Source: a virus. Taken from it: DNA of 35,242 nucleotides. The notes beneath the pieces are model-generated. The model saw only the letters and a program-made list of their open reading frames with translations. It did not search any database and was not told the origin of the DNA. This document shows positions 1-35,242 of the stretch, in pieces (position 1 is the stretch's first letter; each line of letters starts with the position of its first letter). The stretch covers positions 1-35,242 of IMG/VR virus record IMGVR_UViG_3300031237_000020; one strand, written 5' to 3'. The translations under genes were made by a program, and so were the position numbers.

Positions 1-222
1 GACGTTGTTATCACGGATTGCCGCTACCCGAACGAGGCCGAGGCAATCAAGGCGCAGGGCGGCTACGTCATTCGCATCGAGCGCCCCGGAGTCGGGCCAG
101 CCAACGACCACCCGAGCGAGAACAGCCTTGACTCATGGCCGTTCGACGGCTGGGTCCGCAACGACACAACCCTCGAAGGTCTCCGTCACTCGGCGGGGGT
201 CCTGTTCGCTAGCTTCCAGTGA
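1..222 (+). CDS. Deoxynucleoside monophosphate kinase, C-terminal part (5' end outside window)
   Basis: The reading frame is open from the first base and stops at 220-222, giving 73 residues. It begins with DVVITDCRYPNEAEAIK and continues through GGYVIRIERPG, a DHPSEN motif and NDTTLEGL. This series (DxRxPNEAE, then a beta strand, then HxSE, then N-D-x-T-x-x-x-L) is characteristic of the C-terminal half of phage dNMP kinases related to T4 gp1. Those enzymes phosphorylate dNMPs for dNTP supply. The P-loop half lies upstream of the window. The stop overlaps the polymerase start by 4 nt (GTGA), so the two are probably translationally coupled. Confidence 0.8.
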   Translation, partial: DVVITDCRYPNEAEAIKAQGGYVIRIERPGVGPANDHPSENSLDSWPFDGWVRNDTTLEGLRHSAGVLFASFQ

Positions 223-1967
223 GCGTGAGCGACCTGGACGGCATCCGGGTTCACTTCGTAGACGACACCGAGGGCTGCCTTGAGTTCCTCACCTGGCTCG
301 GGGAGCGCCGACCGATCCTCGCAATCGACACCGAGACAACCGGCCTTGAATGGTGGACGCCCAACTTCACGCGGCTCGTGCAGTTCGGTGACGGCCAGCA
401 GGGCTACGCCTTGGACGCTCTCAAGTGGAGAGGGACGATCCAAGAAGCGCTTGCCTCCCTGCACTCCACTCCGACAGCCTTCCACAACATCAACTTCGAC
501 CGGCACGCCCTCTCCAGCGACGGGTTCGGGTTCCCGGACCCGCGGAGGGCGCACGACACGAAGGTAATGTCCCACCTCGTCAACAATCTCGGGCCGCACA
601 GTCTGAAGCCTCTGTCCGAGAAGTTCTGGCCGGGGTCATCGGCGGGCCAAAGCCTGCTGAAGCAGACGATGGCGAAGAACCGCTGGACCTGGGAGACCGT
701 CCCGGTGGACCACCCGCATTACTGGTCCTACGGGGTGCTCGATACGATTCTCACGGCTCGGTTGGCGGAGAAGTTGTACCCGCAGGTACCGCTCGAAGCC
801 TATGAGCGGGAGATGCAGGCACAGGGTGTCCTGTACCGGGCGGAGGCCCGCGGGCTCAGGATCGACGTGTCCTACGCTGCCTGCCTCCTCAGTGACTACG
901 CCAATGAAGCTGAAGTTCTCTTGCGAGAACTTCAGGACCTCGGGGTGAAGAACCCTTCCAGCAACCGTCAGGTGCAACAAGCCCTTGAAGATGCAGGCTG
1001 GGAGCCGGACGAGTTCACGGAGACGGGCGCTGCGAAGCTCGACAAGGTCGTGCTAGCCGACTTGGCACAGACCCTCGGGGTACACGCCGACGTAGCAACG
1101 CGGGTGCTGCGCTACAAGCGCCTGGTCAAGTGGTCCTCGGCGTATCTCCTAGGCTTTACCGGGAGCGGCGGGAGAGTGCACGCCTCGATCAACACCCTCG
1201 CTGCCCGCACAGGGAGAATGAGCATCACGAACCCGGCCCTCCAGACCCTCCCGAGGGGGACGGAGATCAAGAAGTCTGTTCTGCCGGAGGAGGGCTGCTC
1301 CCTCCTCGAAGTCGACTGGCAAGCACAGGAGGCCCGCATCTTCGCGTACTACTCGGGCGACCAAGGACTGATCGACGCCTTCAACGGGGGTGAGGACATT
1401 CACACGTACACGGCGTCCAAGGTTTACAGCACCGCTCAGGACGCTGTGCGTCCTGAGCAGCGCCAGATCGCCAAGAACGTGACCTTCGCCAAGCTCTACG
1501 GGGCAGGCCCCGACAAGATCGCCGCTACTGCCGGGGTGCCGGTCTCGGAGGTGAAGGGGTTTCTCGACGGGTACGACCGGGCGTTCCCTGGTGTCCCTCG
1601 GTTCATGGACGAGGTTGACCGGGCGGTGCGCGGGAGGTTCCTCTCCGAGAAGCGGATGTACGTTTCTACCTACGGGGGGAGGCAGGTCTGTGTCGACCCG
1701 GACAAGGCGTACGTGGCGGTGAACGCTCTGATCCAGGGGTCGGGGGCGGACATCATCAAGCAGACCATCTGTGACCTTGACGCCCAGGGGCTCGGGGATT
1801 ACATCGTCGTCCCCGTGCATGACTCTCTGCTATTCTCCATCCCCGAAGAAGGATTCGCCGAGATACGTGAGGAGATCATCGCTGTGATGACCCGCCCGCT
1901 CGCCCCGCTCACACTCACCGTGGACGCCTCGGCCCCCCTCAGCTCGTGGGGGTCTAAGAGTGCCTAA
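219..1967 (+). CDS. polA: PolA-type (family A) DNA polymerase with 3'-5' exonuclease domain
   Basis: The 582-residue protein is the likely replicative polymerase. The N-terminal half is a DnaQ-like proofreading domain: exo I is AIDTETTG (D37, E39), exo II is NINFD (N90-D94) and exo III is YGVLD (Y171-D175). The C-terminal half has the Pol I palm and fingers motifs. Motif A is LEVDWQAQEARIFA (D366), motif B is RQIAKNVTFAKLYG (R415, K419, Y427) and motif C is VPVHDSLLF (H534, D535). Motif C has serine where most family A enzymes have glutamate (HDE). There is no 5'-3' nuclease domain, as is usual for phage enzymes of this size. The GTG start overlaps the upstream stop as GTGA. The gene contains two perfect 11-bp inverted repeats, described separately. 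Confidence 0.96.
   Translation: MSVSDLDGIRVHFVDDTEGCLEFLTWLGERRPILAIDTETTGLEWWTPNFTRLVQFGDGQQGYALDALKWRGTIQEALASLHSTPTAFHNINFDRHALSSDGFGFPDPRRAHDTKVMSHLVNNLGPHSLKPLSEKFWPGSSAGQSLLKQTMAKNRWTWETVPVDHPHYWSYGVLDTILTARLAEKLYPQVPLEAYEREMQAQGVLYRAEARGLRIDVSYAACLLSDYANEAEVLLRELQDLGVKNPSSNRQVQQALEDAGWEPDEFTETGAAKLDKVVLADLAQTLGVHADVATRVLRYKRLVKWSSAYLLGFTGSGGRVHASINTLAARTGRMSITNPALQTLPRGTEIKKSVLPEEGCSLLEVDWQAQEARIFAYYSGDQGLIDAFNGGEDIHTYTASKVYSTAQDAVRPEQRQIAKNVTFAKLYGAGPDKIAATAGVPVSEVKGFLDGYDRAFPGVPRFMDEVDRAVRGRFLSEKRMYVSTYGGRQVCVDPDKAYVAVNALIQGSGADIIKQTICDLDAQGLGDYIVVPVHDSLLFSIPEEGFAEIREEIIAVMTRPLAPLTLTVDASAPLSSWGSKSA
910..935. repeat. Perfect 11-bp inverted repeat, loop TTGC, inside the polymerase gene
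   Basis: The left arm CTGAAGTTCTC (910-920) is the exact reverse complement of GAGAACTTCAG (925-935), separated by TTGC. It lies over codons of about residues 231-239. No T-run follows, so it does not look like an intrinsic terminator. Confidence 0.9.
1434..1458. repeat. Perfect 11-bp inverted repeat, loop TGT, inside the polymerase gene
   Basis: GCTCAGGACGC (1434-1444) pairs exactly with GCGTCCTGAGC (1448-1458) around TGT. It lies 524 bp downstream of the other polymerase hairpin and just before motif B. Its CTCAGGAC core also occurs in the hairpin at 11681. Confidence 0.9.
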
Positions 1968-2481
1968 CCCCCGTATGTATGAGACGTGGCCGTGCGGTTC
2001 ACCGCCAGCGTCCGGGCAGCGGCAGCGGTATCCCGGTCGCTTCGAGTACCACCTGCGAAAGAACTACCCCGAGTTCATGGAGCCGACAGTGCTCCACATG
2101 TTCGCTGGCTCGTGCGAATGGGGTACGTCAACGGATCTGCGCGCCGAGACGGGCTGTGACATTCCCGCGCCGTTCGACGCGATTCCGTGCGAGGACGGGT
2201 CGTTCTCGGCGGTGCTCGCTGATCCGCCGTACGCCGACCACTACCAGAATGAGTGGGGCGGCGATCTTCCGAAGCCGAAGCACATTCTCCGCGAAGCGGT
2301 GCGGCTCTCCGCGCTAGGAGGGCTCGTCGGCATCCTCCACATCATCATCATCCCCGCCTACAAGGAATTCGGGGTCGAGCGCGTCGGCATCCACCCAATC
2401 CTCGCTGGCCCGAACAACGCTGTCCGAGTATTCAATGTGTTTCGGACCCCCCTAAGTCAATCGTCGTGGGGCTCGAAGTGA
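1960..2481 (+). CDS. Methyltransferase-like protein with DPPY motif
   Basis: The 173-residue protein has VLHMFAGSCEWG (residues 45-55), which resembles the SAM-binding loop of Rossmann methyltransferases, and VLADPPYADHY (DPPY at 88-91), the catalytic motif of N6-adenine and N4-cytosine DNA methyltransferases. The most likely role is modification of phage DNA, but no target-recognition domain is visible and the substrate is unknown. The GTG start at 1960 overlaps the polymerase stop by 8 nt; an ATG at 1975 is an alternative. A histidine and isoleucine stretch (GILHIIIIPAYK) probably forms a core strand. It is the first of three SAM-type proteins in this operon. Confidence 0.7.
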   Translation: MPNPRMYETWPCGSPPASGQRQRYPGRFEYHLRKNYPEFMEPTVLHMFAGSCEWGTSTDLRAETGCDIPAPFDAIPCEDGSFSAVLADPPYADHYQNEWGGDLPKPKHILREAVRLSALGGLVGILHIIIIPAYKEFGVERVGIHPILAGPNNAVRVFNVFRTPLSQSSWGSK

Positions 2482-2621
2482 AGGTCCGGTGGTGGAGCAT
2501 CGTTGACGAGAACGGCAAGGTCATCTGGTCTGGGTCCGCAGAGGACCCCCCGGATCTGGAATACGAAGAAGGTCTGCGAGTCGTCTGGGGTGCGGACGGG
2601 GTGTTTCGTGTCTCTCCCTAG
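2478..2621 (+). CDS. Small hypothetical protein (47 aa)
   Basis: The 47-residue product begins MKVRWWSIVDENGKVIW and ends VVWGADGVFRVSP. It is rich in tryptophan and acidic residues, and the alternating hydrophobic pattern suggests a small beta sheet. I do not recognise a family. The GTG start at 2478 was chosen because it forms a GTGA overlap with the preceding stop, the dominant junction type here; a GTG at 2466 is possible. The 3' end overlaps the start of the metallopeptidase gene by 14 nt. Confidence 0.6.
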   Translation: MKVRWWSIVDENGKVIWSGSAEDPPDLEYEEGLRVVWGADGVFRVSP

Positions 2622-2946
2622 GCTCATCAGGGTTGGTGCTCGCCGGTACACGGTGCGGTGCAACCAATCTGCAATCGACTCGGAGAGCGTCGAGGCCGGG
2701 GCCGAGCTGCACGGGGTGACCAACAACACGGCCATGAGAATCGTCCTCAACCCGAAGAACAGTGAGGACCGGCAGCGGGATACACTCCTGCACGAAGCGC
2801 TGCACGCAATGTTCAACGTCGCCGGGATCGACCAGGATCTCGGGTCGGACACCGAGGAACGGGTCGTGAACCGGCTCGCTCCGATCCTGCTGGACGTTCT
2901 GACTCGGAACCCAGCTCTCACGGAATACCTGACAGGAGGACGATGA
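2608..2946 (+). CDS. Putative zinc metallopeptidase, HEALH motif
   Basis: The 112-residue protein contains TLLHEALHAMFNVAG, a clear HExxH zinc site (H62, E63, H66), followed about 17 residues later by an acidic patch (DTEERVVNRL) that could supply the third ligand of a gluzincin-type site. Small single-domain proteins like this are common in phages and are often annotated only as metalloproteases. The target is unknown; a host regulator or nuclease inhibitor is speculation. The GTG start at 2608 gives a compact domain. The frame is open further upstream, but that part lacks family features and would overlap the whole preceding gene. Confidence 0.65.
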   Translation: MSLPRLIRVGARRYTVRCNQSAIDSESVEAGAELHGVTNNTAMRIVLNPKNSEDRQRDTLLHEALHAMFNVAGIDQDLGSDTEERVVNRLAPILLDVLTRNPALTEYLTGGR

Positions 2947-3089
2947 CCGAGAGTGAACTGAACTACTGGATCAGGAACATGGATGAGTGGAGCAGTATTG
3001 CTGACGGGTACGTCAAGATTATCAATGACCTCAATCGCCGGATTATTCCAGCGTTCTTTCTAGGGGTGCTTGTGGGGGTGTTGTGGTAA
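2943..3089 (+). CDS. Small membrane protein (48 aa)
   Basis: The frame starts with an ATGA overlap and ends in TAATG at the resolvase gene, so both ends fit the operon's coupling pattern. The product begins MTESELNYWIRNMDEW, has an amphipathic middle with NRR, and ends in a hydrophobic segment, IIPAFFLGVLVGVLW, long enough to span a membrane. It is a C-tail-anchored type of small protein with no recognised family. A membrane or lysis-accessory role is possible but unsupported by position. Confidence 0.6.
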   Translation: MTESELNYWIRNMDEWSSIADGYVKIINDLNRRIIPAFFLGVLVGVLW

Positions 3090-3520
3090 TGATGACACTT
3101 GCGATAGACCCCGGTCTTGTGACCGGGTGGGCACTCTACCCTGGGTTCATCTCGGGGCAGGTCGAGGGGCGGTTCGCTTTCTACAACTGGTTCGAGGGCA
3201 TCCCCGCACCGGATCGGGTTGTCTGCGAAGACTTCCTCATCTCGGAGCGGACCATCAAGGCGAGCCGCCAAGCGGACCCGCACCGGATCATCGGGTACCT
3301 CGAAGGCGTATGCTACGAGCGGGGGATCGAGTTCTACCTCCAGACCCCGGCGCAGGCCAAGTCCTTCGCTTCAGATGACAAGCTCCGCGCCGTTGACTGG
3401 TTCTTTCCCTCCAAGGGCGGACACCAGAACGACGCTGCCCGCCATCTGCTCACCTGGCTCGTGAAGCACCCGACCGAGGGCAAGGCTCTCCGTGAGCGCC
3501 TGGCTGGGGTGCTGCTGTGA
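3089..3520 (+). CDS. RuvC-like Holliday junction resolvase
   Basis: The 143-residue protein has the RNase H-fold nuclease signatures of RuvC enzymes: TLAIDPGLVTGWAL (D7), RVVCEDF (E47) and GGHQNDAARHL (H112, D115). The length is close to that of phage RuvC-like resolvases. It probably cleaves four-way junctions formed during replication or recombination, resolving branched DNA before packaging. The ATG at 3089 was chosen for its TAATG overlap with the preceding stop; a GTG at 3083 would add two residues. It precedes the Dam-type methyltransferase with a GTGA overlap. Confidence 0.85.
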   Translation: MMTLAIDPGLVTGWALYPGFISGQVEGRFAFYNWFEGIPAPDRVVCEDFLISERTIKASRQADPHRIIGYLEGVCYERGIEFYLQTPAQAKSFASDDKLRAVDWFFPSKGGHQNDAARHLLTWLVKHPTEGKALRERLAGVLL

Positions 3521-3996
3521 GTAAACCGCGCCTAAACAATGGGATGTTCACGTCAGCAACGGATGATTGGGAAACCCCCGCCGACTTCTTCTCCATGCTG
3601 GACACGGAGTTCCACTTCACCCTGGACGTGTGTGCCTCCGCCTCCAACTCCAAGTGTCCCCGGTTCTTCTCAACAGACGACAATGGGCTTTCCCAGTCAT
3701 GGTCAGGCGTGTGTTGGATGAACCCACCCTACGGTCGAGAAATCGGAGAGTGGGTTCGCAAGGCATACGAGGAATCGCAACGCGGAGCGACCGTCGTCTG
3801 CCTCATCCCCGCCCGAACTGACACCGCCTACTGGCATGACTACGTGATGAGGTCGAGCGAGGTTCGCCTGGTCCGTGGGAGATTGCATTTCGGAGGGAAG
3901 GCAGACAAAGGGCACAATGCCCCGTTCCCGTGCGCTGTCGTCGTGTTCCGTTGGGGGTCGTATACTCCGTACTTCTCGTCGGTGGGTCGGCGGTGA
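3517..3996 (+). CDS. Dam-family DNA N6-adenine methyltransferase
   Basis: The 159-residue protein matches the phage Dam-like family over its length: DDWETPADFF near the N terminus, LDVCASASNSKCPRFFS, NGLSQSW, then WMNPPYGREIGEWV with the catalytic NPPY at 69-72, followed by VVCLIPARTD and a C-terminal GRLHFGG. The family transfers a methyl group from SAM to adenine N6, typically protecting phage DNA from host restriction. No cognate restriction enzyme is present in the window. It starts with GTG in a GTGA overlap with the resolvase stop and ends in a GTGA overlap with the helicase start. Confidence 0.92.
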   Translation: MSKPRLNNGMFTSATDDWETPADFFSMLDTEFHFTLDVCASASNSKCPRFFSTDDNGLSQSWSGVCWMNPPYGREIGEWVRKAYEESQRGATVVCLIPARTDTAYWHDYVMRSSEVRLVRGRLHFGGKADKGHNAPFPCAVVVFRWGSYTPYFSSVGRR

Positions 3997-5807
3997 GGGC
4001 AGCGCTGTCCTTCGGGGCGGACGGCCAGTTCAACATTGAGGCCGGACCCCGCGACACGGACCTGCTCAAGCAGATCCCTGGGGTCAACCACAACCACAAG
4101 CTCGGGTGCTGGGTCGCGAAGCCCGCCTGGAGCACCGCCCTAGCCCTCCGGGCAACCTTCGGGGAGGATCTCACAGTTCACGAATCCGTGAATGAGTGGG
4201 GCCGGGAGTTTCTCCAGATGGAGTCTCTCGCCGCTGGGCTGAAGGCCGGGCTCTACGAGGAAGCCCTGTCCTCCTTCGCGTGGGCCGAGGACGCCTACGG
4301 GTTCCAGGTGTCCGGGTCAGCGCTGATGTCCGAGCACGCGCAGGTCCTCAACTATGACGAGATGGGGGCTGGCAAGACCATCCAGGTGGCCGTTTCACTC
4401 CGCAGGCTCGTCTCGCAGGAAGCCAACCCCTACCCGGTCCTCATCGTCTGCACCAACTCGATGAAACAGAAGTGGGCTGAGGAGCTGACGAAGTGGGTCC
4501 CGGAGATTCACACCTTCACTGTCGGGGGTTCTGCCGCCCTCCGCCGCCGTCAGATTGCCGAGGCAAAGGAGTTCGCTGAGGGCGGGGCCAACGTAGCCGT
4601 CATCGCTAACTGGGAGAGCCTTCGGCTGCACTCCCGTCTGGCCGGGTACGGGAGCATCTCCCTGAAGCGCTGCGTCGAGTGCGCCGGTACCGCTGGGGAC
4701 CCGACACTCACCGAGGCCAAGTGCGAGGTTCACCCGAAGGATCTCAACCTGTTCGGGTTCCGGACGGTTGTGCTGGACGAGGCACACAAGGCGGCGGACC
4801 CCCGAGCGAAGCAGACACGGGCAGCGTGGGCGTTGGCGCACGCTGCTACGTACCGTTGGGCGCTGACCGGGACCCCGGTCAGGAACAGCCCCGAGGATCT
4901 GTGGTGCATCATGCACGGCATCGACCCGGTCAACTGGCCGTCCAAGTCCCGGTTCATCGACCGCTACACGATCTCGCACTACGGCGGGCACGGTCTTGAG
5001 GTGTTCGGGTTCAACATGGCGACGAAGCCGGAGATGGACCGCTTCTTCGAGATGCGCTCCATCGGACGACCAAAGTCCGTGATTCTCCCGTACCTGCCTC
5101 CTGTCCGATATGAGACGATCCACGTCGAGATGGGCGCTAAGCAGGCGAAGGCGTACGAGCAGATGGCGGAGCACATGATGACGATGATTGATTCAGAGAT
5201 ACTCACCGCCCCCGACCCGCTCACTCAGCAGACTCGTCTCCACCAGATCAGCGCTGCTACGCCGGTCATCGAGGTTGACGCCGACGGGCGTCCGCAGGTC
5301 ACCGCCCTTGCCGCCCCCTCTTGCAAGATCGACGCCCTCGTGGACCTGATTGACGAGAGGTGCGGGGCACCCCTCGTTGTGTTCGCTGAGTCCCGGAAGC
5401 TCTTGGAGCTGGCGGCGTCCACCCTCGACTATCACAAGATCGGTAACTGCTCGGTCACCGGCAAGGTCCCCCCGGAGCAACGAGCGGCTAACGTAGCCGC
5501 TTTCCAGGACGGGGTGACCCAGGTCATCCTCGTGTCCCTCGGGGCAGGAGCGGAGGGGATCACCTTGACGGCGGCGGATACCGCTGTGTTCCTCCAGCGG
5601 TCCTACAAGATGACATCGAACCTCCAGGCGGAGGCTCGTATCCACCGGATCGGACAGGAGCATGACAAGGTGACCTACATCGACATCATCACGAAGGGGA
5701 CCCTGGAGTACGCTCTGCACGAAGTCGCCCTCAACAAAGAGGAGATTCTCCAGGAGGTAGTCCGGGACCCGGCGTGGGTCCGGCGGGCAATCAGGGGTGA
5801 GGTATGA
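3993..5807 (+). CDS. SNF2/DEAH-type superfamily 2 helicase
   Basis: The 604-residue protein carries helicase motif I YDEMGAGKTIQ (about 121-131), motif II LDEAH (261-265), motif III ALTGTPVRN, and in the C-terminal lobe ILVSLGAGAEGITLTAAD and FLQRSY...QAEARIHRIGQ (motifs V-VI), the SNF2 pattern. Such phage proteins are DNA-dependent ATPases likely to act in replication restart, fork remodelling or protein displacement. Between motifs Ia and II there is a C227xxC230...C244xxH247 cluster that could bind zinc. The GTG start at 3993 gives the GTGA coupling; an earlier in-frame start at 3930 would overlap the Dam gene and looks unlikely. Confidence 0.93.
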   Translation: MRAALSFGADGQFNIEAGPRDTDLLKQIPGVNHNHKLGCWVAKPAWSTALALRATFGEDLTVHESVNEWGREFLQMESLAAGLKAGLYEEALSSFAWAEDAYGFQVSGSALMSEHAQVLNYDEMGAGKTIQVAVSLRRLVSQEANPYPVLIVCTNSMKQKWAEELTKWVPEIHTFTVGGSAALRRRQIAEAKEFAEGGANVAVIANWESLRLHSRLAGYGSISLKRCVECAGTAGDPTLTEAKCEVHPKDLNLFGFRTVVLDEAHKAADPRAKQTRAAWALAHAATYRWALTGTPVRNSPEDLWCIMHGIDPVNWPSKSRFIDRYTISHYGGHGLEVFGFNMATKPEMDRFFEMRSIGRPKSVILPYLPPVRYETIHVEMGAKQAKAYEQMAEHMMTMIDSEILTAPDPLTQQTRLHQISAATPVIEVDADGRPQVTALAAPSCKIDALVDLIDERCGAPLVVFAESRKLLELAASTLDYHKIGNCSVTGKVPPEQRAANVAAFQDGVTQVILVSLGAGAEGITLTAADTAVFLQRSYKMTSNLQAEARIHRIGQEHDKVTYIDIITKGTLEYALHEVALNKEEILQEVVRDPAWVRRAIRGEV

Positions 5808-6409
5808 CTGTTCTGGCGATCGACAAGTACCCCACGAACGGGCATCTCATCGCCGCCTGTGCCCAACTCGGGTATCTGAGGGAGGACTGGCGAACGCTCG
5901 ACCCTACCTACGGGCTGGGGGTCTTCTGGTCCGTGTGGAGGCCGACCTTCCTAGTCGGCTCTGATCTTGACCCGGCGAAGTCCCCGACAGGGACCAGCGT
6001 GGACGCTACTGCGCTACCGCACGCTGACCGTTCATTCAACAGTGTCGTCATTGACGGCCCGTACAAACTGAACGGGACGCCGACTGACAGTAGCCGGTAC
6101 GGGGTTCACGAACCAACCCGGTGGCAGGACCGCATGGGGCTTCTGTCTCGGATGCTGGCCGAGGGCGCTCGCGTTCTCGTGGACGGCTACCTCTTGTTCA
6201 AGTGCCAGGATCAAGTGGTCAGTGGTAAGGTGCGCTGGCAGACGCAGGTGTTCGCGAACGAGGCCGAGGCGTTGGGTCTCGGGTTGGTAGATCGGCTTGA
6301 TTACTTGTCTTACCGACCGCAGCCCAGCGGCACCCGGCAGGTCACGGCCCGCCGTAACGCGTCCTCAATGCTCGTGTTCAAGAGGGGGTGGCGTAGCGGT
6401 GTTCTTTGA
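5804..6409 (+). CDS. Methyltransferase-like protein with DGPY motif
   Basis: The 201-residue protein resembles phage SAM-dependent methyltransferases: DPTYGLGVFW (33-42) as a SAM-loop candidate, VGSDLDP (51-57) with the acidic ribose-binding position, DATALPHADRSFNSVVIDGPYKLNG with DGPY at 84-87 in the place of (D/N)PPY, and LVDGYLLFKCQDQV. DGPY is an unusual variant, so DNA, RNA or another substrate is possible. The C terminus (SGTRQVTARRNASSMLVFKR) is basic, consistent with nucleic-acid binding. It is coupled by ATGA to the helicase. Confidence 0.65.
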   Translation: MTVLAIDKYPTNGHLIAACAQLGYLREDWRTLDPTYGLGVFWSVWRPTFLVGSDLDPAKSPTGTSVDATALPHADRSFNSVVIDGPYKLNGTPTDSSRYGVHEPTRWQDRMGLLSRMLAEGARVLVDGYLLFKCQDQVVSGKVRWQTQVFANEAEALGLGLVDRLDYLSYRPQPSGTRQVTARRNASSMLVFKRGWRSGVL

Positions 6410-6641
6410 GCATTTGTCCGAGGAGCAGTTGGAAATGATGGAGCTGGCGGGGTACTACGTTCCTGATCTCCCTCCCCCGGAGGATCCGAAACTGGTACGC
6501 GCTCTCCGGGCGGCGCAAGCCACGCTCCACAAGGGCGACAGTTTCATGCAGCATCTTCAGGAAACTGAAGCAGCGATAATCAACCGAGCGGTGACCGCCG
6601 CCTGGGAAGTGTTCAAGGAGGATGAGAGTGAAGCCTTGTGA
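6399..6641 (+). CDS. Small hypothetical protein (80 aa)
   Basis: The 80-residue acidic, mainly helical protein begins MFFEHLSEEQLEMMELAGYYVPDLPPPEDPK and ends AAWEVFKEDESEAL. The GTG start at 6399 overlaps the preceding stop by 11 nt. The frame is open further upstream, but that part has a shadow-like arginine and serine composition. A CTTCAG-GAAA-CTGAAG hairpin (6 bp, GNRA-type loop) lies inside at about 6555-6570. No family is recognised. Confidence 0.6.
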   Translation: MFFEHLSEEQLEMMELAGYYVPDLPPPEDPKLVRALRAAQATLHKGDSFMQHLQETEAAIINRAVTAAWEVFKEDESEAL

Positions 6642-6771
6642 CGGAACTTGGCAGGATTACCTGCGCCACAACAAGAGGAAGGAACGACCGTGCGCTGAGA
6701 GCTTGAAGGCGTGGCGGGCCTACGTCTCGGAAGCACGAGATCGACAGAGGAAGAGAGGCAAGGACGTATGA
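6628..6771 (+). CDS. Small cysteine-containing basic protein (47 aa)
   Basis: The product reads MKPCDGTWQDYLRHNKRKER, then PCAESLKAWRAYVSEAR and a basic tail. The pattern (P)CGT-x(3)-YxRHxxRxE-x-PCxxCxxAxxxY recalls a small family common in actinobacterial phages, where both ends carry cysteines; here only C4 and C22 remain. Its function is unknown. A helical, DNA-binding role is plausible from the charge (KRKER, RDRQRKRGK). It overlaps the preceding gene by 14 nt and the next by an ATGA. Confidence 0.6.
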   Translation: MKPCDGTWQDYLRHNKRKERPCAESLKAWRAYVSEARDRQRKRGKDV

Positions 6772-6971
6772 GGATCGCCATCACCGAGAACCACCCGGAC
6801 GGCCCTCTCAAGATGGACCTCGTGGTCCTCTACTTCCCGGACGATGCCGACATCGAGGTTGACATTGTCGAGGATGAGGAGGATCATTGGGCGAACCGCT
6901 GGGTGGCGAAGCCGCTCACTGTCCGGTCCCTGAAGCGTCGGATCACACTCAAGAACGGAGACATCGTATGA
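6768..6971 (+). CDS. Small acidic hypothetical protein (67 aa)
   Basis: The 67-residue protein runs from MRIAITENHPDGPLKMDLVV through YFPDDADIEVDIVEDEEDHWANRW to a KRRITLKNGDIV end. It looks like a small beta-rich domain with a strongly acidic centre. Both ends are ATGA overlaps, which supports translation in this frame. No family is recognised. Confidence 0.6.
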   Translation: MRIAITENHPDGPLKMDLVVLYFPDDADIEVDIVEDEEDHWANRWVAKPLTVRSLKRRITLKNGDIV

Positions 6972-7291
6972 ACCCGTACTACAATCCTGAGGACTTTGGG
7001 CTTTCGATAGTGGGAAGTCTTGAAGATCCCGAAGCCTGCTACACCTTCAATTATCTTGTTGCGTGGGGGCACGACGAGTCCGGGAAGGTCTACTGGGCAA
7101 AGGACTCCGGGTGCTCCTGCCCCACCCCGTTCGAGGACTTCTACTCGTTGGAGGATCTCACACTCGTCACCAACGAGACGTGGGGGGAGTTCCAGAAGGC
7201 TGTCGAGAGCCACTGTTGCTATGACCCTGACACGCTGGCTGCTGATCGAACGGCCCTCCTTTCTCGTGTCTCTGCGATGGTCCCTCGGTGA
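6968..7291 (+). CDS. Hypothetical protein with DSGCSCPTPFE motif (107 aa)
   Basis: The 107-residue protein starts MNPYYNPEDFGLSIVGSLEDP and contains YLVAWGHDESGKVYWAKDSGCSCPTPFEDF. The 'YNPE.FGL...' start and 'DSGCSCP.PFED' block recall a family of uncharacterised proteins frequent in actinobacterial phages (I believe DUF7574; not checked). Function is unknown. The two close cysteines and a later CC pair could bind metal. It is coupled by ATGA at its start and GTGA at its end, between two small proteins and a nuclease. Confidence 0.65.
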   Translation: MNPYYNPEDFGLSIVGSLEDPEACYTFNYLVAWGHDESGKVYWAKDSGCSCPTPFEDFYSLEDLTLVTNETWGEFQKAVESHCCYDPDTLAADRTALLSRVSAMVPR

Positions 7292-8211
7292 CCACGAGAT
7301 ACATCCGCCAATCCGCAATCAAGTCCTTCAAGACCTGTCGGCGGCAGGCCATGCTCGACTACTTCCAGGACGGCACCGGATACGAGAAGGCCCCCGACCC
7401 TGAAGCTCCGGCGTCCGGTGGCCGCGATGTCGGGACCCTCGTGCACGCCGGGGTCGAGGCGTACTACCGGGGCCTGGACCCGCTCCGCCCAATCTCAGAG
7501 GCGCATGCTGAGATGTCCCGTGAAGCCGCCGCTTCTGACACGCCCCTAGCCCCTGCTTGGGAGGATGCTTTCAACCTCGCTCGGATCATGGTCCAGGGCT
7601 ACGTGGAGTGGGTGGCTGCCGAGGGAGCCGACGTGGGCGAAGAAACCGTCGGTACTGAGATACCGCTGGAATCTGAAATCGGGGTCTTCGAGGGCGACCT
7701 CGTCATCGTCACCGGGAAGTTGGACCGCCTTGTCCGGGACACGGTGACCGGCGAATACATCATCGAGGACACGAAGACAGTCCAGGCGTTCGATGACCTT
7801 CGGTGGCTCCGGGTGGCCGACCAGCTCCTCACCTACAACGTCCTCTTGAGGCTTCAGGAGGTCCCGATCAAGGCGAACCGGGCTCGGCACAACCAGATCC
7901 GCAAGGTGAAGCGGACAGCGGCGGCGAAGCCCCCGTTCTACAACCGGGTGGAGCACCCGTTCAACGACGTGCAGGTCCAGAACTACTGGGCCGGTCTCGT
8001 GGAGACACTCCGGGAGATGGTCCGCACCATCCAGGCCATCGAGGCCGACCCGGAGGCGCATCACGCCTACGCTCCCCCGACCGCCACCCGCGATTGTACC
8101 TGGCGTTGCTCGTTCCTTGAGCTGTGCCCGATGATGAGTGACGGGAGCCACTGGCGCTCCGCCCTCACTGACCTATACACTCCGAGGCCCAAGCGAGAGG
8201 ATGCAGCATGA
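7288..8211 (+). CDS. Cas4/RecB-like PD-(D/E)XK nuclease with Fe-S cysteines
   Basis: The 307-residue protein has the nuclease core: GTLVHAGVEAYY with motif H53, GKLDRLV (D146) and YIIEDTKTVQAFDD (E160, K163), followed by RVADQLLTYNVLL, the RecB/Cas4 'QL..Y' motif. One cysteine near the N terminus (FKTCRR, C17) and three near the C terminus (DCTWRCSFLELC; C269, C273, C279) are placed as the four iron-sulfur ligands of Cas4 and AddB-type nucleases. It probably degrades or resects DNA ends and feeds the neighbouring recombinase. No Cas1/Cas2 or CRISPR array is nearby. The GTG start is coupled by GTGA. Confidence 0.9.
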   Translation: MTTRYIRQSAIKSFKTCRRQAMLDYFQDGTGYEKAPDPEAPASGGRDVGTLVHAGVEAYYRGLDPLRPISEAHAEMSREAAASDTPLAPAWEDAFNLARIMVQGYVEWVAAEGADVGEETVGTEIPLESEIGVFEGDLVIVTGKLDRLVRDTVTGEYIIEDTKTVQAFDDLRWLRVADQLLTYNVLLRLQEVPIKANRARHNQIRKVKRTAAAKPPFYNRVEHPFNDVQVQNYWAGLVETLREMVRTIQAIEADPEAHHAYAPPTATRDCTWRCSFLELCPMMSDGSHWRSALTDLYTPRPKREDAA

Positions 8212-8471
8212 TCTACCGCAAGAAGCCCGTCACCATCCAAGCCCTCCAGTGGAACCCAGGGAGCCCGAACGAGGAGAAGATCATCACGGCGTGGTTCGCG
8301 CACCACGACGTGAACGTCATCTTCAACGACGACGACACGATCAGTCTCCCCACCCTCGAAGGCACGATGACCGCTCAGCCGGGTGATTGGATCATCCGAG
8401 GGGTCCAGGGAGAGTTCTACCCCTGCAATCCCAGCATCTTCGAGGCGACCTACGACAAGGTGGAGTTCTGA
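8208..8471 (+). CDS. Conserved phage hypothetical protein, RKKPVxIxAxQW type (87 aa)
   Basis: The 87-residue protein begins MIYRKKPVTIQALQWNPG and ends with GDWIIRGVQGEFYPCNPSIFEATYDKVEF. This N- and C-terminal pair is widespread in phages and prophages (RKKPVVIEAxQW; GDWIIxGxxGEFYPCKPxIFexTYexVe). No established function is known to me. It lies between the Cas4-like nuclease and the Sak4-like ATPase, overlapping the former by ATGA and the latter by TGATG. Confidence 0.8.
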   Translation: MIYRKKPVTIQALQWNPGSPNEEKIITAWFAHHDVNVIFNDDDTISLPTLEGTMTAQPGDWIIRGVQGEFYPCNPSIFEATYDKVEF

Positions 8472-9187
8472 TGCTGTCTCTCACCGCACTCGTCCACGGA
8501 GACTCCGGCACCGGGAAGTCCTGGTTCGGAGCATCCGGTCCGGGTCCTCGGCTCGTCATCGACGCTGAGGGGCGGGGTCTGTACCTACCTACCCCTGACA
8601 AGGTGTTCTGGGATCCTCGAACGGAGATCCCCCTCGACCGCATCGGCCCGGATACGACGGTGATTGCCACCGTTCGGAACTTCGCTGAGTTCGAGCTGTC
8701 CTACCAGTGGCTTGCTTCCGGCAAGCACCCGTTCGTGTCGGTGACGCTTGACTCGGTGTCCGAGCTTCAGCAGCGCTGCATTGACAACGTGGCCGGTACC
8801 GGGCAGATGCAGACCCAGGACTGGGGTGACGTTCTCCGGGAGATGGACGCCATCATCCGCAAGATGAAGGACCTTCGCACGCACCCGACCCAGCCGCTAC
8901 AGTCTCTCGTTGTGCTCGCTGGCTCGAAGGAGCGGGCGGGCAAGCAGAGGGCCATGGTCCAGGGGCAGCTCGCTGATTGGATCCCCTACAGGTTCGATCT
9001 CGTGGGGTACCTCACCCTCAACCTGGACGCTTCAGGCAACGAGTTCCGTTCCATGCTCATCAAGCCCATCGGTCTCTACGAGGCCAAGGACAACACACAC
9101 AAGCTCAGCCAGCACTACGGGACTCACATCGTGAACCCGAACATCTGCGAGATGCTCGCAGTTCTCAACCAGCAGGAGGCAGCATGA
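8471..9187 (+). CDS. RecA-fold ATPase, Sak4-like recombinase candidate
   Basis: The 238-residue protein has a Walker A at the extreme N terminus (ALVHGDSGTGKSWF, residues 6-19) and a Walker B-like strand (PFVSVTLDSVSEL). RecA-core, single-domain ATPases of this size with an N-terminal P-loop are typical of phage Sak4-type single-strand annealing and exchange proteins. Known Sak4 proteins often need a co-encoded ssDNA-binding protein, which fits the next gene. ATG at 8471 was chosen over an upstream in-frame start that would run through the previous gene. It could alternatively be an accessory ATPase without annealing activity. Confidence 0.8.
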   Translation: MLSLTALVHGDSGTGKSWFGASGPGPRLVIDAEGRGLYLPTPDKVFWDPRTEIPLDRIGPDTTVIATVRNFAEFELSYQWLASGKHPFVSVTLDSVSELQQRCIDNVAGTGQMQTQDWGDVLREMDAIIRKMKDLRTHPTQPLQSLVVLAGSKERAGKQRAMVQGQLADWIPYRFDLVGYLTLNLDASGNEFRSMLIKPIGLYEAKDNTHKLSQHYGTHIVNPNICEMLAVLNQQEAA

Positions 9188-9783
9188 CCACGTACAACTT
9201 CGCTCAGCTCCAGGAGGAGGCCAAGGCCGAAGGGTTCAGCAACGAGCTGATCCCGGACGGCACCTACTTGATGGAGGCGGCGAACGTCAACATCTCCTCC
9301 TCGCAGGGGGGCAAGGACCAGATCGGGGTGCGCTGGAAGGTCCTGGAGGGTCCGCTCGCCGGTCAGTCCTCCTGGGACAACCAGACCATCTCGCCGGAGA
9401 ACGGGAAGGCGATGGGGTTCTTCTTCCGGTTCTGTGCTCAGTTCGGGATGGACGCTGCGTTCTTCTCGCGGCAGCCCCAGCCGACGCTCGCTGAGATCCA
9501 GCAGCGGATCGAGGGCACGGTCGCCACCGTCAAGGTCGGCAACCGCACCTGGAAGCAGCGCCCCGGAGCCCAGGGCGACCCGAAGCGGACCAACACCTTC
9601 GCGGTGCAGGGCACGGTCGAGGGCGGGAGCGCCGCCTTGGCGGGAGGCCCGCCCCCTCCGCCTGTGTACGTCCAGCCCCCGGCACCGGCTCCTGTGCAGC
9701 AGATCCTTCCTCCCCCGTCAGTGGTCCCCTCCACCACGCCCCCCATCGACCCGGCAACGGGGCTGCCCGCCCGCTCCTTCTAG
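9184..9783 (+). CDS. DUF669-like single-stranded DNA-binding protein candidate
   Basis: The 199-residue protein has a folded N-terminal part (about 1-140): IPDGTYLMEAANVNIS, GKDQIGVRWKVLEGPLAGQSSWDNQTISPEN and TVATVKVGNRTWKQR. This layout is like the DUF669 phage proteins that lie beside recombinases and behave as ssDNA-binding proteins. The C-terminal ~55 residues are proline-rich (PPPPPVYVQPPAPAPVQ) and probably disordered. Unlike classical SSB there is no obvious acidic tip; it ends GLPARSF. It is coupled by ATGA to the Sak4-like gene, so a joint recombination role is inferred. Confidence 0.72.
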   Translation: MTTYNFAQLQEEAKAEGFSNELIPDGTYLMEAANVNISSSQGGKDQIGVRWKVLEGPLAGQSSWDNQTISPENGKAMGFFFRFCAQFGMDAAFFSRQPQPTLAEIQQRIEGTVATVKVGNRTWKQRPGAQGDPKRTNTFAVQGTVEGGSAALAGGPPPPPVYVQPPAPAPVQQILPPPSVVPSTTPPIDPATGLPARSF

Positions 9784-9790
9784 GGGCACT

Positions 9791-12238
9791 GTGGACTGGA
9801 ACTACTCGGCGGGCGTTGACCCGGCGTACATCAAGACCAATCTCCCAATCACCTACGTCCTTGAGACGGCAGGGTTCCCGGTCACGCCCGCCGATGGGAA
9901 GGTCCAGTCCCGCTGCCCGTTCCACCCGGACAGCAACCCGTCCTTCGACGTGTACGGGGAGAACCTCGAACGGTGGGGGTGCTACCCGTGCTCCCTCGGG
10001 GGAGACGTTCTCGATCTGGTGGCCCGCCTGTACGGGCTCGGGAACTTCTCTGACACGATGGACCGCTGTGAGGCGCTCATCAAAGAGAAGGCGGCGTCCG
10101 GGTGGGACGGAATCACGACGGGGGCACCCAAGCAACCGTTTGATTGGGAAGAAGCCCGCAAGCTCGTGGAGGCGGCACGCACCCTAAGTGACTCGCTCCC
10201 TACAATCTCCGCGTTCCTTGACGCGAAGCTGGCAACCTCCCCCGGTCTCAACGTCACAGCCGGGTGGCTAGTCCACGAGTTCCGGATCGGGGTGTCCGGC
10301 CCCGAGATTGTCATTCCCTACTACAACAGGGATGACGATCTGGTGTCCTATAAGCACCGAACACCGAACAGCAAAGCCCTTTCCCCGAGGGGAAGCAATC
10401 AGTTCGATGACGTGCTCTACGGGGAGTGGAAGGACGACGGCGAAGCCGTCATCCTGCTCTGCGAAGGCGAGTCCGACGTGTGGGCGGCTACCGCTGCCGG
10501 GTTCCTGGCTCTCGGGCTGCCCACGGGGGCAGGGGCACAGCCCCGGCAGGCTCCCCGGTTGGCGAACCGGAAGGTCATCCTCGCGTTCGACGGGGACGCG
10601 GCGGGCAGGGCGGCGCTCCCGAAGTGGTGGCAGGCCCTCAGAGCCGCCGGAGCGGAGGTCCTGATTGCCCCCGTGCCCGACGGGACCGACTTGGCAGGTC
10701 TGACACACGAGGCTATCCGGGAGGTAGTTTCCCGTGCCCGGCCTGTCACCGAGGTCCCGTCGGGGCTCGGGGTATCCGAGACCGGGTACTACCGGCCCGG
10801 AAAGGAGACGAACACCCCGATATCAAACTGGGTATTCACCCCCGAGCGGGAGCTGCGCGGGGACGGAGGGAGTGCCTACGAGGGAACGGTCAACGGGCAC
10901 GAGGCGGTGCTGTCCTCCTACGATCTCGGGACGAAGGCCCGCGTCGTCGGGTGGAGCACGAAGAACGGCGGAGCCTGGTACGGGGCCGACCGGGACGCTC
11001 AGCTCCTTCTCGGCACGCTTCAGGCGCAAGGCCCGTTCCTCTCGTCCGGGAGGATGGCCACGGTCGCCGGGCTGCACGAGGGCCAGTTCATCTGGCCGGG
11101 TGGGCGGATCGGGTCGGACTATTGGGTGTATGTGGCCCCGTCCACGGACGTTCACCTCTCGGAGAGGATCTTTCTCACCGAGGGTGACTGGTCGCCTTCG
11201 CAGATCCCGGTGCTCCGCTCGTTGCACGAGCGGAGTGTCATGGACCCGATGCTAGCCTGGATGGCGATAGCGCCTCTCCGATCCATGCTCCGGGAGTTCC
11301 CGGTCCTCGCTGTCACCGGGTCCTCCGGCTCCGGCAAGACGACCCTGCTGGAGACGGTGCTGTCGAACTTCACGGGTTCACTGATAACAAACAACTTGAC
11401 GGCTACCACCCGACACTCGGTGTTTGCCTTCGTCGGGTCCACCAACGCCTTCCCGGTCTGGTTTGACGAGTACCGCCCCGGCGCTCGCAAGGATGCCATC
11501 GAGTCCCTGAATCAGCTCCTCCGGGACGCTTACACGGGACAGGCATCCTCGAAGGGCGGGATGGGGGAGCACTGGGCCGAGGTGGTCTCTGTTCCTACCT
11601 CTGCTCCGCTGATCGTGTCGGGGGAGGATGCCTTCTCGGAGACGAGCCACACGGAGCGGATGATGTTGCTCGCTTTGCCAGTCTCAGGACGAAGTCCTGA
11701 GACCTTGGAACGCGTCAAGTCCTGGGGTCCTAACGGGCTGGCTCACGCCTACCTGACCTGGCTGTACGTCGGGCTCCAGGAGGGGTTCCTCCCGGTCATC
11801 CGAAACTTCGACGCCGGGCCGGATGAGTTGCCCCCGAGGCAGCGGCTATCTCTGGGGGTGCTCACCCTCGGGTGGGCGTTGCTCCAGCAGTTCGTTCGCA
11901 CCTTCGACGCCGGGATCTCCCTCGGGGACCCGGACTTCAGCCTCGTCATCAATGAGGGACGGGAGTCCAGCAAACACAATCCGATACAAGATGCTCTCAT
12001 CTGGTGCCTTGACGAGTACGACGCCGTGGAGTTCATCTCCGCCGACGAAGACCACGTGTACGTCAGAGTGGAGAACTTCATCCACTATGTGACAGCCAAA
12101 GGCGGGTTCGCCCTCCCCGGCGGGACGAAGGCGGTGGCGTCCTTCCTACGCAATCACTACAAGTCCACGGAGGGGGTTGGGTTCTTCGCTGGCAGTAGCA
12201 AGCGGGCTATGGTCCTCGATAGGCACCTGCTATCGTGA
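9791..12238 (+). CDS. DNA primase-helicase (zinc finger, TOPRIM, P-loop ATPase)
   Basis: The 815-residue protein joins priming and unwinding. The N terminus has a CHC2-type zinc finger, RCPFHPDSNPSF...WGCYPC (C42, H45, C64, C67). A TOPRIM domain follows, with ILLCEGESDVWAA (E225) and VILAFDGDAAGRAA (D267, D269). The C-terminal third has a Walker A VTGSSGSGKTTL (about 508-518) and a Walker B-like FPVWFDEYRP (about 555-563). The ATPase does not look like a DnaB RecA-fold; DUF927-type or AAA+ is my best guess. The GTG at 9791, 7 nt after the previous stop, gives a start just before the first folded element. The gene holds two perfect 10-bp hairpins. Confidence 0.92.
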   Translation: MDWNYSAGVDPAYIKTNLPITYVLETAGFPVTPADGKVQSRCPFHPDSNPSFDVYGENLERWGCYPCSLGGDVLDLVARLYGLGNFSDTMDRCEALIKEKAASGWDGITTGAPKQPFDWEEARKLVEAARTLSDSLPTISAFLDAKLATSPGLNVTAGWLVHEFRIGVSGPEIVIPYYNRDDDLVSYKHRTPNSKALSPRGSNQFDDVLYGEWKDDGEAVILLCEGESDVWAATAAGFLALGLPTGAGAQPRQAPRLANRKVILAFDGDAAGRAALPKWWQALRAAGAEVLIAPVPDGTDLAGLTHEAIREVVSRARPVTEVPSGLGVSETGYYRPGKETNTPISNWVFTPERELRGDGGSAYEGTVNGHEAVLSSYDLGTKARVVGWSTKNGGAWYGADRDAQLLLGTLQAQGPFLSSGRMATVAGLHEGQFIWPGGRIGSDYWVYVAPSTDVHLSERIFLTEGDWSPSQIPVLRSLHERSVMDPMLAWMAIAPLRSMLREFPVLAVTGSSGSGKTTLLETVLSNFTGSLITNNLTATTRHSVFAFVGSTNAFPVWFDEYRPGARKDAIESLNQLLRDAYTGQASSKGGMGEHWAEVVSVPTSAPLIVSGEDAFSETSHTERMMLLALPVSGRSPETLERVKSWGPNGLAHAYLTWLYVGLQEGFLPVIRNFDAGPDELPPRQRLSLGVLTLGWALLQQFVRTFDAGISLGDPDFSLVINEGRESSKHNPIQDALIWCLDEYDAVEFISADEDHVYVRVENFIHYVTAKGGFALPGGTKAVASFLRNHYKSTEGVGFFAGSSKRAMVLDRHLLS
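11213..11235. repeat. Perfect 10-bp inverted repeat, loop TGC, inside the primase-helicase gene
   Basis: CTCCGCTCGT (11213-11222) pairs exactly with ACGAGCGGAG (11226-11235) around TGC. In RNA the stem can grow by three G-U wobbles and a G-C pair on the outside. No T-run follows. Confidence 0.9.
11681..11703. repeat. Perfect 10-bp inverted repeat, loop GAA, inside the primase-helicase gene
   Basis: GTCTCAGGAC (11681-11690) pairs exactly with GTCCTGAGAC (11694-11703) around GAA. It is 468 bp after the other hairpin of this gene, and its CTCAGGAC core is shared with the hairpin at 1434. Confidence 0.9.
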
Positions 12239-12242
12239 GTAA

Positions 12243-12512
12243 ATGGAAACCCTCCTCATCGCCGTCGTCACGGCCTTCGGGTTGATCGTGGGGGGGACAC
12301 TCCCCGTCCTTATCGGGACATCCAGGCGAACGAAGGAGATGCACTCCGAGCTGACACCCAACGGGGGGGCCTCAATCAAGGACTCGATTTCCAGAATCGA
12401 GGCACGTATCGGGCGAATCGAGGCGTGGAACGACCAGCACGAGCTGCGCGACACAATATTCCAGGAGTACGTACACAAGAAGTTACTGCTCAGGGAAGAA
12501 CAGTCCCCGTAG
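12243..12512 (+). CDS. Membrane protein with coiled-coil tail (89 aa)
   Basis: The 89-residue protein has one N-terminal membrane segment (METLLIAVVTAFGLIVGGTLPVLIG), a basic stop (TSRRTK), and then a heptad-like stretch, SIKDSISRIEARIGRIEAWNDQHELRD. This topology is like the DUF2746-type membrane proteins of actinobacterial phages, whose function is unsettled; a holin-like or replisome-anchoring role is possible. It starts 4 nt after the primase stop. A 7-bp hairpin (CTCGATT/AATCGAG) lies at about 12383-12401. Confidence 0.68.
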   Translation: METLLIAVVTAFGLIVGGTLPVLIGTSRRTKEMHSELTPNGGASIKDSISRIEARIGRIEAWNDQHELRDTIFQEYVHKKLLLREEQSP

Positions 12513-12519
12513 GAGGCAC

Positions 12520-13311
12520 ATGACCGTCCACCTCATAGTTCCCGACACACAAGTCAAGCCGGGGGTGCGAACAGATCATCTCGAATGGATCGGGCAATAC
12601 ATCCTGGAGCGGAAGCCTGACGTGGTTGTCCACCTCGGGGACCATTGGGACCTCCCGTCGCTCAGCTCGTACGACAAGGGCAAGAGGGCTATGGAAGGCC
12701 GACGGTACCTCGATGACGTGCAAGCGGGGAACGACGCCTTGGCGTTGCTCACCGCCCCAATCAAGCGGTACAACCGCTCTCGCAGGTTCCGAAAGACCGA
12801 CGAGTACGCCCCCCGCCTGGTCCTCCTGCGCGGGAACCACGAGAACCGGATCGAGCGGGCCATCGAGGACAACGCTCAGATTGAGGGGGCCGTAAGTCTC
12901 GACCACCTGGAGTCCCCAGGGTGGGAGGTACACGACTTCCTTGAGGTTGTGTTCATCGACGGGGTTGCGTATTCGCACTACTTCTACAACCCGATGACAG
13001 GCCGACCGTACGGCGGGCAAAGCATTGACACCCGGCTGAAGACCATCGGTCATTCATTCACCATGGGGCATCAGCAGGGTCTCTGGTACGGGCTCCGCCC
13101 CACCCTCGGGGGGATGCACCACGGACTCGTGGCGGGGAGCTGCTACCTGCACGACGAGGTGTACCTGGGGCCACAGGCGAACGACAACTGGCGCGGGATC
13201 GTCGTGTGCCACCAGGCCGAGAACGGGACATACGATCCTATGTTCGTCAGCCTCGACTATTTGTGCCGCCGGTATGAGGGAGTGGCCCTCGGGTCGTTCC
13301 TTTATGGCTAG
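12520..13311 (+). CDS. Calcineurin-like metallophosphoesterase
   Basis: The 263-residue protein carries the dinuclear metal motifs of the family: LIVPDTQVKPG (D9) near the N terminus, VVVHLGDHWDLPSL (GDxxD/GDH block), LLRGNHENRI (GNHE), and later a histidine-rich GHSFTMGHQQG. The family hydrolyses phosphomono- or phosphodiesters; in phages proposed substrates include nucleotides and DNA or RNA ends, and the exact substrate here is unknown. It has a good ribosome binding site (GGAGG, about 5 nt from the ATG) and is not overlapped at its start, unlike most genes here, so it may be translated independently. Confidence 0.88.
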   Translation: MTVHLIVPDTQVKPGVRTDHLEWIGQYILERKPDVVVHLGDHWDLPSLSSYDKGKRAMEGRRYLDDVQAGNDALALLTAPIKRYNRSRRFRKTDEYAPRLVLLRGNHENRIERAIEDNAQIEGAVSLDHLESPGWEVHDFLEVVFIDGVAYSHYFYNPMTGRPYGGQSIDTRLKTIGHSFTMGHQQGLWYGLRPTLGGMHHGLVAGSCYLHDEVYLGPQANDNWRGIVVCHQAENGTYDPMFVSLDYLCRRYEGVALGSFLYG

Positions 13312-13735
13312 AAGCGGACGGCCCAGGAAGTACCCCCCTGTTTGCTCTGTCGATGGGTGTAGCCGGGTCCACAACTGTAAGGGATTATGTCAGTTTCACT
13401 ACCATCGGGTACGAAGGACCGGGTCTCCTGGGTCTCCAGAACCGAAAGTGTACGGTAGGTCCCGCAAGAATCCTGATGGGTATGTGATCGTCCGAGTAGG
13501 GGGGAAGCCACAACTGGAGCACCGACTGGTGATGTCTCTCTATTTGGGTAGGCCCCTTACGGGGTATGAGACTGTCCACCATAAGAACGGCGTACGCGAC
13601 GACAACCGCCTAGAGAACCTGGAACTGTGGACCTCCCCTCCTCACCGGGGCCAGCGTGTTGATGATCTAATCAGGTGGGTAGTCAGCGCTTACCCGAACG
13701 AAGTGGAATTAGCCTTGGTAGAGTTCCTCGCATGA
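13304..13735 (+). CDS. HNH endonuclease, homing type, with N-terminal zinc motif
   Basis: The 143-residue protein has an N-terminal CSVDGCSRVHNCKGLCQFHYHRVRR, the CxxxxC...GLCxxHYxR block common in phage HNH proteins, then a DGYVIVRV strand and the nuclease core LEHRLVMSLYLGRPL...ETVHHKNGVRDDNRLENLELW (HNH with DNRxENLE). It probably nicks or cuts DNA and is likely a selfish free-standing homing endonuclease. It overlaps the phosphoesterase stop, has no clear ribosome binding site, and its DNA is less GC-biased than its neighbours, which suggests separate acquisition. Confidence 0.9.
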   Translation: MARSGRPRKYPPVCSVDGCSRVHNCKGLCQFHYHRVRRTGSPGSPEPKVYGRSRKNPDGYVIVRVGGKPQLEHRLVMSLYLGRPLTGYETVHHKNGVRDDNRLENLELWTSPPHRGQRVDDLIRWVVSAYPNEVELALVEFLA

Positions 13736-13923
13736 GCATCTACCGGAGAATCCGTCGCAACCCTGTGATGGTCGGGGCATCCCTGGTGATGCTCCTCGAC
13801 TATCTGGAGTCCGGGGACCCGATCACCTGGCGGTCAGCCGCCGTGCTCGTGGTCGGAATCGCTGTCCGGTGGAAGGTCACCCCGACTCGCGAGGTTCTCC
13901 TAGCGCTGGAGCAGGGCCTCTAG
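13732..13923 (+). CDS. Small membrane protein at the end of the plus-strand operon (63 aa)
   Basis: The 63-residue protein begins MSIYRRIRRNPVMVGASLVMLLDYLESG, and has a second hydrophobic segment, AAVLVVGIAVRW. That gives a basic N terminus and two possible membrane passes joined by a short acidic turn, a topology compatible with a small class II-type holin. Holin function is only a guess, since the endolysin lies on the other strand 17 kb away. It starts as ATGA with the HNH stop, and its TAG stop shares CTAG with the convergent 1187-aa gene. Confidence 0.65.
   Translation: MSIYRRIRRNPVMVGASLVMLLDYLESGDPITWRSAAVLVVGIAVRWKVTPTREVLLALEQGL
13920..13923. other. Convergence point: two stop codons sharing one CTAG
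   Basis: The palindrome CTAG contains the TAG stop of the plus-strand gene (13921-13923) and the TAG stop of the minus-strand gene (13920-13922 read on the other strand). There is no intergenic space and no terminator hairpin here, so converging transcripts must run into the opposite gene. Confidence 0.95.
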
Positions 13924-16900
13924 CGCCTGAGTCTTCCCTTGCCGCTGGGGACTACTCCGGCGTCCTTCAGCTCGTCCCAGGTCGGGACCTTCACGCCGGA
14001 GTCTCGGAGAGCCTTGAGGGCTGCTTCGACCCGGATCTTCGCCCCCCGCTGCTGGCTGGCGGTGACATCCTCTGTCACGGCTACGGCGTTGGCCCCGATG
14101 AGGGCGTTGATGAGGGTCAGGCGGTTCTTGGCTGACAGGTCCCCTCCCCCGAGGGCGTCGGCGGCGGCGGGCACCAGACGGCCTCCCTTGGACGCCAGGG
14201 GGGCGAACAGGGAAGCAAGTTCGATGAGGGTGTCCTTCGTCCCGGTCTTGGCCTTCCCTCCGGTGAACAGGTCTCTGCCGGTACCGCGCTCAACCAGAAG
14301 CTTGAGCGCTTCCACCCCGCCGCCGCTCGGGATGTTGAGAGCGTCACGGGCAATCCCTCCGAATCCTTCTGTCGGGCGGAGACCCTCGGGGAGAACCTCG
14401 CGGAGCCCCGGAACGTAGGTGGCGAGTTGGGCGAGTGGGGTGACCGCTTGCGCTGACGCCAGAAGCGGAGTATCCAGACCGCCAACAACAGGGACGCCCT
14501 TCTTCCCGGTGAGGAAGGAGGAGAGAGGACCCCCCAGGGGGGAACCCCCGGAATCCAAGGAGTATTGCGGGGGGACGGACCCGCCGAGGTCCCCCGTTCC
14601 TGCGGACTGTAGCCCCCGCCGGAGGGCGGATACCTTGCCGGGGTTCTCCATGAGTTGCTGGATCTGGGCGACCGTGTTCTTCCGCATGAAGGTGTAGAAC
14701 CCGATGTATTTCTTGAACACCTGGCGTTCGACGGCGGTCAGGTCGTTGTAGTCGAACAGGTACTTACGGACAGACGCAGCAGCGTCCTCGACGTTCCCGA
14801 GGTGCTTGTAGGCCCCGACGAAGTGGGCCAGGCGGGCGTTGTCCTCGACGACGCTGTTGATGATCTGCCCGCGGTTGGTGAGGATGTTGTTGGGCTTCCA
14901 TATCTTGATTGACTCTTTGGCCCGCTGTGCCTTCGTCTTGTATTCCAGACGGGCTGCCCGCTTCGGGTTCTCCACTGACCCGAACCCAGACCCGAGGACC
15001 CCCGTTCGCTTGGCTTCCATAGCGATGTGGGCCTCGTGTGCCGTGAGTCCCCCTACGCTCTGAAGAAGGCCCTCGTCAACCTTCCCGACCTTCCCGATTG
15101 CCCGCTGAATCTTGAAGGCTTGCGTGTAGTAGCGGATGCTGGCGTACCCGGCGATGGCGTTCTGAATGACGTTGGTCTGGGCGTTCCGGGAGAAGAATGA
15201 GACACCGCCCACAACCGGGAGAGTGGCGTATGCTTTCCAGAGATGCTGCCACTTGTTGAACACGTCCTGGAGGGCCTCCAGGGCGGCGTCGTTGGTCAGC
15301 AGGGTCCTCGCCCGCTTCAGTTCCTCAGCGATCTCAGGCGGTGCCCAGGCGGGTCCTGTGAGGCTGTCTCGGGTGTCCTTGGCGATCTGCTCGTACCCGA
15401 GGGCGTCAGCCTTGGTCTTGACCGCCCGAGCGGCCACAGCATCCCCCTTCGGGGAGGAGAGAACGGCGGGGTGCCCGGTCGGGAGGACCAGACCTTCAAG
15501 GTCCTGCATGAGACGTTGCTCCGCCTTGGCCTTGAGGATGTTGTCGGCGGACTTGGCGACGAGCACGGAGGGATCGGTCTCAAACAGGTTCTCGGGGGCA
15601 CCGAACTGCCCAGGGGCACGCTCGTTGATATCCGAGATGCTCCCGGCAATCTTTCTTTGCTTGGTGGACCCGCCGAGTTCCTGGCTGGACGCAACTGCGT
15701 TGTCTACGATCCCCGCCCGGCGAGCTGCTGATTCATTCTTGACAACCCACTCCTTCCCTTCCTTGGAAAGCCTGTGGAGAAGGTACTCGTTGGCGTTGTA
15801 CCGGCTCTGCCCCCCGAGGGCGAGGAAGTCGGCGTTGATGGCCTGCCGTATCTCGTCCAGCTTGTCTATGAGGGCGGCGACCTCGGGGCGGGCTGATGCC
15901 CTGGCAGCAGACAGGTCACCCCCGATGTCCAGGGCGTCCCGGACGGCCTTGACCTCGTCGGGGGTCATCTTGGCGGCGTGGACGGCCTTGCTGATGTCGC
16001 TGACCACGTTGTCCAGATCGGAGGCGTGCGTCCCGATGGCGCGGGACATCTTCCGGTAGACCTCGTCGGACATCCGAGCACCGAAGGCGGCGGTGAGTCT
16101 CGCTCGTGGCTGGATCCCGCGAGCCACCTTGGACCTCTGAAGCCCGCCCTTCAGCCCCTTCTTCGTGACGACGGTCTCCGTGACCTTCGGCAGCCCGCCC
16201 TCCGGGAGAAGGGGCTTCTTTGAGAGGAGGGATAGAGCCTTCTTGTCAGCGACCTCCGCCAACTTCTCCGGGATATCCCGGAGAGCCTCATCTCGCTTGG
16301 CTGCCGCCTTCGCTGCCTGGAACTTGGCCTTCTCTGCTGCTTGCCGGGCTCCCCGTGCGGCCACCTCTGCCTGCCCGAGCCGCTTCCCCGCCCCGTACCC
16401 AGGAGGGAACCCGTCCAGGTTGGCTTGGTTGATCTCCACCCGGATCTCTGCTGCCTTCTTGGCTGCTTCCTCCGCCTTCGACCCAGCAACCCGAGCCTCT
16501 CGCTGCGCCTTCGCTGCGGGACCCATTGCCTGATCTATCAGTTTGGTCTGGGCCTTGGACTTCGCTTCCCCGACCTTGGATGCCACCTCTTGCGGTGTCC
16601 AGTAATCAGAAGCCTTCCCGAGATCCCTTGTGACGCGTGTGGTTGTGTCCGAGAGTCGGGTAGCCCGAGCCACCTTCCCGATGGTCTCTCCCTTGACAAG
16701 CGTGACTCCCCGGTTCCCAGCGGCGAACCCGATGCCGCCCTTGGCCCGTCGACCGAGGGCGCGGTACACACGGGGGGTCGTGGCTGCCTTCAGGGTCGCC
16801 TGCTCCGCCTTGGTGAGCCCCTTTCGGAGTCCCTTCGAGGCGAGCCGAGTGGCGGCTTCCTCCCCGAGTTCCCTGGCCGCTACCCCGAGTCCAGCCTTGG

Positions 16901-17483
16901 CGAATACCCCGACCCCGCCGGTAGCGTACGTGATCGGGTCCGTGGCAGTAGTCCCCACGAAGTCAACAACTCCGCCAACATCCAGACGCCCGAGGGGCGT
17001 GTTGACACCCGGCCCCTTGAAGTTGAGGCCGGTGGCCCCCCGGAAGTTGAGGCGTTCCTCTGGCTCGTCTCCCCCGCCGTGACCGGAGAGGGCCTTACCG
17101 AGATCCCGGAACCTCTCTCCGGTCCCGGCGTTGGTCCGGGCGTTCTGAATGAGGCCGAGAGTTGCCTGTGAGGCCCGGTCCAGGGGCTCGACAAGGGCGG
17201 CTGCCCCTCCTACGGCCTTCTGCCACAGGCTCTTGCTCTTTCCCTTGTCAGGGGCAGCGAGGCCCGCGGCGACAAGATCCTCCTGCGGGAGAGACTTGAG
17301 GTACTTGTCGAACAGCCGGGACTTGCCGGGGTTTGTCCTCTTGAGCTTGGCGATGGCCTGCGCCAACTGCCGGGTCTGGGAAGGACCCTCGGAGGTTCCC
17401 GAGGACGACCCGGACGACGGGCCGGGGATCCCCCCGCCGCGACTGCTACCCGAGGACGACGACCCCGGACCCGGAATAGGCAT
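13920..17483 (-). CDS. Giant internal virion / ejection protein candidate (1187 aa)
   Basis: This is the longest gene and the last of the minus-strand cluster. It opens with a low-complexity linker (PGPGSSSSGSSRGGG...), followed by a glycine-rich stretch with VGGVVDFVGTTATDPITYATGG, then long Ala/Lys/Glu helices (about 320-420) resembling coiled coil. In the C-terminal half are FFSRNAQTNVIQNAIAGY and DLTAVERQVFKKYIGFYTFM, which resemble domains of the very large polyvalent proteins of some phages. No transglycosylase or peptidase motif is recognised. Its position after spike, small and coiled-coil genes is that of podovirus ejection proteins (compare T7 gp16, P22 gp16/gp20), so delivery into the host envelope is inferred. 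Confidence 0.72.
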   Translation of the reverse strand: MPIPGPGSSSSGSSRGGGIPGPSSGSSSGTSEGPSQTRQLAQAIAKLKRTNPGKSRLFDKYLKSLPQEDLVAAGLAAPDKGKSKSLWQKAVGGAAALVEPLDRASQATLGLIQNARTNAGTGERFRDLGKALSGHGGGDEPEERLNFRGATGLNFKGPGVNTPLGRLDVGGVVDFVGTTATDPITYATGGVGVFAKAGLGVAARELGEEAATRLASKGLRKGLTKAEQATLKAATTPRVYRALGRRAKGGIGFAAGNRGVTLVKGETIGKVARATRLSDTTTRVTRDLGKASDYWTPQEVASKVGEAKSKAQTKLIDQAMGPAAKAQREARVAGSKAEEAAKKAAEIRVEINQANLDGFPPGYGAGKRLGQAEVAARGARQAAEKAKFQAAKAAAKRDEALRDIPEKLAEVADKKALSLLSKKPLLPEGGLPKVTETVVTKKGLKGGLQRSKVARGIQPRARLTAAFGARMSDEVYRKMSRAIGTHASDLDNVVSDISKAVHAAKMTPDEVKAVRDALDIGGDLSAARASARPEVAALIDKLDEIRQAINADFLALGGQSRYNANEYLLHRLSKEGKEWVVKNESAARRAGIVDNAVASSQELGGSTKQRKIAGSISDINERAPGQFGAPENLFETDPSVLVAKSADNILKAKAEQRLMQDLEGLVLPTGHPAVLSSPKGDAVAARAVKTKADALGYEQIAKDTRDSLTGPAWAPPEIAEELKRARTLLTNDAALEALQDVFNKWQHLWKAYATLPVVGGVSFFSRNAQTNVIQNAIAGYASIRYYTQAFKIQRAIGKVGKVDEGLLQSVGGLTAHEAHIAMEAKRTGVLGSGFGSVENPKRAARLEYKTKAQRAKESIKIWKPNNILTNRGQIINSVVEDNARLAHFVGAYKHLGNVEDAAASVRKYLFDYNDLTAVERQVFKKYIGFYTFMRKNTVAQIQQLMENPGKVSALRRGLQSAGTGDLGGSVPPQYSLDSGGSPLGGPLSSFLTGKKGVPVVGGLDTPLLASAQAVTPLAQLATYVPGLREVLPEGLRPTEGFGGIARDALNIPSGGGVEALKLLVERGTGRDLFTGGKAKTGTKDTLIELASLFAPLASKGGRLVPAAADALGGGDLSAKNRLTLINALIGANAVAVTEDVTASQQRGAKIRVEAALKALRDSGVKVPTWDELKDAGVVPSGKGRLRR
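16265..16284. repeat. Perfect 20-bp palindrome inside the 1187-aa gene
   Basis: The 20 bases read identically on both strands, centred on GGGATATCCC with no spacer and outer arms TCTCC/GGAGA. It lies within codons for about residues 401-407 of the long protein. Confidence 0.9.
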
Positions 17484-17509
17484 ATTTCCAAGGCTAGCAG
17501 GGAGGCGCT

Positions 17510-18340
17510 TTAGAGGGAGAAGTTAGGCCTCCACTGGTCTCTGGTGCGTGGTGCCCCGAAGTTGGCGGCATTACGAGGATCGTCAATACCTGCCATAGCC
17601 AGAGCTAGTGCAGGTACCGACCCGCCCTCGGGCCACGAGGCGTAGACCATTGCAAGGACCTCCTCGGGGGTGGCCCCCGCTGCTAGTTCACCCTGAATAC
17701 CGGAGAGAACGTCAGCGAAGCCAACTCCGGCATCGTTCTTCCACTGGATAGCGGAGCGGGCTACCTCGGGGTTCTTCCAGTTCAAGGCGGCGGCTGCCTC
17801 GTCAATAGATCGGGTAGGAAGCATGACGGGATTCTTTCGAGCCCGGTCCTCCCGGTCCCATTGCATCTTCTCGCGCTGGAACGCCTGGTCCTCGGCGGCG
17901 AAGCTCATGCCTGATCGGTTCGAGGCCCGCTGAGCTGCCCGGTCGGCGGCTTCCGCCTGGATCTCGGCAATGCGGGCGGAGGCGACGGAGCGAGCAATCG
18001 GGATGGCGGACCTGAGTTGGTCCATGTAGTTCGAGTTGGCTGTGGTCATCCGGGTGTTCTCGGCGTCCTGGGCCTGCGCTGCCCTCCAGGCGTCCTGTGC
18101 GTACGGCTCAGCGGCGGAGGTGGCGCTCTGCTGGAGTTGAGCCACGGCATCGGCTGGGGCTCCGATGGCCCCGGCCCGTTCGGCTGCCCCGGCTACGGCC
18201 TGGTTTCGTCTGTCGCCCCAGGCTTGCGCCTGGGCGCTGAACTGGTCCTTGGCAGCGGACCCCTGCTGGGCGATGGCAGCCAGGAGCGCTCGCTTCTGGG
18301 CGTCTGCGCTCTCCTCGGCCCCCTGGAAGGTGTCACTCAT
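17510..18340 (-). CDS. Alanine-rich internal virion protein candidate (276 aa)
   Basis: The 276-residue protein is rich in Ala and Gln and mostly helical: QKRALLAAIAQQGSAAK, AYAQDAWRAAQAQDAENTR-like stretches, and ARIAEIQAEAADRAAQRASNR. The C-terminal third is more globular (ALNWKNPEVARSAIQWK, then TPEEVLAMVYASW). Length and composition resemble the middle ejection proteins of podoviruses. It overlaps the upstream gene by ATGA and is separated by 26 bp from the 1187-aa gene. Function is inferred from position; no catalytic motif is visible. Confidence 0.65.
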   Translation of the reverse strand: MSDTFQGAEESADAQKRALLAAIAQQGSAAKDQFSAQAQAWGDRRNQAVAGAAERAGAIGAPADAVAQLQQSATSAAEPYAQDAWRAAQAQDAENTRMTTANSNYMDQLRSAIPIARSVASARIAEIQAEAADRAAQRASNRSGMSFAAEDQAFQREKMQWDREDRARKNPVMLPTRSIDEAAAALNWKNPEVARSAIQWKNDAGVGFADVLSGIQGELAAGATPEEVLAMVYASWPEGGSVPALALAMAGIDDPRNAANFGAPRTRDQWRPNFSL

Positions 18341-18738
18341 ACGAGCCCCCCTCGGGTAGCCAGCTCTTGCTCGGCGGTCCTGCGGCGAAGCGCTGCCACC
18401 TGGGCAGCCCCGGACGAGTTGAGATCAGCGATCTGTTGGCGGGCGTTGGCTTCGGCACCCAGACGCTGGCGGGTGAAATCGTTGACTACGTCCTGCTGCT
18501 TCACGAGACGTTGACCAGATCGGTAAAGGCCCCGGTCCTCGAAGGAGTTGGCGACGTTCTGGACGCCTTGCCTCTCATTCTCCTCGTAGACGGGGGCGTT
18601 GAGGGCCAGCCCCCGTGTGATTGCGGAGGTTCGGCGGGCGATCTCCCCGGCGATGTCAGACTCCTCCATACCCTGCGAACGCAGAAAGGCCAGGAAGGCA
18701 GGATCCACGGCGGGGGTGGTAGGGATGACAACGGCCAC
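18337..18738 (-). CDS. Small coiled-coil internal virion protein candidate (133 aa)
   Basis: The 133-residue protein has DPAFLAFLRSQGMEESDIAGEIARR, a small helical domain, then NVANSFEDRGLYRSGQRLVKQQDVVNDFTRQRLGAEANARQQIADLN, a long helix with the 'RGLxxSGxR' turn seen in phage structural proteins next to ejection or tape proteins. It ends in a second helix and RGGLV. It starts with GTG, 2 nt after the preceding stop. I infer the smallest member of a three-protein ejection set. Confidence 0.6.
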   Translation of the reverse strand: MAVVIPTTPAVDPAFLAFLRSQGMEESDIAGEIARRTSAITRGLALNAPVYEENERQGVQNVANSFEDRGLYRSGQRLVKQQDVVNDFTRQRLGAEANARQQIADLNSSGAAQVAALRRRTAEQELATRGGLV

Positions 18739-18740
18739 GG

Positions 18741-18944
18741 CTAGAGCGTAACAGTTGTCACGACTAGGGTGCCCTGGTTGGACACCTCAAGACTCCAGAG
18801 CCCCTTGTCGGGGGCTACAAACACGATCCGCTCCACAGCCCTCCCTCGGGCGTCCTGCCGTAGACGCTCGGCGGCTTCTTCCCGGCTCTGTGCCTCCCGG
18901 TCGAAGGGCGGGGGCACGGGTTCCGGGGGCAGGTCCTTGGGCAC
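18741..18944 (-). CDS. Small hypothetical protein (67 aa)
   Basis: The 67-residue protein has a proline-rich start (MPKDLPPEPVPPPFDRE), a charged helix (REEAAERLRQDARGRA) and a beta-like end (VERIVFVAPDKGLWSLEVSNQGTLVVTTVTL). It starts with GTG 9 nt after the spike stop. No family is recognised. Its place between spike and ejection genes suggests a minor virion or assembly role. Confidence 0.55.
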   Translation of the reverse strand: MPKDLPPEPVPPPFDREAQSREEAAERLRQDARGRAVERIVFVAPDKGLWSLEVSNQGTLVVTTVTL

Positions 18945-18953
18945 GGGAGGATT

Positions 18954-20225
18954 CTACCTGTTCCCAACGAGGACGTTCCCGGTACCGGCGTCCGCCGAGA
19001 TGGCCGTGTCCCAGCACCCGTACCCATCGTTGTAGATGGCCTGGTTGTTGTCGCACCCGGAGGCAATGTTGATCGTGTAGTTATAATCAATCGAGGAGCT
19101 AACTGCCCGTGCGGTGTTCATGGAGATGTTGTTCCGGTCGCTGTCACTGGCTAGGTCAATAGCCCCGCTTGCGTGCTCCGCCCCTGCCCGAAGGGTGTTC
19201 GAGCAGATGGTACTGTCGTTTGTGGAACTAAGGAGAATACGACCCCCGTCTATTGTGTTCCCTGTGACAGTAAGGAAATCACAGTTCGTGAGCGACAGGT
19301 CCCCGAGCACGATATTAGACCCCACGCACGACCTAGAACAGTCGGTAAAGGTAGCCGAGTTCTGAAAGTTGTTGCCCACAACAGTCATATCATCCAAGAA
19401 CGTGAACTGGCAGGTATCCTCAAAGTTGTTGTTGGACACTTTCACCCCGTACCCGGGGTTGGCCGTATCCGAGGACGAGGACGTAAGCCGGATTCCGTTA
19501 GCAGCGAAGTTTCCGTGTATGAGGGACTCTCGGAACGTAGAGGCATTGTCGGAGGCCCCGTCGATATCTATGGAGTAGCCACTGGCGGGAGCCCCTTCGA
19601 GATAACAGTTAGTGACCCAGAATCGGCTCGTAGCGTCTGTGATTGACCCACCAATGTACCCAGCGTACACGCTGTCTACCCACACGAAGGCTACCCCGTT
19701 GAAGTTTATGTAGGCGGACGATCCATTCAGGCGAAGATCACGAATGAAACTAGTTTGTCCGTTACTTACCCCGCTCAGGGAGAAGCTCCCGTCAATTCGA
19801 GTAGCGTCTGGCCCCATGCCCCGCACAGAGACGTAATTCGGGATGTCTACGGTGGTTGTGGCTGAGGTGAATATGTACGTCCCCTCAAGTAGTAGGAGGA
19901 GTCCGTTCTCCGAGTTGGCTGCCACAGCATCGAGGGCTTCCTGAAACACTGTCTCGGCTCCGGTGGCGGGGCAGACATAATCCGCCCCCGCCTGGCCTGC
20001 GGCGGATGTGTTGGAGGCAGCGAGGACGATAGTGGCGAATCGGGAGTTGGTGGACTCGAAGGAGAGATTGGAGAGGTAGTCCTCTAGTTCCTGGTCCCTA
20101 CGGGCGAGAACGGTCGTTAGGGCCTCGATCCGGTCGAAAGCCACCGGATCCTTGACCAGTTCGGAGACCTGCTCGAACATCTCCGGCCACACGTTCGGGT
20201 ACTGGAACTTGATGGGCGTTGTCAT
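18954..20225 (-). CDS. Tailspike with right-handed beta-helix fold (423 aa)
   Basis: The 423-residue protein has a helical N-terminal part (WPEMFEQVSELVKDPVAFDRIEALTTVLARRDQELEDYLSN) that probably attaches to the tail, followed by pectin-lyase-type repeats: LLLEGTYIFT, NYVSVRGMGPDATRIDG, then many short N/S/T-rich turns such as VSNNNFEDTCQFTFLDDMTVVGNNF and LTNCDFLTVTGNTIDGG. This is the typical parallel beta-helix pattern of spikes that bind or cleave surface glycans. Several cysteines fall at regular spacing along the helix. It overlaps the nozzle gene by ATGA. Enzymatic activity cannot be judged from the sequence. Confidence 0.8.
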   Translation of the reverse strand: MTTPIKFQYPNVWPEMFEQVSELVKDPVAFDRIEALTTVLARRDQELEDYLSNLSFESTNSRFATIVLAASNTSAAGQAGADYVCPATGAETVFQEALDAVAANSENGLLLLLEGTYIFTSATTTVDIPNYVSVRGMGPDATRIDGSFSLSGVSNGQTSFIRDLRLNGSSAYINFNGVAFVWVDSVYAGYIGGSITDATSRFWVTNCYLEGAPASGYSIDIDGASDNASTFRESLIHGNFAANGIRLTSSSSDTANPGYGVKVSNNNFEDTCQFTFLDDMTVVGNNFQNSATFTDCSRSCVGSNIVLGDLSLTNCDFLTVTGNTIDGGRILLSSTNDSTICSNTLRAGAEHASGAIDLASDSDRNNISMNTARAVSSSIDYNYTINIASGCDNNQAIYNDGYGCWDTAISADAGTGNVLVGNR

Positions 20226-21703
20226 TCTGCCCTCGAAGGGAGAGATTCGAGGGAGACTACGATGTCCCGGATAGCAACCCCGCGGATGGCGGTGAAGATG
20301 AGTTGGAAGCCGCCTCCGGAGCCTTGGTCACCGAAGTAGAACACAGCTCGCTGATCCACCCCACTAGTTGTAGCGGAAGACCCTGCCTCGTTGAAGGACT
20401 GTGTGGCCGACGTGATTGCCGCTCCGCCCCCGTACTGGTCGAGCGCTTTCACCGCAAGGGTGAAGTTGTTGGTCGTGCTACCCCCGGTGTCCCACTTCGT
20501 GAAGTTGACCGTGACCGCCCGGACCCGGATCTCCTTGAGTTGCGGGTCCCAATATTCCGGCAAACTGAAGTTTCCACTGAGTTGCGTGTCACTGATATCC
20601 CCTGGGTCGGCGTACGTATCCGACGTGAAGCCGGGGCGATCTAGGCTGGCGTCAAGAACGTAGAGTTTCGGGGGGGAATCGTCACTGGCGATGACGAACT
20701 TGTCGGATGCCGCGCGAGTAAGGAGCCCGCTCTGTGTAACCCCCCATTCGTGGAAGGTCCAGGCACCAGAAGAACGCCACAGGCCCCGGTCGTACCCGTA
20801 GTTGGAGAACAGGATGTCGTTGTACCTACGGGCGATTCCCCCGGACACGGGGTCAGTTGTCCCTGCTGAGTCTGTGTGCCATTCAAGATGGGCAAGAGAC
20901 TTCTCGTCGGCGTTTCCCCCGTCGAACACAATGGGAGCGGTTCGGGCTCCGGGGATGTAGAACACCCGCTCGTTGTCCAGAACAGCGTCCCCCTGTGTGC
21001 TGATGGCAAGCCCCGAGGACGCCCGGCGAAGGACCTCGGTAGACCCAATGGTCCCGGTGATCCTCCAGATGAGTGCCTGAGCAAAGATCGACAGCCCGTC
21101 CCGGTGGGAGATCATCTGGAAGGCTGGGTAACTGTACCCAACGTCAATGAACTGGAGGCTGCTCCAGGTGGTGAAGTCAGCGGCATTGGAGTAACGGAGC
21201 CGTTCAGCCGGTCCACCGGCCACCATTCGGTCCTTGTAAAGATCCATGCAGTTACCGGAAGGGTCGTTCGTGAGCGCCGTGAGTGTCACAGCGGACGGGG
21301 TGGCGTAGTAGGAGCCGTCACCGGGGTTCTGGAAGTAGACCCGGCTGTCGAGGCTTCGGGTGCTCTCCGAGAACCGAATCGGGTAGGCGGGAGTGGCAGC
21401 GAGTGTCCCTGCGCTGGCGGACACCGCTGCTGCCTGAGCGAACGACACAAACCGAACACTTGTTCCAACAACGATGATGATTTCCTTGCCGGAGAACGGT
21501 ATGTAGGCAACACCCTTGACGGCCCCGGAAGGCATCCCAGTAACGGCTAGGTCGTGGAGACCCGGACGGACCCCTAGGGATCCGTTCCGGTAGACGCGCA
21601 TGTTGAGGCCCGTCCAGGTGCCATCCGGGGCGCGGCGAGCCCCGATGGTGCCGAACTCTCCTCCTGAGAAGTCGTTGTAGACAACGTGGGCCTGGCTAGC
21701 CAT
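20222..21703 (-). CDS. Podovirus-type tail nozzle / stabilisation protein (493 aa)
   Basis: The 493-residue protein begins MASQAHVVYNDFSGGEFGT, the 'DFSGGE' start typical of phage tail tubular B or nozzle-like proteins. It continues with NMRVYRNGSLGVRPGL and VKGVAYIPFSGKEIIIVVG, the repetitive beta-strand pattern of such proteins, and has a later beta-sandwich-like section (ADPGDISDTQLSGNFSLP onward). It directly follows the connector, as in T7-like and P22-like gene orders. The start is TAATG-coupled to the connector stop. Confidence 0.78.
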   Translation of the reverse strand: MASQAHVVYNDFSGGEFGTIGARRAPDGTWTGLNMRVYRNGSLGVRPGLHDLAVTGMPSGAVKGVAYIPFSGKEIIIVVGTSVRFVSFAQAAAVSASAGTLAATPAYPIRFSESTRSLDSRVYFQNPGDGSYYATPSAVTLTALTNDPSGNCMDLYKDRMVAGGPAERLRYSNAADFTTWSSLQFIDVGYSYPAFQMISHRDGLSIFAQALIWRITGTIGSTEVLRRASSGLAISTQGDAVLDNERVFYIPGARTAPIVFDGGNADEKSLAHLEWHTDSAGTTDPVSGGIARRYNDILFSNYGYDRGLWRSSGAWTFHEWGVTQSGLLTRAASDKFVIASDDSPPKLYVLDASLDRPGFTSDTYADPGDISDTQLSGNFSLPEYWDPQLKEIRVRAVTVNFTKWDTGGSTTNNFTLAVKALDQYGGGAAITSATQSFNEAGSSATTSGVDQRAVFYFGDQGSGGGFQLIFTAIRGVAIRDIVVSLESLPSRAE

Positions 21704-22311
21704 TACCAGTCTGCTCGGGTCTTGATCCCGAGAAGGGGGCTGGACCGGCGCACGTTGTCATTCATGCGCTTCACCCAGGCGGCTTCCTCGGCCATCATCA
21801 TGCTGTGGAGCTGCGTGTCCCGAAGCCGGACCCCCGCCAGTTTGGCGGCGAACGTGATGAGATAGTCCGAGTAGGCGTCCGGCAGTAGCGGGGTGTCGCC
21901 ACCCGATGACAGCACTGTCTCGGACTTGTAGAACCCGCGCTTCACTGTGTAGACAGCATCCGGGGTCGGGCCAAGAATGATGGTCCCAGCGGACTCCGCC
22001 CAGGCCACCGGAATGGCGGTGTCCCCGTCCCACTTCTTCAGCTCGGTGCGCTGAACCAGATCAAGCTCATCGTCCTCGATGGACAGCCACGATGTCTTGG
22101 TGGAGTTGGTACCCACGGCGTAGGACTCGGTACCAGCAACCGTTACGAACGAGTCCTCGGTGTAGAGCCACGGCCAGTCCTTCTGCGTGGTGATGGCCCG
22201 GAGCGCTGCGTTCACGAGGACCCCGAGGGCGGAGTCTGTGAGGAGACCGTCCGTGGAGGGTAGACCAACCTTGACGAGCAGGTCGGACTTCAGAGTCGTG
22301 AATGTCGCCAC
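21703..22311 (-). CDS. Head-to-tail connector / tail adaptor (202 aa)
   Basis: The 202-residue protein has LKSDLLVKVGLPSTDGLLTDSALGVLVNAALRAITTQKDWPWL, helix pairs with the 'W-P-W' element seen in phage adaptor proteins, then a beta insertion (TVAGTESYAVGT) and a C-terminal helical section (LLPDAYSDYLITFAAKLAGVRLRD...AEEAAWVKRMNDNVRR). This matches gp4/gp11-type adaptors that sit under the portal. Start is GTG, with no clear Shine-Dalgarno, 12 nt after the preceding stop. Confidence 0.75.
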   Translation of the reverse strand: MATFTTLKSDLLVKVGLPSTDGLLTDSALGVLVNAALRAITTQKDWPWLYTEDSFVTVAGTESYAVGTNSTKTSWLSIEDDELDLVQRTELKKWDGDTAIPVAWAESAGTIILGPTPDAVYTVKRGFYKSETVLSSGGDTPLLPDAYSDYLITFAAKLAGVRLRDTQLHSMMMAEEAAWVKRMNDNVRRSSPLLGIKTRADW

Positions 22312-22323
22312 GGCTAGATGTTA

Positions 22324-22767
22324 CTAGGGGAGGGCAATGAACGGGCGATGCTCCCCTAGTTCCTTGCCAATCTCCCAGTCCACCCGCTCTCGGGCACCCA
22401 CGAGGTCGTCTACGAGAGTCTGGGTGCGTTCCTCCTCCAGGCGGTCGTTGTGGTCGAGGACGCGAGCCAGGACGGCTTCGCCGTCCTGGCCCCGCCGTGC
22501 GTCGTGCTGGATCAGGCGGATGATGAGGCTCCGGTCCAGCGGGGTGTCAGGACCAGACCGGCACACGATGCTCTCAGACCCGTCCTCCTCGAACCGGACG
22601 AGAAGCCAGCGGTGATCCTCGGTTCGGTAGAGGGCGAGGCGCTCGTCGCCCTCCCACCCGAGAGTGGGATCCCCGTAGTGCAACCGGTCGATGATGTCCT
22701 GGACTTCGGGCTCGACCATGAGCTGTGCTCCCCCTAGCCGGGGGGTGGACGGGAGAATGAAGGGCAT
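22324..22767 (-). CDS. Hypothetical protein in the head-tail region (147 aa)
   Basis: The 147-residue, strongly charged protein begins MPFILPSTPRLGGAQLMVEPEVQDIIDRLHYGDPTLGWEGDERLALYR and ends with a long helix, RLEEERTQTLVDDLVGARERVDWEIGKELGEH. Position between capsid/HNH and connector suggests a head-completion or assembly role. I recognise no family. The gene contains a perfect 11-bp hairpin at 22466-22490 and an 8-bp one at 22630-22653. Confidence 0.65.
   Translation of the reverse strand: MPFILPSTPRLGGAQLMVEPEVQDIIDRLHYGDPTLGWEGDERLALYRTEDHRWLLVRFEEDGSESIVCRSGPDTPLDRSLIIRLIQHDARRGQDGEAVLARVLDHNDRLEEERTQTLVDDLVGARERVDWEIGKELGEHRPFIALP
22466..22490. repeat. Perfect 11-bp inverted repeat inside the 147-aa gene
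   Basis: GCCAGGACGGC (22466-22476) pairs exactly with GCCGTCCTGGC (22480-22490). The loop is GAA on the coding strand, the same loop as in the hairpin at 11681. CAGGAC recurs in this stem and in those at 1434 and 11681. Confidence 0.9.
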
Positions 22768-22771
22768 GTGG

Positions 22772-23260
22772 TCAGGTTACCCGATTCCGTCCCTGGGTCA
22801 CCCGGCTCTTGGGGTCATGGCAGTTGGCACATAGAAGTTGGTACCGGCCCTCGTCGGTTCCGTCTCGAAGATCGTTCCTGATTGATCGGAGAGACGAGTA
22901 GTGGCCCCCGGACTCCCTGCGATGAGCGGCACCGTCATTCCGCACATGGTCAATATGCAGGGAGAGACGCCACCCGCATCGGTTGCACTTGTTCCCGAGT
23001 AGGTTGAGTATCTCATCCTTAACTCGGTAGTAGGCACGTAGGTTGGCTTGGCGCATCTGGGGGAGAACGCGCTCCTTGTTCTTCTTGTAGTACCCCCGCT
23101 GGTAGGCGTTGTACCGGGCGGGGTCGGCGTGGCGCTCCGCCCGTTTGCGGGCCGCTGCACACGGCTTGCAATGAGGGAACAGGTAACCCCGTTCCTTGTT
23201 GGTGACGGAGAAGTCTGTTGCGGGCTTCTCCTCCTGGCAAGTCTTGCAGGTCTTAGTCAT
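22772..23260 (-). CDS. HNH endonuclease, free-standing, behind the capsid terminator
   Basis: The 162-residue protein has a N-terminal zinc ribbon, KTCKTCQEEKPATDFSVTNKERGYLFPHCKPC, a basic linker (RKRAERHADPARYNAYQRGYYKKNKERV), and the nuclease core NKCNRCGWRLSLHIDHVRNDGAAHRR...LLCANCHDPKS. It is probably a homing endonuclease. ATG at 23260 was chosen; a GTG three codons earlier is possible. No Shine-Dalgarno is visible, and a TAnnnT element sits 7 nt upstream, which would place transcription start at or next to the ATG. The gene is less GC-rich than the structural genes around it. Confidence 0.9.
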   Translation of the reverse strand: MTKTCKTCQEEKPATDFSVTNKERGYLFPHCKPCAAARKRAERHADPARYNAYQRGYYKKNKERVLPQMRQANLRAYYRVKDEILNLLGNKCNRCGWRLSLHIDHVRNDGAAHRRESGGHYSSLRSIRNDLRDGTDEGRYQLLCANCHDPKSRVTQGRNRVT

Positions 23261-23267
23261 ATGAATC

Positions 23268-23297
23268 ACACTACAACAACTGAAGGGCGGAACGCAA
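23268..23297 (-). promoter_or_regulatory. Candidate promoter for the HNH gene at 22772
   Basis: Reading the minus strand, TTGCGT lies just after the capsid terminator and TAGTGT follows 18 nt later (23273-23268), 7 nt before the ATG. The -10 fits TAnnnT; the -35 is a weak match. This would give a leaderless transcript. Based on pattern only. Confidence 0.3.
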
Positions 23298-23324
23298 GAG
23301 GCCCCCGCATTGCGGGGGCCTCTT
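23296..23324 (-). terminator. Strong hairpin terminator after the major capsid gene
   Basis: A perfect 13-bp stem (23296-23308 with 23312-23324), AAGAGGCCCCCGC/GCGGGGGCCTCTT, closes a 3-nt loop 17 bp after the capsid stop. The arms end in AA/TT, so it could work in both directions. The T-tract on the minus strand is short. Confidence 0.85.
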
Positions 23325-23341
23325 TACGCTATACTCCCTAG

Positions 23342-24550
23342 TCACGCCTCAGAAAGGTCGGTCAAGCGAAAGTGCGTGTTCCTCTGGTCGGTTGCCAGCT
23401 CGTGGTACTTGAACAACGTCGCTTCGTAAGCGTCCTTGTCCACGACACGGCTGAGCACGGCACCGTCCTCGTCCATGAACTCCCACTCGGAGGCCATGAA
23501 CTCCACGAGGTGGTCGGTCGCGAGACCCGTCGCCTCGTTGTTCGGGTGGTCCCGGTCAACGGTCAGGGTTGCCGAGCCGACGGGGGTCTCGATGGCGAGG
23601 CCCTTGAATCCGCCCTTGAGGTCGTTGGTGTTGGCAAACCGCTTCTGTGCCTTGAGCTGGGCGGCGTAGTTGCGGCTGACCCCGTGGGAGGTGACGACCA
23701 TCCAGTGGTCCTGGCCGGACGAGATGTTTGTCTCGTCCATCGCCTTCTCGAACAGCGTGTCCGTGGGGGCACGGTTCGAGGACACGTTGTCGACGTAGGA
23801 GGCCCAGTCGCTATAGGTAGCGGGGTCCACGTCGAACAGGGTGCCCGACGCCTTGACGATGGTCTGGAGGCCGGTCAGCTCCTTCTGGCTGGAGCCATCC
23901 CCGCCTGCGCCGGAGCGGAAGACGTAGTGGGACGAGGACGTGGTGACGGCAGCACCGGAGATGACGAAGGTCTTGGCGGCACGGTCGACAGCGGACACCG
24001 TACGAGCGGATGCGATGGTGGTCGGGGACGCCACGGTACCGATGTCGATGACCATGCCGTTCTCGATCTGCCGCATCTGGACGGCGGTGAAGTTGGACGC
24101 CACGACAGTCGTGCTGGCGGTCGTGGTACCGAGGTTGCCGATGACGCCGTCGGAGGTTCCGTTCACCTGACGGTTCACGTCCCTCTTGAGGTCCTTGACG
24201 ACACCCTTGGTCTCGGACTCGACGGCCCGGACCCACGCGCCCTTGTTGGTCCTCATGGCTCGGATGACCGGGCCGGAGACCTGGATTCGACCGTAGTTGC
24301 GTCGAAGGTCGATGGTGGACTTCTTGTACCCCTGCGCCCCAGCGGTGGGCAGCGTGCCGCCCTCGGCGCGGGCACCCACACCCGAGTTGCGGGTGACGTG
24401 CAGCGAGAGGATGGCTTCGAGGCCTTCGGTGTCCTCGGTGTTCTTCTCGATCTGCGAGAGGGTGACGTTGATGTTGTTGAGCTGCTCACGGATGGTGGGC
24501 TGATAGTCCTGCTTCAGCGCATCCGAGGCGGTGGTCATGTCGAGACCCAT
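23342..24550 (-). CDS. Major capsid protein candidate (402 aa)
   Basis: The 402-residue protein starts after a GGAG site about 10 nt upstream of the ATG. It has an N-terminal helix, SDALKQDYQPTIREQLNNINVTLSQIEKN (about 10-38), then SLHVTRNSGVGARAEGGTLPTAGAQGYKKSTIDLRRNYGRIQVSG, in which the 'GARAEGGxLPxAGxQ...' segment resembles the extended loop of HK97-fold capsids, and a C-terminal region with DLKGGFKGLAIETPVGSATLTVDRDHP and EWEFMDEDGAVLSRV. Size, position after the scaffold and the isolated, terminator-bounded transcription unit all support this call. It has its own 165-bp leader region and terminator, consistent with very high expression. Confidence 0.9.
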   Translation of the reverse strand: MGLDMTTASDALKQDYQPTIREQLNNINVTLSQIEKNTEDTEGLEAILSLHVTRNSGVGARAEGGTLPTAGAQGYKKSTIDLRRNYGRIQVSGPVIRAMRTNKGAWVRAVESETKGVVKDLKRDVNRQVNGTSDGVIGNLGTTTASTTVVASNFTAVQMRQIENGMVIDIGTVASPTTIASARTVSAVDRAAKTFVISGAAVTTSSSHYVFRSGAGGDGSSQKELTGLQTIVKASGTLFDVDPATYSDWASYVDNVSSNRAPTDTLFEKAMDETNISSGQDHWMVVTSHGVSRNYAAQLKAQKRFANTNDLKGGFKGLAIETPVGSATLTVDRDHPNNEATGLATDHLVEFMASEWEFMDEDGAVLSRVVDKDAYEATLFKYHELATDQRNTHFRLTDLSEA

Positions 24551-24715
24551 GAGGCTGCTTCTCCTTCTTGGTAGATGCTCAAGTTAGGTTGCGGACGCCT
24601 CTGGGCACCTGGCCCGTTGGTCTCGACACCTGGCCGACCGACTGACATAAGCACAGCACAAAGCGGAGGGGCGTGTCAACGCCCCTCCGAAACTAACGCT
24701 GAGCATTACTTTCGG
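24551..24715 (-). promoter_or_regulatory. Longest intergenic region, in front of the capsid gene
   Basis: The 165 bp between scaffold and capsid genes hold, in minus-strand order: a perfect 11-bp hairpin (24664-24689), two direct copies of GGCCAGGTG (24635-24627 and 24614-24606; 21 bp apart, two helical turns), a TAACTT element (24596-24591) that could be a -10, and the GGAG ribosome binding site. No good -35 lies 17-18 bp upstream of TAACTT, which would fit a promoter that needs an activator bound at the repeats. This is inference. Confidence 0.4.
24664..24689 (-). terminator. Hairpin between scaffold and capsid genes
   Basis: CGGAGGGGCGT (24664-24674) pairs perfectly with ACGCCCCTCCG (24679-24689), 11 bp with a 4-nt loop. 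On the minus strand it is followed by CTTTGTGC, only a weak T-tract. It may be a partial terminator or an RNA stability or processing element. The minus-strand loop side also reads TTGACA, a consensus -35, but no -10 is present at proper spacing. Confidence 0.6.
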
Positions 24716-25486
24716 TCAGGAGTAGGCAGCCTCAGCGCGAGCCTTGGCGGCAGCGCGGGACTCCGCCCACGTCTTCGGGGAAGACCCGGACTGGTCATCC
24801 GGGACAGCCCCGGCGGTGTTCGGGGTTGGACGAACCGGCCAACTAGCGGACCCCTTGCGGACGCTTTCCGCAAACTGGTCGATGATTGCCTGCCGGTCCT
24901 GGAGAATCGCCTCGTGAGCGGCCTTCAGGTCCCCCTTTGTCTCGAACTGCGCCCGCCACATGAGTTGGGCGTAGTCCGGCTTCCCCTCCTCGTACCCGAG
25001 GGCCTTCGCTTCGGAGATCACCTCCTGCACGGCCTTCTCCTGGAGGGCATCAGCCTGCTTCTGGGCCTCAATCCTCTCCAGATCCGAACGCGTGAGCGGG
25101 CGGTTCGGGTCGTCTCCGTCGGGGCCGAGGATTTCCTTGGCGACCGCCGCCATTCGCTCAGCGGCCTCGCGCTGTAGCCCGATGTCCTCGGAAGCGAGAC
25201 CGGAAGCGATCTCAAGGAACGCTGCCTTCTCGTCGTCCCCGTAGCCAGTGAACGCCTCCTCGTACGCCTTGACAGCGATTCTACGCTCCGCTGCCTCGTC
25301 TCGGAGTTGCCTCACGTACGGGCGGAGTGTCTCCGGGATGGTCGAGTCCTCGGGCTCGGGGTCCGCAACCGGAGCGGGCTCCGCCACGGGGGGCGGGGGG
25401 TCTGTGGGCGGGTCAGGATCCGGGGAAGCCGGTACTTCAGGCTCCGGCGGATCTTCGGGTGTGTCAATGTCAGGCGTGTCCGTCAA
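24716..25486 (-). CDS. Scaffolding protein candidate (256 aa)
   Basis: The 256-residue protein is acidic with a proline-rich, probably disordered N terminus (TPEDPPEPEVPASPDPDPPTD) and a helical, Ala/Glu/Gln-rich core (YVRQLRDEAAERRIAVKAYEEAF; SDLERIEAQKQADALQEKAVQEVISEAK), ending in a flexible tail with basic residues (ESRAAAKARAEAAYS). That composition and the slot between portal and capsid are typical of phage scaffolds. The start appears to be TTG (25484-25486), with GGAGG 9 nt upstream; no ATG or GTG gives a better fit. Confidence 0.8.
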   Translation of the reverse strand: MTDTPDIDTPEDPPEPEVPASPDPDPPTDPPPPVAEPAPVADPEPEDSTIPETLRPYVRQLRDEAAERRIAVKAYEEAFTGYGDDEKAAFLEIASGLASEDIGLQREAAERMAAVAKEILGPDGDDPNRPLTRSDLERIEAQKQADALQEKAVQEVISEAKALGYEEGKPDYAQLMWRAQFETKGDLKAAHEAILQDRQAIIDQFAESVRKGSASWPVRPTPNTAGAVPDDQSGSSPKTWAESRAAAKARAEAAYS

Positions 25487-25510
25487 GGACCCATACCTCC
25501 AGGTTGTTGA

Positions 25511-27499
25511 TTACATGGGTGGGGCGGGTTCGATCGGGGCCTCGGCTCCCGGTTCCTCCGGCGGGGTTCCAGCCGGGGACATCCCGGCGTTCACCTCAGC
25601 GGGGGCAAGCGTAGTTGACCCGTAGCCATCAGGCACGGCAGCGAGCACCGGGTCAACAGCGGCGCGGGCACGCATACTGCCTGCCTCCTCGGCTGCCATC
25701 GTGACGTGCGCCTGACGGTGGTCCTCGAAGATGGTCTTGACACTGTCATCAAGCATCTCGTAGTCCGGGGACTTGCAGTAGTCATTCAGCTCATTCAGGT
25801 GAATGTCGTGCTTGTCGAATGACTCCGGGACCGCCGGACGGCCAAGAGACATCATGTGATTCTCCCGGCGAGCCTTCGCTGTGTCCGGGTTCACCCGGTC
25901 AATGAGACTACGGTACCCAGGAACCTCAGCGATAGTGGCGAACTGCTCGAAGGTCGTGATGAGTCCCATGGTCACGAGCTTCTCAGCCAGGGCAGCCATG
26001 GCAGCCTTGTTGCGCGGGAGCACCGACTCCATCGGAACGGTTGCTCGGAGTTGCCCCTTGAGGTCCGCCCCGGTCCAGTGAGCCGTCGTAGGAGGCTGGC
26101 TGGGGGTGCGGACAATAGCCTCACGAGTGGTCATCACGTTGGCCGCGTAAAGCTGTAGGCACATGGTCGCCACCTTCGACCACACAACCGCCGAAGTCTT
26201 GACCAACTTCCCTACGGGGGTAGTGTCCTGCTCAGCAAGCACGGACAACCCGTACCCGGACTCGATGTTGACCGGCGCTTCGCCTCTGGAGATGTCGTGG
26301 ACGCCCATGATGTCGTCCATCTCCTCCCGTAGGCGCACGGGCTGCTCGATCCACCAAGCGGGCATCTGCGCCGGGGAGATCCACTCCGGGTGGGCGAGTC
26401 CGTCAGGATACGGAACCTGCTCGCCGGGTAGATCCGTGAAGTGCTCCATCAGGTCAATGCTGCTCTGCGGGACAGCGAGTCGGGCGTTCCCGGCGTTCTT
26501 CATGTGCTCGATGATCGAGGACCAGGAAGCGTTGTAAGCAACCTGCACAGGACGGGCCATGGTGAGCACAGTTTCCCCCGCCCACTTCGTCTCAATCGGG
26601 GTCTCGCACCCGAGAGCGAAGTTCAGGTGGTCAGTGAAGGGGAACGGCCACGGCTTCACTCCTCCCCCTACGATCTCGTTCCCGACAACGACGGCGATAG
26701 CCCCGTCGGGGCGGTTGGGGTTGGGGCGCTCGTAATAGGTGAGGACGAGGGTCAGATCCGCCGAATCATCCGAGGAACCTCCGGCGTGCTCGGATAGGAG
26801 CTTCCGCTGGAACGGGGTCATGCCTGCGGAGGCATCAGCGGCGGGCAGGGCCGAGAGTCCGTAGGACCCCATCACGGTTGACGGGGGTAGGGCCTCACAC
26901 TTGATCCACCAGGATGCCCGCTCGGCATCCCGTACTCCAGGCTCAACCGCTACCTCGGCAATGGACAGGACCGTTTCGACAGTATCCCCGCCCATGACAG
27001 GCTCAGCACCGGAATCAGCGTCCCCTGGGAGTACGGCGGTCCCGGCCTTCGGATCCCAGTCCACACAGACGACGGCGGTGCCACCCTTCCAGGCGGTCCA
27101 GTACCACTCCTCGCGGAGCTTCTCCCAGTCATGCTCCACACGGGTTACTTCCACGATTGACTCAGCGATCTTCGCCCCCCGGATGGAAGCGTCATCCGCT
27201 GCACTCGGGGGTACCTCGAAGGTCAGCTCCCGCTGCATAGCTTTCGAGATGATGATTCGAGAGTTGGGCCACAGACGGTTCATGGTGGCCTGCACCCGCT
27301 CCGGGTCTCTCGGGATCTCATCCAGTCGGCGGGTCTGCGGGTGAAACCAGACCCACTGGCTCCCGAGCAGGAAAGCGTGGTTCAGCCAGTAGTCCTGCAT
27401 CTCGGCGCGAGTTGTACGCAGAGAGAGGTCATAACGTGACCGTACAAACCGAGCGTCCACAGGCCCCTTGGGGTCAATGGGGTTGTCGGTCTTCGCCAC
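25511..27499 (-). CDS. Portal protein (662 aa)
   Basis: The 662-residue protein matches podovirus-type portals in length and layout: an N-terminal helical and beta region with WLNHAFLLGSQWVWFHPQTRRLDEIPRDPERVQATMNRLWPNSRIIISKAM, the stretch ALGCETPIETKWAGETVLTMARPVQVAYNASWSSIIEHMKNAGNARLAVP, and a C-terminal GVHDISRGEAPVNIESGYGLSVLAEQD, a motif common to portals of this class ('S.GxxP...SG.ai..L.E'). It forms the dodecameric packaging vertex. Start is GTG, 9 nt after the preceding stop; no strong Shine-Dalgarno is seen. It ends in a low-complexity PPEEPGAEAPIEPAPPM tail. Confidence 0.9.
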   Translation of the reverse strand: MAKTDNPIDPKGPVDARFVRSRYDLSLRTTRAEMQDYWLNHAFLLGSQWVWFHPQTRRLDEIPRDPERVQATMNRLWPNSRIIISKAMQRELTFEVPPSAADDASIRGAKIAESIVEVTRVEHDWEKLREEWYWTAWKGGTAVVCVDWDPKAGTAVLPGDADSGAEPVMGGDTVETVLSIAEVAVEPGVRDAERASWWIKCEALPPSTVMGSYGLSALPAADASAGMTPFQRKLLSEHAGGSSDDSADLTLVLTYYERPNPNRPDGAIAVVVGNEIVGGGVKPWPFPFTDHLNFALGCETPIETKWAGETVLTMARPVQVAYNASWSSIIEHMKNAGNARLAVPQSSIDLMEHFTDLPGEQVPYPDGLAHPEWISPAQMPAWWIEQPVRLREEMDDIMGVHDISRGEAPVNIESGYGLSVLAEQDTTPVGKLVKTSAVVWSKVATMCLQLYAANVMTTREAIVRTPSQPPTTAHWTGADLKGQLRATVPMESVLPRNKAAMAALAEKLVTMGLITTFEQFATIAEVPGYRSLIDRVNPDTAKARRENHMMSLGRPAVPESFDKHDIHLNELNDYCKSPDYEMLDDSVKTIFEDHRQAHVTMAAEEAGSMRARAAVDPVLAAVPDGYGSTTLAPAEVNAGMSPAGTPPEEPGAEAPIEPAPPM

Positions 27500-27508
27500 A
27501 GGGGAAGG

Positions 27509-27733
27509 TTACAGCCCGAGCGGGAGAACCGCCCGATAGCGGTCCTCCGGTTCCGTCTGCGCCGGGGGACGAGACGAGATCTGCATGGTGGCGAACTGCT
27601 GGGGAGTGTCAGCAAGGATGTGATTCACGAGGAACCGTCGCTCCTCGGCAGCCGTTGTGTTCAGACGGAAGAACAGGAAGGCAAGGGCAGCCTGCCCCCC
27701 GGCAAGGGCAAAGGCGAGAACGAGGGCGATCAC
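27509..27733 (-). CDS. Single-TM membrane protein in the packaging region (74 aa)
   Basis: The 74-residue protein opens directly with a membrane segment, MIALVLAFALAGGQAALAFLFF, then RLNTTAAEERRFLVNHILADTPQQFATMQISSRPP and a short polar tail. The GTG start forms a GTGA overlap with the preceding stop; the frame is open further upstream, but that part is basic and shadow-like. It could be a holin, spanin-like or capsid-assembly membrane factor. There is no lipobox and only one pass. Of the membrane proteins in the window this is the only one on the same strand as the endolysin. Confidence 0.6.
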   Translation of the reverse strand: MIALVLAFALAGGQAALAFLFFRLNTTAAEERRFLVNHILADTPQQFATMQISSRPPAQTEPEDRYRAVLPLGL

Positions 27734-28062
27734 GCCGCTTCCTCCTCGACCCCGAGAAGTCGCTTGAGAACGGCGATGTCCGCCTCCTGCTGCTCGCACC
27801 GAGCGTGGATCTCGTCGGAGTACCGCTTGTGCTCGTCCACCAGATCGAAGGCGATGTCCACCTCAGCCGACGGGACGAACCCGATCAGGTAAGCGGCCTC
27901 CTCGATGCAGGAGACACAGATGTCAAAGTCGCCCTCCATCTCGATGTAGACACCACAGGTGAGCGCCTTCTTACCGTCCTTCACCTTGTTCTCAGTCCCG
28001 CACACCGAGCAAACCCCGCCACGAGATGCGGAAGTGAAGGTCTCAATGATATCCCAAGCCAT
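27730..28062 (-). CDS. Zinc-ribbon protein with C-terminal helix (110 aa)
   Basis: The 110-residue protein has two CxxC pairs, CSVCGTENKVKDGKKALTCGVYIEMEGDFDICVSCIEEA, a plausible treble-clef or zinc-ribbon site, followed by a long helix, DLVDEHKRYSDEIHARCEQQEADIAVLKRLLGVEEEAA, with a heptad-like pattern. No family is recognised. It is TAATG-coupled to the endonuclease VII-like gene upstream and GTGA-coupled to the membrane gene downstream, so the three may be a co-acquired cassette. Confidence 0.65.
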   Translation of the reverse strand: MAWDIIETFTSASRGGVCSVCGTENKVKDGKKALTCGVYIEMEGDFDICVSCIEEAAYLIGFVPSAEVDIAFDLVDEHKRYSDEIHARCEQQEADIAVLKRLLGVEEEAA

Positions 28063-28586
28063 TAGAGGCTCCTCTTTAGGTAGGCAGCGGCTTTCTCGAC
28101 TAGACCCAGGTCGTCTTTGAACTGACCAAGTCCCCGGTTACACAACGTGCATAGTAACCCACGGACAACCCCTGTGTCGTGGCAGTGGTCCACGTCGAGA
28201 ATGCCCCTCTCGGGGGACCCCGCCCTACCGCAGATAGCGCACACACCCCTCTGGTGACCTAGCATTCGATCATACTCCTCAGAGTTGATTCCAAAGTTAC
28301 GAATCAGATTCCGGTTCCTAGCGGCTATCTTTGCCTTGGGAGTCTTTCTATAGGCCGCCCCGTTTGTGGCGTTGCACGCTCGGCAGACACCCTGCCCCTT
28401 GTTGTAACCACTCGGCGGGCTTGGGTCATGGCAGGAACCGCACCTCCTGGGAGATTTCCTCTGGTACCCAGCAGATTTAGTTCTCTGGCACACTCGACAA
28501 TACGCCTGTCTTCCCGTGGCAGAACCTGACGCTCTGTTGAACTGAGTTGGATCCTTCTGTTCACCGCATTCAGAGCATTTCAGCAC
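28062..28586 (-). CDS. Endonuclease VII-type HNH nuclease (174 aa)
   Basis: The protein has an N-terminal zinc ribbon, KCSECGEQKDPTQFNRASGSATGRQAYCRVCQ, a second CGSCHDPSPPSGY...CRACNAT cysteine block, then the endonuclease VII core: FGINSEEYDRMLGHQRGVCAICG...GILDVDHCHDTGVVRGLLCTLCNRGLGQFKDD. T4 endonuclease VII resolves branched DNA for packaging, but actinobacterial phage copies are often mobile. GTG at 28586 was chosen because an extended -10-like TGCTATTCT ends 6 nt upstream, predicting transcription start at the GTG. The frame stays open up to 28649, but that part overlaps the terminator hairpin. Lower GC than its neighbours. Confidence 0.88.
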   Translation of the reverse strand: MLKCSECGEQKDPTQFNRASGSATGRQAYCRVCQRTKSAGYQRKSPRRCGSCHDPSPPSGYNKGQGVCRACNATNGAAYRKTPKAKIAARNRNLIRNFGINSEEYDRMLGHQRGVCAICGRAGSPERGILDVDHCHDTGVVRGLLCTLCNRGLGQFKDDLGLVEKAAAYLKRSL

Positions 28587-28592
28587 ACGAAC

Positions 28593-28601
28593 AGAATAGC
28601 A
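28593..28601 (-). promoter_or_regulatory. Candidate extended -10 for the endonuclease VII-like gene
   Basis: On the minus strand TGCTATTCT (28601-28593) fits the extended -10 pattern TGnTAnnnT. With standard spacing the first transcribed base would be 28586, the G of the GTG start, i.e. a leaderless mRNA. There is no good -35. Confidence 0.35.
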
Positions 28602-28611
28602 GTAGCCAGTG

Positions 28612-28643
28612 AAATATGAAAGGACCGGAGCAAACTCCGGCCC
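28612..28643 (-). terminator. Intrinsic terminator after the terminase / small-protein unit
   Basis: On the minus strand GGGCCGGAG and CTCCGGTCC form a 9-bp stem with one G-U pair (28643-28635 and 28630-28622), loop TTTG, followed by TTTCATATTT. The T-rich tail is only on this strand, so it acts on minus-strand transcripts. A second 6-bp hairpin, ACCACC/GGTGGT (28680-28697), lies directly after the stop of the upstream gene. Confidence 0.75.
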
Positions 28644-28698
28644 CTCCACCCGTTTGAGGCCGTGGACACCCGATGAAGGACCACCCTAGCAGGTGGTA

Positions 28699-28989
28699 CT
28701 AGTTACCGGACACCCGGACGTACACCGTGATGGTCGACTGGTCCGAGGCGTTGGTGGCCTCCGTGCCGAGGGCGGTGTAGAGCAGGATCTTCTGGTTCGT
28801 GTGGTCGTAGACCCCGATCCTGCTGGCGTGCGGATACACGAACAGCGTGTCCACCGAGGACAGGCCGAAGTCAGACGCGGCCACAGCCTCGCCGCCCGTT
28901 GGGTACGAGGAGTCGAACAGCACGGTGGCCGTCAGCTCCCGCTTGTTCCCCTTGACTGTCCGCTGAACGTCGGTGATTGTGAGGGCCAC
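28699..28989 (-). CDS. Small beta-rich virion protein candidate (96 aa)
   Basis: The 96-residue protein is MALTITDVQRTVKGNKRELTATVLFDSSYPTGGEAV-like, then ASDFGLSSVDTLFVYPHASRIGVYDHTN and a C-terminal ITVYVRVSGN strand. The 'GNKR...T..FD.SYPTGGE.....DFGL..VD' pattern recurs in small proteins next to head genes of many phages; a decoration or head-tail role is guessed. It has a good GGAG site 6 nt before the GTG start and a 66-bp non-coding leader, so it may be strongly translated. Two hairpins follow it. Confidence 0.72.
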   Translation of the reverse strand: MALTITDVQRTVKGNKRELTATVLFDSSYPTGGEAVAASDFGLSSVDTLFVYPHASRIGVYDHTNQKILLYTALGTEATNASDQSTITVYVRVSGN

Positions 28990-29055
28990 AAGTGCTCCTT
29001 TGTAGGCGGGCGCTCTGCCCTTTGCGGAAAGCGTAGCCCCCCGCCGGGACGCCCG
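28990..29055 (-). other. Short non-coding gap between terminase and small virion gene
   Basis: The 66 bp hold only the GGAG ribosome binding site of the downstream gene near its end. I see no clear promoter or terminator in the rest. Confidence 0.5.
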
Positions 29056-30768
29056 CTAGTACCGCCCGAGGGTGGGGTGCCTACGGCGGGTGCTCTTGGC
29101 CTTCTGGAACCGGCGCTTGATGTAGTCGTCCAGCTTCTCCTCCGTGGTGACCGGCTCCTTCTGCTTCGGGGCCTTGGACGGCATCAACTCCAGGATCCCG
29201 GCAGCGTAGGCCCCGGTGTCCACCTGATCGTCGTTGGTCCCGTTCGGGAACTGGAGATGCTCGTGCTCCCACTCGTGGAGCCAGTCAGCGTCCGCCGGGA
29301 AGGACACCCGACCTGTCTTGAGCAGCGAACCGTAGGGGATGGCACGAGCCACCTTGTCGTTGTCGGCTTCTAGGGGACGGACGATAATCCCCCCGTGCCG
29401 GACGAGGTTCTTGATGAGCTGCGTCCCGAAGGTCTTGTTCTCCACCCCTACGAACTTGGTCCGGGGGTACAGGGCGTGCCACTCCCGAGTCTGTGACTCG
29501 TGGTCCGGGGTCTCCATGCGGATCCGGTGACGGCCCCTCAACAGCATAAGCCCGGAGGGGCTTATGTCCCAAACAGAATAAACAGTCCAGTCAGCACTTG
29601 TCTTGACGGACCCGGCAACGTCCATGGTGGCGAAGCGGAAGCACTTGATCTCGGGGATGTAGGTGACCTGCCCCTGGAAGTCCGTCGCCTCGTAGGTTCC
29701 CTCTCCCCCCTCCGGCGGGGAAACGAGCCGGTGGTACCGATACGGCTTGGGGAGGAGGCCCCCACCCTCGATGTTCGGTCGTCCCTGGTAGAGCGCTGCC
29801 CACCAGTACGCCCCGCCCTGCATCGTGTCCCGGATGTCAATGAGGGCCTTCGTGGTGAACCGCTCGGGACACAGTGACTCGCCCACTTCGCGGCCAAGAG
29901 GGTCGGGGTTTCCTTCGGTGGGTTCCGCCAGCGCCGGGAGGTTGAGAACTGCCCACTTGTGCGGCTCCCTCCCGATCACCCGCCCGTTGAGGTCGTCCTC
30001 GTGCCATCGGGTGTTCATCAGGACCATCCGGCCGGGGGTCCCGTCCTCCCACGGCTCCAGCCGGGTGAACGCTGTTGACTGGTACCAGTCGTCCTTGCTC
30101 TGGCGGTCGAGGGCGCTGAGCGCTTCCTCGTGATTCTTGATCGCATCGTCAATCACGAACAGATGGGCACCTGACCCGGTGATTGGACCCCCGGCACCCG
30201 CTGTCTTGAGGCCCCCGCGGTGGCCTTTGAGATTCCACCGGGCACCCGATCGGGTTTCCTGGTCAACCTCGATCCCGAACACCTTGACGTGCTCCTCGAC
30301 GTGTCTGCGAGCTTTGAGGCCCCAGGACGCTGCGAAGTCTGCCTCGTAGGAGGCAAGGATCATCCGAAGCTCCGGGAACTTCGTGAGGAACCAAGCCGGA
30401 AGGTGCTCGGAGACCAGGAAGCTCTTGCCGAACCGAGGTGGCATGGAGATGGACAGGTGATAGACGGGGGACGCCCCCGTCACCGGGTGCTTCAGGTCCC
30501 CGTTCTCGTCTGGGACAGGGGCGGGGCCGGGGCCGTTCTGGTAGAGCCGACCGTCAATGAGGGCTACGAGCCACTCATCCAGAAGAACGATGTGTCGGTA
30601 CGCCTTGGCGAACCCAGGCGAGGCATAGAGCATGTATTCGAGAGGACCGGACAGAGCCAACTCGGCCTTGAGGCTTGCCTCGTACGCATCCAACTCACTT
30701 GCTGTTGCCAGCTTGAGAAGGTCATCCGGGATGATTACGGATTCATCGCTGCGTTCAGCCACCACCAT
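29056..30768 (-). CDS. terL: Terminase large subunit
   Basis: The 570-residue protein has the packaging ATPase: adenine-binding region, Walker A-like SMPPRFGKSFLVSEHLPAWF, Walker B with catalytic acid LFVIDDAIKNHEEAL, coupling motif LMNTRWHEDDLNGRV. The C-terminal nuclease has FATMDVAGSVKTSADWTVYSVWD, VGVENKTFGTQLIKN and NGTNDDQVDTGAYAAG, the three acidic positions of the RNase H-like headful or cos nuclease. It packages DNA into the prohead through the portal. The ATG start overlaps the endolysin 3' end by 34 bp, longer than other overlaps here, and no better downstream start exists. No small terminase subunit is recognised in the window. Confidence 0.95.
   Translation of the reverse strand: MVVAERSDESVIIPDDLLKLATASELDAYEASLKAELALSGPLEYMLYASPGFAKAYRHIVLLDEWLVALIDGRLYQNGPGPAPVPDENGDLKHPVTGASPVYHLSISMPPRFGKSFLVSEHLPAWFLTKFPELRMILASYEADFAASWGLKARRHVEEHVKVFGIEVDQETRSGARWNLKGHRGGLKTAGAGGPITGSGAHLFVIDDAIKNHEEALSALDRQSKDDWYQSTAFTRLEPWEDGTPGRMVLMNTRWHEDDLNGRVIGREPHKWAVLNLPALAEPTEGNPDPLGREVGESLCPERFTTKALIDIRDTMQGGAYWWAALYQGRPNIEGGGLLPKPYRYHRLVSPPEGGEGTYEATDFQGQVTYIPEIKCFRFATMDVAGSVKTSADWTVYSVWDISPSGLMLLRGRHRIRMETPDHESQTREWHALYPRTKFVGVENKTFGTQLIKNLVRHGGIIVRPLEADNDKVARAIPYGSLLKTGRVSFPADADWLHEWEHEHLQFPNGTNDDQVDTGAYAAGILELMPSKAPKQKEPVTTEEKLDDYIKRRFQKAKSTRRRHPTLGRY
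29545..29566. repeat. Perfect 9-bp inverted repeat inside terL
   Basis: CATAAGCCC (29545-29553) pairs exactly with GGGCTTATG (29558-29566) around a 4-nt loop, between two nuclease motifs. A separate perfect 14-bp palindrome, GACTGGTACCAGTC, lies at 30077-30090 in the same gene. Confidence 0.85.
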
Positions 30769-31319
30769 TCGGTGTCAGTGTAGGCGGGATCCCAGTGCGT
30801 GTTCTCGGGAACTTGTGAGTGCCCGAAGTGCCCACCTGTGTTGTCCCAGACGAGTGGGAAGCGGTGGCCGTTGTTCTCACCGTATCCGTCCTCGGAGGTC
30901 TGCGGGGGTCGCCCAGCGGGCCACGCCCACGGGACCTCCAGAAGTTCTCCGATCCACTTGAGAAGGGCGACGAGATGCCAGGCGGTTGGTTCCGGCATGG
31001 TGACCGTCGGGAACCCGACCACCTCGATCTGGTAGGCGGAGTCGCTGTTCGTCTGCACCCCGCCTGTCTTGTTTCGGAGGGAGCGGGACCCTACCCGCGT
31101 GTCGAAGTGCTGAAGGACCCCGTGATCGCAGACAGTGAAGTGGGGCCACGAGCCCGTGTTCCCGTACAGGTTCCACCCGGCGCTCTGCCACCCACAGGCG
31201 GAGGTCACCGTCTTGTGGTGGACAACCTTGCGGGGACCCCCGGTGTACGGAACTCCGGGACGAGGGTCCCCGTTCTTGTATCGCGCTGGGGCCTGCGTGG
31301 CTCTCGGGTACAGGGCCAT
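30735..31319 (-). CDS. Endolysin, N-acetylmuramoyl-L-alanine amidase (amidase_2 type)
   Basis: The 194-residue protein has the zinc amidase motifs: RKVVHHKTVTSACGW (first His ligand region), GSWPHFTVCDHGVLQHFDT, AYQIEVVGFPTV, and GHFGHSQVPENTHWDPA, whose second His is a canonical ligand. It cleaves the amide bond between MurNAc and the peptide stem for lysis. It is a single catalytic domain with no recognisable cell-wall binding domain and no signal peptide, so it should need a holin. It lies between a structural gene and terL rather than in a lysis cassette. Start is TAATG-coupled to the previous stop. Confidence 0.93.
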   Translation of the reverse strand: MALYPRATQAPARYKNGDPRPGVPYTGGPRKVVHHKTVTSACGWQSAGWNLYGNTGSWPHFTVCDHGVLQHFDTRVGSRSLRNKTGGVQTNSDSAYQIEVVGFPTVTMPEPTAWHLVALLKWIGELLEVPWAWPAGRPPQTSEDGYGENNGHRFPLVWDNTGGHFGHSQVPENTHWDPAYTDTEWWWLNAAMNP

Positions 31320-31594
31320 TAGACCCCGGTGAGCAGCACCCGGACGTTCTGAGCGGCAGCCGAGACGACGTAGAGGTCCTCACCACCGAGAAGAAGGAAC
31401 TCCCTCTCCTCCCCAGCGGACATCTCGAACCCGGTGCCGGTGGTCACTCCGTCATCCCCGCCGATGTAGACCGCTGCCGAGTTGGCTACGAGAGCTGAGA
31501 CGTAAGCCCGCTTCCCGTACCCTGACGGTCCCTCCGCTGATTGCGTGATGAGGGTGGGGGTCGCTGAACTTGCGACATTGTACGAAACGGCCAT
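31319..31594 (-). CDS. Small beta-rich tail-module protein (91 aa)
   Basis: The 91-residue protein begins MAVSYNVASSATPTLITQSAEG, followed by RAYVSALVANSAAVYIGGDDGVTTGTGFEMSAGEEREFLLLGGEDLYVVSAAAQNVRVLLTGV. The pattern of strands with 'VYIGG.DVT...G..M.AGEE....L.GE.LY.V.A' is a small beta-sandwich type found near tail and head genes of many phages. Exact role is unknown. ATG at 31594 was preferred to an in-frame start 12 codons earlier, because it follows the previous stop by 4 bp and matches the family start. Confidence 0.7.
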   Translation of the reverse strand: MAVSYNVASSATPTLITQSAEGPSGYGKRAYVSALVANSAAVYIGGDDGVTTGTGFEMSAGEEREFLLLGGEDLYVVSAAAQNVRVLLTGV

Positions 31595-31598
31595 GTGC

Positions 31599-33086
31599 TC
31601 AGGATACCCAGGCGTAGGCGGTCTCGCCACCGCCGGTAACCACCGCCTGGATTGTCGGGGCAGGCACAGCAGCCGGAGCCGCTACGGCTGTAGCGGCCAC
31701 AACAGACCCGGTCTGCTCAGACGGGGCCGGGACGGCAGCCGGAGCGGCTACAGCGGCGGGGGAGATAACTGTCTCGGCAACAACAACGGGGGCCGGGACG
31801 GCAGCCGGAGCGGCTACAGCGGCGGGGGAGATAACTGTCTCGGCAACAACAACGGGGGCCGGGACGGCAGCCGGAGCTTGGACGGCAGCCGGAGTGATGA
31901 TCGTCTCTGTTGTGACTGTGGGGGCAGGAACAGCAGCGGGGGCCACTACAGCAGCCGGGGTTACCGTCTGCCCGGTCTGCACGGACGGGGCCGGGACAGC
32001 AACGGGGGCCTGGACAGACGGAGGAGTAGCAATGGCTACGGAGTCACCGGACACCGTAGGTGCGGGCACGGCAGCCAGGGCCTCTACGGCTGTAGAGGCT
32101 ACGGTCGAGTCTGTCGTGATGGTCGGAGCGGGGACGGCGGCTGGGGAAACAACCACCGCCGGTTCGGTCGTTGTTCCAGTCCGCACGAAGGGGGTAGGCA
32201 CCTCGGCGGGAGCAAGAACCGAAGCAGGATCAGGAGTTACCTGGATTGTCGGGGCTGGGACGGCAGCCGGGGCAGGTATGGTGGGGGGGACAAGGGTAGA
32301 CCCGGTCTGCGCTGGAACAGGAACAGAGACCGGGGCAGCCACATGATCGGGGGTAGCGGTATCGCTAACTTCCGCTCCCATCTCGTCCATGGCAACGGGA
32401 GCAGCCACGGAAGCCGGGGAAACCGAGGTTCCTGTCTGAACAACCGGGGCCGGAACGGCAGCCGGAGCGGCTACCGAGGTGGCTGTGACTGTAGCGCTCG
32501 TACTCCCTGCCGGGACATCAACGATCGAGGATACCTTGACACTATTGGCTCCGGATGTGTAGACGGTCGACTCTGATGCTCCTGTACCGGCCTTGTGCGC
32601 TGCCTGGATGCGGACGTTCGCGGAAGTGTCAGCGACGAAGCTGTTACTGAACGACGACGTGGACGGCAGGTTGTTCTGCTGGACGCCGCAGAACACCATC
32701 CCGCCCGACGAGCCCGTAACCGACCCTGACGTGATCGTCGTCCCGGACGCCGCGGTCGAGGTGGCGGCGGTGCCAGGAGTGCCAGCCCCAGAGATTTCGT
32801 ACAGTTGCAGGCCGAGGCTGGTGGACGACGCCTTCTGCAACGTGACAGAAGCGCCCTCCGACGCCCCTACGTCCCGCCAATACCAAACCCCATCAGGGTT
32901 ACCATTATTGATAGCGGACGACGTGACAAGCGTCCACGTCCCGTCAGGCGACCCGACATCACCGGAAACAGCGTCGACGCACCAGGCGAGAAGCTTGTTG
33001 CCTTCGGTGAAGTTCGCGCCGAGGGTGACGGTGACGGACGCGTCGAACTCGTAGACCTGGCCTTCCTGAACGATCGCTACGGCCAT
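31599..33086 (-). CDS. Repeat-expanded tail/fibre protein with 22-residue Pro-Ala repeats (495 aa)
   Basis: Residues 1 to about 205 look folded: VYEFDASVTVTLGANFTEGNKLLAWCVDA, GTWTLVTSSAINNGNPDGVWYWRDVG and LGLQLYEISGAG, a beta-sandwich domain of the type found in phage receptor-binding and minor tail proteins. The rest is about 13 tandem units of roughly 22 residues, each with AVPAP near the start and a PAAV-x-APA end, such as VPAPTVTTETIITPAAV. The units probably form an extended, rigid stalk or a multivalent surface-binding array. Two adjacent units are identical at the DNA level. It sits between a beta-helix spike and a small beta protein, in the tail module. Confidence 0.8.
   Translation of the reverse strand: MAVAIVQEGQVYEFDASVTVTLGANFTEGNKLLAWCVDAVSGDVGSPDGTWTLVTSSAINNGNPDGVWYWRDVGASEGASVTLQKASSTSLGLQLYEISGAGTPGTAATSTAASGTTITSGSVTGSSGGMVFCGVQQNNLPSTSSFSNSFVADTSANVRIQAAHKAGTGASESTVYTSGANSVKVSSIVDVPAGSTSATVTATSVAAPAAVPAPVVQTGTSVSPASVAAPVAMDEMGAEVSDTATPDHVAAPVSVPVPAQTGSTLVPPTIPAPAAVPAPTIQVTPDPASVLAPAEVPTPFVRTGTTTEPAVVVSPAAVPAPTITTDSTVASTAVEALAAVPAPTVSGDSVAIATPPSVQAPVAVPAPSVQTGQTVTPAAVVAPAAVPAPTVTTETIITPAAVQAPAAVPAPVVVAETVISPAAVAAPAAVPAPVVVAETVISPAAVAAPAAVPAPSEQTGSVVAATAVAAPAAVPAPTIQAVVTGGGETAYAWVS
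31620..32465 (-). repeat. Coding repeat array, about 13 units of ~66 bp
   Basis: The 3' half of the repeat-protein gene encodes tandem 20-24 residue units, mostly 22 (66 bp). Divergent units lie toward the N-terminal side and the most alike toward the C-terminal side, suggesting stepwise expansion by recombination. Confidence 0.8.
31723..31877. repeat. Exact 66-bp tandem duplication (2.35 copies)
   Basis: Bases 31723-31811 are identical to 31789-31877, giving 155 bp with perfect period 66. Not one synonymous change separates the copies, so the duplication is recent or kept by gene conversion. Confidence 0.92.
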
Positions 33087-33090
33087 CAGG

Positions 33091-34512
33091 TCACCAGTTG
33101 ACCATCGGAGTCGTTGCCAGACTCAGAGAGATGGTTGACCCAGCCGCGTAGAAGTTCCCGCTGACAGCCGTGTAGTCCGTTGCCAACGTGTTCCCTGTCC
33201 ACGTCGGGTTGGCAACCCCCGTGCCGATACCAAGGACCTTGCGGGCGTTCGGGCTGGCGGCGCGGCTGATCCCGCGTACGTCAATCACGTTGTCGATGAA
33301 TGACACGTTGGTTGGTTTCGCAGACCCGTTTGAGTCAAGTAGGAGAAGGTGCCCAACCACGTACCCGGTGATCCGGCACTCTCGGATCACCACGTCATTT
33401 ATCACCTGCGACGAGGAGCCCGGCTTTATGATGATCCCCTGCGTAGCGGAGGGCTGTCCTGCTTGGGCGAAGAACCCGTCGGGGAGCGGCCAAGCCCCCG
33501 TGTTCCACTGGTCGAACGTCTCGCCCGCCTCGTACGGGAGAGCGTCCAGGCGGCATCGGGTGATTCGGTGCCCGGACCCGTGTGCTATCTGCACCGGGTC
33601 GCAGTGGGAGACGCCGCCGCCCTGGTTCGGGTCCGACGCCATCCTCCACTGACCGTGGAGCCAACAGTCCTCAATGGTGATGGCAGCCCCCCAAACGAAG
33701 GCACCATCCACGCATCCACGAATGTCGCACCGCCGCAGGGTTGCCGCCGCGTACTGCACCGACCGCCGCAGATCCGGGTCAGTGATGATCGTTTCCTGCC
33801 CGGTGATCGGCCCGATGTCGCAGTATTCGACGGTCGATGCCGCCGAAGCGAACAGGTCCGCAAACTTACGGACTCGACAATCCGATGCTGTGGAGTTGGA
33901 TGCGGTCGAGAGCTTCCCGGTGATGTCCCGGTCAACTACGGACCCGTTCGACGGGATTGCGTAGTCGCCGTTGTAAACCGTGAGTGTGTGCCCGCGCACA
34001 ACCGTCCCGGTTGTGTTCGGCCCGGCGAACCCGAGCGGAGCTGATGCTCCGACAAGAGCAGGAGCGCCAACAGAGGGCTTAGTGACTGTTGCGTCTGACC
34101 CACTGGACGCCTGGATTACAGGGAGGGGGACAGACACCGGGAGCAGTAGTGTCTCCTGTGTCCCAACGATGGCTTCAGCAATCGCTGTGAAGTTTGCTGT
34201 GACCGTGTAGACGTTGCTACCCACGGAGAGAACGGCATCCATGTACGTAGCCCCGCCGGACCCGAGGGCCGTGGCGAAGTTGACGGGAGTCCCCCCGTTT
34301 ATCTCGAAGGGGGCGGTCGTGTCTGTGTAGGTGTTCGACCCGTATGTGAACGTGACGGAGTCAACCCCCGCCGTGGGGGAGACGAACACGTAGACCGGCC
34401 CGTTGACGGTGGCCCCGTCCAGGACGATAGGTGAGGACAGGTCCGCCGATGACGAGTAGTAGAGGGCGTACGTGCCCTTGGGCCGAATCTTGACACTTCG
34501 ACTCCGGGCCAT
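33091..34512 (-). CDS. Tailspike with Ig-like N-terminal region and beta-helix (473 aa)
   Basis: The 473-residue protein has an N-terminal beta region of Ig or bacterial-adhesin type (PIVLDGATVNGPVYVFVSPTAGVDSVTFTYGSNTYTDTTAPFEINGG; residues about 25-110), a linker with one Pro-Ala unit (LLLPVSVPLPVIQ...KPSVGAPA), then a right-handed beta-helix: VVRGHTLTVYNGDYAIPSNG, CDIRGCVDGAFVWGAAITIEDCWLHGQWRM, GHRITRCRLDALPYE and NDVVIRECRITGY. That fold is usual for spikes that recognise or cleave cell-surface glycans. It has a strong GGGAGG site 6 nt before ATG. It is the second beta-helix protein in the window, 13 kb from the other. Confidence 0.8.
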   Translation of the reverse strand: MARSRSVKIRPKGTYALYYSSSADLSSPIVLDGATVNGPVYVFVSPTAGVDSVTFTYGSNTYTDTTAPFEINGGTPVNFATALGSGGATYMDAVLSVGSNVYTVTANFTAIAEAIVGTQETLLLPVSVPLPVIQASSGSDATVTKPSVGAPALVGASAPLGFAGPNTTGTVVRGHTLTVYNGDYAIPSNGSVVDRDITGKLSTASNSTASDCRVRKFADLFASAASTVEYCDIGPITGQETIITDPDLRRSVQYAAATLRRCDIRGCVDGAFVWGAAITIEDCWLHGQWRMASDPNQGGGVSHCDPVQIAHGSGHRITRCRLDALPYEAGETFDQWNTGAWPLPDGFFAQAGQPSATQGIIIKPGSSSQVINDVVIRECRITGYVVGHLLLLDSNGSAKPTNVSFIDNVIDVRGISRAASPNARKVLGIGTGVANPTWTGNTLATDYTAVSGNFYAAGSTISLSLATTPMVNW

Positions 34513-34528
34513 GCCGGACCTCCCGTCG

Positions 34529-34984
34529 CTAGGCGGGCGTCAGGTCGAAGTTCAGGATCCCCGTGGATGCCCACTGGATGGTGAACGTGCCGGATACTGT
34601 CGAGTAGTCGGCGTCGAAGTCAACCAAGACGATGGCGTTGTTCCCGGCGAGGGCATCGGCGTAGATCAGAGCGCAACGGGCGTTCGTGATGGTCGAGGAC
34701 GACCGAGACCAGTCGGCAGCGTCCCACATGAGGGTCCCCGTGGGGGACTCCGAGAGCGCCGTGGTCGTGACCTCGTGACCCCCAGCGGTGTATCCGGTGC
34801 CGGACACCTCGTTCGCGTTGTACGGGGCTACCCCGTAGGCGGTGTCCGTCGAGAAGTTGGGCGTGATCGTGTTGGTGAACATCGCCAGCTTGTGCGTCTC
34901 AAGATCAAGGTCGATGGCGAGCTGGGTTGTGTCGAGGATGTCGGTCCACGTAGGGATGAACAGACCGGAGACGGTGACGCCCAC
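34529..34984 (-). CDS. Minor tail protein candidate (151 aa)
   Basis: The 151-residue protein begins MGVTVSGLFIPTWTDILDTTQLAIDLDLETHKLAMFTNTITPNFSTDTAYG and ends LVDFDADYSTVSGTFTIQWASTGILNFDLTPA. It is all-beta, rich in Thr and Ser, and of a type widespread as minor tail or structural protein in actinobacterial phages. AGGAGG lies 5 nt before the GTG start, one of the best ribosome binding sites in the window, consistent with a virion component. Confidence 0.7.
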   Translation of the reverse strand: MGVTVSGLFIPTWTDILDTTQLAIDLDLETHKLAMFTNTITPNFSTDTAYGVAPYNANEVSGTGYTAGGHEVTTTALSESPTGTLMWDAADWSRSSSTITNARCALIYADALAGNNAIVLVDFDADYSTVSGTFTIQWASTGILNFDLTPA

Positions 34985-34985
34985 G

Positions 34986-35183
34986 TCAGACCTCCTGGAT
35001 CCCGAGCGTGCGGACGATGGTCGGCGGGTACACCGTGATGTCCTGCGTCTCGTCCGTGGTCCGAGTCTTCACCTTGAGACCGTTCCCGTGATCGTCAATG
35101 GTCACCTTGGCGCTACGAGCGCTTGCTCGGAAGCACAGGCTCCGAATCTTCTCGCGGTATTCAGCCTCGTCCATGGGTGACAC
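34986..35183 (-). CDS. Small hypothetical protein (65 aa)
   Basis: The 65-residue protein, MSPMDEAEYREKIRSLCFRA, then SARSAKVTIDDHGNGLKVKTRTTDETQDITVYPPTIVRTLGIQEV, has a short N-terminal helix and a beta C-terminal part. GTG at 35183 lies 1 bp after the previous stop; an ATG three codons later is equally possible. Located within the tail module; no family recognised. Confidence 0.6.
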   Translation of the reverse strand: MSPMDEAEYREKIRSLCFRASARSAKVTIDDHGNGLKVKTRTTDETQDITVYPPTIVRTLGIQEV

Positions 35184-35184
35184 G

Positions 35185-35242
35185 TTACAGGGGGGTCAGG
35201 TCCAGCGCAACCGCCGCCCAGGTGACCGTGCTGGCCGAAGTC
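35185..35242 (-). CDS. C-terminal end of a virion protein (5' part outside window)
   Basis: The frame stopping at 35185-35187 (TAA) encodes the last 18 full codons, ending in TVTWAAVALDLTPL. The hydrophobic-polar alternation is like the C-terminal strand of the 151-aa tail protein (which ends ILNFDLTPA), so a related beta-rich tail protein is plausible. Too short to say more. Confidence 0.5.
   Translation of the reverse strand, partial: TSASTVTWAAVALDLTPL

Follow-up and report, generated by a model that had tools for sequence, protein, structure and literature searches.

Tight perfect hairpins inside the genes of a phage, probable footprints of fold-back template switching

Hairpins in the polymerase gene and across the window

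The window, by which we mean the whole stretch of DNA analysed, is a virus record of 35,242 bases with 63% GC. Replication genes run rightward (about 219-13,923) and structural genes leftward; the gene maps came from an in-house gene caller, so boundaries are approximate. The DNA polymerase gene at 219-1967 (PF00476, E 5.6e-63; PF01612, E 4.2e-12; phrog_17) carries the two hairpins singled out by the original prediction. We found both where they had been placed, at 910-935 and 1434-1458, with arms exact over 11 bp each. The genes and hairpins considered here are as follows:

219-1967, + strand: DNA polymerase family A gene with a 3'-5' exonuclease domain, carrying both polymerase hairpins
910-935, + strand (arms 910-920/925-935): perfect 11-bp hairpin CTGAAGTTCTC-TTGC-GAGAACTTCAG, encoding AEVLLRELQ
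1434-1458, + strand (arms 1434-1444/1448-1458): perfect 11-bp hairpin GCTCAGGACGC-TGT-GCGTCCTGAGC, encoding AQDAVRPEQ in a length-variable stretch
3089-3520: RuvC-like gene
9791-12238, + strand: Toprim/zinc-finger primase-helicase-like gene (PF01807, PF13155), holding two hairpins
11213-11235, + strand: perfect 10-bp hairpin CTCCGCTCGT-TGC-ACGAGCGGAG in the primase/helicase-like gene
11681-11703, + strand: perfect 10-bp hairpin GTCTCAGGAC-GAA-GTCCTGAGAC in the primase/helicase-like gene, with CTCAGGAC in common with 1434-1458
22324-22767, - strand: 147-aa gene, function unknown, holding one hairpin
22466-22490, - strand: perfect 11-bp hairpin with CAGGAC...GTCCTG, in the 147-aa gene
22772-23260: endonuclease VII/HNH-like gene
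23296-23324, no strand assigned: intergenic 13-bp hairpin (14 bp with a 1-nt spacer), just 3' of the capsid gene, terminator-like
24664-24689, no strand assigned: intergenic 11-bp hairpin, 5' of the capsid gene

Scanning the whole window with loops of 3-8 nt gave seven perfect stems of at least 10 bp, all with a loop of 3 or 4. Five lie in genes (910, 1434, 11213, 11681 and 22466), which confirmed the earlier count, and two are intergenic. We treated the intergenic hairpins at 23296-23324 and 24664-24689 as a separate kind. They fit the intrinsic terminators and stem-loops that flank capsid genes, unlike the in-gene hairpins, which have no T-run and sit inside open reading frames. The original prediction had also reported that neither polymerase hairpin is followed by a T-run. 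This was correct on both strands, and neither hairpin has the combination of GC-rich stem and following T-run that marks an intrinsic terminator. The major capsid gene of the window has strong terminator-like intergenic hairpins on both sides, and similar hairpins follow the capsid gene in the phages Jasmine, Brad and Casserole.

Excess of tight stems over codon shuffles

For independent bases we computed an expectation of 0.38 stems, in agreement with the 0.3-0.4 estimated earlier. The original prediction held that hairpins are more numerous here than chance would give, and named beforehand the test of codon shuffling with protein and dinucleotides kept. Under this null model (n = 400 for all-gene counts) the claim was upheld. 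The polymerase gene alone had 2 stems of at least 10 bp (0.009-0.017 expected), and all window genes together had 5 (loops 3-8; 0.68 expected). The excess lay at loops 3-4, where 5 stems of at least 10 bp were observed against 0.29 expected and 13 stems of at least 8 bp against 2.58; neither count was reached by any of the 400 shuffles. At loops 5-8, no stem of at least 10 bp was observed (0.39 expected). A mirror-repeat control at 8 bp or more gave no excess in the window genes (2 observed, 5.5 expected).

Each polymerase hairpin was also improbable given what it encodes and the codon usage of the window. For the 910 hairpin, P was 8/400000 given the encoded protein, and its codons rank within the least usual 3% of stretches in the polymerase gene. 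For the 1434 hairpin, P was 250/400,000 given the encoded residues.

Resolved by spacer, stems of at least 8 bp in the window genes were enriched at 3 nt (7 vs 0.95 expected) and 4 nt (4 vs 1.02), with no enrichment over codon shuffles at spacers of 0, 1 or 2. This pattern suits a strand that has to turn and points to fold-back hairpins, and we rejected double-stranded dyad binding sites on the same ground. Ten-pair stems with one sense-strand G-T pair were not enriched (0 vs 0.52 expected), which suggests, on small numbers, that the pairing is Watson-Crick at the DNA level. A further rise was seen where the spacer is exactly 8 nt, with five stems of 8 bp (14286-14309, 20127-20150, 20230-20253, 22630-22653 and 32672-32695; 0.72 expected).

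Comparison with other phages

For comparison we took 40 further phage contigs, whose genes total 1.37 Mb. These showed a mild general excess of tight stems, with 19 of at least 10 bp against 9.3 expected and 164 of at least 8 bp against 117 expected. The window was the strongest outlier, with the highest observed/expected ratio among all 41 contigs. The nearest kin by polymerase identity had no in-gene excess (G006, about 51-52% identical, 1 vs 1.5 expected; G007, 46%, 4 vs 2.0). Whether the excess looked widespread depended on the panel of polymerases: one gave 8 vs 0.70 expected, the second 5 vs 2.6. A strong general excess in phage polymerases, as the first panel would imply, was weakened by the second panel and by the 40 contigs.

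Conservation in homologous polymerases

The original prediction expected that functional stems would show retained pairing or compensatory change in homologous polymerases. We observed instead that the arms drift: neither the 910 nor the 1434 hairpin was kept in any of 56 homologues, and the best homologue pairs no more than 8 of the 11 positions. Retained pairing or compensatory change of the kind seen in conserved structured RNA was not found in this set. At the 1434 site, 74 of 245 cells were paired (shuffled mean 71.8). The 910 site was slightly above its shuffles, although the sequences are related (246/616 paired cells; shuffled 223.9, s.d. 9.2). The leucine encoded at the 910 right arm is kept in 8/8 kin compared, and the left arm is more variable. 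At the 1434 hairpin the protein varies in length and the left arm matches no kin residue.

Eight stems of at least 10 bp were found in other polymerases of the 56-homologue set, all at other places. A hairpin in the G005 polymerase was considered as the same site as 910-935 and ruled out, as it maps to about 849-872.

Scans of viral contigs with the polymerase, capsid and terminase, together with a genome scan, found no relative more than 52% identical in the polymerase. The exact patterns of the 910, 1434 and 11681 hairpins had no match in viral contigs, and a nucleotide search of phages with the window gave no match and no near-identical record. Comparison with homologues this distant (nearest 52% identical) is able to rule out a conserved element that is old, but not one that arose recently. 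A lineage-specific function of the hairpins would be compatible with a nearest homologue only 52% identical. Over the long times that the 56 homologues cover, the stems were not maintained and showed no compensatory change, as template switching predicts.

A stem sequence common to three hairpins

The window has three copies of CAGGAC...GTCCTG (0.04 expected), each inside a different in-gene hairpin (1434, 11681 and 22466), with stems at 1437-1455, 11685-11699 and 22468-22488. All four occurrences of CTCAGGAC in the window are hairpin arms. When arms of the same lengths were drawn at random, about 0.1% of draws had a hexamer common to three of them (P about 0.001); we spotted the sharing post hoc. 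More than any other observation, it keeps a functional reading in play.

One-arm changes in relatives

In Arthrobacter phage Jasmine (L090), a long structural gene contains the perfect 11-bp stem AGCCCACCGTG-GAAA-CACGGTGGGCT at 25544-25569. In Brad and Casserole, about 91% identical to Jasmine there, the right arm is CACGACAGGCT and the repeat is imperfect. Three adjacent substitutions (ACA to GTG), with one Q/W replacement, separate the imperfect repeat from the perfect stem. This is a candidate for a clean template-switch case, in which two relatives supply the direction of change.

The L040 polymerase carries the hairpin CCTCCATGGG-AATC-CCCATGGAGG, and its right arm, CCCATGGAGG, is common to many relatives. 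Its left arm is changed to the complement of the right, with an L-to-M replacement found in 0/15 relatives. Jasmine and L040 show the multi-base change in one arm that is expected of template switching. These clustered changes were seen at other sites than the window hairpins, for which no close relative was found.

Alternative explanations

We considered whether the window is extreme by chance, having been picked out of many. Judged by the rate observed in other phage contigs, a count of five tight stems has a P of about 1e-4, to be discounted since the window was chosen as striking, and a count of five stems of any loop has a P of about 0.006; some cases of this kind turn up when thousands of windows are scanned. 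Set against this are a codon-shuffle P of about 1e-5, the excess in the larger set of stems of at least 8 bp (P about 3e-6), its concentration at loops 3-4 and the clean mirror control, and we regard chance as unlikely. An assembly or library artefact that made inverted copies in the contig is extremely improbable. For the window, an IMG/VR virus record, no near-identical record was found, which would suit an artefact, but the reading frames are open, the proteins align normally through those hairpins that have homologues, and an artefact would not respect the frames at five sites.

Functional readings were weighed on the same evidence. The roles proposed originally (mRNA processing or stability, polymerase-expression control and resolvase sites) received no support, in that we found no Rfam match, terminator tail, promoter or conservation. 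Selected mRNA elements peculiar to this phage lineage, acting in processing, stability, translation pausing or polymerase-expression control, would account for the coding-sequence excess beyond codon shuffles and for RNA folding that, in each of the five in-gene hairpin regions, is better than in most shuffles (z -2.1 to -4.1). We nevertheless consider them improbable. The stems are not kept in homologues, the excess is absent in the nearest kin, the hairpins had no match in Rfam 15, and no promoter or T-run was found near them. Selection on mRNA should also tolerate G-U pairs, and the lack of enrichment of G-U tolerant stems in the sense strand argues, on small numbers, against control at that level. 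Processing of the RNase III type usually requires longer duplexes. A sequence-specific family of CAGGAC...GTCCTG stems serving as targets of a phage protein, for example a RuvC-like or endonuclease VII-like nuclease, would explain why three of the five in-gene hairpins have the hexamer in common and why every CTCAGGAC copy is a hairpin arm, and genes of both nuclease types are present in the window. This is very doubtful: the hexamer stands 0, 2 or 3 bp from the loop with half sites 3, 7 and 9 nt apart, the 910 arms do not contain it, it is found in 0/174 stems of at least 10 bp of other contigs, and the motif was found after looking. Branch-cutting resolvases are not known to need such a motif. 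It is plausible that the phage has a nuclease able to cut branched DNA, but nothing ties the RuvC-like or endonuclease VII-like genes to the hairpin sites. There is only a slim chance that the window represents a system of dispersed short hairpins with a common CAGGAC...GTCCTG stem, written through codon choice into replication and structural genes and recognised by the phage's own protein.

Fold-back template switching as the probable origin

Our preferred explanation, with a probability of roughly 0.6, is that both polymerase hairpins and most of the other tight in-gene hairpins are footprints of fold-back template switching. The process itself is already known as quasipalindrome correction or sequence-directed mutagenesis. 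During phage DNA synthesis, the growing strand would pause at a short imperfect inverted repeat, fold onto itself over a turn of 3-4 nt, extend for a few bases with one arm serving as template for the other, and then rejoin the original template. A perfect inverted repeat would be left behind, and such events would persist where the residues encoded by the second arm tolerate change. The polymerase hairpins have the perfect repeat and short spacer expected of this process, with 11-bp arms and spacers of 4 and 3 nt.

Switching of the template between the two arms of an inverted repeat, with a preference for short spacers, has been described for coding DNA (PMC8604942), and it makes perfect hairpins (PMC7202029), which can arise in one event (PMC8794818). 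The window resembles quasipalindrome template-switch mutation in E. coli and yeast (PMC7202029, PMC8604942) in its short-spacer perfect inverted repeats within coding DNA, and the multi-base one-arm changes of that system are matched in L040 and Jasmine. It differs in that the ancestral imperfect repeat is not at hand and in that its density of tight hairpins is above that of the 40 comparison contigs. With no relative more than 52% identical in the polymerase, an ancestral imperfect repeat cannot be shown for either hairpin, and we infer template switching as their maker. Coding sequences have earlier been reported to hold more perfect short inverted repeats than composition predicts; the window is alike, although it is a phage genome and its excess is stronger and concentrated at loops 3-4. 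For E. coli, PMC6060812 describes the result as fewer rather than more such repeats in reading frames, which indicates that the effect varies.

Other observations also count against template switching. The outlier status of the window comes with no explanation for a high rate, the CAGGAC...GTCCTG sequence common to three of the five in-gene hairpins is not predicted by simple template switching, the Jasmine case takes its direction from two relatives, and the two sets of polymerases give different pictures of how widespread the excess is. The data suggest that this phage met fold-back template switching unusually often or recently. If so, statistical excess alone would be no ground for calling in-gene phage hairpins regulatory, since a mutation process makes them, and this phage, with an unusually strong template-switch footprint, would be a candidate in which to investigate what replication proteins determine the rate.

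Other features of the genes

Two separate DNA methyltransferase-like genes lie close to the polymerase gene, at 1975-2481 and 3544-3996. The HNH/endonuclease VII-like gene at 22772-23260 lies between the capsid gene and the gene of unknown function and is possibly a homing endonuclease. A primase-like homologue in L098 and L099 (G005 32782-33723, G004 38525-39466) has one in-frame TAG in both related contigs, for which recoding, a split gene or a pseudogene is possible.
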